From: Desulfobaccales bacterium
GTDB taxonomy: Bacteria > Desulfobacterota > Desulfobaccia > Desulfobaccales > 0-14-0-80-60-11
Direction of reading: 5' to 3'
Length of the DNA stretch: 64,000 nucleotides
Assembly (NCBI GenBank): GCA_037481655.1
Contig: JBBFLF010000009.1
Coordinates: 1 to 64,000 of the forward strand
Position 1 is the first letter of the stretch, and each line of letters opens with the position of its first letter. A program made the position numbers and the translations under genes. This document shows, one piece after another, positions 1 through 64,000 of this stretch. The notes beneath the pieces are model-generated. The model was not told the origin of the DNA. It saw only the letters and a program-made list of their open reading frames with translations, and searched no databases.

Positions 1-21
1 GTGCGGGGGGAGGGCAGGGAG

Positions 22-726
22 CTACGCTCCCTGGCCCTCTCCCCGCCAACTCCTCACATATCCCACCACCACATCCGGGCGGTTGGTGCCGATGCCGTCC
101 AGGGACATGGTGAGGTAGGGTTTCAGAGTCTCGAGGTCGTCGATGTTCCAGATGAACACCAAGAGACCGGCGGCGTGGGCTTGGGCCACCAGCTCCGGGG
201 TGACGTAGGCGTAGTGCAGCACCAAAGCGTCGGCCAGGGCGGCCCGGGCCAGCCCCGCGGGGTCCGCCGGGCAGCCCACCAGGAGCACCCCGGTCCTGAG
301 GCGGGGCTCGGCCGCCTTCATGGCCTTGACCACCGGGTGCCAGAAGGAGATGGCGTGCACCCGCTCGAAGAGCCGGTGGGAGCGGACGAATTCCGTCAGC
401 ACCGGGCCGGCCTCCGGGGCCTTCACCTCCACGATGAGGTGGGCCTGGGGCGTCACCAGCTCGGCCACCTCCTCCAGGCTGGGGATCCGCTCGCCTTTCC
501 CGGCGTCCAGACGCTTAAGCTCCGCCAAGGTGAAGTCCCGTACCCGGCCGCGGCCGTTGGTGGTGCGGTCCACGGTTTCGTCATGGATGACCACCAGGCG
601 GTCGTCCCGGGAGAGGTGCACATCCACCTCCACCGCCGTCACCCCCAGCTCCAAAGCCCGGCGGATGGACCTGAGCGTGTTTTCCGGCTCCAGACCCGCC
701 GCGCCCCGGTGTCCCATGATATACAT
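22..726 (-). CDS. Glycerophosphodiester phosphodiesterase
   Basis: A 234-aa GDPD-family protein that would hydrolyse glycerophosphodiesters to glycerol-3-phosphate and an alcohol. The N-terminus carries the family signature HRGAAGLEPENT, with the catalytic His at residue 5 and the Glu of PENT. EVDVHLSRDDRLVVIHDE supplies the metal-binding Glu/Asp and the second catalytic His. IVEVK and the final segment around IWNIDD and DGIGTNRPD follow the usual TIM-barrel order. The ATG at 726 is chosen because a GGGGGAG site lies just upstream and the HRG motif must be near the N-terminus; longer in-frame starts would overlap the divergent permease gene. There is no signal peptide, so it is probably cytoplasmic. 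It is transcribed away from the next gene across a gap of about 130 bp. Confidence 0.93.
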   Translation of the reverse strand: MYIMGHRGAAGLEPENTLRSIRRALELGVTAVEVDVHLSRDDRLVVIHDETVDRTTNGRGRVRDFTLAELKRLDAGKGERIPSLEEVAELVTPQAHLIVEVKAPEAGPVLTEFVRSHRLFERVHAISFWHPVVKAMKAAEPRLRTGVLLVGCPADPAGLARAALADALVLHYAYVTPELVAQAHAAGLLVFIWNIDDLETLKPYLTMSLDGIGTNRPDVVVGYVRSWRGEGQGA

Positions 727-859
727 CCGTCTCCCCCTTTTCCCTGCCAGGCCTTCCGTCGCCGCCCCCTTTGCGATAAAGTGAGGCGAAGCGAAGCCCC
801 TCCTTGAGGGGAAATCCGCTTTATCATCGCAGGATCCCGGCGGAAAAACAAGACGCCGC

Positions 860-1291
860 ATGACCTCGGAGGGCAAGGTGGCAGGCTGGTTCTGGCTGGC
901 TATGGGGGCCATTTTCCTGTGGGGGGCCTGGGGGGTGTTGGGGAAGGTGGCAGCCCGGAGCCTGCCCTTCCAGGCGGTGTATGCCGTGGGGGTGCTGGGG
1001 CATCTGGCCACGGTCGTGACGGTGCTGCTCACCACCGGCGGCCGCCTCCCCTGGCATCCGGCGGGCTGGGCTGCCGCCCTGGGGGCGGGTCTGTGCACCT
1101 CCGTGGGCCTGTTGTGCTTCTACGGCGCCCTGGCCCGGGGACCGGCGGCGGTGGTGGTGCCCCTGACCAGCCTCTACCCGGTGATCACCGTGCTTTTGAG
1201 CCGGGTCCTGTTGCAGGAGACCCTGACCCTCAGGCACCTGGCGGGCATCGCACTGGCGGTGGCGGCGGGCTGGCTCCTCTCCGAGGGATAG
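860..1291 (+). CDS. EamA/DMT-family small membrane permease
   Basis: A 143-aa hydrophobic protein corresponding to a single EamA domain rather than the usual tandem pair. About four to five membrane segments can be seen, roughly residues 8-30, 36-57, 66-88, 95-115 and 120-140. The pattern GPAAVVVPLTSLYPVITVLLSRVLLQETL, here cited by its start GPAAVVVPLTSLYP, is typical of the C-terminal part of an EamA repeat. Such half-size transporters generally act as dimers; the substrate is unknown. The gene is divergent from the GDPD gene and ends 7 bp before ruvX, so the two are probably co-transcribed. The ATG fits the first membrane segment. Confidence 0.8.
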   Translation: MTSEGKVAGWFWLAMGAIFLWGAWGVLGKVAARSLPFQAVYAVGVLGHLATVVTVLLTTGGRLPWHPAGWAAALGAGLCTSVGLLCFYGALARGPAAVVVPLTSLYPVITVLLSRVLLQETLTLRHLAGIALAVAAGWLLSEG

Positions 1292-1298
1292 GGGCGGC

Positions 1299-1727
1299 AT
1301 GGGCACGGAAATCCGCATCCTGGCCCTGGACGTAGGAGAGAAGCGCATCGGCGTGGCCATCAGCGATCCCCTGGGCCTCACCGCCCAGGGGCTGGGCGTC
1401 ATCGAGCGACGGGACCTGGCCCGGGATGTGGCGGCCATTATGGCCCTGGTGGCCGACTATCCGGTGCAGGAGATCGTGGTGGGCCTCCCCCGACATTTGG
1501 ACGGCCGGCCCGGCACCCATGCAGAGATGGCGCTGGAGCTGGCCGAGGTCCTGGGCCGGGAGCTGGGGGTGCCCGTCATTCCTTGGGACGAGCGGCTCAC
1601 CACCCAGGAGGCGGAGCGTCTGCTGGTGGCCGCGGATGTGAGCCGCAAGAAACGGCGCCGGGTGGTGGACCAGGTGGCTGCGGCCCTCATTCTGCAGGGT
1701 TACCTGGACCGCCGGCGGCAGACCTAA
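1299..1727 (+). CDS. ruvX: Putative pre-16S rRNA nuclease / Holliday junction resolvase RuvX (YqgF)
   Basis: A 142-aa RNase H-fold protein of the RuvX/YqgF family. It starts with the diagnostic nucleotide-binding strand LALDVGEKRIGVAISD (residues 8-23), which contains the first catalytic Asp. It continues with IVVGLPRHLDG and ends with the DERLTT motif (about residues 98-103) and the late Asp in VVDQVAAALILQGYL. The length matches the family (about 140 aa). YqgF is essential for 16S rRNA 5'-end maturation in E. coli and has also been assigned a Holliday-junction nuclease role. It lies just upstream of the dcw cluster, separated by about 260 bp of AT-rich promoter DNA. Confidence 0.93.
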   Translation: MGTEIRILALDVGEKRIGVAISDPLGLTAQGLGVIERRDLARDVAAIMALVADYPVQEIVVGLPRHLDGRPGTHAEMALELAEVLGRELGVPVIPWDERLTTQEAERLLVAADVSRKKRRRVVDQVAAALILQGYLDRRRQT

Positions 1728-1900
1728 GCTTTTCCCTCCACAATTCTTTTCTCCGCCTTTTCCTGATATTTTTATCGGGGATTCCCTGAGCGGACGGATT
1801 GTCCGGTCGGCCGCAGGTATGAGATTAACTTATTGATTTTCCTTTAATTATTTTAAATTCAGCCAAAGTTTGTGAAAGTTTTCCGAAGGGATTTTTTTCC

Positions 1901-1928
1901 TTGACAATTCCCTAAAAAAGGCTGAAAT
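1901..1928 (+). promoter_or_regulatory. Probable sigma-70 promoter of the dcw cluster
   Basis: A perfect -35 hexamer TTGACA at 1901-1906 is followed 16 bp later by TGAAAT (1923-1928), a 4/6 match to the -10 consensus. It lies in the most AT-rich stretch of the neighbourhood, upstream of the MraZ boxes and mraZ. The 1728-1900 part of the gap holds no ORF I can support. Confidence 0.6.
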
Positions 1929-1939
1929 TGGTTCCCGTG

Positions 1940-1969
1940 TGGGGAATTGTGGGTTAAAGTGGAGTGCCG
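1940..1969 (+). promoter_or_regulatory. MraZ-box-like direct repeats (three, 10-bp period)
   Basis: Three direct repeats begin at exactly 10-bp intervals: TGGGGAATTG (1940-1949), TGGGTTAAAG (1950-1959) and TGGAGTGCCG (1960-1969). MraZ proteins are known to bind direct TGGGN repeats spaced by 5 bp just upstream of their own gene, and this array sits 18 bp before the mraZ start and downstream of the promoter. Autorepression of the dcw cluster is the natural inference. Confidence 0.75.
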
Positions 1970-1987
1970 GGCCATAAAGGGGGAGCG

Positions 1988-2422
1988 GTGTTCACCGGTA
2001 GCTTCTTCCACTCCATGGACAACAAGGGACGGGTGAGCATCCCCTCCCGCTACCGGGACATCCTGCAGGAGCGCCAGGACCGGCAGCTCATGCTCACCAA
2101 CTGGGACGGCTACATCCTGGCCTTCCCCATGTCCGAATGGATCAAGGTGGAGGCCAAGATCGGCGAGTTGGCCCTCTTTCGCAAGGACCTCCGGGCCTTC
2201 CAGCGGTTCATCATCTCCGGGGCGGAGGAATGCCCCCTGGATCGCCAGGGCCGCATCCTCATTCCCCAAAATTTACGGGATTACGCCAAACTCACCCGGG
2301 ATGTGGCCCTGGTGGGCGCGGTGCGCTGCTTTGAGATCTGGGACCGGGCCGCCTTCGAGGCCCACCGCAAGCAGCTGGAAGAATCCATCAATGAAGAGGT
2401 ATTGCACGAATTGCTGATTTAG
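1988..2422 (+). CDS. mraZ: Transcriptional regulator MraZ
   Basis: A 144-aa MraZ protein with two AbrB-like (SpoVT) domains. The first runs from the N-terminus through HSMDNKGRVSIPSRYRD (a DxKGRxSIPxRxR motif). The second contains CPLDRQGRILIPQNLRDYA at about residues 80-98. MraZ forms ring-shaped oligomers, binds DNA and regulates the dcw operon. The GTG at 1988 is preferred over the GTG at 1964 because AAAGGGGGAG precedes it at good spacing, family members begin MFxGS, and the upstream start would lie inside the third operator repeat. It is first in the cluster and 17 bp before rsmH. Confidence 0.95.
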   Translation: MFTGSFFHSMDNKGRVSIPSRYRDILQERQDRQLMLTNWDGYILAFPMSEWIKVEAKIGELALFRKDLRAFQRFIISGAEECPLDRQGRILIPQNLRDYAKLTRDVALVGAVRCFEIWDRAAFEAHRKQLEESINEEVLHELLI

Positions 2423-2439
2423 ACCAGGACCAGACCCCG

Positions 2440-3321
2440 GTGCACGCACCGGTGATGGTAGCGGAGGTGGTAGGGGGCCTCAATTGCCGGCCCGGCCGTC
2501 TGTATGTGGATGGCACCATCGGCGAGGGGGGACACGCAGTGGCCATCCTGGACCGCATCGCTCAAGAGGGGGAGCTGGTGGGACTGGATCGCAATCCAGT
2601 CGTTCTTGAAGCGACCGCCCGGCGGCTGGCCCCCTACACCTCCCGCTTTTTTCTCTTTCCCGCCCCGTTCAGCCGCCTGGGGGAGGTGCTGGCGGCCCTG
2701 GGGCGGTCTCAGGCCGCCGGCATTCTGCTGGATCTGGGCCTCTCCTCGTATCTTCTGGAACGCTCCGGCCGGGGTTTCAGCTTCCGCCGGGAGGAGCCCC
2801 TGGACATGCGCTACAACCCCGCCGAGCCCCTGCCCACGGCCGCGGAGCTGCTGAACACGCTCCCCGAAGCCGAGCTGGCCCGCATCTTTTGGGAGTATGG
2901 CGAGGAGCCCCGGGCCCGGCAGGTGGCCAAGGCGGTAGTGGAGGCAAGGCAGCGCCGGCCGCTCAGCACCACCTCCGACCTGCTGGAGGCGGTGCAGCCG
3001 GTGCTGAAGCCCCGGCCCGGCAGCCGCCGGCACCCGGCCACCCGGATCTTTCAGGCCTTGAGGATGGCGGTGAACCGGGAGCTGGAGGAGCTGGAGACAT
3101 TCCTTAACCAGGCTCCGGCCTGGCTGGAACCCAGCGGCCGCCTGGTGATCCTCTCCTATCATTCCCTGGAGGACCGCCTGGTGAAACAGCACTTTCAGGA
3201 GTGGGAACGCCAGGGCCTGTGCCGGCGGCTGACCAAAAAGCCGCTCAGGCCCACGGACGAGGAGGTTCGGGCCAATCCCCGGGCCCGCACCGCCCGCCTG
3301 CGCATCGCCGAAAAACTCTGA
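2440..3321 (+). CDS. rsmH: 16S rRNA (cytosine(1402)-N4)-methyltransferase
   Basis: A 293-aa RsmH (MraW) protein that uses SAM to methylate N4 of C1402 in the 16S rRNA decoding centre. The SAM-binding segment YVDGTIGEGGHAVAIL is at about residues 22-37, and the second motif is ILLDLGLSSYLLERSGRGFSF. The RsmH-specific IFQALRMAVNREL and ILSYHSLEDRLVKQHF segments lie in the C-terminal third. Translation starts at a GTG. Gene order mraZ-rsmH-ftsL-ftsI is the standard start of a dcw cluster. Confidence 0.96.
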   Translation: MHAPVMVAEVVGGLNCRPGRLYVDGTIGEGGHAVAILDRIAQEGELVGLDRNPVVLEATARRLAPYTSRFFLFPAPFSRLGEVLAALGRSQAAGILLDLGLSSYLLERSGRGFSFRREEPLDMRYNPAEPLPTAAELLNTLPEAELARIFWEYGEEPRARQVAKAVVEARQRRPLSTTSDLLEAVQPVLKPRPGSRRHPATRIFQALRMAVNRELEELETFLNQAPAWLEPSGRLVILSYHSLEDRLVKQHFQEWERQGLCRRLTKKPLRPTDEEVRANPRARTARLRIAEKL

Positions 3322-3340
3322 GCCGGTAAGGAGGTTTTTC

Positions 3341-3694
3341 ATGCCCGCCCCGCTGACTCTGCGTCTCCAGGCCGTCAATCATGCGCTCTTCGCCAAAAAC
3401 CGCAAGCTGGTGCACTCCGACAGCCGGCTGGGCCGGGCCGTGGTCACCGTGCTCATCTGCGCCACCTTGGGGCTGGTGACCACCTCCATCATCTGGGCCT
3501 GGAGCAGCGTCCAGGTGGTGGAGCTGCAGTACCAGATCTCCCAGGCCCAAGAGATTCAGAAACAGCATCGGGAACTTTACGAGAAACTGCTCATTGAATA
3601 CGCCAACCTCACCGGAGCCCCTCGCCTGGAGAAGCTGGCGGATAAATATGGCATGCTGCCGCCGGAGCCTTCTCAGATCATCCGGGTGCCATGA
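3341..3694 (+). CDS. ftsL: FtsL-like cell division protein
   Basis: A 117-aa bitopic protein with a cytoplasmic basic N-terminus, one transmembrane helix (about residues 31-53), and a periplasmic helical region rich in Gln, Glu and Leu (about 58-95) that should form the FtsB/FtsL coiled coil. Sequence conservation of FtsL is low, so the call rests on size, topology and the invariant position between rsmH and ftsI. AAGGAGG lies upstream of the ATG, and the stop codon overlaps the ftsI start by 4 nt. FtsL acts in the FtsQLB complex that activates FtsWI. Confidence 0.8.
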   Translation: MPAPLTLRLQAVNHALFAKNRKLVHSDSRLGRAVVTVLICATLGLVTTSIIWAWSSVQVVELQYQISQAQEIQKQHRELYEKLLIEYANLTGAPRLEKLADKYGMLPPEPSQIIRVP

Positions 3695-5778
3695 GTTACT
3701 TCCTGAACAAGTGGGTGCGCCTGCGCCTGGTGCTGGTGGCCGTGTTTCTGGCAGGGCTCGGCCTGCTGGTCGTGGGGCGCTTCCTCCATCTCCAGGTCCT
3801 ACAGGGCTCGGCCCTGAGGGAGGAGGCCGAGGCCTGTCTCCGCAAGCTCGCCCCGGTGCTGCCGGAGCGGGGCCTCATCTTGGACCGCCACGGCGCCGAG
3901 CTGGCGGTGAGCACCCGGGTGTACTCCGCCGTGGCCCATCCCCGGCAACTGAAAAACCCCCAGCGGCTGGCCAAGGAGCTGGCGCCGGTTTTGGGAATGA
4001 GCGTCAAGGACCTCCAGGAGCTCCTCACCTCGGAGCAGCCCTTTGTGTGGCTCAAACGCCACCTCACCCCGGAGCGGGAGGCGGCCTTCCGGGCCTGGCA
4101 GGAGCGGGTGCAGGAGCGGGCCCAGAAAAAGGGCGGGCCCCAATCCCGCCAGGAAGAGGACGCCATCTATCTGTTGCCGGAATCCAAGCGCTTTTACCCC
4201 CAGCAGACCCTGGCCGGGCCCATCTTGGGGTTCTGCAATATCGACGGCGTGGGGCTGGAGGGCCTGGAATACCAGTTTAACCGGGAGCTCTACGGCAAGC
4301 CCAAGAAGGTGCAGCGGCTCATGGATGCCCGGGGCCGCATCGTGGTCACCGAGGAGAAGGCCTTTGACCCGGAGGTCCGGGGCCACAACCTGGTCCTGAC
4401 CATCGACCGCACCATCCAGTATATTGTGGAAAAGGAGCTGGCCAAAGGGGTGGCCAAGTGGAACGCCGCCGGCGGCTACGCCATGGTCATGCGGCCGCAG
4501 ACGGGGGAAATCCTGGCCATGGCCCAGCTCCCCACCATGGACCCCAACCAGCCGGCCCGGGCCCCGGAATTTGCCCGCAAGAACCGCAACCTCACCGAGG
4601 CCCTGGAGCCGGGGAGCGCCTTCAAGATCTTCATCGTCGCCTCGGCGCTGGACGCCGGGCTGGTGAAGCCCACGGACCGCTACCATTGCGAAAACGGCGT
4701 TTGGCAATTGGGGGCCAAGGAGCGCATCCGGGACGTGCACGCTTACGGCGGCCTGACGGTGCAGCAGATCATCCAGAAATCCAGCAACATCGGCTCCGCC
4801 AAGATCGCCAACCGCCTGGGCCCGGCCCGGCTGGACGATTATCTTCGGGCCTTCGGCTTCGGCTCCCGCACCGGTATCCCCTTCCCCGGGGAGACGCCGG
4901 GTCTGGTGAAGAATCACCGGCGTATCCGCTCGCCCCTGGATCGGGCCACCACCGCCTTCGGGCAGGGTATCTCGGTCTCCGTCCTGCAGCTCACCACCGC
5001 CTTGGCGGCCCTGGGCAATGACGGGGTGCTGATGCGGCCGCTCTTGGTCAAGGAGATCGTCAACGCCCAAGGGGAAAAGGTGGAGGAATTCCAGCCCCAT
5101 CCGGTGCGCCGGGTGCTGTCCTCCCAGGCCACTCGCCAGATTTTGGCCATGATGCAGACGGTGACCGAGCCCGGGGGCACCGCCGCCGGCATGGCCCCGC
5201 CGGGTTTCACCGCCGCCGGCAAGACCGGCACCGCCCAGAAGGTGGTGGGCCGGGCCTACTCCCACAGCAAGTTCAACTCCGTCTTTGTGGGACTGGTGCC
5301 GGCGGACCACCCCGTGCTGGCCATCACAGTGATTATTGATGAATCCAAAGGCGCCATCTACGGCGGGGTGGTGGCGGCCCCCATCTTCCGGGAGATCGCC
5401 ACCCAGGTGCTGCGGGTGCTGGGCTATCATCCCCCGACGCCCAATTTGCCCGTCCTGGCCAACGGCAAGAAAGCCCCGGACCCCGCCGGCGGCCGCAAGA
5501 ACCGGGAGGTGGTGCCCGCTTCCGTGTTGTCACTCCCGGAACTCCTCCCGGAGGTGGTCGTGCCCGCCGCGACGCCGACCCTGAAGCCGGGGGAGCCCTT
5601 GAAGGTCATGCCCGATGTCCGGGGCCTCACCATCCGGCAGGTGCTGGACCTGCTCCACCAGGCCGGGGTGCGCTGCCACTTGGAGGGGAGCGGCCTGGCG
5701 GTGGAGCAGGACCCGGCCCCCGGCACCGAACTGACGCCCGGCGCGGTGTGCGCGGTGAAATTCCGCTCCCCTCTCTGA
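3691..5778 (+). CDS. ftsI: Peptidoglycan D,D-transpeptidase FtsI (PBP3) with C-terminal PASTA domain
   Basis: A 695-aa class B penicillin-binding protein. One membrane anchor lies at about residues 11-31, followed by the dimerisation domain and the transpeptidase domain. The active site is complete: Ser309 in SAFK (309-312), SSN at 364-366 and KTG at 511-513. A PASTA domain follows (about 638-695, starting VMPDVRGLTIRQVL), linked by a Pro/Ala-rich segment. PASTA-bearing FtsI is common in deltaproteobacterial lineages but absent from E. coli FtsI. It cross-links septal peptidoglycan with FtsW. ATG overlaps ftsL by 4 nt. Confidence 0.96.
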   Translation: MSYFLNKWVRLRLVLVAVFLAGLGLLVVGRFLHLQVLQGSALREEAEACLRKLAPVLPERGLILDRHGAELAVSTRVYSAVAHPRQLKNPQRLAKELAPVLGMSVKDLQELLTSEQPFVWLKRHLTPEREAAFRAWQERVQERAQKKGGPQSRQEEDAIYLLPESKRFYPQQTLAGPILGFCNIDGVGLEGLEYQFNRELYGKPKKVQRLMDARGRIVVTEEKAFDPEVRGHNLVLTIDRTIQYIVEKELAKGVAKWNAAGGYAMVMRPQTGEILAMAQLPTMDPNQPARAPEFARKNRNLTEALEPGSAFKIFIVASALDAGLVKPTDRYHCENGVWQLGAKERIRDVHAYGGLTVQQIIQKSSNIGSAKIANRLGPARLDDYLRAFGFGSRTGIPFPGETPGLVKNHRRIRSPLDRATTAFGQGISVSVLQLTTALAALGNDGVLMRPLLVKEIVNAQGEKVEEFQPHPVRRVLSSQATRQILAMMQTVTEPGGTAAGMAPPGFTAAGKTGTAQKVVGRAYSHSKFNSVFVGLVPADHPVLAITVIIDESKGAIYGGVVAAPIFREIATQVLRVLGYHPPTPNLPVLANGKKAPDPAGGRKNREVVPASVLSLPELLPEVVVPAATPTLKPGEPLKVMPDVRGLTIRQVLDLLHQAGVRCHLEGSGLAVEQDPAPGTELTPGAVCAVKFRSPL

Positions 5779-5915
5779 AGCGGGATGAGGGGGAGGTTGT
5801 CAAGCCGGGCGAGTTTGGATAGGATGTGAGCGTGGTGGGTCTCAACCCCAGCCCCGACCGCTTCCCCCGTCCACCTGAGATGTCAAGTCGCTTTCAGCCG
5901 TTATCCGAGGTGTCC

Positions 5916-7454
5916 ATGCCCGTCGCCGGAACTCCCACCCTTGGCCAGCTTCTGGAGGGTCTGGAGGGCTGCCGGGTGAGGGGAGACGCCTCCCTGCCGG
6001 TGCCGGGGATCGCTTATCACTCCCGGGAGGTGGTGCCAGGGGGGATGTTTGTGGCCATCCGGGGCCTCACCACTGATGGCCGGCTCTATGTGCCCGCGGC
6101 CCTGGAGCAGGGGGCCCGCATCGTGGTGAGCGACCGGGAGTTGAGCGTGCCGGAGGGGATTACCCTGGTCCAGGTGCCCGACGCCCGCCTGGCCCTGGCG
6201 CACTTAAGCGCCGCCTTTTACGGCCACCCCAGCCGGGAGCTCACCCTCATCGGCATCACCGGCACCAACGGCAAGACCACCACGGCGTATCTCCTGGAGG
6301 CCATCCTCACTGCCGCCGGCCACCGGGTGGGGGTGTTGGGCACGGTGAATTACCGCCTGGGGGAACGGCGCTGGCCGGCGCCGGTGACCACCCCCGAGAG
6401 CCTGGACCTGAACCGCTATTTACGGGAAATGCGTCAGGCCGAGGCCACCCATGCAGTGATGGAGGTCTCCTCCCACGCCCTGGACCTGAAGCGGGTGGAC
6501 CGGGTGGCCTTTGACGCCGCCATCTTCACCAATCTCTCCCAGGACCACCTGGATTACCACCGGGATCTGGAGAGCTATTTTCAGGCCAAGTCCCGGCTAT
6601 TCCTGGAAATTCTCGGCGATGGGGGCCCCCGGGGGCTGGCGGTGCTCTCGGTGGACGACCCCTGGGTGCGCCGACTATGGCCCCGGGTGCCCGGTCCGGT
6701 GCTCACCTGCGGGCGCCATTTTGAGGCCCAGGTGCGGCCGGTGTGGACCGACTTCCGCCAGGACGGCCTCACCGCCCGCCTCACCACCCCCTGGGGCGAG
6801 CTCACCTTACAGTCCCGACTGGTGGGCCCCTTCAACCTGGCCAATATCCTGGCGGCCACGGCCGCCGCCCTGGGGCTGGGGGTGGCGCCGGAAGCCGTGG
6901 CCGCGGGGGTGGCGCGGCTCCCCGGTGTGCCGGGGCGACTGGAGCGCTTTGGGCCGCCGGCGGGCCCCCACATCTTTGTGGATTACGCCCACACCCCCGA
7001 TGCGTTGGCCTCGGTGCTGGCGGCCCTCACCACCCTCGGGTTTGGCCGTATCATCACGGTTTTCGGCTGCGGCGGCGACCGGGACCGCAGCAAGCGGCCC
7101 CTCATGGGCCAGGCCGCGGCGGAGGCGAGCCGCCTGGTGATTGTCACCACCGACAACCCCCGCACCGAGGATCCCCTGGGGATCATCGCCGACATCGAGG
7201 CGGGCCTGGCCGAGGCAGGGCTCAAGCCCCTGAGCCTGGCCGCCATCTGCCGGGGGGAGCCCGGGTATGTGGTGGTGCCGGACCGGCGGGAAGCCATCCG
7301 GCTGGCGGTGCGCCTGGCGGAGCCCGGGGAGGCGGTGCTGGTGGCCGGCAAAGGCCACGAGGATTACCAGATCTGGGGGACCCGCAAGATCCATTTCGAC
7401 GACCGGGAAGAGGTCTGCCAGGCCCTCCGGGAGCGGGGCTGGCAACCAGATTGA
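5916..7454 (+). CDS. murE: UDP-MurNAc-tripeptide synthetase MurE (meso-DAP type)
   Basis: A 512-aa Mur ligase that adds meso-diaminopimelate to UDP-MurNAc-L-Ala-D-Glu. The P-loop ITGTNGKTTT is at about residues 110-119. The amino-acid specificity motif DNPR falls at residues 413-416, the signature for meso-DAP rather than lysine. Mid-domain motifs NLSQDHLDYH and FVDYAHTPDAL and the late GKGHEDYQ are intact. The ATG at 5916 is chosen because GAGG precedes it by 5 nt and the family N-terminal domain begins there; ATG 5880 and GTG 5826 lack good ribosome sites. The 137-bp gap after ftsI holds no other gene. Confidence 0.95.
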   Translation: MPVAGTPTLGQLLEGLEGCRVRGDASLPVPGIAYHSREVVPGGMFVAIRGLTTDGRLYVPAALEQGARIVVSDRELSVPEGITLVQVPDARLALAHLSAAFYGHPSRELTLIGITGTNGKTTTAYLLEAILTAAGHRVGVLGTVNYRLGERRWPAPVTTPESLDLNRYLREMRQAEATHAVMEVSSHALDLKRVDRVAFDAAIFTNLSQDHLDYHRDLESYFQAKSRLFLEILGDGGPRGLAVLSVDDPWVRRLWPRVPGPVLTCGRHFEAQVRPVWTDFRQDGLTARLTTPWGELTLQSRLVGPFNLANILAATAAALGLGVAPEAVAAGVARLPGVPGRLERFGPPAGPHIFVDYAHTPDALASVLAALTTLGFGRIITVFGCGGDRDRSKRPLMGQAAAEASRLVIVTTDNPRTEDPLGIIADIEAGLAEAGLKPLSLAAICRGEPGYVVVPDRREAIRLAVRLAEPGEAVLVAGKGHEDYQIWGTRKIHFDDREEVCQALRERGWQPD

Positions 7455-7559
7455 GCTCGGGCACTGCCCCAGGGCAGCCCATGGTCACGGGGGCAGATGA
7501 GCTTCGGGATCGGAAAGATTTTTTGACATCATCAACTGCCGGCTGAGCATGTTATTCAG

Positions 7560-8963
7560 ATGACCGCCACCTTCACCGCCGCCGAGATTGTGGCCGCCAC
7601 CGGAGGAAAGCTCCTTCGGGGGGAGCCCCGCCGCGCCTTTGCCGGGGTGTCCACCGACTCCCGCACCTGCCAGGCAGGCAACGTGTTTGTTCCCCTGAAA
7701 GGGGAGCGCCACGACGGCCATGTTTATCTCCCCCAAGTCCTGAGACGGGGGGCCGGGGCAGTGCTGGTGGCGGAGTCCTGGCTCGGCCGGGCCCCGGTGG
7801 CCGCTCTGCCGCCGGAGCTCACCGTCATTGCCGTGCCGGACACCCTGACCGCCCTGGGAGACCTGGCCCGGGCCTGGCGCCGGCGCTTTCCCGGGCCGGT
7901 GGTGAGCCTCACCGGCAGTTGCGGCAAAACCACCGCCAAAGAGATGACCGCCCGGGTCCTGGGCAGCCGTTTCCGGGTGCTGAAAAATGAGCTTAACCTC
8001 AACAACCTCATCGGCCTGCCCCAGACCCTGCTGAGGCTGGATGCCGGTTATGACGCCGGGGTGCTGGAGATGGGCATGAACCGCTTCGGGGAGATCCGGC
8101 GGTTGACCGAGATCTCCCAGCCCACCGTGGGGGTGTGGCTCAATGTCCATCCGGCCCATACCGAGGGGGTGGGCTGCGTGGAGGGGGTGGCCGGGGCCAA
8201 GGCGGAGATCCTGGGGGCCTTGCCCCCCGGAGCCCTGCTGGTGTATAACGCCGACGACTGCCGGGTGGCGGCCCGGGCGGCCCACTATCCCGGCCCCAAG
8301 CTGGGTTTCGGGAGCTCCCCCGAGGCCCGGCTGCGGCTGCTCCGCCGTTCACCTCAGGGTCTGGCGGGGCAAAGGGCCCTGGTGGCCTGGGAGGGGCGCA
8401 CCTTCACCCTCACCCTCACCGTCCCGGGGCGCCACATGGTGCTGAATGCCCTGGCGGCCGTGGGCGTGGGGCTGGGTCTGGGCCTGAGCCCGGAGGAGGC
8501 GGCCGCCGCCTTAGCCGGCTTCACCGCCATTCACCGGCGCTCCCAGGTCCTCACCCTGCCCTCCGGGGTGCACCTCCTCAACGACTGTTACAACGCCAAC
8601 CCCGGCTCCATGGCCGCGGCCTTGGAGCTGCTGTCCGAGCTCAAGGGCCAAGGCCGGGCCGCCGCTGCCCTGGGGGACATGCTGGAGCTGGGGAGCTTAA
8701 GTCAGGCCGCCCACCGGGAGCTGGGCCGCCAGGCGGTGGCCGCCGGGGTGGAGTTCCTGACGGTGGTGGGGAATTTCCGGGAAGAGGTGGCCGCCGGCGC
8801 CCGGGAGGCGGGCCTTCCGGCTGCGGCCATCAAGCCGGTGGCCGACAAATCCCAGGCCGTGCGAACACTCCGGGATTTCCTCCGGCCGGGGGACTGGCTG
8901 CTGGTGAAGGGCTCCCGCTCCATGCACATGGAGGCGGTGGTGGCGGGCCTGGCCGCCGCCTGA
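7560..8963 (+). CDS. murF: UDP-MurNAc-tripeptide D-Ala-D-Ala ligase MurF
   Basis: A 467-aa MurF, which adds D-alanyl-D-alanine to complete the UDP-MurNAc-pentapeptide. The ATP P-loop is LTGSCGKTTAKEM at about residues 116-128. The MurF signature NELNLNNLIGLP and EMGMNRFGEI follow, with LLNDCYNANPGSM and GDMLELG in the C-terminal half. Length and motif order match the family. The ribosome site before the ATG is weak. About 105 bp separate it from murE, an unusually loose junction for this cluster. Confidence 0.95.
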   Translation: MTATFTAAEIVAATGGKLLRGEPRRAFAGVSTDSRTCQAGNVFVPLKGERHDGHVYLPQVLRRGAGAVLVAESWLGRAPVAALPPELTVIAVPDTLTALGDLARAWRRRFPGPVVSLTGSCGKTTAKEMTARVLGSRFRVLKNELNLNNLIGLPQTLLRLDAGYDAGVLEMGMNRFGEIRRLTEISQPTVGVWLNVHPAHTEGVGCVEGVAGAKAEILGALPPGALLVYNADDCRVAARAAHYPGPKLGFGSSPEARLRLLRRSPQGLAGQRALVAWEGRTFTLTLTVPGRHMVLNALAAVGVGLGLGLSPEEAAAALAGFTAIHRRSQVLTLPSGVHLLNDCYNANPGSMAAALELLSELKGQGRAAAALGDMLELGSLSQAAHRELGRQAVAAGVEFLTVVGNFREEVAAGAREAGLPAAAIKPVADKSQAVRTLRDFLRPGDWLLVKGSRSMHMEAVVAGLAAA

Positions 8964-9012
8964 ATCCTTCGGCCGGCCATGAATTTCCCTTAAGCGAGTA
9001 TCCGAGCCGATC

Positions 9013-10092
9013 ATGCTCTATCATCTGCTCTATCCCTTAAAGACGGTCTTCGGCGGCTTCAACGTCTTCCGCTATCTCACCTTCCGAAGCATCTTTGCGG
9101 TGCTCACGGCCCTGTTCATCACCCTGATCATCGGGCCCTGGGTCATCCGCAAGCTCAAGGAGCTGAGTTTCGGCCAGTATATCCGGGAGGACGGCCCCCA
9201 GTCGCATCATCAGAAGGCCGGCACCCCCACCATGGGCGGGCTGATGATCCTCTTTTCCATGGTGGTGACCACCTTGCTCTGGGCCGATCTCACCAATTTC
9301 TACATCTGGCTCCTCATCGGTGTGGCCCTGGGCTTTGGCGCCATCGGTTTCTGGGACGACTACCTCAAGGTGATCAAGAAGCACAACCGGGGCCTGAGCG
9401 GCAAGGCCAAGTTTTTCTGGCAGACGGTGGTGGCCACCCTGGTGGCCCTGGCCCTGTATGTTTACCCGGACTTTGAGACCACCCTCACGGTGCCCTTCTT
9501 CAAGGACATCAACCCCAACCTGGGGCTGGCCTTCCTGCCGGTGGCGGTGTTCATCATCGTGGGCACCGCCAATGCGGTGAACCTCACCGACGGCCTGGAC
9601 GGCCTGGCCATCGGGCCGGTGACCATCGCCGCCGCCTTTTATCTCATCTTCGCCTATCTGGCGGGGAACGCCCGCATCGCCGCCTATTTGCAGATCCCCT
9701 TTGTGAAGGGGGTGGGGGAGCTCTCCATCTTCCTGGCGGCCTTGGTGGGGGCGGGCATCGGCTTTCTCTGGTTCAACGCCTATCCGGCCCAGGTCTTCAT
9801 GGGGGATGTGGGCGCCCTGGCCCTGGGGGGCATCCTGGGCACGGCGGCCATCGCCGTCAAGCAGGAGATCCTCCTGGTGGTGGTGGGCGGGCTGTTCGTG
9901 GTGGAGGCCCTAAGCGTCATCATGCAGGTGTGCTTCTTCAAGGTGACCAACGGCAAGCGCATCTTCCGCATGGCGCCCATCCACCACCACTTTGAGCTCA
10001 AAGGCTGGCCGGAGCCTAAGGTCATTGTGCGCTTCTGGATCATCTCCCTGGTGTTGGGCCTGCTCTCCCTGAGCGCCCTGAAACTGAGGTGA
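9013..10092 (+). CDS. mraY: Phospho-MurNAc-pentapeptide transferase MraY
   Basis: A 359-aa polytopic enzyme with about ten membrane segments that transfers phospho-MurNAc-pentapeptide to undecaprenyl phosphate, forming lipid I. Catalytic and signature segments are intact: GTPTMGGLM in the first loop, [24 protein letters not shown] (Asp-rich catalytic site), and the [15 protein letters not shown] loop near the C-terminus. The length is almost identical to E. coli MraY. It lies between murF and murD in standard order, and its stop overlaps the upstream region of murD. Confidence 0.97.
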
Positions 10093-10094
10093 GC

Positions 10095-11456
10095 ATGGAG
10101 CTCAAAGGCGCCCGGGTCCTGGTGGTGGGGCTGGCCCGCACGGGGGTGGCGTTGGCGCGGTTTCTCAGCGCCCAGGGGGCTATCGTGACGGCCACCGACG
10201 CGGCCCCGGCGGAAAACCTGGCGGAGGCAATAAAAGCCCTGGACGGCCTCCCGGTGACCCTGGAACTGGGGGTGCCCCAGCCCGCCGCGGTGGAGGCGTA
10301 CGACCTCATCCTCCTCAGCCCCGGGGTGCCGCCGGAGCTGCCCTGGCTGGAGGCAGCCCGGCGTCGGGGCATCCCGGTGGTGGGCGAATTGGAGCTGGCC
10401 CGGCCCTTCCTCACCCTGCCCATCCTGGCCATCTCCGGCACCAACGGCAAGACCACCACCACCACCCTCACCGCCGAGCTCCTTCAGGCCGGGGGCTTAC
10501 GGCCCCTGGTGGGCGGCAACATCGGCACCCCCCTCATCTCCCTGGTGGAGGAACAGAGCGGGCATGACCTCCTGGTGTTGGAAGTCTCCAGCTTCCAACT
10601 GGACACCGCCCCGAACTTTCATGCCCATCGGGCGGCGCTCTTGAACATCACCCCGGACCATCTGGACCGCTATCCCGATTACAACGCCTATGTGGCCTCC
10701 AAGGCAGGGCTTTTCCGGCACCAGACCGCCGCCGATCTCCGGGTCCTCAACTTTGATGACCCGGGGGTGCGGGCTATGCAGGAGGGACCCGCCCGGGTGC
10801 TGTTTTTTTCCACCCGCCAGCCCCTGGCGGCAGGGGCCTGGCTGGAGGGGGAGACCCTGCGGGTGCGCCTGCCGGGCGGCCCCGATGCCGCTTTTCCCCT
10901 CGCCGACATCCGCCTGTCCGGCCGCCACAATCTGGAAAACGTCATGGCGGCGCTGCTTCTGGCCCTGGATGCCGGGGTGGCGCCGGCGGCCTGCCGGGAC
11001 GTGCTGGCCCGCTTCGCCGGCCTGCCCCACCGCATCCAGTATGTGGCCACCATCGACGGGGTGGAGTATTACGACGATTCCAAGGGCACCAATGTGGGCG
11101 CGGTGATCCGGGCCCTGGAGCAGTTTTCCCGGCCCGTGCTTCTCATTGCCGGCGGCCGGGACAAGGACAGCGACTTTTCCCTGCTGGCCCCGGCCATTAA
11201 AGCGCGGGTGCGCCACCTGGTGCTGCTGGGGGAGACCAAGGAGCGCCTGGCCAAAGCCTGGCAAGGCCTGGCGCCCATCCACCTGGTGGCGGACCTGGCC
11301 GAGGCGGTGCGCACCTGCCGCCGGCTGGCCCGCCCGGGGGAGGTGGTGCTGCTGTCCCCGGCCTGCGCCAGTTTCGATATGTTCCGGGATTACGCCCACC
11401 GTGGCGACACCTTTCAGCGCCTGGTGCGGGAGGCGGCTCATGGCCGGGGCATCTGA
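10095..11456 (+). CDS. murD: UDP-MurNAc-L-alanine:D-glutamate ligase MurD
   Basis: A 453-aa Mur ligase adding D-glutamate to UDP-MurNAc-L-Ala. It has an N-terminal Rossmann-like UDP-binding domain (VLVVGLARTGVALARFL), the ATP P-loop AISGTNGKTTTT at about residues 114-125, NITPDHLDRY in the central domain, and DSKGTNVGAV followed by IAGGRDKDSDF in the C-terminal domain. The ATG at 10095 is preferred over the GTG at 10089 because GAGG lies 5 nt before it. It overlaps the ftsW start by 17 nt. Confidence 0.95.
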   Translation: MELKGARVLVVGLARTGVALARFLSAQGAIVTATDAAPAENLAEAIKALDGLPVTLELGVPQPAAVEAYDLILLSPGVPPELPWLEAARRRGIPVVGELELARPFLTLPILAISGTNGKTTTTTLTAELLQAGGLRPLVGGNIGTPLISLVEEQSGHDLLVLEVSSFQLDTAPNFHAHRAALLNITPDHLDRYPDYNAYVASKAGLFRHQTAADLRVLNFDDPGVRAMQEGPARVLFFSTRQPLAAGAWLEGETLRVRLPGGPDAAFPLADIRLSGRHNLENVMAALLLALDAGVAPAACRDVLARFAGLPHRIQYVATIDGVEYYDDSKGTNVGAVIRALEQFSRPVLLIAGGRDKDSDFSLLAPAIKARVRHLVLLGETKERLAKAWQGLAPIHLVADLAEAVRTCRRLARPGEVVLLSPACASFDMFRDYAHRGDTFQRLVREAAHGRGI

Positions 11457-12624
11457 GGCCGTCAGCGGCCGGCAGGACCATCTCCTGCTCTATGCCACCC
11501 TGGGGCTGGTGCTCTTGGGCCTCACCAGCGTCTTCACTTCCAGCACCGTCATGGCCATGGCCCAATTCCAGGACCCCTATTACTTTGTCAAGCGGCAGGT
11601 TTTTTATGCCCTCCTGGGGTTGGCGCTGCTGTATATTGCCAGCCGCATCCCTTACCAGTACTGGAAGCCCCTGGTCTATCCTATCCTGCTCCTTTCCCTC
11701 ATCAGCCTCATTTTGGTATTTGTGCCCGGCATCGGGGCCAAAGTGCGGGGCGCGGCCCGCTGGCTGAAATTGGGGCCTTTGACCCTGCAGCCCTCGGAGT
11801 TCGCCAAACTGGCCCTGGTCATCTTCCTGGCCTACTCCCTGGCGCGCAAACAGGAGAAGATGAAGTATTTCGCCATCGGCTTTCTCCCCCACATGCTGGT
11901 GGCGGGAATTTTCATCCTCCTGATCCTCAAGGAGCCGGACTTCGGTACCGCCGTCACCCTGGCCCTGATCACCTTCATCATGCTGTTGGTGGGCGGTACC
12001 CGGGTGACCTACATCTTTTTCGCCTCCCTGGCGGGGCTGGTGTTGGGGACCTTGGCGGTACTCCGGGATCCCAAAAAATTCGCCCGCATCCTCTCTTTTT
12101 TGGACCCCTGGAAGCACGGTCAGGATGTGGGTTATCAATTGAAGCAGTCCCTCCTGGCCATCGGGTCGGGCGGGCTCATCGGGGTGGGGCCGGGGCAGAG
12201 CCGGGCCAAGCTCTTTTACCTGCCGGACGCCCACACCGATTTCATCCTGGCCATTTACAGCGAGGAATTCGGCCTGGTGGGGGTACTTTTGCTGCTGGCG
12301 CTCTTCACTCTGGTGACCATCCGCGGCCTGCGCCTGAGCCTGAGGGCTCCGGACGCCTTCGGGTCATACCTGGCCCTGGGCCTCACCCTCATCATCAGTC
12401 TCCAGGCCGCCATTAACATGGGGGTGGTCACCGGGATTTTGCCCACCAAGGGGCTGTCCCTCCCCTTCCTCAGCTACGGCGGCTCCAATCTCCTCACCAA
12501 CCTCCTGGCGGTGGGCATTCTCCTGAACATCAGCGGTCAGGTGAAGCAGCCTGCGGCCGTCGCCAGCCGCCTGCCCACGGGGGCTCCCGCCCCAGCGGCC
12601 GTCTCCGGTGAGCCTCCCCGGTGA
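11440..12624 (+). CDS. ftsW: Septal peptidoglycan glycosyltransferase FtsW
   Basis: A 394-aa SEDS-family membrane protein with about ten helices that polymerises septal glycan together with FtsI. Family landmarks include ARWLKLGPLTLQPSEFAKL, LKEPDFGTAV, GVGPGQSRAKLFYLPDAHTD (cited from GVGPGQSRAK) and the C-terminal TKGLSLPFLSYGGSNLL. The start at ATG 11440 has GGGAGG 6 nt upstream; it sits inside the end of murD, giving translational coupling. The C-terminal tail is Ala/Pro-rich and cytoplasmic. Confidence 0.95.
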   Translation: MAGASEAVSGRQDHLLLYATLGLVLLGLTSVFTSSTVMAMAQFQDPYYFVKRQVFYALLGLALLYIASRIPYQYWKPLVYPILLLSLISLILVFVPGIGAKVRGAARWLKLGPLTLQPSEFAKLALVIFLAYSLARKQEKMKYFAIGFLPHMLVAGIFILLILKEPDFGTAVTLALITFIMLLVGGTRVTYIFFASLAGLVLGTLAVLRDPKKFARILSFLDPWKHGQDVGYQLKQSLLAIGSGGLIGVGPGQSRAKLFYLPDAHTDFILAIYSEEFGLVGVLLLLALFTLVTIRGLRLSLRAPDAFGSYLALGLTLIISLQAAINMGVVTGILPTKGLSLPFLSYGGSNLLTNLLAVGILLNISGQVKQPAAVASRLPTGAPAPAAVSGEPPR

Positions 12625-12678
12625 CCGAGATCCCCTGAAGCACTTCTTCCACAGGCGGACAAAATTCTTTCCCGCTCC

Positions 12679-12707
12679 TTGACAATCCCTCAAAATGAGG
12701 CTAAGCT
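12679..12707 (+). promoter_or_regulatory. Probable internal promoter in the dcw cluster
   Basis: TTGACA (12679-12684), a 17-bp spacer and TAAGCT (12702-12707) lie after ftsW. The surrounding sequence resembles the mraZ promoter at 1901 (shared CCTTGACAAT, a run of A residues and GGCT). It would serve the small ORF at 12910 and possibly murG onward. No TGGGN repeats follow it. Confidence 0.5.
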
Positions 12708-12909
12708 GGCATCATCTCAGGTTACCCCTGATAAAGAATTAAGGTTTTTTCTTAGGGAAAGTGGCCGGCTGCATTTTTTCTCCGGGGAGCCTGACTGCCG
12801 CCCGGGCGGGGGCAGACGCCTTCTTGGCGGACATGACAGCCCTGAGCCTCACAGACCAGGGGGAGGAGAGGTGACGAGGCGGCGGCCAGGGTCCCAGGAG
12901 GGGGGGGAC

Positions 12910-13170
12910 ATGGACGTCCGGCGGGTGCCGGCCCAGGAAGCGGCAGCCCGGCGTTGGTTCGATTTCCTGGCGGCGGAGTGCACCCGCCGGGACGGCCTGC
13001 TGTGTTTCTACGACCAGGAAAAATCCTCCCGGGTGTTGAGCTCTTGTCAGGCTCTGGCCCGGCATCTGGAGGGCCAGGTGGCCACATCTGACTCTCCCGC
13101 TTCTGGGATGGGTCGGGAGGACGAACCCTGCCCCTTCTCCCTGCCCGCCGTGCCCAGGGGACCGGGCTGA
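12910..13170 (+). CDS. Small hypothetical protein (86 aa) between ftsW and murG
   Basis: An 86-aa reading frame that I do not recognise. Support for it being a gene is an AGGAG ribosome site (12896-12900) before the ATG and an upstream promoter-like sequence. An in-frame GTG at 12871, also preceded by GGAGGAGAG, would give 99 aa. The first half (WFDFLAAECTRRDGLLCFYDQEK) looks like a folded helical segment with two cysteines. The last 25 residues are low-complexity and may not be functional. No signal peptide or membrane helix is seen. The segment 13171-13444 before murG contains nothing else I can support. It could also be a chance ORF in high-G+C DNA. Confidence 0.4.
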   Translation: MDVRRVPAQEAAARRWFDFLAAECTRRDGLLCFYDQEKSSRVLSSCQALARHLEGQVATSDSPASGMGREDEPCPFSLPAVPRGPG

Positions 13171-13444
13171 CGCTTCGCCCGGGGGCGCTTCCATCCCCTG
13201 GAAGAGCTGAGACTTTCCATCCTCTTTTTTCTTTGGTATATTGGGGTTGCCGCCACTCCGGCCGCGCCTGCGGGCGCCACGCCAGGGGCAGGAGCTGTCC
13301 TTGGCCGATTGCCGGAGTGTTTGAGGGGGAGAAGCGGGGGAATGGTTCCCGCCATGGCGGTCTCACCTCTGATACCGCACCGGGTCCCGCACGCCTGGGA
13401 CCCACCGCCACCACCCGCGGTGCGATCCTCCAAGGGAGGCCCGG

Positions 13445-14527
13445 GTGTGTCCCGTATCTGAGCTGCATGTGGTGATCGTGGCCGGCGGCACCGGCGGCCA
13501 CCTCTTTCCGGGTATTGCCGTGGCCCGGGAATGGCAGCGCCGCGGGGTCAGGGTCACCTTCCTCACCACCCCCAAGCCGGTGACCGGGGAGATCCTGGCC
13601 CGTTATGGCCTCACCTGGGAGCCGGTGGCCAGCCGGGCCCTGGTGGGGATGGGCTGGGGGGCGCGGCTGCGCACTCTTTTTTCCCTGCCCGGCAACGTCT
13701 TGGCCGCCCGGCGGCGTCTGAAAGAACTCGCCCCGCACCTGGTGCTGGGCATGGGGGGCTATGCTGCCGCGCCCGTGGGGCTGGCCGCCTGGAGTCTCGG
13801 GATCCCCTTGGCCCTGCACGAGCAGAACGCCATTCCCGGCCTCACCAACCGCCGCCTGGCCCGTCTGGCCCGGCGGATCTTCCTCTCCTTTCCCGACGCC
13901 CGGGACCTGCCGGCGGAGAAGTGCCGCTGGACCGGCAATCCCATCCGGGAGGAGTTTTTTGAACCACCGCCCCCCCGGCCGGAGAGACCCTTCACCGTGC
14001 TCATCATGGGGGGGAGCCAGGGCGCCCGCCACCTCAACCAGCAGGTGGTGGCCGCCCTGCCGCGTTTGGCGGCGCGGCGGGAGGAGTTGCGCTTCCTGCA
14101 CCTCACCGGGGAGGCGGACTACGAGGAGGTGGCAGCGGGCTATCGGCAGGCGGGCTTTGAGGCGGAGGTGGCCCCCTTCTCCCCGGAGGTGGCCGCCCTC
14201 ATGGGCCGGGCGCATCTGGTGGTCTGCCGCTCCGGGGCCTCCACCCTGGCGGAGCTCATGGCCCGGGGCCGGGCGGCGGTGCTCATCCCCTACCCTTTCG
14301 CCGCCGGCAACCACCAGGAGGCCAACGCCCGCTACCTGGAGGCCCACGGCGCCGCCGAGGTCGTCTTGAATAAAGATTTTACCGCCGCGGTCTTTGCTGA
14401 TAAGATAGGGCAGTTTTTGGCAAAACCCGAGGCTTTGGCGGCCATGGAGGCGGCGGCCCGCTCCCTGGCCAAGCCCGCGGCCGCCCAGGAGATCGTAGCC
14501 GGCTGCCTGGAAATGCTGGACTCTTGA
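13445..14527 (+). CDS. murG: Lipid II synthase MurG (GlcNAc transferase)
   Basis: A 360-aa GT28 glycosyltransferase that adds GlcNAc to lipid I on the cytoplasmic membrane face. The N-terminal VVIVAGGTGGHLFPGIA motif is at about residues 9-25, GMGGYAAAPVGLAA is in the N-domain, LHEQNAIPGLTNR is intact, and the C-terminal UDP-GlcNAc site includes MGGSQGARHLNQ, CRSGASTLAEL and PYPFAAGNHQEANA. Translation starts at GTG 13445 with GGGAGG 5 nt upstream. In related clusters murC follows directly; here an approximately 1.9-kb insert separates them. Confidence 0.95.
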   Translation: MCPVSELHVVIVAGGTGGHLFPGIAVAREWQRRGVRVTFLTTPKPVTGEILARYGLTWEPVASRALVGMGWGARLRTLFSLPGNVLAARRRLKELAPHLVLGMGGYAAAPVGLAAWSLGIPLALHEQNAIPGLTNRRLARLARRIFLSFPDARDLPAEKCRWTGNPIREEFFEPPPPRPERPFTVLIMGGSQGARHLNQQVVAALPRLAARREELRFLHLTGEADYEEVAAGYRQAGFEAEVAPFSPEVAALMGRAHLVVCRSGASTLAELMARGRAAVLIPYPFAAGNHQEANARYLEAHGAAEVVLNKDFTAAVFADKIGQFLAKPEALAAMEAAARSLAKPAAAQEIVAGCLEMLDS

Positions 14528-14653
14528 GTCCACATGAAATGGTAGAGCGAAGATATTTTCTGGAATAAATATGGCCGCTATGTAGAACAGTTTGCGTGAA
14601 CATCCGTTTCTTCCAATGGCTTCGGGAGATATCCGAACTGGAGATCGGACATT

Positions 14654-15075
14654 CCCTCCCCCTTGATGGGGGAGGGCAAGGGTGGGGGTGAGCAATCACG
14701 AAACACCCTTTCAAAAACATTGCCAGGGTCTTGCGGAAATCTTCTACTCTGGCCGAGAGTCTTTTGTGGCGGCGTCTCCGGGGGAGGCAGTTGGCCGGCC
14801 GGAAATTCCGGAGACAGCAACCCTTGGGACCTTATGTGGTTGATTTCGTCTGCTTTGAGAGGCGCCTGGTCATCGAGATAGATGGCGGCCAGCATGACCT
14901 GGACCGGGCCCAAGACGAAGAACGGGACGCGTGGCTAAGGGAAAACGGCTTCACCGTGCTCAGGTTTTGGAATACCGAGGTGATGCAGAACCTGGAGGGA
15001 GTCCTGGAGTGCATTCTGGCCCAGGTGGCTGATCCCCCTCCCCCTAACCCCCTCCCGCCAGGGGAGGGGGGATGA
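14654..15075 (+). mobile_element. DUF559 endonuclease cassette bounded by inverted G/C-rich palindromes
   Basis: The DUF559 reading frame is bracketed by two related G/C-homopolymer repeats in opposite orientation. The left copy (14654-14692) reads CCCTCCCCC, TTGAT, GGGGGAGGG and then a G-rich tail. The right copy (15034-15075) has a C-rich tail and then CCCTCCC, GCCA, GGGGAGGG. Each is a hairpin on the outer side with its single-stranded tail facing the gene. No transposase is present, so calling it a mobile cassette is inference from symmetry and from its position inside an otherwise compact operon. Confidence 0.5.
14731..15075 (+). CDS. DUF559 (Vsr-like PD-(D/E)XK) endonuclease-domain protein
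   Basis: About 114 aa with the DUF559 pattern throughout: TLAESLLWRRLRGRQLAGRKFRRQ, cited as LLWRRLRGRQLAGRKF, then PLGPYVVDFVCFERRLVIEIDGGQH (catalytic D, E-x-D and H positions) and LRENGFTVLRFWNTEV. The family belongs to the restriction-endonuclease-like fold and is related to Vsr repair nucleases; its biological role is poorly known. No ATG exists between the in-frame stop at 14689 and the motif start, so TTG 14731 or a nearby rare codon must be used; this weakens expression evidence. The last 14 residues (PPPPNPLPPGEGG) are read from the right palindrome. Confidence 0.7.
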   Translation: MRKSSTLAESLLWRRLRGRQLAGRKFRRQQPLGPYVVDFVCFERRLVIEIDGGQHDLDRAQDEERDAWLRENGFTVLRFWNTEVMQNLEGVLECILAQVADPPPPNPLPPGEGG

Positions 15076-15180
15076 GCGCTGACGTTACGTAAAGCAGGCC
15101 ATTTATCCCGAGGATTGGGGTGCAGGCATCTCTTTTCGGCATGAGGATAATTTCGGAGAATAGGAAGAAATAAGAAATGA

Positions 15181-15390
15181 TGCGCACTGCGCACCCTAAC
15201 TTTCTCATATCAATGGAGAAAAGGCTCGATAACCGTAGCTGGGAAATGGGCTATTTTTGATGAAGGTCGAATTAAGGTAGAAATTAATATAATAGGAAGT
15301 AATGTTGTCTTTATGGGTTCGATTCGAAATAACATTTTAACATTAGCAGGGCAAGGTATGAGTATTAGTTATAATAAAATCAAAAAATAA
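15181..15390 (+). pseudogene. AT-rich C-terminal gene remnant
   Basis: An open frame of 69 codons ending TAA at 15388 runs through DNA far more AT-rich than its surroundings. It has no start codon for most of its length (the first ATG is late). Its product ends with the plausible protein segment WAIFDEGRIKVEINIIGSNV, then VFMGSIRNNILTLAGQG and a lysine-rich tail. I do not recognise the family. Base composition and the lack of a 5' end suggest the tail of a horizontally acquired gene. Confidence 0.35.
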
Positions 15391-15430
15391 ATTGTCAACA
15401 CCTAATTCATAACCGTAAAGTGCGCACTGC
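15181..15430. repeat. 10-bp direct repeat flanking the AT-rich remnant
   Basis: TGCGCACTGC occurs at 15181-15190 and again at 15421-15430, bounding the AT-rich remnant. The left copy continues as a TGCGCA-C-TGCGCA double palindrome. The spacing of 240 bp could be a target-site duplication or recombination scar. No transposase remains. Confidence 0.45.
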
Positions 15431-15448
15431 TCATCAAATTTTTAAACC

Positions 15449-15688
15449 ATGGCCAACACTACCAGCTACCACTTCATCGGCATCGGCGGCATCGGCATGA
15501 GCGGCTTGGCGGAGCTGTTGGTGCGCCAGAGCCACCCGGTGACCGGCTCCGATGTGGCCCAAAACGACATCACCCGGCGCCTGGAGGCCCTGGGGGTGCG
15601 GGTTTACCTGGGCCATGCCCCGGAGCATCTGGGCGAGTTCCAGGTGGTGGTGCACACCAGCGCGGTGAAGGACGACAACCCGCATTAG
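15449..15688 (+). pseudogene. Truncated duplicate of the murC 5' end
   Basis: A 79-codon frame almost identical to the N-terminus of the intact murC at 16480. Codons 7-77 differ at 10 of 213 nucleotides by direct alignment, four of the changed codons being non-synonymous (Ser/Gly, Gln/Arg, Phe/Ala, Asp/Glu). It carries the UDP-binding GIGGIGMSGLAELLV motif but stops after DDNPH, well before the ATP P-loop, so it cannot be a functional ligase. The copy ends abruptly where AT-rich DNA begins. No ribosome site precedes its ATG. It marks the left edge of the insertion that separates murG from murC. Confidence 0.9.
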
Positions 15689-15752
15689 ACAGTTACAACA
15701 AAATGGAATTCAAGTAAACAATCACATTTTTATTTACTATAGAGAAATCATA

Positions 15753-16001
15753 ATGGAAATAAGGCATTATCGCTTCCCGCGCATTACCCTGAACCCTGAG
15801 AAGTGCTTTGGCAAGCCATGTATTCGCGGGTTGAGAATGCCGGTATCCTCCATCATCAGTTATTTGGCCGCGGGCATGACTGTGGATGACATTCTGAAAG
15901 AGTGGCCCGAATTGGAGCGGGAGGATATTTTAGAGGCCCTGGGATACGCCGCCTGGGCCATGGAGGAAAGGGTGGTGCCTTTGCAGGAGGCCACCGGCTG
16001 A
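15753..16001 (+). CDS. DUF433 protein, probable VapB-like antitoxin
   Basis: An 82-aa DUF433 protein. The core [20 protein letters not shown] is the family signature (N-P-x-x-C-x-G-K-P-C-I-R-G), followed by a helix-turn-helix region [24 protein letters not shown], cited from [16 protein letters not shown]. In many genomes DUF433 genes directly precede a DUF5615 PIN-like gene and are regarded as antitoxin/toxin pairs; here the next gene begins on the base after its stop codon. A GAGA ribosome site precedes the ATG. The flanking DNA is AT-rich, suggesting transfer. Confidence 0.85.
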
Positions 16002-16373
16002 ATGAGGTTCCTCCTGAATATGAACCTGCCCCGGGCTTTGATGACGCAGCTCGCCGCTATGGGACATCAGGCCCGCCACGTGGGGGACATCGGTTTAGCT
16101 CGGGCCACGGACGCAGAAATCATAGCGGAGGCCCAAAAAACCCGGGAAACCATCTTGACTCACGACCTGGATTATGGCCATCTGCTGGCCTTTTCTGGGG
16201 TTATCTCACCGTCGGTGGTCATTTTTCGACTCAGAAGAATTGATTCGGAAATTCTGTTTAAAAGACTTATGGAGGCATGGGCAGAGATAGAGCTCCCCCT
16301 TTCAGAGGGTGCTATCATTATTTTGGAGGATACAGTCTTGCGTGTGCGCCCATTGCCTATAAAAGAAATATAA
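16002..16373 (+). CDS. DUF5615 PIN-like protein, probable toxin
   Basis: A 123-aa DUF5615 (Mut7-C/PIN-like) protein. The acidic positions expected of this fold are partly changed: the N-terminus reads MRFLLNMNLPRALMTQLAAM where relatives usually have LLDENLP, so the first Asp is Asn here. The DAEIIAEAQ and ILTHDLDYGHLLAF motifs with their Asp residues are present. It would be a predicted ribonuclease toxin partnered by the upstream DUF433 protein. The Asp-to-Asn change could mean reduced or lost nuclease activity. The gene starts immediately after the DUF433 stop. Confidence 0.8.
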   Translation: MRFLLNMNLPRALMTQLAAMGHQARHVGDIGLARATDAEIIAEAQKTRETILTHDLDYGHLLAFSGVISPSVVIFRLRRIDSEILFKRLMEAWAEIELPLSEGAIIILEDTVLRVRPLPIKEI

Positions 16374-16456
16374 GAAATAACACACTGAAAATATTTACAA
16401 CAAAATATAGATTGGTCGAAGATAAAATAGGAAAAACAATTCTCGGTGAAACTATA

Positions 16457-16468
16457 TATCACGTGATA
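16457..16468. promoter_or_regulatory. 12-bp perfect palindrome upstream of murC
   Basis: TATCACGTGATA lies 11 bp before the murC ATG in an AT-rich leader that lacks a ribosome-binding site. The position suggests an operator over a promoter or start region. The binding factor is unknown. Confidence 0.4.
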
Positions 16469-16479
16469 ATATCATTACC

Positions 16480-17916
16480 ATGACCACTAGCACCACCTAC
16501 CACTTCATCGGCATCGGCGGCATCGGCATGAGCGGCCTGGCGGAGCTGTTGGTGCGTCAGGGCCACCCGGTGACCGGCTCCGATGTGGCCAGAAACGACA
16601 TCACCCGGCGCCTGGAGGCCCTGGGGGTGCGGGTTTACCTGGGACATGCCCCGGAGCATCTGGGGGAGGCCCAGGTGGTGGTGCACACCAGCGCGGTGAA
16701 GGAGGACAACCCCGAGCTGGCCGCGGCCCGGAAGAGAGGCCTGACGGTGCTCCGCCGGGGCGAGATGCAGGCCCGGCTGATGGCCCCCCACCGCCAGATC
16801 GCGGTCACCGGGGCTCACGGCAAGACCTCCACCACCGCCATGACCGCGGCGGTGCTCCGGGCTGGCGGGCTGGACCCCACGGTGCTCGTGGGCGCGGTGT
16901 GGGACAGCCTGGGGAGCAATGCGGTCCTGGGCGCGGGCGAGTGGTTTGTGGCCGAAGCCGATGAAAGTGACGGCTCTTTCACCTATCTCACCCCCGAGAT
17001 CAGCATCATCACCAACCTGGACCGGGAACACCTGGATTTCTACCGGGACCTGGAGCACGTCAAGGAGGTCTTTGCCGGGTATCTGGCCCACCTGCCTCCG
17101 GGCGCCCTGGTGGTGGCCTGGGAGGGCGATCCGCATTTGCAGGGGCTCCTCCGGGACTTCCCCCACCGCCGCCTCACCTATGGCCTCACGCCCGGGGCAG
17201 ACCTTTGGGCCGACCGCCTGGCGACCCGGGGGTTGAGCCAGCGCTTCCGCCTCTGGCGGGGGGAGCGCCCCCTGGGGGAGGTGCGCCTGCCCCTGGCGGG
17301 GCCCCACTACGTCCTCAACGCCCTGGCTGCGGCGGGCGTGGCCCTGGAGCTGGGATTGCCCTTTGCCGCCGTGGCCCAAGGGCTGGCCGAGCTGGGGGGC
17401 CTCAAGCGCCGACTGGAGGTGAAGGGGGAAGCGGCAGGGGTCATGGTCATCGACGACTATGGCCACCACCCCACGGAGATCGAGGCCACCCTGCGGGCGG
17501 TGGCCCAGGCCTTCCCGGGGCGGCGCCTCGTCACCGCCTTCCAGCCGCACCGCTACAGCCGCACTGAGGCGCTCCTGCCGGATTTCTTCCCGGTCTTTGG
17601 GGCGGCGCATCTGGTCTTCATCACCGAGATTTATGCCGCCAGCGAAGCCCCCCGGCCCGGGGTTTCCGGCCGGCTCCTCTGGGAGGGCATCCGGGCCCAC
17701 GGCCATGGGGGGGCCTATTTCGCGCCAGATCAGGCCACCTTGGCCGCGGCCCTCCTGGAGCGTCTAAAACCCGGGGATGTGCTTCTCACTCTGGGAGCCG
17801 GGGATATCTGGCGCCTGGGGGAGGAGATTCTCCGGCGCCTGTCCGGGGGTAGAAAGCGCACCGCAGCCACACCGCCTAAGGGAGCGGAACCATGTCCTGG
17901 AGTCCGTATGGCATAA
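16480..17916 (+). CDS. murC: UDP-N-acetylmuramate:L-alanine ligase MurC
   Basis: A 478-aa Mur ligase, the first amino-acid-adding enzyme of peptidoglycan synthesis. The UDP-binding GIGGIGMSGLAEL is near residue 12. The ATP P-loop is VTGAHGKTSTT (about 109-119), with EADESDGSF, NLDREHLDFY, and the C-terminal DDYGHHPTEI and FQPHRYSRTEAL all intact. No Shine-Dalgarno sequence precedes the ATG: the leader is the AT-rich right edge of the inserted module, so its expression signals may come from the insert. The C-terminus overlaps ftsQ by 25 nt. murB, usually next, is absent. Confidence 0.95.
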   Translation: MTTSTTYHFIGIGGIGMSGLAELLVRQGHPVTGSDVARNDITRRLEALGVRVYLGHAPEHLGEAQVVVHTSAVKEDNPELAAARKRGLTVLRRGEMQARLMAPHRQIAVTGAHGKTSTTAMTAAVLRAGGLDPTVLVGAVWDSLGSNAVLGAGEWFVAEADESDGSFTYLTPEISIITNLDREHLDFYRDLEHVKEVFAGYLAHLPPGALVVAWEGDPHLQGLLRDFPHRRLTYGLTPGADLWADRLATRGLSQRFRLWRGERPLGEVRLPLAGPHYVLNALAAAGVALELGLPFAAVAQGLAELGGLKRRLEVKGEAAGVMVIDDYGHHPTEIEATLRAVAQAFPGRRLVTAFQPHRYSRTEALLPDFFPVFGAAHLVFITEIYAASEAPRPGVSGRLLWEGIRAHGHGGAYFAPDQATLAAALLERLKPGDVLLTLGAGDIWRLGEEILRRLSGGRKRTAATPPKGAEPCPGVRMA

Positions 17917-18794
17917 GTCCGCCGCCCCGGCGCCAGGGTCTCCTGTCCCGCCTCTTTGGCCGACGGCGCAAAAACACCTTCCGCCGCCGGCCGGCAGGGG
18001 GTCGGGGCCGCTTCTGGCTTAGGCTCCTGCTGGTGAAAGTGGGGCTGGTGAGTCTGGCCGGTCTGAGCGTGGGTCTGGTGCTGCTCTATTATCATCTCTT
18101 GACCAGTTCCTATTTTTGTATTAAAGATGTCAATAATATTGAAATCAGCGGCACCAAGCGGCTCAGCCCGGAGCTTATCCGGGAGTTGCTCCAGGTGGGG
18201 CCGGACACCAATCTCCTGGCCTTCCGCCCCCAGCGGGCGGAGCAGATGCTGGCGGCCCATCCCTGGATTGCCCAAGCCCAGGTCAGTCGCCGCTGGCCCT
18301 CGAGGCTGACGGTCCGCATCACCGAGCGGGAACCGGTGGCCCTGGTGCAAGTGGGGGAGCTCTACTACGCCGACCGTCAGGGTCATCTGTTCAAGCCCCT
18401 CTCCCCTGGCGACCCTCTGGATTTTCCCGTGATCACCGGCTTGCAGAGGGAGGATTTCACCCCGGGCCAAGGAGGGCCGGTCATCTTTGCCCGCATCCTG
18501 GAGCTCATGGACGCACTCCGGGAGGCCCCGCTTCCCCTCCATCTCGGGAACATCTCGGAAATCCACTCTGACCCGGTGCGAGGCTTTACCGTGTACGCCA
18601 ATGGTCTCAAAAGCGGGGTACACCTGGGGCTGGGGGACTTTGCCGCCAAGGTGGAGAAATTCGCCCGGGTCTGGCCGGTGTTGGTCCAGCGGGGCTATGT
18701 CAGCCAGGTCAATCTCATTAATCTGGACTATCCGTTGCGGGTGCTCCTCACTCTGAAGGGCGGGGACGATTCCCCGGTAGGGATGGAGAGGTGA
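17892..18794 (+). CDS. ftsQ: Cell division protein FtsQ
   Basis: A 300-aa bitopic protein: an Arg-rich cytoplasmic N-terminus, one transmembrane helix (about residues 45-70), a POTRA domain beginning near IKDVNNIEISGTKRLSPELI (about 77-150), and the FtsQ/DivIB beta domain (ADRQGHLFKPL onward). It recruits FtsB/FtsL at the divisome. GGGAGCGG precedes the ATG. It overlaps murC by 25 nt and ftsA by 4 nt, indicating translational coupling. Confidence 0.92.
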   Translation: MSWSPYGISPPPRRQGLLSRLFGRRRKNTFRRRPAGGRGRFWLRLLLVKVGLVSLAGLSVGLVLLYYHLLTSSYFCIKDVNNIEISGTKRLSPELIRELLQVGPDTNLLAFRPQRAEQMLAAHPWIAQAQVSRRWPSRLTVRITEREPVALVQVGELYYADRQGHLFKPLSPGDPLDFPVITGLQREDFTPGQGGPVIFARILELMDALREAPLPLHLGNISEIHSDPVRGFTVYANGLKSGVHLGLGDFAAKVEKFARVWPVLVQRGYVSQVNLINLDYPLRVLLTLKGGDDSPVGMER

Positions 18795-20029
18795 CACAGG
18801 AACTCATCGTCGGACTGGACATCGGCACCACCAAGGTCTGCGCCGTGGTGGGGGAGGTGCGGGACCAGCAGCTGGACATCGTGGGCATCGGCACCGCGCC
18901 CACGGCGGGGGGCCTGAGGAAAGGCGTGGTGGTCAATATCGACACCACCGTGCGGGCCATCCGCAAGGCGGTGGAGGAAGCCGAGACCATGGCCGGCTGC
19001 GAAATCCGCTCCGTCTACACCGGGGTGGCGGGGGCCCACATCCAGGGACACAACAGCCACGGGGTCATCGTTATCAAGGACCGGGAGGTCACGCCCCTGG
19101 AGGTGGAGCGGGTGGTGGAGTCCGCCAAGCTCATGGTCTCGGTGCCGTCCGACCGGGCGGTGATCCACACCCTGGTGCAGGAGTTCCTCATCGACGGCCA
19201 GGACGGCATCAAGGACCCGGTGGGCATCCACGGGGTGCGCCTGGAGTGCCGGGTGCATATCGTCACCGCGGCGGTGAACGCCTTAAACAACATCGTCAAA
19301 TGCACCAACAAGGCCGGCCTGGAGGTGAGCGGCATCGCCCTGCAGGGGCTGGTCTGCGGCGAGGCGGTCCTCACCGAAGAAGAAAAGGCCTTAGGGGTGG
19401 CCTTGCTGGATTTCGGCGGCGGCACCACCGACTTGGCCATCTTCGCCGGCAATTCCCTGCGTTACAGTTCCGTCATCCCGGTGGCCGGCAACAACATCAC
19501 CAACGACATCGCCGTGGGCCTGCAGACCTCGCTGCCCAACGCCGAGGCCCTGAAGCGGGAATACGGCTGCTGCCTCAACGTCCTGGGACAGCAGGAGGAG
19601 CCCATCGAAATCCCCGGTCTGGGGGGGAGGCGGCCCCGGAGCATCTCCCGCCGGGAACTGGCGGAGATCATCCACCTGAGGCTCTCCGAGCTTCTGGGCC
19701 TCATCGCCAAGGAGATCCACCGGGCCGGTCCGGCGCACCCGGTCTTGGCCGGCGCGGTCATCTGCGGCGGCTCCTCCTTGATTCCGGGGCTGGAGCAACT
19801 GGTGGAGGAGACCCTGAACCTGCCCGCCCGGGTGGGCTATCCCCTGGTAACGGGCGGGCTCACCGACGTCATGCGGGACCCGGCCTACGCCACCGGGGTG
19901 GGGCTGGTGCTCTATGGCCACCGCTTGCAGCAGAGCGGTTCCTCCGGCCGCAGTCGGGGCGGCCGCAGCCGGGGCGGCAAAGGCGGCTTCTGGCCCCGCC
20001 TGAAGAAGTGGTTCCAGGAAGTGGTTTGA
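18791..20029 (+). CDS. ftsA: Cell division protein FtsA
   Basis: A 412-aa actin-like ATPase that tethers FtsZ to the membrane. The phosphate-1 motif VGLDIGTTKVCAVVGE is at the N-terminus, the SHS2-type 1C domain follows, and LLDFGGGTTDLAIF (phosphate 2) and AVICGGSSLIPGL (adenosine) are intact. The C-terminal amphipathic membrane-targeting helix GGFWPRLKKWFQEVV is preceded by a Gly/Ser/Arg linker. Translation starts at a GTG overlapping the ftsQ stop. Confidence 0.96.
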   Translation: MTQELIVGLDIGTTKVCAVVGEVRDQQLDIVGIGTAPTAGGLRKGVVVNIDTTVRAIRKAVEEAETMAGCEIRSVYTGVAGAHIQGHNSHGVIVIKDREVTPLEVERVVESAKLMVSVPSDRAVIHTLVQEFLIDGQDGIKDPVGIHGVRLECRVHIVTAAVNALNNIVKCTNKAGLEVSGIALQGLVCGEAVLTEEEKALGVALLDFGGGTTDLAIFAGNSLRYSSVIPVAGNNITNDIAVGLQTSLPNAEALKREYGCCLNVLGQQEEPIEIPGLGGRRPRSISRRELAEIIHLRLSELLGLIAKEIHRAGPAHPVLAGAVICGGSSLIPGLEQLVEETLNLPARVGYPLVTGGLTDVMRDPAYATGVGLVLYGHRLQQSGSSGRSRGGRSRGGKGGFWPRLKKWFQEVV

Positions 20030-20104
20030 GCCCAGGCAACCGGGAGAGCTTGGAAGACCGTCGTCACTGAGTGAGCATTTTGCATCGGGAAGTCCCGAGG
20101 GGGT

Positions 20105-21322
20105 ATGACACACATGAAGATTCAGCTGGTGCCCAGCGAACTCTCCGCCAAGATCAAGGTCATCGGCATCGGCGGAGCCGGCGGCAATGCCATCAACGAC
20201 ATGATCAGAGCCAACATGGTGGGGGTGGATTTCATCGCCGCCAACACCGATGCCATGTCCCTGGAGCGCAGCCTGGCCCCGGTGAAGATCCAGTTGGGGC
20301 CCAACGTCACCCGGGGCCTGGGGGCCGGCGGCAATCCCGAGGTGGGCCGGGAGGCCACCCGGGAGGAGGCGGAGCGCATCAAGCAGGTGCTCTCCGGGGC
20401 CGACATGGTCTTCATCGCCGCCGGCATGGGGGGCGGCACCGGCACCGGCGGCGCCCCGGTGGTGGCGGAGATCAGCCGGGAGGTGGGCGCCCTCACCGTG
20501 GCGGTGGTGAGCAAGCCCTTTGAATTTGAGGGCAAGATGAAGGCCCGCCTGGCGGACAAAGGCATCGATGAGCTGCGCCGGGTGGCGGACACCATTATCA
20601 CCATCCCCAACGACCGCCTCTTTGCCCTGGGCTCCAAAAACTCCCGCACCGCCGACATCTTTTCCCTGGCCAACGAGGTCCTGGGCGCCGCGGTGCGGGG
20701 CATCTCCGACCTCATCCTGGTGCCCGGCTTCGTCAAGGTGGACTTTGCCGACGTGCGCACCATCATGAAGGAAGGGGGCATGGCCCTCATGGGCACCGGC
20801 CAAGCCTCGGGGAGCGCCCGGGCCATGGAGGCGGCCAACAAGGCCATCTCCCACCCCTTGCTGGAGGACATCTCCATCCGGGGAGCCCGGGGCATCCTCA
20901 TCAACATCACCAGCAGCCCGGAGACCTTCACCATGGAGGAGCTCCGGGAAGTCTGCATGATCATCCAGAACGAGGCCCACGAGGACGCCCTCATCAAGTG
21001 GGGTCTGGTCTATGATGAGAGCCTCCAGGAAGACCTCAAGGTGACGGTCATCGCCACCGGCATCGGCAGCCGCACCGAGGTGAGCACGGAGGACCTCTGG
21101 CGGCCGCCGGCGCCGGAACCCGTCGAGGCGGTGGATGAGCTGGAGATCCCCACCTTCATGCGCCGGGGCAAGGACCTGCCTCGCTCCGGGGCCGAAGCCG
21201 GGGCGGAGAAACGTTCGGCGGCCCTGAGCTCCATGCCGGGCAAGAAATACATCGTCCATCCGGACCTGCAGTACGAGGAGAGCGAGCTGGACACCCCCGC
21301 CTTCCTGCGCAAGGTGGAATAA
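20105..21322 (+). CDS. ftsZ: Cell division GTPase FtsZ
   Basis: A 405-aa tubulin homologue. The tubulin signature GMGGGTGTG lies at residues 107-115, AANTDAMSL and NPEVGREATRE are in the GTPase domain, and the T7-type loop and GIGSRTEV region follow. A linker of about 50 residues leads to a conserved C-terminal tail ending DTPAFLRKVE, the FtsA/SepF-binding peptide. ATG 20105 has AGGGGG just upstream; ATG 20114 is an alternative three codons in. A 75-bp gap separates it from ftsA. It is the last dcw gene. Confidence 0.97.
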   Translation: MTHMKIQLVPSELSAKIKVIGIGGAGGNAINDMIRANMVGVDFIAANTDAMSLERSLAPVKIQLGPNVTRGLGAGGNPEVGREATREEAERIKQVLSGADMVFIAAGMGGGTGTGGAPVVAEISREVGALTVAVVSKPFEFEGKMKARLADKGIDELRRVADTIITIPNDRLFALGSKNSRTADIFSLANEVLGAAVRGISDLILVPGFVKVDFADVRTIMKEGGMALMGTGQASGSARAMEAANKAISHPLLEDISIRGARGILINITSSPETFTMEELREVCMIIQNEAHEDALIKWGLVYDESLQEDLKVTVIATGIGSRTEVSTEDLWRPPAPEPVEAVDELEIPTFMRRGKDLPRSGAEAGAEKRSAALSSMPGKKYIVHPDLQYEESELDTPAFLRKVE

Positions 21323-21335
21323 GGTTACCGCTGCT

Positions 21336-21362
21336 CGGGCCGGGCTCCCCCTCCCCGGCCCG
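21336..21362 (+). terminator. G+C-rich hairpin after ftsZ
   Basis: Perfect 9-bp arms CGGGCCGGG (21336-21344) and CCCGGCCCG (21354-21362) with a 9-nt loop lie 13 bp after the ftsZ stop. No immediate U-tract follows, only a pyrimidine-rich stretch 30 bp on, so termination efficiency is uncertain. Confidence 0.4.
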
Positions 21363-21560
21363 GGCGCGGCATCCCGGGCAGGAGCATATTCTCTCTTTTT
21401 CCCTTCCCCGCGGGGCCCGGGCCGCCGGGCTTATCACCGTCCCTTAAAGTCTTCCCAGCCCATTCCCCTTCTTTTTCCACTCATTTCTATTTGAATTTCC
21501 GCCAGGTTACCTCCTGCACCCTGCAATTTCATTAAAGTTCCCTCCAAGCCGGTTCGACAA

Positions 21561-21591
21561 GTGAGACAACGGGGGTGAAACCCCGACTCAC
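21561..21591 (+). promoter_or_regulatory. Leader stem-loop before the polysaccharide operon
   Basis: Nested arms GTGAG (21561)/CTCAC (21587) and CGGGG (21570)/CCCCG (21581) form a two-step hairpin about 20 nt upstream of the glycosyltransferase start. The rest of 21363-21611 shows no gene and no convincing -35/-10 pair. Confidence 0.3.
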
Positions 21592-21611
21592 GTCCTGTCA
21601 GGAGGTCGCCC

Positions 21612-22811
21612 GTGGCCGCTGAACCGGCGCCCGTCTCGGTGGTCCATCTCATCACCAGCTTGGTGGTGGGCGGGGCCCAGATGCACCTGTATAAGACGGT
21701 CTCCCGCTTTGATCCCCGGCTGCTTCACAACACCGTCGTCTCCCTGGTCCCCCCGGGGCCGGTGGGGGCCCTGCTGCAGGAGGCGGGCATTCCGGTTTTC
21801 CACCTGGGCATGACCAAAGGCCGGCCCAACCCTTTGGGGCTGGCCAGGTTGGTGACTCTTCTAAGGCGCCTGCGGCCCCAGGTGCTCCAGACCTACCTCT
21901 ACCACGCCGACCTATTGGGGCTGCTCGCCGGCAGACTGGCGGGGGTACCCCGCATCTTCTGGAACCTGCGTCAATCCGTGATGGAGTTCGAGCGGTACCG
22001 GCGCACCACCGCCTGGACGGTGCGCCTGTCGGCCCGGCTCTCCCGCCGGGTGGACCTCATCCTGGCAAACTCCTGGGCCGGCGCCGACTATCACCGCCGC
22101 CTGGGATACGACCCCGAGCGCCTGCTGGTGGTGCCCAACGGCTTTGATCTGGAGCGCTTCCGGCCGGATCCGGAGGCTTACCGGGAGGTGCGCCGGGAGT
22201 TGGGCCTGCCTGCGGATCATCTCCTGGTGGGGATGTTCGCCCGCTTCGACCCCCAGAAGGACCACGCCACTTTCCTGGCCGCGGCGGCGCAGGTGGCCGC
22301 CTCGGTGCCCCAGGTCTCCTTTCTCCTGGCCGGCACCGGCCTCACCTGGGAGCATCCGGCCGTGGCGGCCCTGGTGCGAGAAAGCGGCCTGCCGCCGGAG
22401 CGTCTCGTCCTGATGGGCGAGCGCCGGGATATCCCCCGCCTGGCGGCGGCTTTGGATGTCTTTGTGCTCTCCTCCGCCTTCGGGGAGGGCTGCGCCAACG
22501 CCGTGGGGGAGGCCATGGCGGCGGGTGTCCCTTGCGTGGTCACGGAGGTGGGGGACTCCCCCCGGCTGGTGGGAGAGACCGGTCTGGTAGTGCCGCCCCG
22601 GGACCCGGAGGCCCTGGCCCAGGCGGTGGTGCAGCTGCTTTCCTTGGAGCCGACCCGGCGCCGCCTCTTGGGCGAGGCCGCCCGGGCCCGCATTGCCCGG
22701 CACTTTGCCCTGGACGAGATTGTGGCCCGTCTGACCCGGCTCTACCTGGAAGCCGCCCCGGCGAACCCCACCGGGACCCCGGCCCCGGTGAGCCTGACCC
22801 CGGTGGCGTAA
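21612..22811 (+). CDS. GT4-family glycosyltransferase
   Basis: A 399-aa retaining glycosyltransferase of the GT4/GT-B type. The N-terminal acceptor domain starts VVHLITSLVVGGAQMHLYK, including the GGAQ/GGAE-type loop. The donor domain carries VPNGFDLERFRPD, GMFARFDPQKDHATFL and the C-terminal FGEGCANAVGEAMAAGVPCV (E-x7-E type) motif. GTG 21612 has AGGAGG 7 nt upstream. It is the first gene of an envelope polysaccharide operon and ends 11 bp before the membrane protein. Sugar and acceptor cannot be deduced. Confidence 0.88.
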   Translation: MAAEPAPVSVVHLITSLVVGGAQMHLYKTVSRFDPRLLHNTVVSLVPPGPVGALLQEAGIPVFHLGMTKGRPNPLGLARLVTLLRRLRPQVLQTYLYHADLLGLLAGRLAGVPRIFWNLRQSVMEFERYRRTTAWTVRLSARLSRRVDLILANSWAGADYHRRLGYDPERLLVVPNGFDLERFRPDPEAYREVRRELGLPADHLLVGMFARFDPQKDHATFLAAAAQVAASVPQVSFLLAGTGLTWEHPAVAALVRESGLPPERLVLMGERRDIPRLAAALDVFVLSSAFGEGCANAVGEAMAAGVPCVVTEVGDSPRLVGETGLVVPPRDPEALAQAVVQLLSLEPTRRRLLGEAARARIARHFALDEIVARLTRLYLEAAPANPTGTPAPVSLTPVA

Positions 22812-22822
22812 AAGGAATGGCC

Positions 22823-25771
22823 ATGGATTCCCCGTGGGATGCTTTTCTCAGATTGGCGGCGGTGGCCAGCCTGCTCCTGGCTGGCCTGACGGCCCTGTTA
22901 GTGCGCCGGCGGGACCCGGTGGCCCGCATGCTCCTGGTCTTTTTCTCCGGCTGCCTGGCCTTTATCCTCCTGAACTGGAAGCTGGGCCTGGATCTGGGGC
23001 AATACGACTCCCGTCTCTACCATAACGTGGCCACCCAGATCAGTGAGTCCCTGAGGCGGCATCTGGTGCCCCCGTTGTCCGATCTCCTGGCACCCTACTG
23101 GGCCTATACCCTGCCTTTGGGCTTTCTCTACATCCTCTTCGGGAGCTCCCCCCTGGTGGGGCAGCTCCTCAACGTCGTCATGGGGGTCGGTTCCCTCCTC
23201 AACCTGCACCGTCTGGCCCGGCTGCTGTTTTCCCGCCGGGTGGCCGAGGCCACGGTGATCTTCGGCGCCCTCTATCCCTACGGCTGGGTGCTGGCCGGCA
23301 CCCTGAACCGGGACATGATGATCCTCTTTTTCCTCATCCTGCTCTTCCGGCTGCTGGCGGAGCTGCAGCTCCATCCGGATCTGCCGGGAAACCGGAGCAA
23401 GGCCCTCCTGGCCCTGTTTGCCATGGCTTACCTCACCTTGCTGCGGCCGCCGCTGCTCCTCCTCTGCGGCGTGGTGGGCGGGCTGTTTCTCTTCCAGGAG
23501 CGGCGCCGGCGGATGCCCCCCCGGCCCCTGTCCCGGCCGCTGAAGGTGGGCCTCCTCCTGGTGCTCTTTCTGGCGGGGGGCGGTCTCCTGTATCTTTTGG
23601 CCCCCAGCCTGACGCAGTTCAAAGTCGCGGTGCAGGCCGTGCAGTTTGCCGACATCGACAACCTCAACTACCGCCTGGAGAGCTCCGAGGAGGCGGCCTC
23701 CGCCTACATGAAGGGGGTGCGCTACTCCTCTTATGCCGATCTGCTGTGGGTCATGCCCCTGGCCACCTTTTATTTCATGTTCTCGCCTTTGCCCTGGCAG
23801 GTGGCCTCGGCCAAGCAGGCCCTGGGCCTGTTGGATTCTTTCCTGTTGATGGGGGTGGCCTGGTATTTCCTCCGGGGCTTCAAAGATCTTCGCCGCAGCC
23901 ACCGGGATTTCGCCCTGCTGCTGGCGGTGTATCTGCTGGTGGGTTTTTGCAGCAGCAGTCTCCTGCAGGCCAATGTGGGAGCCGCCATGCGGCACCGGAC
24001 GATGTTTTATTTCCTCATGTTTCCTGTAGCTGTGCAGGGATTTCTCACCCGCCGCCGGCGGCAGCCGGCCTCCCGGGTGAGCGGACATCATGCCGCCGAC
24101 GTGCGGCGCTGGAGGTCTTCCATGCTCCCCCAACCCCTTCGTGTCAGTGGCGGTATCACTCTTCTTGGCCTCATGGTCCTGTTGACGGTGCTGGTGGGAA
24201 GTTCCGTCACCTGCGCCGCCCTGCCCGCTCCTTCGGGCCAGTTCCCGGTGGTGGAGCTCAAGGCCGGCACCCAGCCCCCCGCCCTGACGGTGGCCGGGGC
24301 CGCCAATGAGTTCCTGGTGCTCCACTTCCGCCTGGGCCCCGTCGAGGCCGCCAGCTTCCAGGCCTCGGTGCGCGCCCTCAGCAAAGTCACCCTGCCTAAC
24401 CTCACCTGGCGTTTTTACCAGGTAGTGCGGGCTCCCGCCCAGGACACCTCCATCCCGGCGGAAGGCATGCTGCCGGTGGAGTATGGCCTCACTTCCCCCG
24501 GCGCTGCCCCCGAGTTTGTCCTGGTCCTGAAGATCCCTCCCGCCGCCCAGCGGGGCCAATACCCCTTTGAAGTGGTCCTGGCCGACAAAATCCGCACCTA
24601 CCGGCAAGTGCTGAACCTGAAGGTCTTCGGCTTTGCCCTGCCCAAGGACCTGCCCCTCACCATTTTCGGCGGGTTCTGGAATTACCCCGTGGAGTTCTAC
24701 TCCCAGTTCGGGGTCAGCGGCACGGCCCAGTACTTGGAGCTGATCAAAACCTACTACCGCAGTATGCGGGAATACAAGATCAACGCCCTGGGCGGGGCGT
24801 ATCCCCTGCCCCTGGCCGAGGTGAGTCCCGAGCGGCCGGTGGAGAGCTTCACGGATTACCACCAGCTGGTGAGTTTTGCCCTGGAAAACGCCGGCTTTCG
24901 CTATTTCATGATTCCCAAGGTGCGGAACTGGGAAACCTCTCAAGACCCCGCCGGGCCCTTCGCCACCCAGGCCAAGACCTTTTATCCCCTGTATCATCAA
25001 TACCTGACCCGCCATGGCTGGCTGGGGCGGGCCCTCAACTACCTCATCGATGAGCCCAAACCCGAGAAATACCCAGCGGTCTATCAGGCTTATGCCTTGG
25101 CCCGGGAATACGCCCCTAACCTCAAGACCCTGTGCGCCGGTTGGGATCCGGCCCCGGAGTTTACCAAGGTCATCAATATCTGGGCCACCCCGGCGGGGCA
25201 ATACCAGGAGAGCCAGATCCTGGCCCAGGCCGCCAAGGGCCAGAAACAATGGCTCTATGCCAACCGTCTCCACGCCATCGATCATCCCCTGGTGCATCAG
25301 CGACTCATCGGCTGGATTCTGCACAGCTATCCTTTCCAGGGTTATCTCTTGTGGGGGGTGAACTACTGGCCCGCCAACCCCTGGACCACCCCTCCGGGGA
25401 CGCTGGACTACTGGCGCCGGGGCACATTCTATTATCCTCACCCCCGAAACGGTCTCCCTGTGCCCACCCTCAGGCTGGAAGCCCTGCGCCGGGGACTTCA
25501 GGACTATCAATACCTCCTTCTCCTGAAGGAGGCGTATGCACAAGGGAAGGTCCCTGCCAATCGCTATACGGCCATCCAAAGCAAGGTGACCCAACTGACT
25601 CAGGGCCTGCGCAGCAGCAGTTTCCCGGTGACCATGCAGGAGCTGGAGAGTCTGCGCCTGGAGATTGCCGGCCTTCTGGATCCCACGGCGGCTTCTGGCC
25701 CCACGACCTCCCCCACCTCTACATCCGGTTCCACCGGCCTCAAGAAACTGTTGCCGCTCCTCGGCCGGTGA
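22823..25771 (+). CDS. Polytopic membrane protein fused to a DUF4091 glycoside-hydrolase-like domain
   Basis: A 982-aa protein with two halves. Residues 1-420 contain about ten membrane segments arranged like a GT-C glycosyltransferase or polymerase, with a conserved short loop DSRLYHNVA after the second helix and NRDMMILFFLI in mid-domain. A short basic linker leads to a second hydrophobic helix resembling a signal peptide (from Met434). Residues about 470-950 form a periplasmic region ending in clear DUF4091 features: IDEPKPEKYPAVYQAY, GYLLWGVNYWPANPW and RLEALRRGLQDYQYLLLL. DUF4091 proteins are glycoside-hydrolase-like. ATG 22823 has AAGGA 6 nt upstream. An internal ATG at 24122, with GGAGG (24111-24115) 6 nt before it, could produce the DUF4091 half alone as a secreted protein. 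Confidence 0.75.
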   Translation: MDSPWDAFLRLAAVASLLLAGLTALLVRRRDPVARMLLVFFSGCLAFILLNWKLGLDLGQYDSRLYHNVATQISESLRRHLVPPLSDLLAPYWAYTLPLGFLYILFGSSPLVGQLLNVVMGVGSLLNLHRLARLLFSRRVAEATVIFGALYPYGWVLAGTLNRDMMILFFLILLFRLLAELQLHPDLPGNRSKALLALFAMAYLTLLRPPLLLLCGVVGGLFLFQERRRRMPPRPLSRPLKVGLLLVLFLAGGGLLYLLAPSLTQFKVAVQAVQFADIDNLNYRLESSEEAASAYMKGVRYSSYADLLWVMPLATFYFMFSPLPWQVASAKQALGLLDSFLLMGVAWYFLRGFKDLRRSHRDFALLLAVYLLVGFCSSSLLQANVGAAMRHRTMFYFLMFPVAVQGFLTRRRRQPASRVSGHHAADVRRWRSSMLPQPLRVSGGITLLGLMVLLTVLVGSSVTCAALPAPSGQFPVVELKAGTQPPALTVAGAANEFLVLHFRLGPVEAASFQASVRALSKVTLPNLTWRFYQVVRAPAQDTSIPAEGMLPVEYGLTSPGAAPEFVLVLKIPPAAQRGQYPFEVVLADKIRTYRQVLNLKVFGFALPKDLPLTIFGGFWNYPVEFYSQFGVSGTAQYLELIKTYYRSMREYKINALGGAYPLPLAEVSPERPVESFTDYHQLVSFALENAGFRYFMIPKVRNWETSQDPAGPFATQAKTFYPLYHQYLTRHGWLGRALNYLIDEPKPEKYPAVYQAYALAREYAPNLKTLCAGWDPAPEFTKVINIWATPAGQYQESQILAQAAKGQKQWLYANRLHAIDHPLVHQRLIGWILHSYPFQGYLLWGVNYWPANPWTTPPGTLDYWRRGTFYYPHPRNGLPVPTLRLEALRRGLQDYQYLLLLKEAYAQGKVPANRYTAIQSKVTQLTQGLRSSSFPVTMQELESLRLEIAGLLDPTAASGPTTSPTSTSGSTGLKKLLPLLGR

Positions 25772-25787
25772 GGGAGAAAGGCGAGCC

Positions 25788-27026
25788 ATGCCCCCTGCCA
25801 TCGCTCACATTGTGACCACGTTTCTGCCGGTGAACACCACTGCCTGGGTCTCGGCGTTAATGGCGGACCAGCTCCGCCGGGGCTGCCGGGTGGAGCTGGT
25901 GGTGGGCCGGCACGCCGACCCGGAGCTCCTGGAAGCCCGCCGCCGGGAAGGGATCCGGGTGAGCCGCATTCCCTCCCTTCGGAAATATGTCCACCCTGTC
26001 AATGATCTCCAGGCCCTGGCAGCCCTTTACCGGCTCCTTGGTCGACTCAAGGTGGACATGGTCCATACCCACCTGGCCAAGGCCGGCGTCTTGGGCCGCC
26101 TGGCCGCCTTCCGGGCCGGGGTGCCCCTCATCCTGCACTCGGTTTACGGCGCCAGCTTCGCCCCCACCCAGCCCTGGTGGCGCTTCCGGGCCTTCCGGGC
26201 TCTGGAGCGGCTGGCCGGCCGCCGCACGGACGAATTCATCTTTGTGGGCCGGGAACTGGCCGATGCCTACAGGCGCCACGGGGCCTGTCCGCCGGATAAG
26301 GGCGTGGTGGTGTATTACGGCAAGGACCTGACCCCGTTTCTGGCCACTCCCCGCCTCACCCCCGAGGAACGGCGGGCCCGGCGGGCCGCCCGGGGCTGGC
26401 CCCCCGAAGCCCTCATTTTGGGGAATGTCTCCCGCCTGGTCCCCTGGAAGGGCCACCTGGACGGGCTCCAGGTCGTGGCCCGGCTGAAAGAGGCCGGCAT
26501 CCCGGTGCGCTACGTCATTGTGGGGGACGCCAAGACCCCCGGGGAGCAAAAGTACAAACGGCAGCTCCTGGCCGAGGTGGAGCGGCGGGGGCTTGAAGAA
26601 GAGGTGATCTTCACCGGCTGGCAGTCGGACCCGGCCTGCTTCTATCCGCTCTTCGATTTTTATCTCCTCACCTCCATGCCCTTTGAAGGGGTTCCCGGGT
26701 CGGTGATTGAGGCCGCGGTGTGCGGCGTTCCGGTGGTGGGCTATGACTGTTACGGCCTCAGGGAGATTCCGGGATTGCACTTCCGGTTGGCGCCTCACGG
26801 GGATACCCAAGCGCTGGCGGACCTGATCCTGGAGGAGCTCCCTCATCTGCCCGGACTGGCTGCCAGGTGCCGGCCTCATCCGGCCATCCTGGCCCAGGTG
26901 CAGGAGAGGTTCAGTCTCCCGGGCATGGTGAGCGCCACGGCCGAGGTGTATGAGAGGCTCCTCCGGGAGAAAATGCCCTCGCTCTGCTGGCAAGGGTCGG
27001 ACACTGCGGCAGAGGCTGCGGCCTGA
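25788..27026 (+). CDS. GT4-family glycosyltransferase
   Basis: A 412-aa GT-B fold glycosyltransferase. The N-domain has IVTTFLPVNTTAWVSALMAD and VHTHLAKAGVLGRLAAFRAG. The donor-binding domain has LGNVSRLVPWKGHLDGL and the MPFEGVPGSVIEAAVCGVPVV motif with both conserved Glu residues. The start at ATG 25788 has GGGAGAAAG upstream and lies 16 bp after the DUF4091 fusion gene, consistent with one operon. Substrate unknown; the context suggests extracellular or capsular polysaccharide. Confidence 0.88.
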   Translation: MPPAIAHIVTTFLPVNTTAWVSALMADQLRRGCRVELVVGRHADPELLEARRREGIRVSRIPSLRKYVHPVNDLQALAALYRLLGRLKVDMVHTHLAKAGVLGRLAAFRAGVPLILHSVYGASFAPTQPWWRFRAFRALERLAGRRTDEFIFVGRELADAYRRHGACPPDKGVVVYYGKDLTPFLATPRLTPEERRARRAARGWPPEALILGNVSRLVPWKGHLDGLQVVARLKEAGIPVRYVIVGDAKTPGEQKYKRQLLAEVERRGLEEEVIFTGWQSDPACFYPLFDFYLLTSMPFEGVPGSVIEAAVCGVPVVGYDCYGLREIPGLHFRLAPHGDTQALADLILEELPHLPGLAARCRPHPAILAQVQERFSLPGMVSATAEVYERLLREKMPSLCWQGSDTAAEAAA

Positions 27027-27069
27027 AGGGCGACGCACGCCAGACACGCTCAGGCAGGGAGAGAGAATC

Positions 27070-28377
27070 ATGTGGTCCTATCTTCTCACCAACGGTCGCC
27101 GCAAACGGATTCTCCTTCTCTTGGGAGATGCCCTTTTCCTCGGGGGGGTCGGTTTGCTCCTGGTCAATTTCACCCCCAACCGCCTTTCGGGACCATGGCC
27201 GATATTGCAGAGGGAGAGCTGGCTGCTTCTCGGGCTGGCAGGAGGCGCTCTGGTTTATGCGGCGCATCGGACCGGAAAGACCCTGAAACGCCCGGAAATC
27301 TTAACCCTGCTGGTGAGCGGGGGGCTGTGGGTGTCCTTCTGGCTGGCCTCCCCTCTCCTGCCGCTGGCCTCTCCTCCCCCGGTCTTGGTCCTGGTCCTGC
27401 TCACCGCGGCAGTGGCCTGTGCCTGGCATGGAGTGGCAAAGAGAGTATTTTTCCCCCCCATCCGCCTGGTGCTGGTGGGCCAGGACCCCTTCCTGGCAGA
27501 GATCAGCCGCCTCCTGGCCCATGAACCCAGCTCCTTTGAAGTGGCATGGAAAGCCGGCCTCTCCCACTTTCACCCCGGAGACCGTCTCCCCGAGCGGCAA
27601 CGCCCAATGGATGCCGTGGTCTATGGCCGGGATCTGGGATCGGACTGCGAACATCTTGTGCATCTGCGTCTTTGTGGCTTGCCCGTCTGGGACGCCGCCA
27701 CTTTCTACCAGAACCTCACCGGGCGGGTGCCCGTCGCCGCCATTTCTCCTGCCTGGCTGCTGGAGCAGGTCCGCCAGCGCCGGCTGGCCGGCCGGATCTA
27801 TATTTTCGCCAAGCGCCTCCTGGACCTCACCCTGGCCCTTCTGCTCCTGCCTGTGGCCCTGCCGGTCCTGGCGGTGTGCGCCCTGGCCATCAAACTGGAC
27901 AGCAAGGGTCCCGTCTTCTTTGTCCAGGAGCGTCTGGGGGAAGGCGGGGTGCCCTTTCGTCTTTACAAGCTGCGCACCATGGTAGTGGAGGCGGAGGCGG
28001 CCGGCCCGCAATGGTGCCGGGACCATGACCCCCGCATCACCCGGGTGGGGCGGATCCTGAGGCGCCTGCGTCTGGATGAGCTCCCTCAGATCTTCAACGT
28101 TCTCAAAAACGACATGAGCTTTGTGGGGCCGCGGCCCATCCGGGCCCATTTCACCGAGCTTCTGGCCCAAGAAATTCCCTTTTATCGCCTGCGCCTCCTG
28201 GCCAAACCCGGGCTCTCCGGCTGGGCCCAGGTGCATTCCGGGCATGCCAACACGGTGGCGGCCCATGCCCTGATGCTGCAGTACGACCTCTTCTATCTCC
28301 TGAACCGCTCCCTGCTTCTCGATCTCCTCGTCATCTTCAAGACCATCAAGGTGCTCCTCACCGGTCAGGGCCGCTGA
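27070..28377 (+). CDS. Undecaprenyl-phosphate sugar phosphotransferase (Bac_transf family)
   Basis: A 435-aa polyprenyl-phosphate glycosyl-1-phosphate transferase that would start repeat-unit synthesis by loading the first sugar phosphate on the lipid carrier. The N-terminal half has four hydrophobic segments (about residues 13-120) and a CoA-binding-like domain. The catalytic C-terminal domain begins with a membrane re-entrant helix (KRLLDLTLALLLLPVALP) and includes the signature KLRTMVVEAEAAG, RRLRLDELPQIFNVLKNDMS and GPRP, then KPGLSGWAQV. GGGAGAGAG precedes the ATG. It is the last gene of the polysaccharide operon. Confidence 0.92.
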   Translation: MWSYLLTNGRRKRILLLLGDALFLGGVGLLLVNFTPNRLSGPWPILQRESWLLLGLAGGALVYAAHRTGKTLKRPEILTLLVSGGLWVSFWLASPLLPLASPPPVLVLVLLTAAVACAWHGVAKRVFFPPIRLVLVGQDPFLAEISRLLAHEPSSFEVAWKAGLSHFHPGDRLPERQRPMDAVVYGRDLGSDCEHLVHLRLCGLPVWDAATFYQNLTGRVPVAAISPAWLLEQVRQRRLAGRIYIFAKRLLDLTLALLLLPVALPVLAVCALAIKLDSKGPVFFVQERLGEGGVPFRLYKLRTMVVEAEAAGPQWCRDHDPRITRVGRILRRLRLDELPQIFNVLKNDMSFVGPRPIRAHFTELLAQEIPFYRLRLLAKPGLSGWAQVHSGHANTVAAHALMLQYDLFYLLNRSLLLDLLVIFKTIKVLLTGQGR

Positions 28378-28517
28378 GGCGCCTCGGGCCTCCCGAAAGA
28401 TCTGCACCTTGCTCCTTCCCCAGAGTCCTGGGTTGGAGCGGTGCGGCCTTTGGAGAGCCCCGGCCCCAGCTCCTCTCCGCTCGGCGAGGGCGCTTCTCGC
28501 AGCCGGGCAAATTTCTC

Positions 28518-28546
28518 TTGGGCAGGAAATTGATTTAATATAGAAT
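28518..28546 (+). promoter_or_regulatory. Probable promoter of thiM-thiE-rrf2
   Basis: TTGGGC (28518-28523), a 17-bp spacer and TAGAAT (28541-28546, 5/6 match) lie 25 bp before thiM in locally AT-rich DNA. The earlier part of the gap (28378-28517) shows no gene and no thiamine-pyrophosphate riboswitch. Confidence 0.55.
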
Positions 28547-28570
28547 ATTGTCATCGAGTATGGAGGCGAC

Positions 28571-29398
28571 ATGGAGGTCAACGCCGCCCTGCTGTTACGG
28601 CGCGTCCGGGAGCGCCAGCCGGTGGTGCATCATCTCACCAACTGGGTGACCATCTATGACTGCGCCAACGTGGTGAAGGTCCTGGGGGCCTCGCCGGTCA
28701 TGGCCCACGCCCGAGAGGAAGTGGCGGACATGGTGGCTCTGGCCCACTCCCTGGTGCTCAACCTGGGCACCCTCACCCCGGAGCTGGTGGAGGCCATGAA
28801 GGTGGCGGCTCGGGCGGCCAATGCCCGGGGCCTCCCGGTGGTGCTGGATGCCTGCGGGGTGGGGGCCACCCCCCTCCGGGACCAGAAGTGCCGGGAGCTG
28901 CTGGAGGAGGTGCGCATCGACATCCTCAAGGGCAACGCCTCGGAGGTGGCCCGTCTGGGCGGAGAGGCGGTGATCACCCGGGGGGTGGATGCCACCGAAG
29001 TGGCCGGGGACCTGGCCAGCCTGGCTATCCGCCTGGCCCGGGAGCGGCATTTGACGGTGGTGGTCACCGGCCCTGAAGATCTGGTGACCGACGGGCAGGT
29101 GCTTTGGCGGGTCCGAAACGGCGACCCCATGATGGCCCGGGTGGTGGGCACGGGCTGCATGGCCACCTCAGTCATCGGCGCCTTCGCGGCGGTGGAGCCG
29201 GACCGGCCTGTGGCCGCGGCGGCGGCTCTGGTGTGCTTCGGCATCGCCGGGGAATGCGCCGCCAAGGGCTGCCTGGGGCCCGGGAGTTTCAAGGAGTGCC
29301 TGTTTGATTATCTCTACCACCTGGACGGCCCCACGGTGGAGCGCCTGAAAAAGGTGGAAGGATGCGCGGTTTCTACTTTATCACCCACCGGCCCTTAA
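28571..29398 (+). CDS. thiM: Hydroxyethylthiazole kinase
   Basis: A 275-aa ThiM of the ribokinase-like fold, phosphorylating 4-methyl-5-(2-hydroxyethyl)thiazole in thiamine salvage. Motifs include VHHLTNWVTIYDCANVVKVLGASPVM, cited from VHHLTNWVT, then VLDACGVGATPLRDQ, ILKGNASEVARLGG and the catalytic VVGTGCMATSVIGAF. Length is typical. The 3' end overlaps thiE by 37 nt. Confidence 0.95.
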   Translation: MEVNAALLLRRVRERQPVVHHLTNWVTIYDCANVVKVLGASPVMAHAREEVADMVALAHSLVLNLGTLTPELVEAMKVAARAANARGLPVVLDACGVGATPLRDQKCRELLEEVRIDILKGNASEVARLGGEAVITRGVDATEVAGDLASLAIRLARERHLTVVVTGPEDLVTDGQVLWRVRNGDPMMARVVGTGCMATSVIGAFAAVEPDRPVAAAAALVCFGIAGECAAKGCLGPGSFKECLFDYLYHLDGPTVERLKKVEGCAVSTLSPTGP

Positions 29399-30018
29399 GC
29401 CGCCGGGGCTTGGCCGCGGATGTCAAGGCCGCCTTAGCCGCCGGGGTCAGGGTGGTGCAATACCGGGACAAGGAGGCGGACACCCGGACTCTCTATGAGG
29501 AGGCCTGCCTCCTCAGGAAACTCTGCCGGGGGGTTCTCTTTCTCGTCAACGACCGGGTAGACGTAGCCCTGGCGGTGGAGGCGGACGGGGTGCATCTCGG
29601 GCAGCAGGACCTCCCCTGCCGGGTGGCCCGGCGCCTGCTGGGGCCTGACAAAATCATCGGCGTCACCGTGAGCTCCCTGGCCGAAGCCCGGCAGGCCGTG
29701 CGGGACGGGGCCGATTATCTGGGAGTCTCCCCCATCTTCCCCACCTGCACCAAACCGGATGCGGGCAGGGCGTGCGGTCTGGAGCTGCTGCGGCAGATCC
29801 GGGCCCAGGTCTCTTTGCCCCTTATCGCCATCGGCGGCATCACCTTGGAAAACGCCCCCCAGGTGGCGGCCGCCGGGGCTGATGGCCTGTGCGCCATCTC
29901 CGCGGTGTTGAGTGAGCCGGACGTGGAGGCGGCTATTCGGCGGTTTCAGAGACTCTTTGCCACCGGCAGGGAACTCACCGGCCCCGCTGCTTCCATTCGG
30001 GAGGGCCTGGCTCCATGA
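29362..30018 (+). CDS. thiE: Thiamine-phosphate synthase
   Basis: A 218-aa TIM-barrel enzyme coupling HMP-pyrophosphate and thiazole phosphate to thiamine phosphate. VVQYRDKEADTRTLYEEA, FLVNDRVDVALAVEADGVHL, GVSPIFPTCTKPDAG and AIGGITLENAPQVAAAGADG are the expected pyrophosphate- and HMP-binding elements. It overlaps thiM by 37 nt and the Rrf2 gene by 4 nt, so the three genes are translationally coupled. Confidence 0.95.
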   Translation: MRGFYFITHRPLSRRGLAADVKAALAAGVRVVQYRDKEADTRTLYEEACLLRKLCRGVLFLVNDRVDVALAVEADGVHLGQQDLPCRVARRLLGPDKIIGVTVSSLAEARQAVRDGADYLGVSPIFPTCTKPDAGRACGLELLRQIRAQVSLPLIAIGGITLENAPQVAAAGADGLCAISAVLSEPDVEAAIRRFQRLFATGRELTGPAASIREGLAP

Positions 30019-30467
30019 AGCTCTCCACCCGCAGCCGTTATGGCACCCGGCTCCTGGTGGACATGGCCCGCCATTACGCCCAAGGGCCCATCCACTTAAG
30101 CGATATCGCCCGGCGCCAGGGGGTGTCGGTGAAATACCTGGAGCAGATCATCATCCCCTTAAAGAAGGCCGGGCTGGTGCAAAGCGTCCGGGGGCCCAAG
30201 GGGGGGCATCAGTTGGCCCGGCCTCCGGCAGAGATCACCGTGGCGGAGATCGTCTCGGTGCTGGAGGATGGCCTCAACCTGGTGGAATGCACCGAACGGC
30301 CGGAAATTTGCGACCGGGCGGAGATCTGCCCCACCCGCATCGTCTGGGCCGAGGCCACCCAGGCCATGCTGGCGCGGCTTAAGAGCATCACCCTGGCCGA
30401 TCTGGCCCGCCTGCCGGCCCCGAAGGAGCGGGAGCTCTTTCCGGAGAGCCCCTCTCCCGCCCCTTGA
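30015..30467 (+). CDS. Rrf2-family transcriptional regulator with IscR-type cysteines
   Basis: A 150-aa winged-helix regulator. MKLSTRSRYGTRLLVDMA and the HTH region HLSDIARRQGVSVKYLEQII are standard for Rrf2/IscR, as is SVRGPKGGHQLARPP in the wing. Cys92, Cys99 and Cys105 (C-x6-C-x5-C) align closely with the three Fe-S ligands of IscR, so cluster sensing is likely. Its ATG overlaps the thiE stop (ATGA), an unusual partnership with thiamine genes. The 3' 80 nt overlap the convergent mobB gene. Confidence 0.9.
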   Translation: MKLSTRSRYGTRLLVDMARHYAQGPIHLSDIARRQGVSVKYLEQIIIPLKKAGLVQSVRGPKGGHQLARPPAEITVAEIVSVLEDGLNLVECTERPEICDRAEICPTRIVWAEATQAMLARLKSITLADLARLPAPKERELFPESPSPAP

Positions 30468-30954
30468 GAAACCGGAGGACAAAATTCCCCAGGCCCTCCA
30501 CATCTTCCGGGGAAAATGCCGGCAGCTCCCCCTCGCCTGGCTGCCGGCTGATGAGGGCCACCACCCCCTGCCGGCTTGGCAGCACCTCCTCCACCTCCGG
30601 CCCGGTGAGGAGAATCTTGGGGAGCGGCCCGGACTTGTAGCCTTCCACTAACAGCACCTCCACCTGGGCGGCCAGAAAAGCCAGAAGCGGCCCCGGCTCC
30701 GGCTCCCCGTCACAAAAGGCGTCAATTTCTAGCGCCCCGGGGGCCGGCCGGGCATAGACCCGCACCCCCGCCTGCCGGCAGGCCTCGGCCTCCGGGGTGA
30801 CGGCCGGGCGGGAATGGTGGCTGTGCTTCAACACCCCCACCTTATACCCCCGGGCCGTCAGCCAGCTAACCAGGCGGCAGATGATCTCCGTCTTCCCCGA
30901 CCCCGAGGGCCCCACCAGGGCGATGACGTTTCCCGGCAGACGGTCGGGGTTCAC
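30388..30954 (-). CDS. mobB: Molybdopterin-guanine dinucleotide biosynthesis protein MobB
   Basis: A 188-aa P-loop GTPase of the MobB family. The Walker A motif VALVGPSGSGKTEIICRLV (about residues 11-27) is followed by YKVGVLKHSHH, the family-specific second motif, and VEVLLVEGYKSGPLPKI. MobB aids MobA in attaching GMP to molybdopterin. GTG 30954 overlaps the stop of the upstream dehydrogenase by 4 nt. The Pro/Gly-rich C-terminus reads through the opposite strand of the Rrf2 gene, so the last 25 residues may be non-conserved. Confidence 0.9.
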   Translation of the reverse strand: MNPDRLPGNVIALVGPSGSGKTEIICRLVSWLTARGYKVGVLKHSHHSRPAVTPEAEACRQAGVRVYARPAPGALEIDAFCDGEPEPGPLLAFLAAQVEVLLVEGYKSGPLPKILLTGPEVEEVLPSRQGVVALISRQPGEGELPAFSPEDVEGLGNFVLRFLKGRERGSPERAPAPSGPAGGPDRPG

Positions 30955-31826
30955 CCCTGGGGGGCCTCCAACACCCGGTAGATGGCCGCGAAGTCCTCAT
31001 CCCCCAAACCCAAGCTCAGTCCCCGCCGGTAGAGATGCAAGAGGAGGTGCCCCAGGGGTGCCCCCGCCCCGGTTTCAAAGGCGGTGTCGATGATGAACTT
31101 GGCATCCTTGGTCATGTGCTTCAAGGGGAACTGGGCCGGGAAGACGCCTTGGGTGAGCATCTCCGTTTTCAGCTGAAAGAGGCCGCAGCTCAAAGGCCCG
31201 GAGTGCACGACCTCCATTACCGTCTCAGGACTGAGCCCCCCGGCCTTCCCGAAGGCCACCGCTTCCGCCAGCCCGGCCATCATCAGGCCCAGAAGCAGGT
31301 TGATGGTCATCTTCATCATGGACCCCTGCCCTGCCTCGCCGCAATAGACCACTTTTTTCCCCATGGCCAGAAGCACCGGGGTCACCTCATCCACCGCCTC
31401 CTTGGGGCCGGAGGCCAGGATGATGAGGGTCCTGTCCTCCGCCGCCTTCTTGGAGCCGGACACCGGCGCATCGATGAAGGTGGTGCCGGCCCCGGTCAAC
31501 ACGGAGTTGAGCTCCCGGCTGAAGCGGGGGGCCACGCTGCTCATGTTGATGAGGGTCTTCCCCGGCCCCAGCTCCCGGAAGGCTCCGTCCTGCCCCCAGA
31601 GGAGATCCTGGATGGCCTCCGGGCCGGTGACCATGACAATGAGGAGGTCCACGGCCGCGGCCAGCTCCCGGGGGCTGGCCGCCACCGTCGCCCCTAGGGC
31701 CGCCAGAGGCTCGGCCTTGGCCGCCGTGCGGTTATAAACTTTCACTCCAAATCCGGCCTTCAGCAGATTGGCCGCCATAGGCAGCCCCATGATGCCCAAA
31801 CCCATAAAGCCGATGGCTGGTTGCAT
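30951..31826 (-). CDS. NAD(P)-dependent beta-hydroxyacid dehydrogenase
   Basis: A 291-aa member of the 3-hydroxyisobutyrate/6-phosphogluconate-type dehydrogenases. The N-terminal IGFMGLGIMGLPMAANLLKAG is the Rossmann fingerprint, cited here in its first 20 residues. DAPVSGSKKAAEDRTLIILA is the substrate-binding motif, and GQGSMMKMTINLLLGLMMAG contains the catalytic Lys region. Relatives act on glyoxylate, succinic semialdehyde or hydroxyisobutyrate; the substrate here is not deducible. ATG 31826 has GGAGGGCAAGGA upstream. It is co-directional and overlapping with mobB. Confidence 0.9.
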   Translation of the reverse strand: MQPAIGFMGLGIMGLPMAANLLKAGFGVKVYNRTAAKAEPLAALGATVAASPRELAAAVDLLIVMVTGPEAIQDLLWGQDGAFRELGPGKTLINMSSVAPRFSRELNSVLTGAGTTFIDAPVSGSKKAAEDRTLIILASGPKEAVDEVTPVLLAMGKKVVYCGEAGQGSMMKMTINLLLGLMMAGLAEAVAFGKAGGLSPETVMEVVHSGPLSCGLFQLKTEMLTQGVFPAQFPLKHMTKDAKFIIDTAFETGAGAPLGHLLLHLYRRGLSLGLGDEDFAAIYRVLEAPQG

Positions 31827-32021
31827 TTCCTTGCCCTCCCGTGAAGGGGATTCCGGCCGCCACGGGGAGACCGGGCTGCCACTCGCAGGTGGTGACACTT
31901 TATCACATTGACTTATCTCGGGAGGATTTTTGCCGATGTCCTTTACAAGGCCCTCCGGAAATCTTATGTGCAAGGGCAGGGGTTGCCACCCTGCCAGATT
32001 TTTGAGTCCGGAGGAGGAGAC

Positions 32022-32489
32022 ATGACACGATTGCAGCCGGGGGACGTGGCGCCCCCTTTCGCGCTGCCGGATCAGGAGGGCCAGCAGGTGAGTCTGGCGG
32101 ACTTCCGGGGCCGCAAGCTGCTCCTGTACTTTTACCCCAAGGCCAATACCCCGGGGTGCACCACTCAGGCCTGCACCATCCGGGATGCCAAACGCGAACT
32201 GGAGGACCTGGGGGTGGCGGCCTTGGGCATCAGCCCGGACCCACCGGGGGCCCAAAAGAAGTTTGACGCCAAATACGGCTTGGGCTTCCCCCTCCTTTCG
32301 GTCCCTGACCACCAGGTGGCCGCAGCCTACGGGGCCTGGGGAGAGAAGAAGATGTACGGCAAAACCACCCAGGGCATTATCCGCTCTGCTTTCCTCATTG
32401 ACGAAGAGGGGCGGATCATGGCGGCCTGGTATCAGGTGAAGCCGGCGGACACCGTCACCCTGGCCACCCGGGCACTGGCCGGCGGCTGA
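32022..32489 (+). CDS. bcp: Thioredoxin-dependent peroxiredoxin Bcp
   Basis: A 155-aa PrxQ/Bcp peroxiredoxin reducing hydroperoxides. YPKANTPGCTTQACTIRD has the peroxidatic Cys46 and the resolving Cys51, the same spacing as E. coli Bcp. GISPDPPGAQKKF and the GKTTQGIIRSAFLIDEEG segment complete the fold. GGAGGAGAC precedes the ATG. It stands alone, 8 bp upstream of the tmRNA promoter. Confidence 0.93.
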   Translation: MTRLQPGDVAPPFALPDQEGQQVSLADFRGRKLLLYFYPKANTPGCTTQACTIRDAKRELEDLGVAALGISPDPPGAQKKFDAKYGLGFPLLSVPDHQVAAAYGAWGEKKMYGKTTQGIIRSAFLIDEEGRIMAAWYQVKPADTVTLATRALAGG

Positions 32490-32497
32490 CAGGGGCC

Positions 32498-32525
32498 TTG
32501 CAATCCCGGCCGGCATGGTTATAAT
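32498..32525 (+). promoter_or_regulatory. ssrA promoter
   Basis: TTGCAA (32498-32503), a 16-bp spacer and a perfect TATAAT (32520-32525) place the transcription start at about 32533, exactly the first base of the tmRNA. Confidence 0.85.
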
Positions 32526-32532
32526 AATTGAA

Positions 32533-32882
32533 GGGGGCGAAACGGCTTCGACGTGAATAGGGAACTTTAAGTTGCATGCCGAGGTCCTGTCCGCTCGTAA
32601 AACGGATGGGAAACCATTAAGTGCCGACAACTACGGCTACGCTCTGGCCGCCTAAGGCCAGCATCCGGGAACTCCTCGCCGGAAGGGAGCCCCGGGTGCA
32701 GGAATTCCGGCAAAGCTGGTGAGCAGGTCTGCGGCTCACCGGACGAAAACCCTCAGGCAGGCTAGCGCCAGGGAATTCCGCCGGTGGAAGTCCCTGGGCG
32801 CGAAGGGAATACGCCGGCTAAGCATGTAGACGCTTAAAGGGACTATTTGCGGACGCGGGTTCGACTCCCGCCGCCTCCACCA
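32533..32882 (+). ncRNA. ssrA: Transfer-messenger RNA (tmRNA)
   Basis: About 350 nt beginning GGGGGCGAAACGGCTTCGAC and ending GGTTCGACTCCCGCCGCC, then TCCACCA; the 5' and 3' ends pair as a tRNA-like acceptor stem with discriminator A and encoded CCA. The tag reading frame (32623-32655) starts at GCC and encodes ADNYGYALAA before TAA. tmRNA with SmpB rescues stalled ribosomes and adds this degradation tag. It has its own promoter and terminator. Confidence 0.98.
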
Positions 32883-32905
32883 ATGATTTATTTGGAATAC
32901 CGCAC

Positions 32906-32935
32906 CAGGGGCCCCAAAAGGCCCCTGTATTTTTT
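32906..32935 (+). terminator. Intrinsic terminator of ssrA
   Basis: Perfect 8-bp arms CAGGGGCC (32906-32913) and GGCCCCTG (32920-32927), a 6-nt loop, then TATTTTTT. Confidence 0.9.
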
Positions 32936-33043
32936 CCAGTCGGACGGTTTTGCCGGTCCACCAAGCCGAGGGGCCACTATCGGCTTTCTGAGCGTCAAGA
33001 AGATCTGGTTAGCAATTCCTTTCCTCCCGGGAGAAGGGAAAAT

Positions 33044-33072
33044 TTGACATTAACAGCCTCCTTCACTATCAT
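33044..33072 (+). promoter_or_regulatory. Sigma-70 promoter of the helix-hairpin-helix gene
   Basis: TTGACA (33044-33049), a 17-bp spacer and TATCAT (33067-33072, 5/6). It is the only convincing signal between the ssrA terminator and the gene at 33166; the rest of 32936-33043 shows nothing I can name. Confidence 0.75.
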
Positions 33073-33112
33073 GCCTTCTAAAGGCTCATATGTGCTGAGG
33101 CCCGGGTCCCAA

Positions 33113-33148
33113 GTCTTTCACCATGGTCTTTCACCATGGTCTTTCACC
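33113..33148 (+). repeat. 13-bp tandem repeat in the 5' leader
   Basis: GTCTTTCACCATG is repeated at 33113-33125 and 33126-33138, with a third partial copy to 33148. It lies between the promoter and the ribosome site of the secreted helix-hairpin-helix protein and contains CCATGG palindromes. Possible slippage-variable leader or regulator site. Confidence 0.7.
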
Positions 33149-33165
33149 GAAAGGGAGGAGTGCAC

Positions 33166-34107
33166 ATGCGGAGGGTGGCGCAATGCCGTTGGGCGGCATG
33201 TTTGCTGATGGGATTTCTTGGCGTGGCGGTGCTGGTCGGCCTTGGCGGCGCCGCCGGGTGGGCAGAGGCCGCAGCCAAGAAAACCCTGGTGGATCTGAAT
33301 ACCGCCTCGGAAAAAGAGCTGGAGGGATTGAAGGGGATCGGCCCGGCCAACGCCAAAAAGATCATCGCCGGGCGGCCCTACACCTCGGTGGAGGACCTGA
33401 AACGCATCGGCCTGCCTGAGAAGACCATCCAGGCGTTGAAATCCCAGGTCACCGTGGGCGGCGCCGCGGCGGCGACGGCACCGGCCGCCAAAGACAAGCC
33501 GGCCAAAGAGAAGCCGGTAACCAAAGAAAAGGCGGCGGTCAAGGCCAAAGAGGCTCCTCCTGCTGCCCCTGCCAAATTGGTGGACCTGAACACCGCCAGT
33601 CTCAAAGAGCTGGAGGCCCTGAAAGGGGTGGGGCCGGCCAACGCCAAGAAAATCATCGCCGGGCGCCCCTACAAGTCCATGGATGATTTGAAAAAGGCGG
33701 GCCTGTCTGCCAAAACCATCGAAGCGTTGAAATCCCAGGCCACCGTGAGCGCGCCCGCGGCCCCGGCCCCTAAGGCCGCGCCGCCGGCTGCCAAGCCGCC
33801 TACGCCTGCTCCGCCTCCGCCGCCGGTGGCCGCGCCCAGCCCGGCGCCAGCCCCCACGGCGCCCACCCCCGCGCCGGCTCCGGCCAAGGCGGACAAACCC
33901 GCCGCCCTCAAGCTGGCTCCGGGCCAGAAGGTGAACCTCAACACCGCCACCAAGGAGGAGCTGGAGGCCCTGCCGGAGATCGGCCCGGTGAAGGCCCAGG
34001 CCATTATCGACAACCGGCCCTATCAAAAGATTGAGGACGTCATGAAGGTCAAGGGCATCAAGGAGGAGACCTTCAAGGCCATCCAGGATTACATCACGGT
34101 GAAGTGA
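33166..34107 (+). CDS. Secreted protein with three ComEA-type helix-hairpin-helix domains
   Basis: A 313-aa protein with a signal peptide (about residues 1-36, AAGWAEA cleavage region) and three helix-hairpin-helix units at about 41-97, 138-195 and 256-313. Each begins VDLNTAS or VNLNTAT and contains [17 protein letters not shown] or a close variant. The second and third are separated by a long Ala/Pro-rich linker. ComEA-like units bind DNA non-specifically and in competent bacteria act in DNA uptake. GGGAGGAG precedes ATG 33166. No competence genes lie nearby; the multi-domain layout suggests a periplasmic or surface DNA-binding protein. Confidence 0.85.
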
Positions 34108-34164
34108 GAGGGGAGTGCAACCCCAGGGGAGGATGGACGGGGTGCGGTCAAGCTGCGGGCCTTT

Positions 34165-34286
34165 CTCCCGGTTCCAGGAAACCGGGAGGGACTTGCCGGC
34201 AAGGCAAAGGTCCCGGCCCGTCGCCCCCCTAACCGGCGTCCTTCCCATCCGCTCACCATAAGCAAGCCAGGGAGCCGGTGCTCCCT
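34165..34286 (+). other. Two hairpins between the helix-hairpin-helix gene and the next
   Basis: Arms CTCCCGGTT (34165-34173)/AACCGGGAG (34180-34188) and AGGGAGC (34269-34275)/GCTCCCT (34280-34286) are perfect stems, neither followed by a T-tract. The second is next to an AT-rich stretch that may be the promoter region of the small secreted gene. Confidence 0.4.
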
Positions 34287-34317
34287 AAGTAAATATTAAA
34301 TAGCGAGGGAAGCGGTG

Positions 34318-34611
34318 ATGAAACGGTGTCTGGTGTTGTTGGTGGTGTTGGTGTTTGCCGCCTCCGCGGCCTGGGCCGCCGCGCCCAAGACCTATCAGGT
34401 CACCGGGCCGGTGCTGTCCCTGACGGACGACCTCATCGTGGTGCAGAAAGGCAAGGAAAAGTGGGAAATCGCCCGCACCAAGGACACCCAGGTGAAGGGC
34501 GACCTAAAGGTGGGGGCCAAGGTGACCATTCAATACCGCATGACAGCCACGGACGTGGAAGTCAAGGCCCCGGCCAAGGAAGCCAAGCCCAAGGAAAGCA
34601 AGAAGAAATAA
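34318..34611 (+). CDS. Small secreted protein of unknown function
   Basis: About 97 aa: a signal peptide (MKRCLVLLVVLVFAASAAWA), a short beta-rich domain (TYQVTGPVLSLTDDLIVVQK through VTIQYRMTATDVEV) resembling an OB-like barrel, and a Lys/Glu-rich tail. I cannot assign a family. GAGGGAAG precedes overlapping GTG 34315 and ATG 34318. A strong terminator follows, so it is a single-gene unit or the end of the one with the helix-hairpin-helix gene. Confidence 0.75.
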   Translation: MKRCLVLLVVLVFAASAAWAAAPKTYQVTGPVLSLTDDLIVVQKGKEKWEIARTKDTQVKGDLKVGAKVTIQYRMTATDVEVKAPAKEAKPKESKKK

Positions 34612-34637
34612 CCCAGCGCGAGCCTGAGAAAAGTTTC

Positions 34638-34670
34638 GGGGAGGCTGCCTCAAGCCTCCCCTTTGTTTTG
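34638..34670 (+). terminator. Intrinsic terminator
   Basis: Perfect 9-bp arms GGGGAGGCT (34638-34646) and AGCCTCCCC (34653-34661), a 6-nt loop, followed by TTTGTTTT. Confidence 0.9.
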
Positions 34671-34983
34671 GGGATCAACCCTCTGAGGGGTGGGGAATAC
34701 CGGCCCTCCTATCCGCTCCAAACCCTGAGTCCCGGGGAATGGGGGGATATCGGCGGCCCTTCCACGCCTTGGTGGCCCGGCGGGACGGTAAGCACAACCG
34801 CCTGATAAAAGGGGGGATGGCCAATTCGAGGGCTTCACGGCGACTTTCGCAAAGACCACAACGCCAAGGGGAGAGTACAAGGACAGGACCCAGTGGTAGG
34901 TTATCCCAACTATTATGGGTATAATTTCAATCAGATAAGCACATAGCATGGGCAGCCGGCACCGGCTCAGAGATGAGATAATC
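34671..34983. other. 313-bp non-coding gap with a dyad and -10-like element
   Basis: No gene is supported. At 34901-34925 TTATCCCA and TGGGTATAA form an imperfect dyad that ends in TATAAT (34920-34925). No good -35 lies upstream, which would fit an activator-dependent promoter for the Fe-S protein gene. Confidence 0.4.
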
Positions 34984-36291
34984 ATGCCCGACCTCAGGGC
35001 CCTGGCCGCACTGGTAAGAAAACTGGATGACCAGATCGCGATGTGCATGCGCTGCGGCATGTGCCAGGCGGTGTGCCCCCTGTTTGCCGAAACCGGCCGG
35101 GAAGCCGACGTGGCCCGGGGCAAGCTGGCCCTGCTGGACGGCCTGGCCCGGGAGCTCTTCTCCCGCCCCCAGGCGGTGCAGGACCGCCTGAGCCGGTGCC
35201 TGCTGTGCGGCTCCTGCGCCGCTCACTGCCCCAGCGGCGTCAAGGTGCTGGACATCTTTTTCCAGGCCCGGGCCATTTTGGCGGGGTATCTGGGCCTGCC
35301 CGCCTGGAAGCGGGCCCTCTTCCGGGGCCTGCTGGCCCGGCCCGGCCTCTTTCACCGCATCCTGGACTGGGGAAGCAGACTCCAGGGCATCTTCATCCGG
35401 CCGGTGGACGATCTGGTGGGGTCCTCCTGCGCCCGGTTTCTTTCGCCCCTCTTGCAGGACCGCCACTTCAAGCCCCTGGCCCCGGAGCCTTTCCACCGGC
35501 TGGTGCCGGCCCGGGACAGCGCCCCCGGCGCGGCCGGCCTGAAGGTCGCCCTGTTTGTGGGCTGCCTCATCGACAAGATCTTCCCCCAGGTGGGCCAGGA
35601 CGCCCTCACCGTCCTGGAACACCACGGGGTGGGAGTCTATCTGCCCCCGGAGCAGGGCTGCTGCGGTATTCCGGCCCTGGCCGGCGGCGACCTCGAGGCT
35701 TTCCACCGCCTGGTGCGGCATCACCTGACCCTGTTCGGCGACCGGCCCTATGATTACCTGGTCACCGCCTGCGCCACCTGCGCCGCCACCCTGCGCCAGC
35801 TGTGGCCCATGTTGACCCAGGACTATCCCGAGGCCCAGCGGCACCAGATCGCCCGCCTGGCGGCGCGGACCCTGGACCTCAGCCAGTTCCTGGTGCAGCA
35901 GGTGGGCCTCAAGAGCGGGCTTCCTTCCCAAGGAAGCGAGCCGGTGCCCCTTACTTACCACGATCCCTGCCACCTGAAAAAGTCCCTGGGGGTGGCGGCG
36001 GAGCCCCGGGCCCTCATTGCCGCCAACCCCGCCTACCGGCTCACGGAGATGGCCGAGGCGGACCGCTGCTGCGGCTGCGGCGGCAGTTTCACCCTGCAGC
36101 ACTACGAGATCTCCAAGGCCATCGGGTCCCGCAAGCGGGAGAACATCCTGGCCAGCGGAGCCCGGGTGGTGGCCACCGGCTGCCCGGCCTGCATGCTGCA
36201 GCTCACGGACCTGCTCTCCCAGGCCGGTGCCCGGGTGCAGGTGAAGCATGTAGTGGAGATTTACGCCGAGGCCCTGAGACAAGGCGAGTGA
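34984..36291 (+). CDS. GlcF/LldE-like (Fe-S)-binding protein
   Basis: A 435-aa protein with two [4Fe-4S] ferredoxin motifs, C21-x2-C24-x2-C27-x3-C31-P and C72-x2-C75-x2-C78-x3-C82-P, followed by two CCG-type domains (GCCGIPALAGG at mid-protein and CCGCGGSFTLQHYEIS near the end). This is the layout of glycolate oxidase subunit GlcF and of heterodisulfide-reductase HdrD-like electron carriers. A partner flavoprotein (GlcD/FAD oxidase) would be expected but is not next to it. ATG 34984 is preferred; ATG 34948 would add 12 residues. Confidence 0.85.
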   Translation: MPDLRALAALVRKLDDQIAMCMRCGMCQAVCPLFAETGREADVARGKLALLDGLARELFSRPQAVQDRLSRCLLCGSCAAHCPSGVKVLDIFFQARAILAGYLGLPAWKRALFRGLLARPGLFHRILDWGSRLQGIFIRPVDDLVGSSCARFLSPLLQDRHFKPLAPEPFHRLVPARDSAPGAAGLKVALFVGCLIDKIFPQVGQDALTVLEHHGVGVYLPPEQGCCGIPALAGGDLEAFHRLVRHHLTLFGDRPYDYLVTACATCAATLRQLWPMLTQDYPEAQRHQIARLAARTLDLSQFLVQQVGLKSGLPSQGSEPVPLTYHDPCHLKKSLGVAAEPRALIAANPAYRLTEMAEADRCCGCGGSFTLQHYEISKAIGSRKRENILASGARVVATGCPACMLQLTDLLSQAGARVQVKHVVEIYAEALRQGE

Positions 36292-36440
36292 GGCCGCCGC
36301 AAGCTAGGCCGACGTCTCTTCGGGAAGGCGGCAAAGAAGAGAGTTGTCATTTATCTTTTTATAACGGGAAGAGGGCCAACCTGGGCTGGAACCGTCCTTA
36401 AACGCGGTAACTTCGCCGTAATCTGTCCCAAGGGGGCGCC

Positions 36441-37643
36441 TCAGAAAGGCTTCACCCAGCCGGCATAGAGGGCCAGCCCCAGCCAAGCCCAGTTGTTGGC
36501 ATAGTAATTGTCCGGGGCTTCAAAATAGCCCCCCTGCTCATCCCGCCGGTAAAAGCTCATGAGCCGCCGGGCCAGGGCGTCGGCCCACTCCCGGTCCCCC
36601 GCCGCCAGGGCTGCGGCCAGCACCCCGGCATAGATGACGGGGCTTTCATAGCTCACCAGAGGGCGGCCGTCATAGGCATAGACGGCGGCCAGGCGGCCCT
36701 CCGCCTGCCAGCGCGCTTTCAGGAAAGGGAGAAAGCGGGAGGCGAGCACCTGCACCGGCTCCGGGCGGCCGAACCACAGGCGATCCAACGCCAGGCGCCA
36801 GGGCAGGCGCACCGCCTCCCAGCCGAAGTGGCTCTCCCGGCCGGGCGCGGGCAGGACCTGGCCGTCGGCCTTCAGGAGAGCCCAGTCGGGGAACAGCCCC
36901 ACTCCCGGCAGATCACCCAAGCCCTGTCCCAGACGTGCCGCCAGCGGGTAGGTGGCCTCCGCCAGCTCCCGCCAGCGGCTGTCGCCGGTGGCTTCCGCCA
37001 GGAGACGGTACGCCGCCGGGAAGAAATACGAGGAGTTGATGAGATAAGGGGGGGCCGCCTCATGCCAGTTGCCCGGTGCCAGGACCGGCGTGCCGTCGGG
37101 CAGGCGCACCACCTCCCGCCGCCAGATGTCCGCCGCCACTCGCCGGGCCAAGGCAAGGTAGTCCGGCTCCTGGGCGGGCCGCCAGCCCCGGCGGTGGGCC
37201 AGCACCAGGGCCAAAGCAAAGTCCAGGTCAGCGTCCGCAGCGGTGTTGGGGTCCAGCACCCCTGCGGTGCCGTCCCCCCTGGGGCCCCAGTGCCAGGCCA
37301 GGAGGTGGTCGCCTAAGCACTTTTCCCGGGAGAGGTGGGTCTCCGTCCAGCGGGCCACCCGGGCAAAGGTCCCCGCGTCCCCGGCCCACACCGCTCGCAA
37401 CAGCGCATAGGCCTGAGCCTCGGAGATGGTGCCGCCTTGGCGTTCCGGCACCACCACCCGGCCCTCGGGGGTGAGGAAGCGGCGCACATAGCCCTGCCAG
37501 GACTCGGCCAGGAGCCGCTCCACCTCCCGGGGCTCCGGAGAGGCGCTGCACGCCGCCAGAATCAGGGCGGCCAGGACCACCCCGAGCCTGCGCCGGCCTG
37601 GGGCCGTTAGGCCATTTTTCATGGCCTCACGGGGAAGGATCAT
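36441..37643 (-). CDS. Glycoside hydrolase family 8 lipoprotein (endoglucanase-like)
   Basis: A 400-aa protein with a lipoprotein signal (ALILAAC lipobox at about residue 32). GH8 landmarks are GTISEAQAYALLRAVWAGD with the proton-donor Glu, AADADLDFALALVLAHRRG with the family Asp signature, and PGNWHEAAPPYLINSSYFFPAAY, cited from PGNWHEA. GH8 enzymes include BcsZ, which trims bacterial cellulose. No bcsA or bcsB is seen nearby, so its polysaccharide partner is unknown; it might act on the 21-28 kb polysaccharide. ATG 37643 has GGAG 5 nt upstream; ATG 37622 is an alternative. It converges on the Fe-S gene. Confidence 0.85.
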   Translation of the reverse strand: MILPREAMKNGLTAPGRRRLGVVLAALILAACSASPEPREVERLLAESWQGYVRRFLTPEGRVVVPERQGGTISEAQAYALLRAVWAGDAGTFARVARWTETHLSREKCLGDHLLAWHWGPRGDGTAGVLDPNTAADADLDFALALVLAHRRGWRPAQEPDYLALARRVAADIWRREVVRLPDGTPVLAPGNWHEAAPPYLINSSYFFPAAYRLLAEATGDSRWRELAEATYPLAARLGQGLGDLPGVGLFPDWALLKADGQVLPAPGRESHFGWEAVRLPWRLALDRLWFGRPEPVQVLASRFLPFLKARWQAEGRLAAVYAYDGRPLVSYESPVIYAGVLAAALAAGDREWADALARRLMSFYRRDEQGGYFEAPDNYYANNWAWLGLALYAGWVKPF

Positions 37644-37766
37644 GTCCGCTCCACAAGTAAGGGCGCTCATTCCCAAGGTCGGAGCCGTGGAAAACCGTCG
37701 GCCCCCAATCTCTCCTCTCTTTAACCGCGTCTTGATTTCCCCCGGCCGCACGGCCCGGAAACATCC

Positions 37767-37797
37767 TTGACAATCTCAGGTATTTGTGCCACATTAT
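37767..37797 (+). promoter_or_regulatory. Probable promoter of the thrS-infC-rpmI-rplT-pheS operon
   Basis: TTGACA (37767-37772) with CATTAT at 37792-37797 (19-bp spacer, long) or a weaker hexamer at 17 bp. The CCTTGACAAT context matches the mraZ and 12679 promoters. Confidence 0.5.
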
Positions 37798-37882
37798 GCC
37801 TGAATCCGGCCCGGAAAATCCGTAATTTTGGCGGGGTCAGACGTATTTTTGCCCACATTTTTCCCAATAAAATGAGATAAAC

Positions 37883-37923
37883 GGCATCCGGTTACGACCA
37901 CGGACCACCGCGATGCCTTTTTT
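37883..37923 (+). terminator. Leader hairpin plus T-tract (putative attenuator) before thrS
   Basis: GGCATC-CGGT (37883-37892) pairs with ACCG-C-GATGCC (37907-37917, one bulged C), followed by TTTTTT (37918-37923) only 11 nt before the thrS ATG. It sits downstream of the operon promoter, so it should act as an attenuator or regulated leader terminator rather than a gene-end terminator. Confidence 0.65.
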
Positions 37924-37934
37924 ATTGCAGCCTC

Positions 37935-39860
37935 ATGATCACCATCCGCTTGGAAAACGGCGCCAGCCGCCAATGTGAGCCCGGCATCAGTGCGGCCCGG
38001 GCGCTGGCGGAGCTGGGCGTCTCCGGTAACCACCACGTGGTGGCTGTCAAGGTGGACGGGGAGCTCAGCGACCTCACCCGGCCCCTCACCCGGGATTGCA
38101 CCCTGGCCCCGGTGTGGGACACCACCCCCGAGGGCCTGGAGATTCTCCGGCATTCCACCTCCCACCTCATGGCCGAGGCGGTGCGGGCCCTCTTCCCCCA
38201 GGCCAAGGTGGCCATCGGCCCGGCCATCGAGTCGGGATTTTACTACGATTTCGATGTGCCGGAACCCTTCAGCCCCGAGGATCTGCCCCGCATCGAAGCC
38301 AAGATGGCGGAGCTGGCGGCGAAAGATCTCCCCTTCATCCGGGAGGAGGTGCCCAAAGAGGAAGCCATCCGGCTTTTCCAGGCTCAGGGGGAAGTCTATA
38401 AGGTGGAGCTCCTCCAGGAGATCGACCAGGAGCGGGTGAGCCTCTATCGCCAGGGCGATTTTGTGGACCTCTGCCGGGGGCCCCATGTGCCCTCCAGCGG
38501 TTACCTCACCGCCTTCAAGCTCACCGCCATCTCCGGGGCCTACTGGCGGGGGGACGAGCGCCGGCCCATGTTGCAGCGCATTTATGGCACCGCCTTCCCC
38601 ACCCGGGAGGAGCTGGAGCATCACCTCCTGCTCCTGGAGGAGGCCAAGCGCCGGGATCACCGCAAGCTGGGGCGGGAGCTGGGCCTCTTTACCATCGAGG
38701 AGGAGGCCGGTCCGGGCCTGGTCATCTACCACCCCAAGGGCGCGCTCTTGCGCAGCCTGCTGGAGGATTTTGAGCGCCGCCAGCACCTGAAGCGGGGCTA
38801 CCAGATGGTCATGGGCCCCCAGATGCTCAAGGCGGAGCTCTGGGCCCGCTCCGGCCACCTGGAGAATTACCGGGAGCACATGTACTTCACCGAGGTGGAG
38901 GGCGTCCAATACGGCATCAAGCCCATGAACTGCGTGGCCCACATGCTCATCTACAAATCCCGGGTGCGCAGTTACCGGGAGCTGCCGTTGCGCTTCTTTG
39001 AGCTGGGCACGGTGCTGCGCCATGAGCGCTCCGGCGTGCTCCACGGCCTCACCCGGGTGCGCCAGTTCACCCAGGACGATGCCCACATCCTCTGCACCCC
39101 CGAGCAGGTGGAGGGGGAGATCCTGGGGGTGCTGGACTTCGTGGCCGATGTCATGGCCATCTTCGGCTTTGACTACGAGGTGGAGCTCTCCACCCGGCCG
39201 GAGAAGTCCATCGGCACCGACGCCGACTGGGAGCTGGCCACCAACGCCCTGATCGGCGCCCTAAAGAGCAAGGGCCTCAGCTTCGCCGTGTGCGAGGGCG
39301 AGGGCGCCTTTTACGGCCCCAAGATCGACATCAAGCTCAAGGACGCCCTGAACCGCCGCTGGCAGTGCGCCACCATCCAGTGCGACTTCACCCTCCCGGA
39401 GCGCTTCGATCTCACCTATGTGGGCGCCGACGGCGGCAAACACCGGCCGGTGATGCTCCACCGGGTGATTCTGGGCTCCCTGGAGCGCTTCTTGGGGGTG
39501 CTCATCGAGCACTATGCCGGCGCCTTCCCCATGTGGCTGGCCCCGGTGCAGGTGATCCTGCTGCCCATCACCGAGCGGGTGCACCCCTACGCCCTGGAGG
39601 TGGCCGAAAAGCTCCGGGCCGCGGAGCTGCGGGTGGAGGTGGATCTGCGCCCCGAGACCCTGCGCTACAAGATCCGGGAGGCCCAGGGGCAGAAAATTCC
39701 CTATATGGTGGTGATCGGGGACCGGGAGGCGGCCCAGGGCACGCTCTCCCCCCGGCTCCGGGACGGCACCGAGCTCAAGGACGTTCCCCTGGCGGAGTTC
39801 ATCCCCCGCCTGGCGGCGGAGAGCCGGGTGCCGGAACCGGGGCGGCCCCAAAATCCTTAA
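37935..39860 (+). CDS. thrS: Threonyl-tRNA synthetase
   Basis: A 641-aa class II synthetase with the N-terminal TGS domain (residues 1-60), the editing domain ([17 protein letters not shown] with the zinc-like HxxxH motif, and [12 protein letters not shown]), and the catalytic core (motif 2 [25 protein letters not shown], cited from [31 protein letters not shown]; motif 3 [19 protein letters not shown]). The anticodon-binding domain follows ([10 protein letters not shown] onward). No Shine-Dalgarno sequence is seen; an attenuator-like hairpin precedes the ATG. First gene of a conserved translation operon. Confidence 0.96.
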
Positions 39861-39873
39861 AGGAGGTGCGGTC

Positions 39874-40389
39874 ATCCAGAAACAGCGTGTGCGGATCAAT
39901 CAGCAGATCAGGGCGTCGGAGGTCCGGCTCATCGGCCCCGACGGCCAGCAGGTGGGCATTGTGCCTTTAAAGGAGGCCCTGGCCTACGCCGCCGAGCACA
40001 ACCTGGACCTGGTGGAAGTGGCCCCCATGGCCACCCCGCCGGTCTGCCGGGTCATGGACTACGGCAAGTTCAAGTATGAGCAGGCCAAGAAGCAGCAGGA
40101 GGCCCGGCGCCGGCAGACCACCATCCAGGTGAAGGAGGTCAAGATCCGGCCGAAGATTGAAGAACACGACATGGCCTTCAAGCTGAAAAACATCCGCCGC
40201 TTTCTGGCCGACAAGGACAAGGCCAAGATCACCATGATCTTTCGGGGCCGGGAGATGGCCCACCAGGATCGGGGCTATGCCATCCTGCGCCGCATGGCCG
40301 AGGAACTGGCGGATGTGGCCGTGGTGGAGCAGGAACCCAAAGCGGAAGGCCGCACTCTGTTTATGATCGTCGCACCCAAAGCCACCTGA
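39874..40389 (+). CDS. infC: Translation initiation factor IF-3 (probable ATC start)
   Basis: A 171-aa IF3 with N-domain VRINQQIRASEVRLIGPDG and C-domain PKIEEHDMAFKLKNIRRFL. No ATG, GTG or TTG start has a fitting ribosome site: the strong AAAGGAGGTG (39859-39868) is 7 nt before ATC 39874, while the first conventional start (GTG 39889) is 22 nt away. Rare AUU/AUC/AUA starts are known for infC, where IF3 rejects its own start codon and so autoregulates. Using ATC adds five residues (first one read as Met), matching the usual IF3 N-terminus. It is 13 bp after thrS. Confidence 0.93.
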   Translation: MQKQRVRINQQIRASEVRLIGPDGQQVGIVPLKEALAYAAEHNLDLVEVAPMATPPVCRVMDYGKFKYEQAKKQQEARRRQTTIQVKEVKIRPKIEEHDMAFKLKNIRRFLADKDKAKITMIFRGREMAHQDRGYAILRRMAEELADVAVVEQEPKAEGRTLFMIVAPKAT

Positions 40390-40467
40390 AAAATACCGTT
40401 GCCCTGAGGGCCGGCCCGGTTTATAAATAAAAGGTTTTGAGGAGGGGTTAGTTCGCCCTTTTTCAGG

Positions 40468-40501
40468 TTCCCCTGATCCGCAGCCACGACCTGCGGGGGA
40501 A
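40468..40501 (+). promoter_or_regulatory. Stem-loop in the rpmI-rplT leader
   Basis: TTCCC (40468-40472)/GGGAA (40497-40501) and CCGCAG (40478-40483)/CTGCGG (40491-40496) form a two-part stem with a 5-nt bulge, about 50 nt before rpmI. Leaders here are known targets of L20 autoregulation in other bacteria; that role is inferred. Confidence 0.4.
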
Positions 40502-40552
40502 CTGACACCCCGCCCTCCCCGAAAGACCAGAGATCCCACACGAGGGACTGAC

Positions 40553-40750
40553 ATGCCGAAACTGAAAACGCATCGCGGCGCTGCCAAGCGTCTCAAGCCC
40601 ACTGCCTCCGGGCGTCTGAAGCTCAAACAGCCGGGCCTGCGCCATCTGTTGACCGGCAAGCCCCGGAAGCGCAAACGGCAGCTGCGCACTCCGGCCTATG
40701 TCCACCCGGCGGACCAGAAACGGATGCAGCGCCTGCTACCTTACCTGTAA
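40553..40750 (+). CDS. rpmI: Ribosomal protein bL35
   Basis: A 65-aa basic protein with the L35 signature MPKLKTHRGAAKRLKPTASG and KPRKRKRQLRTPAYVHPAD. It lies between infC and rplT as in most bacteria and is separated from infC by a 163-bp structured leader. L35 is part of the large subunit. Confidence 0.97.
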   Translation: MPKLKTHRGAAKRLKPTASGRLKLKQPGLRHLLTGKPRKRKRQLRTPAYVHPADQKRMQRLLPYL

Positions 40751-40765
40751 GCGAGGAGTGTCGTC

Positions 40766-41119
40766 ATGCCCCGCGTCAAGAAAGCCGTGGCCTCCCGGGC
40801 CCGGCGCAAGAAATATCTCAAGATGGCCAAGGGCTATGTGGGGGGGCGCCGCCGCCTCTACCGCACTGCCCGGGAAACCGTGGAGCGGGCCTTGGCCTAT
40901 GCCTACCGGGACCGCAAGGTGCGGAAACGGGAGTTCCGCAGCCTCTGGATTGTGCGCCTCAACGCCGCCCTGCGCCCCTTGGGCCTCTCCTACAGCAAGT
41001 TCATCGGCGGCCTCAAGAAAGCCAATATCGCCCTGGACCGCAAAGTCCTGGCCGACCTGGCGGTGCACGACCCCGCCGGCTTTGCCCGGGTGGCGGAGCT
41101 GGCCCGCCAGACAGTGTGA
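40766..41119 (+). CDS. rplT: Ribosomal protein bL20
   Basis: A 117-aa L20 with the expected N-terminus [20 protein letters not shown], the [13 protein letters not shown] segment, [20 protein letters not shown] and [14 protein letters not shown]20 binds 23S rRNA early in assembly and represses its own operon in several phyla. It starts 15 bp after rpmI with GAGGAG upstream. Confidence 0.97.
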
Positions 41120-41164
41120 GGCCCCACGTGAAAAGCCGTGGGCAGGGGTGGTTTGATTAATCCG

Positions 41165-41203
41165 CCCCTTGCCCTCCCCTTAGTAAGGGGTGAGGGATGG
41201 GGG
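41165..41203. repeat. G/C-rich palindromic repeat copy
   Basis: CCCCTTGCCCTCCCC, TTAGTA, GGGGTGAGGGATGGGGG between rplT and pheS. It resembles the repeats flanking the DUF559 cassette at 14654 and 15034 and the one after pheS. Confidence 0.5.
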
Positions 41204-41274
41204 CTTAGGCGCAGGGGGCGGCGATCCCTGGCCCCTTCCCCCAAAGACTGGCGTCCCCAGGTGATCTTGCATAA

Positions 41275-42303
<1,029 letters not shown>

Positions 42304-42307
42304 GCTT

Positions 42308-42365
42308 TATGGGGGAGGGCCAGGGGTCGCGGACCCCTGCCCTCCCCCATACCCCCTCCCAACCC
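42308..42365. repeat. Long G/C-rich inverted repeat after pheS
   Basis: TATGGGGGAGGG plus CCAGGGGTC pairs with GACCCCTG plus CCCTCCCCCATA over about 20 bp with one bulged C and a 3-nt loop (42308-42351), followed by a further C-rich tail. It belongs to the same repeat family as the copies at 14654, 15034 and 41165. Confidence 0.7.
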
Positions 42366-42381
42366 CATGAGGAAAAAAGAA

Positions 42382-42420
42382 GGCCGGGAGCCTGATGGCC
42401 CCCGGCCTGTAGCTTTTCTT
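42382..42420. terminator. Bidirectional terminator between pheS and the DUF3568 gene
   Basis: Perfect 7-bp arms GGCCGGG (42382-42388) and CCCGGCC (42401-42407). On the + strand a T-rich stretch follows (TTTTCTTT); on the - strand the stem is followed by TTCTTTTTT, so it can serve both convergent genes. The segment 42421-42543 holds nothing else. Confidence 0.8.
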
Positions 42421-42543
42421 TGCGGCACATGGAGAAGGCGCAGCTCACCTTCGCCTAAGCGTTGGCCAACACGACACCTGCCATCCTCTTTCCCTCGCCA
42501 CTGCATGATCCGGGGAAGGTTCTCCCCGAAGCCGCTTCCAGCC

Positions 42544-42954
42544 TCAGCCCCGGATGCCCAGCTCCCGCATCACCTCCTGGTGGAATTTGATGGACTGGGC
42601 TTCGTTCCCCAGAATCCCGAAGCGCACCTTGACGGTGGTGATGTTGTTGGGTTTGGCCTCCAAGGTGATCTTCACCGTGGTGTCCGGCGCCTGGATGGCC
42701 TCAATGCGGGACTCCAAAGCACCATACTGCTGCGCCGTCACCCTGAGATTAAGCTTGCGGCAAGCACCCAGGCAGGCGTTGTAGGTCTCCTGCATGCTCC
42801 GGGGGTAGTCCTGCTCCATGGTGCCTTCAATGTATTTGTAAGTCCCCAGCCCCGCCGCGGCCCCTACCCCCATGAGGGCCATGGCGGCACAGCCGCTGTT
42901 CAAAGCCAGGATAAGCGCCAGCGCTAATACCTTCCCTGAAAGTCTGCCGTTCAT
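42544..42954 (-). CDS. DUF3568-family lipoprotein
   Basis: A 136-aa protein with a lipoprotein signal (LALNSGC, Cys about residue 22), a Gly/Ala-rich hydrophobic segment, and a small alpha/beta domain containing YKYIEGTMEQDYPRSMQETY, cited in 20 residues, and VKITLEAKPNNITTVKVRFG. This matches DUF3568 proteins, which are of unknown function and common in deltaproteobacteria. GGGGGGG precedes ATG 42954. It is possibly in one unit with nth. Confidence 0.8.
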   Translation of the reverse strand: MNGRLSGKVLALALILALNSGCAAMALMGVGAAAGLGTYKYIEGTMEQDYPRSMQETYNACLGACRKLNLRVTAQQYGALESRIEAIQAPDTTVKITLEAKPNNITTVKVRFGILGNEAQSIKFHQEVMRELGIRG

Positions 42955-43010
42955 AACCCCCCCCTTTTGTTCCCCTTTTTCAGGACTTATGCCACGTCCC
43001 CGGGTCCATG

Positions 43011-43670
43011 TCAACCGCCTTTCGCCTGTGCCTGCCCGAAGTCGCAAAATGGCAAAAGTGGGCAGGCCGGACACAGGGGTTTGCGGGCGGTGCAGATCTG
43101 CCGGCCGTGCCAGATCATCTGGTGCGAGAAGCTGGTCCATTTTTCCCGGGGGATGAGTTCCATGAGCTCAAACTCGATCTTCACCGGATCCTTCTGGCGG
43201 GTGAGCCCCAGGCGCTGGGCCACCCGCCCCAGATGCGTGTCCACCACGATGCCCGGGATGCCGAAGGCGTTTCCCAGGATGACATTGGCGGTCTTGCGGC
43301 CCACACCGGGGAGCTTGACCAGGTCCTCCAGGGAGGGGGGTATCTCTCCCCCGAACTTCTCCACCAGCTCCCGGCTGATGGCCTTCAGCGCCTTGGCCTT
43401 GTTGTGGTAAAAGCCGGTGGGCCTAATGGCCGCCTCCAGCTCCTCCAGGGGCGCGGCCACCATGGCCGCGGCATTGGGATACTGGCGGAAGAGCTCCGGA
43501 GTCACCTGATTGACCCGCTCATCGGTGCATTGGGCCGAGAGCACCGTGGCCACCAGGAGCTCCCAGGGATTGCGGAAATCCAGGGTGCAGTGGGCCGTGG
43601 GGTAGTGCTCCTCCAACAATTTCAGGATAGCTGCTGCTTTGTCCTTCAGGGGCAGACGCTTTCCTGCCAT
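43011..43670 (-). CDS. nth: Endonuclease III
   Basis: A 219-aa base-excision DNA glycosylase/AP lyase removing oxidised pyrimidines. The helix-hairpin-helix LPGVGRKTANVIL carries the catalytic Lys, VVDTHLGRVAQRLGL carries the catalytic Asp, and the [4Fe-4S] loop is C193-x6-C200-x2-C203-x5-C209. SAQCTDERVNQVTPELF is the other family signature. Length is standard. Confidence 0.96.
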   Translation of the reverse strand: MAGKRLPLKDKAAAILKLLEEHYPTAHCTLDFRNPWELLVATVLSAQCTDERVNQVTPELFRQYPNAAAMVAAPLEELEAAIRPTGFYHNKAKALKAISRELVEKFGGEIPPSLEDLVKLPGVGRKTANVILGNAFGIPGIVVDTHLGRVAQRLGLTRQKDPVKIEFELMELIPREKWTSFSHQMIWHGRQICTARKPLCPACPLLPFCDFGQAQAKGG

Positions 43671-43754
43671 GGTGGCCTCCTTTCGTCCGACAAAAAGCGC
43701 TTCAGGGCTGCCCGGTTACGCCTCATTTGGCCCCCTCCCGGCGGCGCCTCGAGG

Positions 43755-45344
43755 TCAGCCCCCGGCCGGCCGCCGGAGCAGAAGGCGCAGGGCATCATGG
43801 GCCTCGGGGATGCGGAGACGCAAAATGAGCAATCCGTACACTCCCACGCCGGCGGCCACAGCGGCGGCCACGGCTAAGAGGCGGCCCAGCACCCCCGCCG
43901 GGACAAGACCCGCCACAGCGTGGTGCACCGTGAGGGCCGCGCCGGCCATGACGCCGGTGGCCAGCCCCACCTTGACCAAAGTGACCAAAAGCTCCCTTAA
44001 AGGCAGGCCGTCCAGCCGCCGATGCAGCAGGGCCAGCAGGAAAAGCAGGCTGACGTTGCTGGCCAGGGACATGGACAGGGCGATGGCCCGGTGCTGCAGC
44101 GCCTCCAGGGTGAGGTGGATGAACACCAGGTTGGCGGCCACATTGAGAAAGCTCCCCGCCACCGGGATGGCCGTGTTGTTCAAGGCATAAAAGATGGGCA
44201 CCAGGATCTTGTTGGCCGAGAAGGCAAAGAGCCCCAGGGTGTAAAAGACCAGGGCCGCGGCGGTCTGGGTGGTGTCATAGGCGGTGAAGCGGCCGTATTG
44301 GTAGATGAGGGCACAGATGGGCTCGGCCAGCACCGCCAGCCCCGCCGCCGCCGGCAGGGTGAGAAGCATGGCCAAAGAGAGGGCGGCGCGACAGGCGTCC
44401 CGGAGCCCGGCCACATCCTCCCGGGCCGCCAGGCGGGAGGCCAGGGGCAGCGTGGCCACCGACAGGGCCACCCCGAAGAGCCCCTGGGGCAGGTGGTCCA
44501 GGCGGTAGGCGTAGTTCAGCCAGGAGATGGAGCCTTCCGGGCAGCGGGCGGCGTAGAAGGTGTTGATGAAGATATTGATCTGCGCCGCCGACAGCCCCAG
44601 CACCGCGGGCAGCATGAGGCGGAAGATCTGGCGCAGGCCCGGATCCCAGGGGTCGCATACCGCCCGGAAGCGAAAGCCCACCCGGAACAGGAGCGGCACC
44701 TGGACCAGGAGCTGGAGGAGGCCGCCGATGAGGGTGCCCACCGCCATGCCCACAATGGGGGGCTGGCCCACGTGGGGCGCCACGAAACTCAGCCCCACCC
44801 CGGCCACAATGGAGCCCAGATTGAAAAAGCTGGAGGCCAAAGCCGGAAGGAAGAACTTTCCCTTGGTATTGAGAATCCCCATGACCAGGGCGGCCAGAGA
44901 GACGAGGAGCAGGAAGGGAAACATGATGCGGGTCATGAGGGCGGTGAGCTCCAGTTTTCCCGGCACCTGGCCGAAATCCGGCGCCATCAGGCCCACCAGG
45001 GCGGGGGAGAAGTAAATCCCCGCCAGGGTGAGGCCGCCCACCACGATCATGAGAAAAGTCAGGACATTGTTGGCCAGCCGCCAGGTGCGCTCCGGCCCCT
45101 CTTTGGCGTCGTATTGGGAAAAGACGGTGACAAAGGCGGTGCTCAAGGCCCCCTCGGCGAAGAGGTCCCGGAGGAGATTGGGGATGCGGAAGGCCACCAC
45201 AAAGGCGTCGATGGCCCGGCCGGCGCCGAAAAAACCGGCAAAGACCTGCTCCCGCACCAGGCCCAGCAGGCGGCTGATGAGGACCGCCAGGCTCATGCTG
45301 CCGGCGGCCCGGGCGATGCTGCGAGTGGGCGGGGAGGTACTCAC
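43755..45344 (-). CDS. murJ: Lipid II flippase MurJ
   Basis: A 529-aa MOP-superfamily membrane protein with about fourteen helices that flips lipid II across the inner membrane. The N-terminal SRLLGLVREQVFAGFFGAG and FRIPNLLRDLFAEGALSTAF segments are the MurJ signature with the functionally important Arg residues. The transport core SFFNLGSIVAGVGLSF and INIFINTFYAA follow. Translation starts at a GTG. It lies downstream of a small membrane protein gene on the same strand, 128 bp apart, and upstream of nth. Confidence 0.95.
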   Translation of the reverse strand: MSTSPPTRSIARAAGSMSLAVLISRLLGLVREQVFAGFFGAGRAIDAFVVAFRIPNLLRDLFAEGALSTAFVTVFSQYDAKEGPERTWRLANNVLTFLMIVVGGLTLAGIYFSPALVGLMAPDFGQVPGKLELTALMTRIMFPFLLLVSLAALVMGILNTKGKFFLPALASSFFNLGSIVAGVGLSFVAPHVGQPPIVGMAVGTLIGGLLQLLVQVPLLFRVGFRFRAVCDPWDPGLRQIFRLMLPAVLGLSAAQINIFINTFYAARCPEGSISWLNYAYRLDHLPQGLFGVALSVATLPLASRLAAREDVAGLRDACRAALSLAMLLTLPAAAGLAVLAEPICALIYQYGRFTAYDTTQTAAALVFYTLGLFAFSANKILVPIFYALNNTAIPVAGSFLNVAANLVFIHLTLEALQHRAIALSMSLASNVSLLFLLALLHRRLDGLPLRELLVTLVKVGLATGVMAGAALTVHHAVAGLVPAGVLGRLLAVAAAVAAGVGVYGLLILRLRIPEAHDALRLLLRRPAGG

Positions 45345-45472
45345 GGAGCGGACCGGGGTGATCCCGGGCGGTTCATGGACGCCGCCTCATCCCCGGCCGG
45401 GGGGCCATGGATCTCAGCAGGGTTCGGAAGCAGGGCCAATAAAACGGCGGCATCACAGCCGGAGGCCGGGGC

Positions 45473-46051
45473 TTACCCGGTGCGGGAGGATTTGATCCCG
45501 GTCTTTCGGGACTTCCCGGGGGTTTTGGCCACCCCCTTGTCCTTGCTTGAGGTCTTCTCCTTGGGGCTGGCCTTGGCCAAGGGAGCTTTCTTGCCGCCGG
45601 GCGCGGGGGCCCGGAGATTTTTGGGTTTCCCGGGCCGGGGCTTTACCGCGGAAGCGGCCTTCTCCGGCAGCATCAGGGCCGCCGGGGCCTCGGGATGCAC
45701 CAGCACAAAAGTAGGCCGGGCCGCCTCCACCGCCGGAGCCGGGGGCTCCAGGCGCACCTCCGGCTGAAGCTGCCGCAAGCCTTCCCCGGGGGTGAGACCG
45801 ACAATGCCCGCCAGACGGAGGTCCTTGCCCGGCTCCTCCGGGGCGCCGGTGATCAGTAGCCACGTGAGGCAGAGGACTGACCCGGCTCCCGCGGCCAAGG
45901 AGATCCAGGAGAGGCGGCCGGAGCGGCACCCACGACGGCCTGAGGCCGAACGCCGGGGGACCAGGCTCAGCAGGGCATAGACGGCATAGGCACCGAGAAT
46001 GAACAGGAAGGTCGGCAACAACTTTTCCACCCCCTCAAGCTGGGCCACCAT
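45473..46051 (-). CDS. Membrane protein with Pro/Lys-rich C-terminal tail, unknown function
   Basis: About 192 aa. Two hydrophobic helices (roughly residues 9-30 and 50-68) are separated by a basic loop. The remainder is a Pro/Ala-rich stretch and a Lys/Ser/Thr-rich tail (KKAPLAKASPKEKTSSKDKG) that is probably disordered. I do not recognise a family. ATG 46051 lacks a good ribosome site; longer frames begin at GTG 46099. Its position upstream of murJ on the same strand suggests an envelope role, which is inference only. Confidence 0.6.
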   Translation of the reverse strand: MVAQLEGVEKLLPTFLFILGAYAVYALLSLVPRRSASGRRGCRSGRLSWISLAAGAGSVLCLTWLLITGAPEEPGKDLRLAGIVGLTPGEGLRQLQPEVRLEPPAPAVEAARPTFVLVHPEAPAALMLPEKAASAVKPRPGKPKNLRAPAPGGKKAPLAKASPKEKTSSKDKGVAKTPGKSRKTGIKSSRTG

Positions 46052-46214
46052 ACCAAGATTTTTTGCCGCCGTCAACTCCCCCTTTTCTGATCGGCACAAT
46101 TTCTTCTCGGCTAAATTATGAGAGATACAGCAGTTTTTCCCCTGCCAGAGAAATTCCCGTCAAATTGGTCAAAATAAGTAAACCCGGATATGCAAGCCGG
46201 GGGAGGGCCCGGGG

Positions 46215-46249
46215 GGCTTCCCGAGGAGGAGGCAAAGCGTCGGGAAGCC
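46215..46249. other. Inverted repeat in the divergent intergenic region
   Basis: Perfect 10-bp arms GGCTTCCCGA (46215-46224) and TCGGGAAGCC (46240-46249) with a 15-nt loop and no T-tract, located between divergent genes at 46051 and 46360. Possibly an operator or cruciform. The rest of this 308-bp gap holds only the promoter at 46325. Confidence 0.45.
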
Positions 46250-46324
46250 TTGCCATGGTCGACTCCCCTTAAAGCTTATTCCGGGAAAAATTAGTCTCTT
46301 TTCAGGGATTCCCCTGTCAGAATC

Positions 46325-46353
46325 TTGACGCCCACAGGAAATTGAGATACAAA
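46325..46353 (+). promoter_or_regulatory. Promoter placing transcription start at the response-regulator ATG
   Basis: TTGACG (46325-46330), a 17-bp spacer and TACAAA (46348-46353). The expected start point, 6-7 bp on, coincides with ATG 46360, and no ribosome site is present, so the mRNA may be leaderless. Confidence 0.55.
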
Positions 46354-46359
46354 AGCCTC

Positions 46360-47778
46360 ATGGGCAACCGGACCGCCATTCTGCTGGTGGAGGATGACCC
46401 CAGCCAACGGGAGCTCCTGGCCGGGATTCTCCGGCAGGAGGGCTTTGAGGTGGAGGCGGTGGCCGACGGCGAGACCGGCTTGGCCCGCCTCCAGGAGGGC
46501 CCCTTCGACCTGGTGCTCACCGACCTCATCCTCCCGGGGCTGGGGGGCATGGACCTGTTGTCCCATATTGTGCGCCACTGGCCGGAAACCAAATGCATCA
46601 TCCTCACCGGCTTTGCCACGGTGAAGAATTCCGTCACGGCCATGCGCCTGGGGGCCTATGACTACCTGCAGAAACCGGTGGACCGCCAGGAATTGAGCCT
46701 GGTGGTGCGCCGGGCCCTGGAGCACCGGCGCCTGGAGCAGGAAAACCTGCGCCTCAAAAAGCAGCTCTGCCGGCGCTTCGGCTTTGCCAACATCATCGGC
46801 GCCAGTGAGCCCATGCAGCAGGTCTTCGAGCTGGTGCGCAAGGTGGCGGACAGCGACTCCACCGTGCTCATCCTGGGGGAATCCGGCACCGGCAAGGAGC
46901 TCATCGCCCGGGCCCTGCATTACAACAGCTCCCGGCGCCATGGGCCCCTCATCCCGGTGAATTGCGCCGCCATCCCGGAGGAGCTCCTGGAGAGCGAGCT
47001 CTTCGGGCATGAGCGGGGCGCCTTCACCCATGCGGTGCGCACCCGCATCGGCCGCTTCGAACAGGCCAACGGCGGCACCATCTTCCTGGATGAAATCGCC
47101 GACATGAGCCCCACCCTGCAGGTCAAGATCCTCAGGGTGCTACAGGACCGGGCCTTTGAGCGTATCGGCGGGGTCAAGACCATCCGGGTGGATATCCGGG
47201 TCATCGCCGCCACCAACCGGGACCTGGAGGCCCTGGTGAAGGCGGGCCAGTTCCGGGAGGACCTGTTCTATCGCCTCAACGTCATCCCCTTGAAGATTCC
47301 CCCCTTGCGGGAGCGGGCCTCGGACATTCCCTTGCTGGCGGCCCACTTCCTGCAGGAATTCTGCCGTCGGCGCAAGCAGCCCCTCAAACGCCTCAGCCCC
47401 GAAGCCCTGGAACTCCTCCTGAAATACCCCTGGCCGGGCAACGTCCGGGAGCTGGAAAACCTCATGGAGCGGCTGGTCATCCTGTGCGAGGGCGAGGTGA
47501 TCCGGCCCGGGGACCTGCCGGAGCGCTTTCAGCCCCTGCCGCCTGTCCATCTACCGGAACCGCCGCCGGATTTTCCGCCCCAGGGCATCTCCCTCACCGA
47601 GGCGGTGCAGGATTTTGAGCGCCGCCTCATCCTCAAGGCCCTGGAGAAGAGCCGCTGGGTGAAGAGCCGGGCCGCCCAGCTCCTGCATCTCAACCGCACC
47701 ACCCTCATTGAGAAGATGAAGAAGCAGAAGATCGTCACGCCTCCGGATCTCCCTCCCCTCCCCAAGCAGTTCACCTGA
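46360..47778 (+). CDS. NtrC-family sigma-54-dependent response regulator
   Basis: A 472-aa regulator with a receiver domain (acidic pocket ED12-D13, phosphoacceptor Asp55 in VLTDLILPG, conserved Lys in LQKPVD), an AAA+ central domain (Walker A GESGTGKE at 173-180, Walker B GGTIFLDEIAD) and a Fis-type DNA-binding helix-turn-helix at the end (WVKSRAAQLLHLNRTTLIEK). The sigma-54 contact loop, normally GAFTGA, reads GAFTHA at 220-225. Its cognate kinase is not adjacent. A possibly leaderless transcript. The terminator at 47814 ends the unit. It may activate the sigma-54 promoter at 48100. Confidence 0.95.
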   Translation: MGNRTAILLVEDDPSQRELLAGILRQEGFEVEAVADGETGLARLQEGPFDLVLTDLILPGLGGMDLLSHIVRHWPETKCIILTGFATVKNSVTAMRLGAYDYLQKPVDRQELSLVVRRALEHRRLEQENLRLKKQLCRRFGFANIIGASEPMQQVFELVRKVADSDSTVLILGESGTGKELIARALHYNSSRRHGPLIPVNCAAIPEELLESELFGHERGAFTHAVRTRIGRFEQANGGTIFLDEIADMSPTLQVKILRVLQDRAFERIGGVKTIRVDIRVIAATNRDLEALVKAGQFREDLFYRLNVIPLKIPPLRERASDIPLLAAHFLQEFCRRRKQPLKRLSPEALELLLKYPWPGNVRELENLMERLVILCEGEVIRPGDLPERFQPLPPVHLPEPPPDFPPQGISLTEAVQDFERRLILKALEKSRWVKSRAAQLLHLNRTTLIEKMKKQKIVTPPDLPPLPKQFT

Positions 47779-47813
47779 GCTTCCGACCAGGTCATCCCTC
47801 AAGGTGTCAAAGG

Positions 47814-47840
47814 CCCCAGCCGAGGTGGCGGGGTTTTTTT
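47814..47840 (+). terminator. Intrinsic terminator after the response regulator
   Basis: CCCC-A-GCC (47814-47821) pairs with GGC-GGGG (47827-47833), a 5-nt loop and one bulge, followed by TTTTTTT. Confidence 0.88.
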
Positions 47841-48099
47841 GTCAATAAATTGACATACCCGGGGATTTTTGACAGGCCCAGGGTCCACGGTCCCGAGGAG
47901 GCCGGGGCGGGGGTGACCCCCTCCCCTCTTCCCTACCCTAACCCGCAAGTCCTGATATTTCCTGATTAAACTGAGTAGCCACGCCCATGCTCCCGGCTCT
48001 CCGGCCCTGGGAGGGAAGGCGGAAGGGAGTGGAGGCCCCTGTCCCCGGCCCAGGTCTCTGACGCCCTGTCAACCATGACCCACCGCCGGGCGCCGGGCC

Positions 48100-48116
48100 T
48101 TGGTATGCCTCTTGCT
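48100..48116 (+). promoter_or_regulatory. Sigma-54 promoter
   Basis: TTGGTATGCCTCTTGCT has GG (48102-48103), exactly 10 bp and GC (48114-48115), with the consensus TTGG and TTGCT blocks. The start would be about 48127, just before AGGAGG and the ATG at 48143. It is flanked by two genes for sigma-54 activators. The preceding 47841-48099 shows no gene, only a C-rich stretch resembling the palindrome family. Confidence 0.8.
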
Positions 48117-48142
48117 TCTCTGTTGGGGGCAGGAGGCATGGA

Positions 48143-48475
48143 ATGCGGCAACGGCGACATTCCCGGTTCTGGCTGCTGTCCGTGGGAGCCTGGCTCCTGT
48201 TTCTTCCCTCCCCCGCGGGGGCGCCGGCGGCGGCCGGCTCCCGGCCCGAAGCGGCCGGCGTCCATGTCATCCTCTCCCGGGAGTTCTTCGAGGCCTTAAG
48301 CCGCCTGGAACGCGCCCCGGGAGTCACTTACGGCGACCGCCAGGAAGCCCTCCTGGAAAAGATCGCCCTCTCCTGCCAATATCTGGTCAAGACCAACCTC
48401 ACCCTCATCGAACAGCAGGAGCGCCTGCTCCGGCTCCTGGAGGGGCAGACCCGGATCCGGGGACAGGAGCGCTGA
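48143..48475 (+). CDS. Secreted 110-aa protein of unknown function behind a sigma-54 promoter
   Basis: It has a basic start, a signal peptide (about residues 1-31, WLLSVGAWLLFLPSPAGAPA) and an entirely helical mature region of about 75 residues (REFFEALSRLERAPGVTYGD, then KIALSCQYLVKTNLTLIEQQ). No family is recognised. AGGAGG (48131-48136) is 6 nt before ATG 48143; the ATG at 48138 is out of frame. The next gene starts 1 nt after its stop. Sigma-54 control and proximity to flgB suggest a flagellar or envelope role, inferred only. Confidence 0.75.
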   Translation: MRQRRHSRFWLLSVGAWLLFLPSPAGAPAAAGSRPEAAGVHVILSREFFEALSRLERAPGVTYGDRQEALLEKIALSCQYLVKTNLTLIEQQERLLRLLEGQTRIRGQER

Positions 48476-48476
48476 C

Positions 48477-49781
48477 ATGCGGGGTCTGATGCGGTTGCCG
48501 GCGGTGATATCGGCGGGCTCGGTCATGAAAGTGCGGGGAGGGCGCCTGGCGTGGTGGCTCCTCCTCCTGGCGGCGGGCGCGTTCTCGGTGCCTTTGGGGC
48601 CCGGGGAGGGCCTCTGCCACAGCCGCACCCGGCGCACTCCCCCGCCCCTGCCGGCCGCGGCCCTCCCTGCCCCCCCTGCCCCAGCCCCGCTCCAGGCCGC
48701 GGTGCCGGATCCCGGGCGATGGCAGGACCTCTTCCGGGAGGTCAATGTCCGGGGCCTGAAGGCCAAAGAGGCCCCTCTCCTCCTTCAGGCCGCCCGGCTG
48801 GCCGGGGAGCGCGGGGACCTGGCCCCCGCCCGCTGGGCTTACCGTCTCCTGCTTAAGCTTGCCCCCGGGACCGATCTCGCGGCACACGCCTGGGGGGAGC
48901 GGCTGGTGCTGGATTTTTATGAGGAACTGGCGGACCTGCCCAAGCTGGCCGCCTGTCGCCGGTTTGTTCATCGGGTGCTGCAAAACCCGGAGGCCGCCAA
49001 GGCCTCGGTGGTCCGCCTGGCCCTTAGGGAGGGCTGGCGCGCGGTGGAGCAGCAGTTGCTGGGGGAAGGCCCCTGGCCCCCCGCGGTGGCGGAGCAGCTC
49101 CTGGAATTGTGGGAGCTCACCCCCGCAGGCATGCGGCCGCCGGAAGCCAAGCTTCTCTTGGCCCGGCTGTTTCAGGACCGGGGCTTGCCGGGAGAAGCCC
49201 GCCAGCTCCTGGAACAGGTGGTGGCCGGCGAGGAGGAGCACCTCCGGGCGGAGGCCGTCGCCCGGCTGCTGGAGCTGGCCTGGACGGAGCAGGGCCTGGG
49301 GGGGTTTTTGGCCGCCCTGGCCCACTTGCAGGCCACCACCTCGGCAGCCGGGCAGGCCCTGAGGACCTGGCCGCTGCGCCTGGAGGGCCACCCGGCGGTG
49401 GCCATGGCCCCCTCTCCGGACCTGCCCCTCCCCCCGGCACTTCGTCTCACGCTGTGGGAAGCCCTCAGCGGCCAGCCCCTCCCCGGCCCCCTTGCCTTAT
49501 ATCTCCTGCAGGACCTGGCCCAGATGGCCAGAGCCGGGGAGAATGTCCACCCGGCGACGGCCCTCTACCACCACCTCCTGGAGACCGCCAGGGAGAATCT
49601 GGGGCCCGGCTACTATTACGACCGGGTGGGTCTGGAGCATCTGCGGCAGCGGGAGTGGCTGGCGGCCCAGGAAGCCTTCCAGGCCCAGACCCAGGCGGAG
49701 GATCCCCTCTGGCAGCAGCTGGGCCGGGTGCGGCTGCTGGAGGTGGAGCTGGCCCAGATCCAGGCCGGGGGGCCACGTTGA
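48477..49781 (+). CDS. Secreted helical-repeat (TPR-like) protein of unknown function
   Basis: A 434-aa protein with a hydrophobic signal or anchor (about residues 25-45), a Pro-rich segment, and an all-helical body. Paired helices of about 34-residue period, such as APLLLQAARLAGERGDLAPA and AKLLLARLFQDRGLPGEARQ, suggest tetratricopeptide-like repeats. No enzymatic motif is seen. AGGAG lies 7 nt before ATG 48477; ATG 48525, with a more typical signal peptide, is possible. It is in one transcription unit with the preceding small secreted protein and the following regulator (16-bp gap). Confidence 0.75.
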   Translation: MRGLMRLPAVISAGSVMKVRGGRLAWWLLLLAAGAFSVPLGPGEGLCHSRTRRTPPPLPAAALPAPPAPAPLQAAVPDPGRWQDLFREVNVRGLKAKEAPLLLQAARLAGERGDLAPARWAYRLLLKLAPGTDLAAHAWGERLVLDFYEELADLPKLAACRRFVHRVLQNPEAAKASVVRLALREGWRAVEQQLLGEGPWPPAVAEQLLELWELTPAGMRPPEAKLLLARLFQDRGLPGEARQLLEQVVAGEEEHLRAEAVARLLELAWTEQGLGGFLAALAHLQATTSAAGQALRTWPLRLEGHPAVAMAPSPDLPLPPALRLTLWEALSGQPLPGPLALYLLQDLAQMARAGENVHPATALYHHLLETARENLGPGYYYDRVGLEHLRQREWLAAQEAFQAQTQAEDPLWQQLGRVRLLEVELAQIQAGGPR

Positions 49782-49797
49782 GCGGAAGGATGAGGCA

Positions 49798-51171
49798 ATG
49801 ACCAAAAAGGCCCTGCTGATTATCGATCCTCAACCTCTGTGGCGGGATATCCAAGACCTCCTGCGACGCACCCACCAGGTGGAGACCCAGCAGGTCCCCA
49901 GCCTGGAGGCCGCCGGGGAGTTCCTCCGGGAGCCGGAGTTCCTGGCCATCTTCCTGGCCGAGCCCCTGGTGGGCTCCCTGGCACCGCTCAAAGGGGAGGT
50001 CCCCACGGTGCCGGTGTTTGTCTTCTCCCCCCGGCCCACGGTGGCCGGCGCGGTGGCGGCCATGCGGGAGGGGGCCCAGGATTATCTCGGTTTTCCCCCT
50101 CCTCCGGAGCGCCTGACGGAACTGCTCAGGCCCTATCTCTCCGCCCCGGCGGACAGTCCCGCCCCGGGACGTCCCCGCCAAGGCGAGCGCAGCATGGCCC
50201 GCCCCCTCATCACTCAGGACCCGGCCATGCTCCGTCTGGTGGAGATGGCCAAGGCCGTGGCGCCCACCCGGGCCACGGTGCTCATCCAGGGGGAGTCCGG
50301 CACCGGCAAGGAGGTCCTGGCCCGGTTGCTGCACCAGGAGAGCGACCGGGCCGCGGGGCCCTTTGTGGCGGTGAACTGCGCCGCCCTGCCCGAGGGCCTG
50401 TTGGAGAGCGAGCTCTTCGGCCATGAAAAGGGGGCCTTCACCGGCGCCATCATGCGCAAGCTGGGCAAATTCGAGCTGGCGCAGCACGGCACCCTGCTTC
50501 TGGATGAAATCAGCGAGATGCACCCCCACCTGCAGGCCAAGCTCTTAAGGGTGCTCCAGGAAAACGAGATCGACCGGGTGGGCGGTCGCACCCCCATCCC
50601 CGTGGATGTGCGGGTGGTGGCCACCACCAACCGAGACCTCACCGAGCTGATGCAGAAGGGGGAATTCCGGGAGGACCTCTACTACCGCCTGCAGGTCATC
50701 ACCTTCACCCTGCCGCCCCTCAGGGAGCGGCCCGGGGACATCCCCTTGCTGGCCCAATATTTCCTGGAGCGCTACTCCCAGCTCTTCGGCAAGGGGCCCC
50801 TCAGCTTCACCACCACCGCCCTGAGGGCCCTGGAGGCCGCCGCCTGGCCCGGCAACGTTCGGCAGCTGGAAAACGCCGTGGCCCGGGGGGTGCTTCTGGC
50901 CACCACCCGCTTTGTCCACCCCAAGGACATCTTCGGGGAGACCCCCCCCGCCGTCCCCGCGCCTGAGGCCCGCGCCCTCACCCCGGCCAAGCCCGTCACC
51001 TTGCGGGAGATGGAGCAGAGCCTGATCTTCCAGGCCTTAAAAGAGACTTCCGGCAACCGCACCCATGCCGCCAAGCTCTTGGGGATCAGCGTGCGCACCC
51101 TGAGGAACAAGCTGCACGAATACCGGCAGGAGCAGCAGCGGCCGCCGGTGTGCCGCTCCCAGGTGGCGTGA
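49798..51171 (+). CDS. FleQ/FlrA-like sigma-54 flagellar regulator with degenerate receiver
   Basis: A 457-aa regulator. The N-terminal domain has receiver topology, but the phosphoacceptor region reads IFLAEPLVGSL with no Asp, so it is unlikely to be phosphorylated, as in FleQ or FlrA. The AAA+ domain has Walker A GESGTGKE (165-172), canonical GAFTGA (212-217) and GTLLLDEISE. A Fis-type helix-turn-helix follows (AAKLLGISVRTLRNKLHEY). It directly precedes the flgB promoter, consistent with a flagellar master regulator. AAGGATGAGG precedes ATG 49798. Confidence 0.9.
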   Translation: MTKKALLIIDPQPLWRDIQDLLRRTHQVETQQVPSLEAAGEFLREPEFLAIFLAEPLVGSLAPLKGEVPTVPVFVFSPRPTVAGAVAAMREGAQDYLGFPPPPERLTELLRPYLSAPADSPAPGRPRQGERSMARPLITQDPAMLRLVEMAKAVAPTRATVLIQGESGTGKEVLARLLHQESDRAAGPFVAVNCAALPEGLLESELFGHEKGAFTGAIMRKLGKFELAQHGTLLLDEISEMHPHLQAKLLRVLQENEIDRVGGRTPIPVDVRVVATTNRDLTELMQKGEFREDLYYRLQVITFTLPPLRERPGDIPLLAQYFLERYSQLFGKGPLSFTTTALRALEAAAWPGNVRQLENAVARGVLLATTRFVHPKDIFGETPPAVPAPEARALTPAKPVTLREMEQSLIFQALKETSGNRTHAAKLLGISVRTLRNKLHEYRQEQQRPPVCRSQVA

Positions 51172-51325
51172 AACTTGCTTTGGAAAGGGCACAGGGGGAG
51201 GAAAAGGGAGGGGCAGGGAGAGCGTGAGACGCGAGGAATGACATGGATTGAGAAGGGCCCCGGCCCGGTGACCCGGCGGCTCTGAAAGAACCTGGCCACC
51301 CCGGGGAATAGGGCCACTGCCATGG

Positions 51326-51341
51326 TGGGCACACCGTTGCT
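51326..51341 (+). promoter_or_regulatory. Sigma-54 promoter of the flgB operon
   Basis: TGGGCACACCGTTGCT satisfies GG-N10-GC (51327-51328 and 51339-51340) with an intact TTGCT. It lies 84 bp before flgB and downstream of the FleQ-like gene. The rest of 51172-51424 shows no gene. Confidence 0.7.
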
Positions 51342-51424
51342 CACCCACCCGTCCCGCACGGGTGGCAGGCAAGGTCCCCGTGGCCGCCAAGTGAGAGCGG
51401 CAATCTTTGCCCAGGAGGTCTCCC

Positions 51425-51805
51425 ATGAGCTGGGATCCCCTTGCCGAGCCGGTGACCCGGCTGCTGGCGCACAGCCTCAACCTGCGCAGCCGCCGCCAGG
51501 AGGTCATCGCCGGCAACATCGCCAATCTGGACACCCCCGGCTACACCGCCCGGGAGCTCCCCTTCAAGGAGGTGCTCAGCCAATATGCCTCCGGGGGCGG
51601 GCCCCTGTTCTTGGCGAAGACCCATCCGGGCCATCTCACCCCGCCCCTGGCGGCCGGGCTGGTGGAGAACCGGGGCGAACCCGTGGACCTGGACCAGGAG
51701 ATGGTGCGCCTGGGGGAGAATCTCTTCCAGTTCCAGAGCGCGGTGCAGCTCCTCAACCGCAAGCTGGAGGGACTGCGCACCGTCGTTGAAGGAGGCAGAA
51801 CGTGA
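51425..51805 (+). CDS. flgB: Flagellar basal-body rod protein FlgB
   Basis: A 126-aa proximal rod protein. LLAHSLNLRSRRQEVIAGNIANLDTPGY, cited from RRQEVIAGNIANLDTPGY, is the rod-family N-terminal signature, and the C-terminal helix FQFQSAVQLLNRKLEGLRTV closes the coiled coil. AGGAGG is 7 nt before ATG 51425. It overlaps flgC by 4 nt. Confidence 0.93.
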   Translation: MSWDPLAEPVTRLLAHSLNLRSRRQEVIAGNIANLDTPGYTARELPFKEVLSQYASGGGPLFLAKTHPGHLTPPLAAGLVENRGEPVDLDQEMVRLGENLFQFQSAVQLLNRKLEGLRTVVEGGRT

Positions 51806-52221
51806 CCCTGTTTGCCAGCATGGAGATCAGCGCCGCGGGCTTAAGCGCCCAGCGCCAGCGCCTGAATGTCATCGCCGAAAACCTGGCCAACGTTGACACC
51901 ACCCGCACCCCTGAAGGCGGCCCGTATCTCAAAAAGCAGGTGGTGCTGGAGACCCGGCCACCGGAGGACTTCGCCAGCCTGCTGTCCGGCGCCGAATCCG
52001 TGGGGGTGGCCGGGGTGACCCGCACCACGGAGGGCCTGAGGCCGGAATACGATCCCACCCACCCCGATGCCGACGAGCAGGGGATGGTGCTCTATCCCAA
52101 CGTCAACCCAATCACCGAAATGGTGAGCCTGGCCCTGGCCAGCCGGACCTTTGAGGCCAACGTGGCGGTGCTCAAGGCGGCCCGGGCCATGCTGCAAAAG
52201 TCCCTGGAGATCGGGCGTTAG
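51802..52221 (+). CDS. flgC: Flagellar basal-body rod protein FlgC
   Basis: A 139-aa rod protein with the signature SAQRQRLNVIAENLANVDTT near the start and a C-terminal flagellar_basal helix (MVSLALASRTFEANVAVLKA). The mid-protein DPTHPDADEQGMVLYPNVNP segment is FlgC-specific. The GTG start has GGAGG 6 nt upstream and overlaps flgB. fliE follows after 110 bp. Confidence 0.94.
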   Translation: MTLFASMEISAAGLSAQRQRLNVIAENLANVDTTRTPEGGPYLKKQVVLETRPPEDFASLLSGAESVGVAGVTRTTEGLRPEYDPTHPDADEQGMVLYPNVNPITEMVSLALASRTFEANVAVLKAARAMLQKSLEIGR

Positions 52222-52331
52222 CCCGGGCTTGCCTAAGGGCGGGGGAAGGGCGCCAGAAGCCGCCAGGTGAATATCTGGTGGGTAGTGAGGGCCGGCCGTG
52301 AGCGGGACCGTGCATCTGTAAGGAGAGGGAC

Positions 52332-52616
52332 ATGAAGATTCTGCCGGAGATGGGAACGGGGCAAGGGGTCTCGACCCTGAGCCCGACAGCGACCGCCACA
52401 ACCCCCGGGGCCGGGGAGTTCAAGCGCCTGCTCACCGAGGTCATGGGCTGGCAGCAGGAGGCGGATCAGGCCATCCGCCAGTCCCTCCTGGGGGAGAAGG
52501 ACCTGCACGAGGTCATGCTGGCCCTGGAGCGGGCCTCCCTGGGGGTCAAGGTGCTGGTCCAGGTGCGCAACAAAGTGCTCCAGGCGTATGAAGAATTGAG
52601 CCGCATGAGCTTGTAA
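52332..52616 (+). CDS. fliE: Flagellar hook-basal body protein FliE
   Basis: A 94-aa protein linking the MS ring to the rod. The conserved C-terminal half is present (KDLHEVMLALERASLGVKVL, then VQVRNKVLQAYEELSRM). The N-terminus is Thr/Pro-rich and variable as usual. AAGGAGAGG precedes the ATG, and fliF begins 7 bp after the stop. Confidence 0.92.
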   Translation: MKILPEMGTGQGVSTLSPTATATTPGAGEFKRLLTEVMGWQQEADQAIRQSLLGEKDLHEVMLALERASLGVKVLVQVRNKVLQAYEELSRMSL

Positions 52617-52623
52617 GCCGACC

Positions 52624-54270
52624 ATGGCCGCGCTCACCGCTTACCTGGAGCAGCTCAAGCAACGCTTCCTGGCCCTGCCCCTGCCCCACCGGCTGGTGGC
52701 CGGCGCGCTGGCCGGGGCCGGGGTCCTGGCCCTCATCTTTCTTTTGCTCATGAGCAGCCCCGGTGAATACGGGGTCCTCTTTGCCAACCTCTCCCAGGAG
52801 GACGCCGCGGCCATCGTGGCCAAACTCCGCAACAAAAAGATCCCATATCGCCTGGAGGCCGGCGGCACCTCCATCCTGGTCCCCAAACATGAGGTCTATG
52901 AGCTGCGGCTCCTGCTGGCGGGGGAAGGCATCCCCAAAGGAGGCGGCGTCGGCTTTGAGATCTTCGACCGGCAGAACCTGGGGGTGACGGACTTCGTGCA
53001 GCGCCTCAACTACCAGCGGGCGCTCCAAGGCGAGCTGGCCCGCACCCTCACAGGCATGCCCGAAATCGCCGAAGCCCGGGTGCACATCGTCACCCCCAAG
53101 GAATCCATTTTCCTGGAAGACCAGCAGAAGGCCAGCGCCTCGGTGGCGGTGAAACTCAGGCCCGGCCGGCGCCTGAGCCCCCATCAGATCGACGGCATCG
53201 TCCATCTGGTGTCCAGCGCGGTCCCGGGCCTCAGCCCCAGCCAGGTGACGGTGGTGGACCTGGACGGCCGGATCCTGAGCAAACCCCCGGACGCCCTCAC
53301 CCCCGGGGGTCTGAGCACCGCCCAGATGAGTTTCCAGCGCCAGGTGGAGGAAGGCTACGAGCGCAAGCTCCAGTCCCTCTTCGACCAGCTGGTGGGGCCC
53401 CAAAAATCCGTCATCCGGGTCACCGCGGAGCTGGATTTCCAGAAAATTGACATCCGGGAGGAGACCTTCACCCCCAACAAGGACCTGGTGCGCAGCGAAC
53501 AGAAGAACGTGGAGCGCTCCACCCGGGGGATGGAAGGGGGAAGCCCCGAGGCCCGCTTCGATCTCGGCCAGGGCACCATCACCCCGCCGCCGCCCGGCAA
53601 AGGCCCGCCGCCCCTTACCCCCCCAGCCCCGCCCAAGCCCCCGGGCAGCACCACCAGCGAGCGCCAAAGCGAAGTGCGCAACTATGAGCTCAACCGGGTG
53701 CTGCGCCAGGTGGTGGATCAGCCGGGCAAGATCAGGCGCCTCTCCCTGGCGGTGGTGGTGGACGGCACCTACCCGGAGAAGACCAGGGCCTTCACCCCCC
53801 GGCCGCCGGAGGAGTTGCGCCAGTTCGCCAACCTGGCCAAAAAGGCGGTGGGCTTTGATGCCGAGCGGGGGGACCAGCTGGAGATCACCTGCGCGCCCCT
53901 GGCCTCCCAGGTGCCGGAGGGGGTGGGCGCCAGCGCCCCGGCGGCGGGCTGGCAGGAAGGCTGGCGGGGCTCCCTCCTGGTGGGGGCCGTCATCCTGGCG
54001 GTGCTCTTTGCTCTCATGGTGCTTTATCACCGCAAGCGCCGGGCGGCCCGGCCACCCATCTTGGAGGCACCTCTGCCCGCTTCTCTGCCGGCCCCGGCCG
54101 AGGCTGCCGGGGAACTTCTGCCGCCCTCCCCCACCCCCGCTCTCCGCACCGCGGCGCCGCCGGCCCTCCTCCCTGATGCGGTGGAGGGTCAGGAGAAGGT
54201 GGCCCAACTGGTGGCGGCCTATCCCGAGCGGGCCGTGGAGGTCCTCCGGCTCTGGCTCCAGGACCGCTGA
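52624..54270 (+). CDS. fliF: Flagellar M-ring protein FliF
   Basis: A 548-aa MS-ring protein with two transmembrane helices (about residues 25-45 and 447-470) framing the periplasmic ring domains. YGVLFANLSQEDAAAIVAKL and ARVHIVTPKESIFLEDQQKA are typical ring-building motif segments. A Pro-rich insert (about 322-345) precedes the third ring domain. The cytoplasmic C-terminus ends with the FliG-binding segment AAYPERAVEVLRLWLQD. The ribosome site is weak, so coupling to fliE is likely. Confidence 0.95.
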   Translation: MAALTAYLEQLKQRFLALPLPHRLVAGALAGAGVLALIFLLLMSSPGEYGVLFANLSQEDAAAIVAKLRNKKIPYRLEAGGTSILVPKHEVYELRLLLAGEGIPKGGGVGFEIFDRQNLGVTDFVQRLNYQRALQGELARTLTGMPEIAEARVHIVTPKESIFLEDQQKASASVAVKLRPGRRLSPHQIDGIVHLVSSAVPGLSPSQVTVVDLDGRILSKPPDALTPGGLSTAQMSFQRQVEEGYERKLQSLFDQLVGPQKSVIRVTAELDFQKIDIREETFTPNKDLVRSEQKNVERSTRGMEGGSPEARFDLGQGTITPPPPGKGPPPLTPPAPPKPPGSTTSERQSEVRNYELNRVLRQVVDQPGKIRRLSLAVVVDGTYPEKTRAFTPRPPEELRQFANLAKKAVGFDAERGDQLEITCAPLASQVPEGVGASAPAAGWQEGWRGSLLVGAVILAVLFALMVLYHRKRRAARPPILEAPLPASLPAPAEAAGELLPPSPTPALRTAAPPALLPDAVEGQEKVAQLVAAYPERAVEVLRLWLQDR

Positions 54271-54334
54271 GTATGGGAATGAGGGAAGGCCGGGAATTTT
54301 CCGGGCAGGAAGGGGGGAGGCGGGGGAAAGGGCG

Positions 54335-54356
54335 GTCTTGCACCGGGCGGCAAGAC
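54335..54356. promoter_or_regulatory. Inverted repeat upstream of fliG
   Basis: GTCTTGC (54335-54341) and GCAAGAC (54350-54356) are perfect 7-bp arms with an 8-bp spacer in the 166-bp gap between fliF and fliG. Possible operator or mRNA hairpin. Confidence 0.4.
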
Positions 54357-54436
54357 AATCAGCGGCTTTCTTTCCCGGCTCCAGCGAAAGGCTTGTTCCA
54401 TCGTCCGGCAGGAGATGAGTTCCTGAGAGGAAGGCC

Positions 54437-55450
54437 ATGGCCAAGGCGGACAAACTGAGCGGCGTGGACAAGGCGGCCCTGTTGCTCCTGTGTCTCGGGG
54501 AGGACCGGGCCGGGGAGATCCTGAAGAGGCTGGATGACAGCGAGATCCAACTCCTGGGACAGCATATCTCCCGCCTGGAGGTAGTCCCCACCAAACAGAT
54601 GGCGGCCATTTTGGAGGAGTTCCGCCAACGGATGGAAAATCCCGAGGCCATCGTGGTGAAGGGGGACCAGTTTTTCAAAAACACCATCGCCCGCACCCTG
54701 GACGGCCGGCGCCAGGAGATGCTGCTGGACAAACTGGACCTGGAGCAGAGCCCGGAATTCTTCGTCAAGATCAAGAAACTGGACCCACGCACTGTGGCCT
54801 CCTTTCTGCGCAATGAGCACCCCCAGACCATCGCCCTGGTGCTGGCCCATCTGGAGCGCCACCAGGCCGCCAAGGTCCTGGCGCAGTTCCCCGAGGCCCT
54901 GCAGATGGAAGTGGTGCGGCGCATCGCCCGCCTGGATCAGGTCTCCCCGGCCATCATCGAAGAAATCGACGCCGCCCTCAGGGAGGAGATCGCCCTGGTG
55001 GAGGAGGTGGGCGGCCGGCTGGTGGGCGGGGCCCAATCCGTGGCGGAGATCCTCAACCAGATGGAGCGCACCCAGGAGACCGCCATCTTGAAGAAACTGG
55101 AGGAGGAGGACCTGGCCGACCTGGCGGAGGAGATCCGGCGTTATCTCTTCACTTTTGAAGACCTGCTCAATGTGGAGGACCGGGGCATCATGGCCCTCCT
55201 CAAGGAGGTCAACACCCAGGATCTGGCCCTGGCCCTGAAGGCGGCCTCCGACGAACTCAAGGCCAAGTTCTTCCGTAATATGTCCAGCCGGGCCTCGGAG
55301 ATGCTCCAGGAGGAGTTGGAGATCATGGGCCCGGCCCGCTTACGGGATGTGGAGGCGGCCCAGCAGAAGATCATCCAGATCGCCAAGCGGCTGGAAGGCG
55401 AAGGCCAGCTGGTGCTGTCCAACAAGGGCGGAGAGGATGTCTTCATATAA
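54437..55450 (+). CDS. fliG: Flagellar motor switch protein FliG
   Basis: A 337-aa rotor protein with N-, middle and C-terminal domains. LSGVDKAALLLLCLGEDRAG is the N-domain start, EHPQTIALVLAHLERHQAAK includes the EHPQ motif of the middle domain, and FTFEDLLNVEDRGIMALLKE is the C-domain torque helix region with charged residues for the stator. GAGGAAGGCC precedes the ATG. The 3' end overlaps fliH by 14 nt. Confidence 0.96.
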   Translation: MAKADKLSGVDKAALLLLCLGEDRAGEILKRLDDSEIQLLGQHISRLEVVPTKQMAAILEEFRQRMENPEAIVVKGDQFFKNTIARTLDGRRQEMLLDKLDLEQSPEFFVKIKKLDPRTVASFLRNEHPQTIALVLAHLERHQAAKVLAQFPEALQMEVVRRIARLDQVSPAIIEEIDAALREEIALVEEVGGRLVGGAQSVAEILNQMERTQETAILKKLEEEDLADLAEEIRRYLFTFEDLLNVEDRGIMALLKEVNTQDLALALKAASDELKAKFFRNMSSRASEMLQEELEIMGPARLRDVEAAQQKIIQIAKRLEGEGQLVLSNKGGEDVFI

Positions 55451-56156
55451 GATTTTTCGCACCCCGCCGGCGGGGGTGCACCCCTTCCCTCTGCCGGGAT
55501 TGACGGAGGAGGCTGGCCCCCGGGCAGAGGTTCAGGAGCTTTTCACCCCTGACTTTGGCCAGGAGGAGGGCCCGCCTCTTCCTGGAGTTGCGGACCTGGA
55601 AGCCCGGGTCCGGGAGATTTTGGCCCAGGCAGAGGCGCGCCGGGAGCATATCGAGCGGCAGGCGTATGAAGAGGGCTTCCGCCAGGGACAACAGGACGGC
55701 CGGGAAGTGGGGCTGAAAGCCCTGGAGGAGGTGACCCGGCGGCTGAGGGACCTCCTCATGGAACTGGCCGGCTTGCGGGAGCGTCTCTTTCGGGAACGGG
55801 AGGAGGAGATGGTGCACCTGGCCTTGGCGGTGGCCCGCCAGGTGGTGGGCCGGGGACTCCAAAGCGATCCCGGGCTCATCCGCGGGCTGCTGGAGCAGGC
55901 CTTCCAGGCCCTCTCCCGGCGGGACGGCCTCCGGCTCCATCTCCACCCCGGGGACCTGGAAGTGCTCTCCGAGACCGGCAAAGAAGGCTGGCCGCCGGAG
56001 GTGGAACTGGTGGCGGACGCCGGCCTGACCCCGGGAGGCTTCCGGATAGAGACCGGTGTGGGAGAACTGGACGGCACCCTGGAGACCCGCTGGGAGAGGG
56101 TGGCCCGCACCGTCACTGCCGCCCTGGAGAAAGTTCGGGATGACCGGCAGGATTGA
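55437..56156 (+). CDS. fliH: Flagellar export ATPase regulator FliH
   Basis: A 239-aa protein with a Pro-rich N-terminus, a central coiled coil (EARVREILAQAEARREHIER and YEEGFRQGQQDGREVG, with glycine-spaced repeats typical of FliH) and the C-terminal FliH/HrpE domain (EEEMVHLALAVARQVVGRGL, GGFRIETGVGELDGTLETRW). It forms the peripheral stalk that holds FliI. ATG 55437 lies inside fliG with GGAGAGG upstream, and the 3' end overlaps fliI by 17 nt. Confidence 0.9.
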   Translation: MSSYKIFRTPPAGVHPFPLPGLTEEAGPRAEVQELFTPDFGQEEGPPLPGVADLEARVREILAQAEARREHIERQAYEEGFRQGQQDGREVGLKALEEVTRRLRDLLMELAGLRERLFREREEEMVHLALAVARQVVGRGLQSDPGLIRGLLEQAFQALSRRDGLRLHLHPGDLEVLSETGKEGWPPEVELVADAGLTPGGFRIETGVGELDGTLETRWERVARTVTAALEKVRDDRQD

Positions 56157-57465
56157 CTGGCAGGCGCTCCGTGAACAGGTGGCCCGCACCGAGCCCTGGG
56201 CCCGGGTGGGCCGCCTGGAGGAGCTGGTGGGACTGGTGCTGCGCAGCCGGGGGCCGGAGTGCGCCGTGGGGAGCATCTGCCAAATCCGGCCGCCGGCCCC
56301 CGCCCCTCCCTTCCTGGCCGAAGTGGTGGGTTTCCGCCAGGAGCAGGTGCTCCTCATGCCCTATGGCGAGGCCCGGGGGGTGCGGCCTCGGGTCCCGGTG
56401 ATCCTGGAGGACCGCCAGGCCCAGGTGCGGGTGGGTCCGGGTCTGCTGGGCCGGGTGCTGGACGGCCTGGGGGAACCCCTGGACGGCCGGGGCCCCCTCC
56501 GACAGGTGCCGGAGACTTATCCCCTTTATTCCCCCAGCCCCAACCCCTGCCTGCGGGAGCCCATCCGCCAGCCCCTGGATGTGGGCATCCGGGCCATCAA
56601 CGGCCTCCTCACCTTGGGGAAGGGCCAGCGGGTGGGGATCTTCGCCGGCTCCGGGGTGGGAAAGAGCACCCTTCTGGGCATGATGGCCCGCTTCACCGCC
56701 TCAGAGGTAAGCGTCATCGGCCTCATCGGCGAGCGGGGCCGGGAGGTGAAGGACTTCATCGAGGAAAGCCTGGGGCCGGAAGGGCTGGCCCGCTCCGTGG
56801 TGGTGGCGGCCACCTCCGACACCCCGCCCCTGGTGCGCCTCCGGGGGGCGTATCTGGCCACCGCCATTGCCGAGTATTTCCGGGACCAGGGGCACGACGT
56901 CCTCTTGCTCATGGATTCCCTCACCCGCTTTGCCATGGCGGCCCGGGAGATCGGGCTGGCGGTGGGGGAGCCGCCCACCGCCCGGGGTTATACCCCCTCG
57001 GTCTTCACCCGCCTGCCGGGGCTTTTGGAGCGGGCCGGCACCTGCCAGGGCCGGGGGAGCATCACCGGCATCTACACTGTGCTGGTGGAGGGGGACGACC
57101 TCCTGGAGCCCATCGCCGACGCCTCCCGGGCCATTCTGGACGGCCACCTGGTGCTCTCCCGAGACCTGGCGGACCGCGGCCATTACCCGGCCATTGACCT
57201 GTTGGGGAGCATCAGCCGGCTCATGCCCCAGGTCACCACCCCGGAGCACCGCCGGCTGAGGGAACAGGCGGTGCGGGTCCTGGCCGTCTACCGCCAGGCG
57301 GAGGACCTGATCAACATCAAAGCCTATGTGCGGGGCTCCAATCCGGAGATTGACTTTGCCCTGGAAAAAATCGCCGCCCTGAACCGTTACCTGAGGCAGG
57401 ACACGGCGGAAGCCGCGGCCTTCCCCCAGGCGCTGGCCCAACTGGAGGAGATCTTCGCCACATGA
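56140..57465 (+). CDS. fliI: Flagellum-specific ATP synthase FliI
   Basis: A 441-aa type III export ATPase of the F1-beta family. Walker A FAGSGVGKST is at 168-177, IGERGREVKDFIEESLGPEG and DVLLLMDSLTRFAMAAREIG (Walker B) follow, and GSITGIYTVLVEGDD is the catalytic Arg-finger region. FliI energises export of rod, hook and filament subunits. It overlaps fliH by 17 nt and fliJ by 4 nt. Confidence 0.96.
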   Translation: MTGRIDWQALREQVARTEPWARVGRLEELVGLVLRSRGPECAVGSICQIRPPAPAPPFLAEVVGFRQEQVLLMPYGEARGVRPRVPVILEDRQAQVRVGPGLLGRVLDGLGEPLDGRGPLRQVPETYPLYSPSPNPCLREPIRQPLDVGIRAINGLLTLGKGQRVGIFAGSGVGKSTLLGMMARFTASEVSVIGLIGERGREVKDFIEESLGPEGLARSVVVAATSDTPPLVRLRGAYLATAIAEYFRDQGHDVLLLMDSLTRFAMAAREIGLAVGEPPTARGYTPSVFTRLPGLLERAGTCQGRGSITGIYTVLVEGDDLLEPIADASRAILDGHLVLSRDLADRGHYPAIDLLGSISRLMPQVTTPEHRRLREQAVRVLAVYRQAEDLINIKAYVRGSNPEIDFALEKIAALNRYLRQDTAEAAAFPQALAQLEEIFAT

Positions 57466-57920
57466 CCCCGGGCACCCGCTTCCGTTTCCCCCTGGCCACG
57501 GTGCTCAAGGTCTCCCGGTTGCGGGAGGAGGCGGCCCGCCTGAGGCTGGCCCAGGCGCTGAAACGCGTGGCCGCCAGCCGCCGGGCTCTGACGGAGACGG
57601 AGGAGTTGCTGGCGAAGCGCCTGGCGGGTTTGGAAGGCGAGGCCTCCCGGTCCTTCAGCACGGAGGACTTTCTCCTGCACCTGCGCCACCTGGAGTCCCT
57701 CTCCCGGGCGCTGGCCGGCTGGCGGGAGCGCCTGCAGCAGGAGGAAGCGGCGGCCGAGCGGGAGCGCCAGACCCTTTTGAAGCACCATCAGGAGACCCGC
57801 CTCCTGGAAAAGCTCCGGGACCGGGCCTGGGCTCGCTTCCGGCGAGGCCTGACCCGGCAGCAGGAACAGGAAACGGAAGCGGCGGTGCTGGCCCGCTTCC
57901 CCACCGGCGGCGGGGGCTAA
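57462..57920 (+). CDS. fliJ: Flagellar export chaperone FliJ
   Basis: A 152-aa protein that is almost entirely an antiparallel coiled coil, as in FliJ. It starts FRFPLATVLKVSRLREEAAR, the usual R-F-x-L-x-x-V-L pattern, followed by heptads such as LRHLESLSRALAGWRERLQQ. It stimulates the FliI ATPase and cycles chaperones. It is identified by its shape and by the overlap with fliI. The 262 bp after it contain no gene I can support. Confidence 0.85.
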   Translation: MTPGTRFRFPLATVLKVSRLREEAARLRLAQALKRVAASRRALTETEELLAKRLAGLEGEASRSFSTEDFLLHLRHLESLSRALAGWRERLQQEEAAAERERQTLLKHHQETRLLEKLRDRAWARFRRGLTRQQEQETEAAVLARFPTGGGG

Positions 57921-58182
57921 CCCTGGCGGCGCTACCGGCTCTGGCAAGGAGGGCAGGAGAGATCAAAGACTTGGCTCCATGAGGCCGCCAGACCGGACCA
58001 GACCAAGGATGGGGGACCGTCCATGCCCAGAGTCCGGGCCGGCGGCGCAAGGTTTTCCCGGGTGACGGCCTTTCAGACTTTGGGGCCGGAGGCGGCGGGA
58101 GGGAATCCCTGCCGCCTGCCAGGGTCCTCACGGACCGGAAGGTTTTCTGGAAGCCTACAGCCTCCCAGGGAGGAAGAGATCC

Positions 58183-58746
58183 ATGAAAATGGCAGGCAGC
58201 CTGCAAACGACCGGCGGCATCATGGGAAGCCTGCTCATCGCCGGCCTCCTCGTTAAAATGGCCCTCACCGCCATCTGGCTGAAGCCTCCGGGGAGCTGGC
58301 TCCTCCAGGGTCCCCGGGTGAGCGAGGCGGCCACCCCGGCGGAGGCCCGTCCCGGCGAGGCCGGCGCCCTCTCCCGGCTGGCCACCCTTCTCCAGCAGCA
58401 GCGGGAATCCCTCTCCGCCCGGGAAGCCGCCCTGGCCCTGAGGGAGGAGCAACTCCGACAGGTGCGTCAGGAGGTGGAACAACGCCTCCGGGAACTCCAG
58501 ACCCTGCAATCCCGCATCCTGGAAGCCATTGAAGAGGAGAGGCGCATCAAGGGCGAACACCAACGGCACCTGGCCGCCACCCTGGAGGCCATGCCTCCGG
58601 ACAAGGCCGGCAAACTGCTGGAAAAAATGGAAGAGGAGGTCGCCGTCCAGCTTCTCCGGCGCCTCAAAGGGAAGGAGGCCGGGGCCATCCTCACCCACCT
58701 GGCCCCGGACAAGGCCGCCCGCCTCAGCCAGCGGCTGTTGCAGTAA
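58183..58746 (+). CDS. MotE-like protein (MgtE N-terminal domain)
   Basis: A 187-aa protein with one N-terminal transmembrane helix (about residues 11-32), a central coiled coil (about 68-125) and a C-terminal MgtE_N-type helical repeat (MPPDKAGKLLEKMEEEVAVQ and LKGKEAGAILTHLAPDKAAR). This is the domain layout of MotE family proteins, which follow fliJ in many flagellar operons; rhizobial MotE assists motor protein MotC. GGAGG lies upstream of the ATG. It is the last flagellar gene in the window. Confidence 0.8.
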   Translation: MKMAGSLQTTGGIMGSLLIAGLLVKMALTAIWLKPPGSWLLQGPRVSEAATPAEARPGEAGALSRLATLLQQQRESLSAREAALALREEQLRQVRQEVEQRLRELQTLQSRILEAIEEERRIKGEHQRHLAATLEAMPPDKAGKLLEKMEEEVAVQLLRRLKGKEAGAILTHLAPDKAARLSQRLLQ

Positions 58747-59004
58747 CCCCCCAAGAGTAAAGAGAGCGACTCCTGGGGAGGCAGCCAGAAGGGGGCCTGG
58801 CCCACCCACAGGGGATGAAAATCATGGCGGCGAAACGGGAAGGGAGCAGGCGAGGAGGGGCAGGGGGAGCCGGAGGCACATAATGGACCTCTGCGAAAGG
58901 TAGGGCTTAGGGGCTTCCTTCTCCACCCTTCTGGGCGATGACCAGCACCGCGCGGCCCACGACCCCTTTTTTCACCCCCTGCACTCGGTTTTGCCCTTTA
59001 CCCC

Positions 59005-59032
59005 TTGATTATCTGGCGGGCCCATTTATGAT
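59005..59032 (+). promoter_or_regulatory. Probable promoter of yjbQ-phoH-pgpH-ybeY-pdxJ
   Basis: TTGATT (59005-59010), a 16-bp spacer and TATGAT (59027-59032, 5/6). The earlier part of the 326-bp gap (58747-59004) contains no gene and no clear terminator. Confidence 0.65.
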
Positions 59033-59072
59033 AAAATGGAGTTGTCAGCGGCAGCATTGACTCATTTTTCCT

Positions 59073-59513
59073 GTGTTTGCACTGAGCACCTTCAGCCTGG
59101 AGGTCCCCACCACTGCGGGGACGGACATCGTGGACCTCACCGATTCTGTCAGGGAGGCGGTCCAGCAGACCGGCATCGCTGACGGCCTCCTCACCCTGTT
59201 CATTGCCGGCTCCACCGCGGCTTTGACGACCATTGAGTATGAGCCGGGGGTGGTGAATGATCTGCGCCACGCCATCGAGCGCCTCTTTCCCCGGGAACTG
59301 GCCTACGAACATGACCGGCGCTGGGGGGACGGCAACGGCTATGCCCACGTGCGGGCCGCGTTTTTGAAGCCCTCCCTCACCATCCCGCTTCAGCAGGGCC
59401 GCCTGCAGTTGGGCACCTGGCAGCAGATTGTCCTGTGCGATTTTGACAATCGCCCCCGCCGCCGGCAGATCCAGGGCCAGGTGCTGGGGCTCAGGCCCTC
59501 CTCTTCCCCGTGA
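59073..59513 (+). CDS. YjbQ/UPF0047 protein (secondary thiamine-phosphate synthase type)
   Basis: A 146-aa UPF0047 protein. GTDIVDLTDSVREAVQQTGI, LLTLFIAGSTAALTTIEYEP and DGNGYAHVRAAFLKPSLTIP carry the conserved His and Glu residues of the family; LGTWQQIVLCDFDNRPRRRQ closes it. E. coli YjbQ has a weak thiamine-phosphate synthase activity; the physiological role is unclear. GTG start, overlapping phoH by 4 nt. Confidence 0.88.
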   Translation: MFALSTFSLEVPTTAGTDIVDLTDSVREAVQQTGIADGLLTLFIAGSTAALTTIEYEPGVVNDLRHAIERLFPRELAYEHDRRWGDGNGYAHVRAAFLKPSLTIPLQQGRLQLGTWQQIVLCDFDNRPRRRQIQGQVLGLRPSSSP

Positions 59514-60526
59514 AACCTCCTGCCCTCTCCTCCGGCCACCTGGTCAGCGAGCAGCTCTCCTTCGAAGATAACGCCGTGGCCCAGGCCCTCTTCGGAGAGC
59601 ACGGCGGGCATCTGCGCCTCATCGGCCGCCTGTTGGGCGTACGGCTCTCTTCCCGGGGGAGTCAGGTCACCATGGAGGGCCCGGTGGCGGCGGTGGAAGT
59701 GGCCCGGCGGGCGCTCACGGAGCTTCAGGAGGTCATTGCCGCCGGTTATGATCTCAAACCCCAGGATGTGCAGCACGCCGTGAAGATTTTGCAGGACAAA
59801 GCCAACGCCTCCCTGAAGGACATCTTTCTCGACACGGTCATTCTCTCGGCCACCAAGCGGCGCATTGCGCCCAAAAGCCTCACCCAGAAACGCTACATCG
59901 AGGCCATCCGCAGCCATGACATCGTCTTCGGGGTGGGCCCGGCGGGCACCGGCAAGACCTATCTCGCCATGGCCATGGCAGTGGCGGCGCTTCTCAACCA
60001 CGAATGCATCCGCATCGTCCTGGCCCGGCCGGCGGTGGAGGCCGGGGAAAAGCTGGGCTTTCTCCCGGGCGACCTCTATGAGAAGGTCAACCCCTACTTG
60101 AGGCCGCTGTATGACGCCCTGCACGACATGATGGACTTCGACAAGGCCACCCGCCTGGTGCAGCGGGGGGTGATCGAAGTGGCCCCCCTGGCCTTCATGC
60201 GGGGCCGGACCCTGAACGATTCCTTCGTCATCCTGGACGAAGCCCAGAACACCACCTCCGAGCAGATGCTCATGTTCCTCACCCGGCTGGGCTTCGGCTC
60301 CAAGGCGGTGATCACCGGCGACGTCACCCAGGTGGACCTGCCTCACGGGGTGCTCTCCGGGCTGGTGGAGGCCAAGGAGCTGCTGGACGGCATCGAGGGC
60401 ATTGCCTTCGTCTATTTCACCGAGCGGGATGTGGTGCGCCATCCCCTGGTGCAGGACATCATCCGGGCCTATGACAGCCGGCGCCAGCGCCCTGGCGAGG
60501 CCAAAGGGGAGGAGCGCCGTGGCTGA
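59510..60526 (+). CDS. PhoH-family ATPase (YbeZ type)
   Basis: A 338-aa protein with an N-terminal KH-like segment (about residues 15-80) and a PhoH ATPase domain: Walker [17 protein letters not shown] near 145, the [16 protein letters not shown] segment and Walker [16 protein letters not shown]. YbeZ proteins pair with the endoribonuclease YbeY in rRNA processing and stress response; ybeY lies two genes downstream in the same operon. GTG start. Confidence 0.93.
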
Positions 60527-62933
60527 GCGTGAACCCGCCTCACCTCCCAGCCGCCCCGCCAAAGGCCGGGTGAATCTGCCCGCCTGGCTGTCCCGGCTAA
60601 TGCCGCCACGCTTTCGGTCCGTGATGGCCTGGGACCGCTGGCGCAAGCTCTTTCTGCTGGCGGGCCTCAGCCTCGTGTTGGCCCTGCTTTTGGCCCCGCC
60701 GCCTCAGCGGCCGCTGCACCACTATCAGGTGGGCCAGATCGCTCGGGAAGACCTGAAAGCCCCCCAGGATCTCCTGGTGGAGGATGCCGACACCACCGCC
60801 AAACGTCAGCAGGAGGCGGTGGCCCAGGTGCCGCCGGTCCTGGACCTGGACGAGGAGGCGGCGGAGCACATCAATGAGCGCCTCCACCGGGCCATGGCCT
60901 TCATGCGGGAGCAATTGCAGCGGCTGGGAGCCAACGGCAAGGCCTCAGGGGGCGCCTACCAGGAGCTCCTGGAGAACCTCAAGCCGGAGTTTGACCGGCT
61001 TTTGGGGGTGAGCCTGCCCGGACCCACCTTTCTCCTTTTGGCCCGGGGGGATTTCTCCCCCTCCCTGGAGGCCCTGGCCAAGCGCCTGGTGCAGGAGTTC
61101 TGCCGCCAGGGGGTCATCGGCTCCCGGACCCTGCCCACGCCGGAGCCCAAAGAGATCACCCTGCGCCGCCTGCCCTCCCGGAAGGAGCAGGTCTTAAGCC
61201 CCCCTTTCCCCTTTGTGGAGGTGGACAATCTGCGCCAGCCGGTGGCCAAGGTCTGCCGGGATATCGGGGGCAACATCCCGCCGGCGGACCGCTGGCTGGT
61301 GTGCGACCTGGTGCAGTTCCTCCTGACCCCCAACGTCACCCTGAACCTGGCGGAGACCCAGGAGCGCCGCCAGGCTGCCATGCGCCAGGTGAAGCCGGTC
61401 TTCTTCCCGGTGAAGAAGGGGGAACTTCTGGTGCGCGCCGGGGAACGCCTCACTCCCACCCATCTGGCGAAGATTCAGGCCTTGAGCCGGGTCTCTTCCC
61501 CCCGTCGCCAGGTGGTGATCTTTTTGGGGGTCTTTTTGAGCTTCATGCTCCTCATGGGCATCTCCTACCACCTGGCCCGCCTGTCTCTCAAGCGCTTCTC
61601 CACCCAGTTTAAAGACCTCCTCTTTTTGGCGGTGCTGCTGGCGGCCCATACCGGCTTGTGCCGTCTCTTCCTGGGGTTGGGAGAGCTTCTGGCCGCCAGC
61701 CGCCCGGAGTTGGGGACCCATCTGGTCTATGGCTGGCCGGTGGCTCTGGCTCCCATCTTGGCGGCCTTGTTCCTGGGGCTGGAGACCGGCCTGGGGGTGG
61801 CCTTCCTCTCCGCCACCCTGGCGGCCCTACTCCTGGACAAGCCCTTTCCCATCTTCCTGTATTTCCTCAGCGCCGGCCTGGTGGGCATCTGGGGGGTGCG
61901 CTCCTGCCAGCAGCGGGCTGACCTCATCCGGGCAGGGCTGGCCGTGGCTTTGGTGAACCTGGTGATGCTCACCGCCTTCAAGCTCCTGGACTACCCCTTT
62001 ACCCTGAAGGAGCTCCTCCTCGGGCAGGCCTTAGCCATCGGCGGGGGGGTCTTTACCGGCATCCTGGCCCTGGGCCTCACCCCCCTGGCGGAGATGGGCT
62101 TCCGCTACTCCTCCAACATCCGCCTCCTGGAGCTCCTGAACCTGGACCAGCCTTTATTGAAGGAGCTGATGCTGGTGGCGCCGGGGACTTATCACCACTC
62201 CCTGGTGGTGGGCCAGATGGTGGAGGCCGCCGCCGCCGCCATCGGCGCCAATCCCCTCCTGGCCAAGGCCGCGGCCTACTACCACGACATCGGCAAGATC
62301 AAAAAGCCCCTGTACTTCGTGGAAAATCAGATCGGGGTGGAGAACCGCCACGAGAAGCTGGCCCCCTCCATGAGCAGCCTCATCCTCATCGCCCATGTGA
62401 AGGAGGGAGCAGAGCTGGCCCGCAAACACCACCTGGGGGAGCAGATCGCCGACATCATCCGCCAGCACCACGGCACCTGCTTCATCAGTTATTTCTATCA
62501 GAAAGCCAAGGCCCTGGCCTCGGACCCCTCCCAGGTGCACATGGAGGACTACCGCTACCCCGGCCCCCGGCCCCAGACCAAGGAGGCGGGCCTGGTGCTC
62601 ATTGCCGACCAGCTGGAGGCCGCCTCCCGCACCCTCACCGATCCCACCCCGGCCCGGGTCACCGGCATGGTGCAGAAGATCATCAACAACATCTTTGCCG
62701 ACGGCCAACTGGATGAATGCGAGCTGACATTAAAAGAATTGCATCTCATCGCCAAGCACTGCATCAAGGTCTTAAACGGCATCTGTCACCATCGCATCCA
62801 GTATCCCCAGCCGGTGGAAAAGACCCGGGCCAATGACCATCTGGATAAACAACCGCCAGCGAAAGATCAGGCTCGAGCCGCAAACGGTGCGGACAAAAGC
62901 CGGGAGGATCTTAAACGCCTTGGGATGGTCTGA
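60519..62933 (+). CDS. 7TM-HD phosphodiesterase (PgpH-like, c-di-AMP type)
   Basis: An 804-aa protein with a first transmembrane helix (about residues 45-62), a periplasmic 7TMR-HDED region (about 70-320), seven membrane segments (about 325-545) and a cytoplasmic HD domain with the His589-Asp590 pair in AYYHDIGKIKKPLYFVENQI, HHSLVVGQMVEAAAAAIGAN before it, and HHGTCFISYFYQKA after. The Gram-positive homologue PgpH degrades c-di-AMP; that substrate is inferred here. The GTG start overlaps phoH by 8 nt. Confidence 0.9.
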   Translation: MAEREPASPPSRPAKGRVNLPAWLSRLMPPRFRSVMAWDRWRKLFLLAGLSLVLALLLAPPPQRPLHHYQVGQIAREDLKAPQDLLVEDADTTAKRQQEAVAQVPPVLDLDEEAAEHINERLHRAMAFMREQLQRLGANGKASGGAYQELLENLKPEFDRLLGVSLPGPTFLLLARGDFSPSLEALAKRLVQEFCRQGVIGSRTLPTPEPKEITLRRLPSRKEQVLSPPFPFVEVDNLRQPVAKVCRDIGGNIPPADRWLVCDLVQFLLTPNVTLNLAETQERRQAAMRQVKPVFFPVKKGELLVRAGERLTPTHLAKIQALSRVSSPRRQVVIFLGVFLSFMLLMGISYHLARLSLKRFSTQFKDLLFLAVLLAAHTGLCRLFLGLGELLAASRPELGTHLVYGWPVALAPILAALFLGLETGLGVAFLSATLAALLLDKPFPIFLYFLSAGLVGIWGVRSCQQRADLIRAGLAVALVNLVMLTAFKLLDYPFTLKELLLGQALAIGGGVFTGILALGLTPLAEMGFRYSSNIRLLELLNLDQPLLKELMLVAPGTYHHSLVVGQMVEAAAAAIGANPLLAKAAAYYHDIGKIKKPLYFVENQIGVENRHEKLAPSMSSLILIAHVKEGAELARKHHLGEQIADIIRQHHGTCFISYFYQKAKALASDPSQVHMEDYRYPGPRPQTKEAGLVLIADQLEAASRTLTDPTPARVTGMVQKIINNIFADGQLDECELTLKELHLIAKHCIKVLNGICHHRIQYPQPVEKTRANDHLDKQPPAKDQARAANGADKSREDLKRLGMV

Positions 62934-63312
62934 GGCGGACCTCTCCCTCACCTTGGTGTCGGATCGGGCCATGGCCGCCTTAAACCGCCGCACCTTCGGC
63001 CGCCGGGGCCCCACCAACGTCATCGCCTTCCCCCTGGACGCCCCCGCGGGCCCGGAAGAGCCTCCCGCTCCCTCCGCCTCCGGGCCGCCCCGGGTCTTGG
63101 GGGAGGTGGTCATCTCCCTGGAGACCACCGTCCGGCAGGCCCAGGAGGCGGGCTGGCCCTGGGAAGAACTCCTCGACTTTTATCTCATTCACGGTATATT
63201 ACACTTGCTGGGCTACGACCATGAGACCCCGGCCGAGGAAGCGGCCATGGAGGCCAAAGCCTGGGAGCTCATGGAGGTGCTGCGACAGCCGGCAGAGGAG
63301 GCAGGCGACTGA
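62833..63312 (+). CDS. ybeY: Endoribonuclease YbeY
   Basis: A 159-aa zinc-dependent RNase for 16S rRNA 3'-end maturation and ribosome quality control. The metal site HGILHLLGYDH falls at residues 120-130, and TNVIAFPLDAP with GEVVISLETTVRQA precede it. A Pro/Ala-rich insert (about 73-87) is not seen in E. coli YbeY. It starts inside the last 101 nt of the upstream phosphodiesterase gene, a long overlap. Confidence 0.94.
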   Translation: MTIWINNRQRKIRLEPQTVRTKAGRILNALGWSEADLSLTLVSDRAMAALNRRTFGRRGPTNVIAFPLDAPAGPEEPPAPSASGPPRVLGEVVISLETTVRQAQEAGWPWEELLDFYLIHGILHLLGYDHETPAEEAAMEAKAWELMEVLRQPAEEAGD

Positions 63313-63396
63313 AATTGTCGGCCGCCGGACCGCGTGGGGATCGGTCCCTGGCGCCGGCTTTTCTGCCTCATTTTTCAGGGACAGGAGGCGCAACCC

Positions 63397-64000
63397 TTGG
63401 CGAAACTGGAAGTGAATGTGGATCATGTGGCCACCCTCCGGCAGGCCCGCCTGGGGCGGGAGCCCGATCCGGTGACCGCCGCCGCCTTGGCGGAGCTGGC
63501 CGGGGCCCACGGCATCATCGTGCACTTGCGGGAGGACCGCCGGCACATTCAGGACCGGGACCTGAGGCTTCTGCGGGAGACCGTCAAGACCCGCCTCAAC
63601 CTGGAGATGGCGGCCACCGAGGAGATGCTCCGCATCGCTTCCGAGGTCAAACCCGATCTGGTGACCCTGGTGCCGGAAAAGCGCCAGGAGCTCACCACCG
63701 AAGGGGGCCTGGACGTGGTGAGCCAAAAGGACGTCCTCCGGGATTATATTCAGCGCCTCAAGGCCGCCGGGCTCACCGTCAGCCTCTTTGTGGATGCGGA
63801 TTATGCCCAACTGAACGCCGCCAAGGAGGTGGGAGCTGCCTGGGTGGAGCTGCACACCGGCACCTATGCCGAAGCCGAAAGCGAAGCCGAGGCCCAGAGG
63901 CTTTTTGACCAGCTCCTGGACGCCGCCCGCCATGCCCGCAGCCTGGGGCTCCGGGTCAAATGCGGCCACGGCCTCAATTATGTCAATATCCTGCCCTTTC
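63397..64000 (+). CDS. pdxJ: Pyridoxine 5'-phosphate synthase (partial, cut by window end)
   Basis: 201 codons are visible. [20 protein letters not shown] is the PdxJ N-terminal signature, [20 protein letters not shown] and [20 protein letters not shown] follow, [20 protein letters not shown] is the hallmark segment, and [10 protein letters not shown] is reached just before the edge. PdxJ condenses 1-deoxyxylulose-5-phosphate with aminoacetone phosphate in vitamin B6 synthesis. A TTG start at 63397 is supported by AGGAGG 8 nt upstream. It follows ybeY by 84 bp. Confidence 0.95.

Follow-up and report, generated by a model that had tools for sequence, protein, structure and literature searches.

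Homology-facilitated illegitimate recombination (HFIR), whose scars show homology on one side and a non-homologous joint on the other, has been described in natural transformation and also in conjugation, where its efficiency is low (PMC3240628); it has been invoked for small variable segments (PMC2884548). It has also been proposed for the displaced immunity genes of V. cholerae T6SS arrays, in which remnants of earlier genes persist after modules have been inserted one after another at the same locus (PMC5361080). A VapBC type made of a small DUF433 gene (COG2442) followed by a PIN-like gene was predicted in PMC2701414, and for one such pair, Synechocystis vapBC10, growth arrest by the toxin and neutralisation by the antitoxin have been shown (PMC3834315). 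Here, we compare with these systems a murG-murC junction found in 64,000 nucleotides of DNA (the window) from a Desulfobaccales bacterium (GCA_037481655.1, contig JBBFLF010000009.1, positions 1 to 64,000, forward strand).

As in HFIR scars, a truncated gene copy adjoins an intact one at this locus, although the murC case is known by its outcome only, in an uncultured lineage. The V. cholerae arrays contain 3' remnants and orphan immunity genes, whereas here the remnant is the 5' end of an essential gene with the intact copy downstream. The small DUF433 gene followed by a PIN-like gene recalls vapBC10, but this is a predicted pair, and the toxin of the window clade has Asn in place of the first conserved acidic residue. 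REP palindromes accompany Y1 transposase genes at the murG-murC junction of several relatives, as in the GTAG REP/RAYT systems (PMC3733652, PMC2817692), while the window genome has degenerate REP-like remnants only and no RAYT at the junction. Finally, a fragment on one side and an intact gene on the other are also what gene-restoring integrative elements leave. However, the murC locus lacks a recombinase, its cargo is two small genes, and the same pair in one relative (G021) comes without a restoring duplication; no integrase or transposase ORF was found between murG and murC, and the genome has no repeated copies elsewhere.

Layout of the murG-murC junction

The dcw cluster of the window reads murF, mraY, murD, ftsW, murG, the junction, murC, ftsQ, ftsA and ftsZ (from the ORF list, with the order confirmed by relatives). 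Between the murG stop (14527) and the murC start (16480) lies a gap of 1,952 bp that contains, from 5' to 3', a DUF559 gene, AT-rich DNA, a murC 5' fragment (c1), a DUF433/DUF5615 pair and an AT-rich leader, followed by the complete murC (c2). The features are as follows.

13445..14527, + strand: murG, left border of the junction (ORF list; orthologous to murG in all examined relatives)
14651..14691, no strand: left end of the DUF559 unit, a GC-rich repeat (junction-versus-junction blastn)
14731..15075, + strand: DUF559 gene (Vsr-like nuclease fold; Pfam PF04480, 2.2e-39), cargo of the putative junction version A
15179..15199, - strand: decayed GTAG-type REP-like palindrome (3 mismatches to GTAGGGTGCGCACNGCGCACC)
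15181..15433, no strand: AT-rich segment between 13-bp direct repeats of the REP core at 15181-15193 and 15421-15433 (repeat search; composition)
15446..15681, + strand: c1, murC 5' fragment, codons 1-77 (93% to 16477-16712; PF01225 only)
15693..15704, + strand: left 12-bp direct repeat TTACAACAAAAT (exact copy at 16395-16406)
15753..16001, + strand: DUF433 antitoxin-like gene, COG2442, VapB type (PF04255, 3.2e-25; PDB 2ga1, E = 0.0005)
16002..16373, + strand: DUF5615 PIN-like toxin gene, VapC type (PF18480, 6.2e-23; PIN_10, 4.9e-6)
16395..16406, + strand: right 12-bp direct repeat TTACAACAAAAT (exact copy at 15693-15704)
16440..16479, + strand: native murC leader, promoter-like region, kept by c2 (alignment to the corresponding leaders in G009 and G008)
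16480..17916, + strand: c2, intact murC (TIGR01082, 482.6 bits against a cut-off of 335.1; 89% amino acid identity to congeners)

A preliminary description, made from the sequence, had reported the two murC 5' ends with their 1,031-bp offset, the first of only 79 codons, and the DUF433/DUF5615 pair in AT-rich DNA between them. The ORFs, a repeat search and TIGR01082 agree with it on the former, and the Pfam matches agree on the latter, the DUF433 frame directly preceding that of DUF5615; the GC content falls to 31-34% at 15200-15399 and 16300-16499. Beyond that list, we found the DUF559 gene, two REP-like palindromes and the exact 12-bp direct repeat around the pair, for which 0.04 matches would be expected in the window (at most one mismatch). 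Neither an integrase nor a transposase gene was detected in 14528-16479 (ORF list, Pfam), where the ORFs are DUF559, the fragment and the pair. Apart from the murC copies, no part of the stretch 14528-16480 had a further copy in the genome. Elsewhere in the window, direct repeats occur at 46859-47460 and 50273-50874 (608 nt, 70%) and at 33287-33470 and 33578-33761 (184 nt, 77%). An ORF between ftsW and murG (12679-13170) has no Pfam match and shows partial similarity in the congeners and weak similarity in G006 and G005.

The homology between c1 and c2 starts 3 nt before the ATG and ends at about codons 77-78, extending over 236 nt. The c1 frame (15449-15688) runs into TAG at codon 80. Our recount gave the 10 differences in codons 7-77 that had been stated before, and 11 in codons 6-77, evenly spread over the codon positions (4, 3, 4), while in the fast-evolving tail (codons 2-6) 6 of the 15 nucleotides differ (counted by eye). 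c1 is probably non-functional. The 40 nt upstream of c1 and of c2 are unrelated (p = 1.0), no repeat being found upstream of the ATGs, which rules out a simple tandem duplication. In the tree, c1 and c2 are sisters (support 93/70) within the clade of the genus (99/99), and their 5% divergence is about half of the distance to the congeners. Both results bear out the earlier judgment that the second 5' end did not arise as an assembly echo or as a fresh tandem copy. Since c1 falls inside the genus clade, a donor of c1 from another genus was rejected.

The junction across the family

Our family set comprised 22 genomes, two of them congeners (G008 and G009), and the murG-murC junction could be read in 20 relatives (loci L034-L053); the family genomes found by name were assembled from metagenomes and carry the labels Desulfobacca acetoxidans, Syntrophobacterales or Deltaproteobacteria. 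Only three of the 20 junctions were nearly empty (156 bp in G008, 221 bp in G006 and 93 bp in G007), and the other 17 held 0.6-2.1 kb of varied cargo. Six relatives (G010, G011, G013, G014, G016 and G017) have a complete murG-DUF559-murC arrangement. Another six (G001, G002, G003, G004, G012 and G018) carry Y1 transposases, which we read as RAYT-like from their sequence and their REP neighbours; the G002 protein lies just under the cut-off (Pfam Y1_Tnp, 2.6e-4). Single genomes contributed an EVE-domain protein (G015), DUF488 (G019), an FkbM methyltransferase (G005) and a weak VRR-NUC-like match (G009). Across this family, insertions gather in the gap between murG and murC, a hotspot within the essential dcw cluster.

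The comparison of relatives' junctions and the tree of both 5' segments, proposed in the preliminary description, yielded junctions with and without the module, the former being G021, in which murG, the DUF433/DUF5615 pair and an intact murC follow each other with neither fragment nor murC duplication. Relatives that carry the fragment and lack the module, which had been named as the finding that would speak against the earlier reading, were sought among the 20 relatives and none was found. No second murC 5' end and no long copy of the murG 3' end occurs in any of them. The sequence that follows c1 codons 77-78 likewise had no match in any relative's junction. At the G021 junction (L038), the 3' end of murG (CTGCCGGGAACTGGTGGACAAAACGTAGG, about 29 bp) has, by eye, a diverged copy just downstream, across a REP-like palindrome, below the detection limit of our blastn check. 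The congeners have neither of the two arrangements, DUF559 or pair: G008 has a single murC copy 156 bp from murG, with border sequences unlike those of the window. An exact parental pair was present in none of the genomes.

The two murC starts are preceded by sequences of different affinity. The 40-nt leader of c2, intact between the pair and the gene, aligned with the murC leader of G009 (p = 0.001-0.004, by shuffles) and with that of G008 (p = 0.013); given that ten pairs were tested at three lengths, values near 0.01 are marginal and it is the G009 match that carries weight. The sequence upstream of c1 aligned with neither of these leaders. A REP-like palindrome ends about 16 bp before the c1 ATG, the same layout that precedes murC in G012, G016 and G018, which belong to other genera; with G012, the match extends over 41 bp in register (E = 5e-4). 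A promoter-like GTGAAA-18-TATCAT motif in the c2 leader is within chance expectation, and the spacer had no Rfam match to an RNA family or riboswitch.

When two mismatches or fewer are allowed, the REP consensus GTAGGGTGCGCACNGCGCACC is absent from the three genomes of the genus, whereas 18 of the 19 others in the family contain 2-240 copies each, and within the genus a stand-alone DUF559 gene is found in the window genome only. The cargo next to c1 is therefore foreign to the genus, although c1 itself is not. The stand-alone DUF559 genes at the junction look as if they were small mobile units. Inverted GC-rich borders of ca. 45 bp were noticed at the DUF559 genes of the window (14651-15076) and of the six relatives that have this arrangement.

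The DUF433/DUF5615 pair and gene ends beside toxin-antitoxin modules

The DUF5615 gene of the pair is the only one in the whole genome. Its predicted product, which had no match by sequence to a solved structure, retains Asp37, Asp55 and Asp57, and has Asn at the first conserved Asp (Asp6, present in 79 of 90 DUF5615 proteins). This Asn, found in 9 of the 90, is common to the window toxin and its two closest relatives, those of G021 and L178, so nuclease activity of the window toxin should not be assumed. The modules of the window and G021 are sisters (100/92), with amino acid identities of 0.87 and 0.68. Identity at 4-fold sites is only 0.44-0.50, compared with 0.65 for murC, which rules out a recent transfer of the module between the two lineages, and at such amino acid identities it makes constraint at the protein level visible. 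The 87% identity of the DUF433 protein is due to its slow evolution (82% in an unrelated family). The pair is best explained as ordinary VapBC-type cargo of a busy junction, a predicted toxin-antitoxin system.

We surveyed 101 DUF5615 loci of the phylum, 83 of them evaluable, for direct repeats of at least 25 bp that enclose the toxin gene. Such repeats were found at 15 of the 83 loci, more often than at offset positions of these loci (roughly 2-11%), and at 7 of 61 RelE/ParE loci of the same genomes, which served as a control. The control shows that the repeat signal is not specific to DUF5615 modules, and flanking duplications as a hallmark of DUF433/DUF5615 were thus ruled out. Duplicated gene 3' ends were seen at three DUF5615 loci (L241, 189 bp at 78%; L251, 202 bp at 96.5%; L236, 89 bp at 95.5%) and likewise at the RelE/ParE locus L256, one of the copies being sometimes degraded. 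Several of the repeat-enclosed cases are dispersed repeats or, at L238, an integron attC-like site, where a DUF433/DUF5615 pair lies between 73-bp repeats. At L206, 29 bp covering the ribosome-binding site and start of a DUF433/DUF5615 pair recur where the next gene begins, and the flanking genes look co-transcribed.

Duplicated gene ends beside small toxin-antitoxin modules recur, with no tie to the module type. A more general idea, to which we give very little credence, is that such modules (DUF433/DUF5615, RelE/ParE and others) share a recombinase-free way of settling beside genes, in which the end of the gene at the point of insertion is regularly duplicated. If this were true, the murC locus would be a 5'-end case and L241, L251 and L236 would be 3'-end cases, and even junctions inside essential operons would be usable.

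Origin of the second murC 5' end

On balance, we favour the explanation that the locus arose when HFIR placed two versions of the murG-murC junction one after the other. Such an event, the simplest that would bring two halves like these together, requires no replacement gene end supplied by an element. We infer the mechanism of recombination, its direction and the order of events as follows. Version A would comprise murG, DUF559, the REP-like/AT-rich segment, the REP-like palindrome and the start of murC, stopping abruptly at codon 77; version B, starting right after it, would comprise an AT-rich spacer, the DUF433/DUF5615 pair, the genus-type leader and the complete murC. DNA from one lineage would have entered another of the same genus, the two haplotypes being about 95% identical. 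On one side, homologous pairing would have taken place in murG or further to the left, or to the right in the body of murC; the opposite end would be a non-homologous joint between codon 77 of c1 and the spacer of version B. The fragment would have been left behind as a dead scar, and murC would have remained functional thanks to a complete, undamaged copy with its own leader.

Both versions have complete counterparts among the relatives, version A in the six DUF559-bearing junctions and version B in G021. The c1/c2 homology provides an anchor on one side, each copy lying in a murG-X-murC context known from relatives, and the abrupt end of the c1 homology leaves the other side with no extended homology. 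The 5% divergence, the sister position of the copies in one genus and the REP and DUF559 sequences foreign to that genus fit a contribution from two lineages and may also fit a decaying paralogue, and the divergent N-terminal tails hint at orthologues of separate lineages more than at fresh paralogues.

The splice could have had either polarity. With version A resident, murC would have been severed at codon 77 and the incoming DNA would have completed it; with version B resident, murC would never have been touched. We lean toward a resident version B because the genus-type leader is found in c2 only, with the caveat that a donor of the same genus would bring such a leader too. Of the earlier reading of a murC gene interrupted and restored, the interruption at codon 77 and completion by a relative's DNA survives as one of these polarities, and repair carried by an element is not supported. 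The pair may have been part of version B already, or it may have arrived later in the spacer between the 12-bp repeats. From the perfect repeat one would expect the pair to have been inserted separately and recently, and from the low 4-fold-site identity to the G021 module an old divergence; the two signals fit together awkwardly.

Against the haplotype splice, none of the genomes is an exact parent, a genus member with version A alone or version B alone, and a local duplication during cargo insertion would leave similar sequence. According to the duplication explanation, which we consider unlikely but worth keeping in mind, repair or template switching at the insertion of the DUF559/REP cargo copied the 77 codons of the resident murC upstream and the copy decayed, with a single allele involved. 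It would account for c1 and c2 being each other's closest relatives, for c1 starting so close to its ATG and for four of the five c1-specific changes being nonsynonymous. However, c2-specific changes are almost as numerous as c1-specific ones, the differences in the N-terminal tail exceed a neutral decay of 5%, and the spacing from REP to ATG before c1 is like that of relatives with a functional murC. It is improbable, and more so than the duplication, that the assembly merged two co-occurring strains, the first bearing junction A and the second junction B. The locus does resemble the sum of two junction types, and the family genomes recovered by name are metagenome assemblies, but the site is well within its contig (123.6 kb, free of N runs) and the estimated contamination is 0.15%. 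Moreover, the two murC copies are the only longer sequence shared here, so a k-mer assembler would have had no overlap at the joint. The exact joint sequence had no match in IMG/VR viral contigs, a weak test.

The preliminary description had instead proposed that a toxin-antitoxin element entered murC, brought a new 5' end for it and was protected by its link to an essential gene. The order of fragment, module and intact gene fits this proposal, and other modules with duplicated gene ends exist (L241, L251 and L236). Nevertheless, the segment encodes no recombinase, the sister module sits at the same junction of G021 with no duplication, the genus-type leader is on the intact copy and not on the fragment, and enclosing repeats are not clearly commoner at DUF5615 than at RelE/ParE loci, one of which (L256) has a duplicated gene end as well; we regard the proposal as highly improbable. 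Least credible of all is a function of c1 itself, for example as a translated N-terminal MurC domain or as a leader regulating either murC or the module. In its favour, no stop interrupts the 79 codons, which span part of the Mur_ligase N-terminal domain, but the ATP-binding and C-terminal domains are missing, the changes are indifferent to codon position, none of the relatives has the fragment and Rfam gave no match.

Most likely, then, the murC locus is an ordinary one-sided recombination scar rather than a break-and-repair element, and the layout of a fragment, a toxin-antitoxin pair and an intact gene does not by itself prove such an element. Imperfect recombination of two junction versions can give an essential gene a dead 5' copy at no apparent cost. 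Throughout this family, small nucleases, transposases and toxin-antitoxin pairs settle in the gap between two essential genes of the division and cell-wall cluster.

Follow-up and report, generated by a model that had tools for sequence, protein, structure and literature searches.

Glycoside hydrolases encoded alongside the synthesis genes of their own polymer are exemplified by PelA, PgaB and PslG (PMC9894940, PMC5933820), and the action of PelA yields Pel as a secreted polymer of low molecular weight (PMC9894940). The beta-N-acetylgalactosaminidases NgaDssm (Group 3), NgaCa (Group 1), BvGH123 and CpNga123 belong to the GH123/DUF4091 enzymes, in which nine residues are conserved across the characterised members and the expected chemistry is substrate-assisted cleavage of a beta-N-acetylhexosamine linkage (PMC11087588). 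Membrane-anchored polymer synthesis and chain-length processing are combined in one polypeptide in the cyclic beta-1,2-glucan synthase Cgs, which is composed of GT84, cyclase and GH94 domains, with all soluble domains cytoplasmic (PMC10901819). The gene described here lies in a 64,000-nucleotide stretch of Desulfobaccales DNA (the window), and joins a GH123/DUF4091-type hydrolase to a membrane transferase inside a polysaccharide cluster, unlike the described GH123/DUF4091 enzymes. It differs also from PelA, PgaB and PslG, which are separate polypeptides of other GH families. The likeness to Cgs is one of principle only, since the domain families are unrelated and a domain search of the fused gene found neither GT84 nor GH94; nor does the available part of the Cgs account (PMC10901819) describe a separate-gene start of the kind found here at 24122. 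Cgs nevertheless makes it an overstatement to call the coupling of synthesis and trimming in one polypeptide unusual, as the first-pass annotation of this DNA had done. A literature search on internal-start fusions and on GT-GH exopolysaccharide fusions yielded no usable precedent.

That annotation had read a single frame of 982 codons uniting a membrane domain with a DUF4091 region, and this is borne out: the frame, as read from the sequence, is free of stops throughout, and both of its domains have been matched (Table 1). An ATG at 22817, two codons 5' of 22823, is an equally possible start. An antisense stop-free frame also spans the whole fused gene (22898-25801 (-) in the window, 9962-13171 in L002 and 9851-13159 (-) in L003, the homologous loci discussed below), with a length of 967 to 1102 codons across the three species; high GC codon usage is the probable cause. 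Elsewhere in the window, a 581-codon frame at 44022-45767 (+) is without any Pfam match.

Table 1. Features of the fused gene and of the neighbouring cluster genes, in window coordinates.
Feature	Position	Strand	Evidence
Fused gene, 982 aa	22823..25771 (start possibly 22817)	+	Open frame; L002 and L003 likewise open
Likely GT-C-like membrane glycosyltransferase domain, residues 1-410	22823..24052	+	PMT_2, AglB profile, AlphaFold2 model
Linker, residues 411-433, Arg-rich, probably cytoplasmic	24053..24121	+	dN/dS, codon positions, substitution rate
Retained RBS and hydrolase start: GGAGG (24111-24115), 6-nt spacer, ATG (24122-24124)	24111..24124	+	Kept in three species; separate-gene starts
Signal-peptide-like segment, residues 434 to ~466, SVTCAALP at end	24122..24220	+	Hydropathy, alignment
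GH123/DUF4091-type hydrolase, residues ~467-982, catalytic pair D743/E744	24221..25768	+	PF13320, 8k2j, AlphaFold2/Foldseek
GT4 glycosyltransferase, same cluster	21612..22811	+	PF13692 4.8e-29
GT4 glycosyltransferase, same cluster	25788..27026	+	PF00534 4.1e-22
Polyprenyl-phosphate sugar transferase, initiating enzyme	26950..28377 (true start probably further downstream than 26950)	+	PF02397 6.6e-62; TIGR03025 1.1e-86

The C-terminal half had been taken for a DUF4091 hydrolase-like domain, and the domain search agrees. The former DUF4091 domain is now GH123_cat (PF13320) in Pfam, and is matched here at 8.5e-20 to 2.5e-19, with a score of 70.2 bits that lies above the curated cut-off of 23.1. 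The sequence-profile match to NgaDssm (8k2j, 3.9e-38) is well ahead of that to GH123 proper. The AlphaFold2 model (mean pLDDT 85.5) has an N-terminal beta-sandwich followed by a TIM barrel, and Foldseek aligns it with 8k2j at E 3.1e-26 and TM 0.67, the 22 best PDB matches all falling in the GH123/DUF4091 superfamily. The domain shares with the characterised beta-N-acetylgalactosaminidases the beta-sandwich, the (beta/alpha)8 barrel with its DUF4091 region, and the consecutive catalytic Asp-Glu pair, DEP being kept in all eight family homologues. As mapped by eye, seven of the nine conserved residues (PMC11087588) are present: D743, E744, the substrate-site residues Y812 and W844, and G840, Y871 and R884. 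The other two, at fold-stabilising positions, are replaced (by eye, in NgaLy numbering, D95 by Glu, E547, and W115 by approximately F565), and identity to the nearest solved enzyme is about 20%. By these resemblances the domain is probably of hexosaminidase type, cleaving a beta-N-acetylhexosamine (GalNAc-type) linkage, though its activity could differ, given the replaced D95 and W115 equivalents.

The N-terminal half is likely to be a GT-C glycosyltransferase, an assignment short of proof because the Pfam match (PMT_2, 19.6-21.5 bits) is under the curated cut-off of 26.1. A sequence-profile match to AglB (1.2e-4) and a predicted model of moderate confidence (AlphaFold2, mean pLDDT 71.9), for which the best Foldseek matches are ArnT and oligosaccharyltransferases (E 1.3e-3, probability 1.00), uphold the earlier description of this half as membrane glycosyltransferase-like. 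Hydropathy gives about ten membrane helices ahead of the signal-like helix, and AlphaFold2 suggests a few more. Asp62, invariant in six of six homologues, lies in the first periplasmic loop, the side being assigned from the positive-inside pattern. The transferase would share this Asp and the predicted fold with ArnT, AglB/PglB/OST and PMT, but it is shorter than these and its sequence similarity to them is weak. Such a domain would use a lipid-linked sugar donor, and would either build or decorate the polymer.

The fused frame is open in all three genus members examined: this genome, G001 (locus L003) and G002 (locus L002). These are separate MAG assemblies of different species, in which the gene is 85-86% identical to that in the window over 982 residues, with identical distance across the junction. 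A survey of relatives, as the first-pass annotation had proposed, found the two genes adjacent but separate in sister genera: in G003 the 433-aa transferase stops 7 nt before the hydrolase ATG, in G011 the genes adjoin with an ATGA overlap, and in G014 there is a 25-nt gap. The G003 locus corresponds in its setting too: it follows ftsZ, has a GT4 gene on either side, and is succeeded by a sugar-phosphate transferase gene. Of the two signs of error named at the outset, separate genes in relatives are thus found, whereas a frameshift at the junction is not. The two-gene relatives might suggest that two real genes have been joined by an assembly or sequencing artefact, but the recurrence of the same continuous frame, with the same junction spacing at this degree of divergence, in three separate MAGs renders this exceedingly improbable, and it was rejected; because the assemblies are separate, a frameshift error can in practice be dismissed. 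No other hydrolase of the GH123/DUF4091 family stands in a fused frame among 395 genomes of the phylum, and a scan of genome contigs, which detects close relatives only, found no fusion beyond the genus. The adjacent genes in sister genera, together with the lack of any fusion elsewhere in the phylum, argue that the fusion is derived and, as far as the phylum was searched, confined to this genus. Within the order, every genome in which the transferase subfamily was found carries the hydrolase as well, one weak match in G005 included.

An in-frame ATG at 24122 (residue 434), 6 nt after a GGAGG and opening a hydrophobic helix (residues 441-459, hydropathy 2.22), had been remarked upon from the start, and it has gained in weight. 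It aligns with the start codons of separate hydrolase genes (L019, L020 and L021), and the GGAGG, the spacing and the ATG are invariant in the three fused species, with Shine-Dalgarno (SD) strengths of -10.5 (this window), -9.5 and -9.3 kcal/mol. The SD at the first start of the gene, 22823, is weaker, at only -5.6 kcal/mol. SD strength was rejected as sole proof of an internal start: it is equalled at 29 of the 686 plus-strand ATGs in the window (4%), and the ATG of residue 296, likewise in frame, reaches -10.6, so that the motif alone is not beyond chance. The internal start is convincing on comparative grounds, namely where it lies, the fact that three species conserve it, and its homology with the start of a separate gene.

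The linker, defined for the dN/dS comparison as running from the last conserved transferase residue to the internal ATG, has dN/dS of 1.8-4.2 in the three fused species, against 0.17-0.20 for the transferase, 0.10-0.33 for the hydrolase and 0.36-0.61 for the signal segment. Its substitutions are spread over all codon positions without an excess at the third, and accumulate at about the rate of nearby intergenic gaps. These comparisons indicate a peptide that is free of purifying selection and evolves like intergenic DNA, with no sign that the peptide itself matters. Its 69 bases contain no stop, where about 1.1 would be expected under neutrality (P ~0.3), and no indel, where about two would be expected; both absences are compatible with chance, and selection holding the linker open is not demonstrable. 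Separate genes in sister genera, an intergenic-like linker and a retained start together point to a fusion that is recent and specific to the genus.

On balance we favour an in-frame merger of two coupled genes in which the internal start was kept, with the products and role set out here. The ancestral exopolysaccharide cluster would have had the two genes side by side and coupled in translation, and these would then have merged in frame. Probably the 3' end of the first gene, a tail free of constraint, suffered a mutation that shifted it into the frame of the second with loss of its stop, while the ancestral RBS and ATG of the hydrolase gene survived. Initiation at 22823 would then necessarily give the full-length fusion, and initiation at 24122 the ancestral, separate secreted hydrolase. 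Most likely both are made, and a signal-peptidase cut of the fusion is also plausible. In the full-length protein the Arg-rich linker would stay cytoplasmic, the signal-peptide helix would span the membrane and the hydrolase would fold in the periplasm, either anchored behind the transferase or released by signal peptidase after SVTCA/SVTCAA. Whether by dual start, fusion or cleavage, every route would deliver the hydrolase to the periplasm, where it may trim the exopolysaccharide as PelA does for Pel. The Cys of SVTCAA was inspected by eye as a lipobox and gave no match. A gene fusion appears here to have been caught early, with coupled genes in sister genera, an unselected linker and the second start signal still in place; as an evolutionary novelty it is real yet modest.

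It is given a little less than an even chance that the gene yields mainly the full-length chain, which signal peptidase then cuts after about residue 465-467. The membrane transferase and the freed periplasmic hydrolase would then stand at 1:1, and being fused would make no functional difference. The junction has every part of a signal peptide, its hydrophobic core intact; the species share SVTCAALP but differ in the h-region and linker; and cleavage is what descent from a secreted hydrolase would predict. Against this, T or C at -3 with A at -1 is acceptable without being the classic AxA. The cleaved chain and the dual start overlap and are not mutually exclusive, and our confidences in them overlap likewise. 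FbcH, the cytochrome b/c1 precursor of Bradyrhizobium, is a polyprotein to which the cleaved, functionally silent fusion can be likened; a literature search on the FbcH polyprotein gave no usable match. It seems rather unlikely that the one gene purposefully makes two forms, a hydrolase tethered at the exit site and a free hydrolase from a selected start, whose ratio would set polymer length or release. Less likely still is that the fusion is the functional form, with the tether serving to link synthesis with trimming or release, and the start at 24122 only a relic. The open frame in three species and the lack of indels despite intergenic-like divergence speak for such a role, but a linker dN/dS of at least 1.8 and the retained GGAGG speak against it, the missing stop being uninformative and the missing indels weak evidence; the strong SD at 24122 could, however, be a mere remnant still to be lost. 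The functional coupling suggested by the first-pass annotation is weakened accordingly by a linker without protein-level selection, and further by two-gene relatives that presumably do the same job unfused. The anatomy of the gene is real and well supported, and functional coupling is offered as a proposal.

A superfamily known mainly for the breakdown of GalNAc glycans would here be linked to exopolysaccharide assembly, a link that is testable. The genes murC, ftsQ, ftsA and ftsZ (16480-21322) immediately precede the polysaccharide cluster, and the G003 cluster is preceded by frames that agree with this set in order and length. Wza, Wzc and Wzx are located elsewhere in the genome. Locus L051 (7748-17286, G000:C10) is of the Wza/Wzc/Wzx type and includes a PAPS-reductase-domain protein; with a sulfatase-like protein encoded elsewhere in the genome, its polymer is possibly sulfated. 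In L024 (G027:C18) and L023 (G005:C59) a homologous hydrolase gene lies directly 3' of a polytopic membrane gene in a Wza-Wzc cluster; the membrane gene has no Pfam match and was read by eye as Wzy/ligase-like. The hydrolase thus adjoins a membrane gene in G005 and G027 too, which points to a recurrent theme of hydrolase coupled to membrane assembly enzyme, with the fusion as one variant. The 11.8-kb exopolysaccharide locus of L023 and L024 is 99.99% identical in two MAGs assigned to different families, reflecting either cross-binning or very recent transfer. At L024 (1793-4651 (-)) the TGA of the membrane gene is followed at once, in the same frame, by the hydrolase ATG, and a single stop codon is all that separates this arrangement from a similar fusion.
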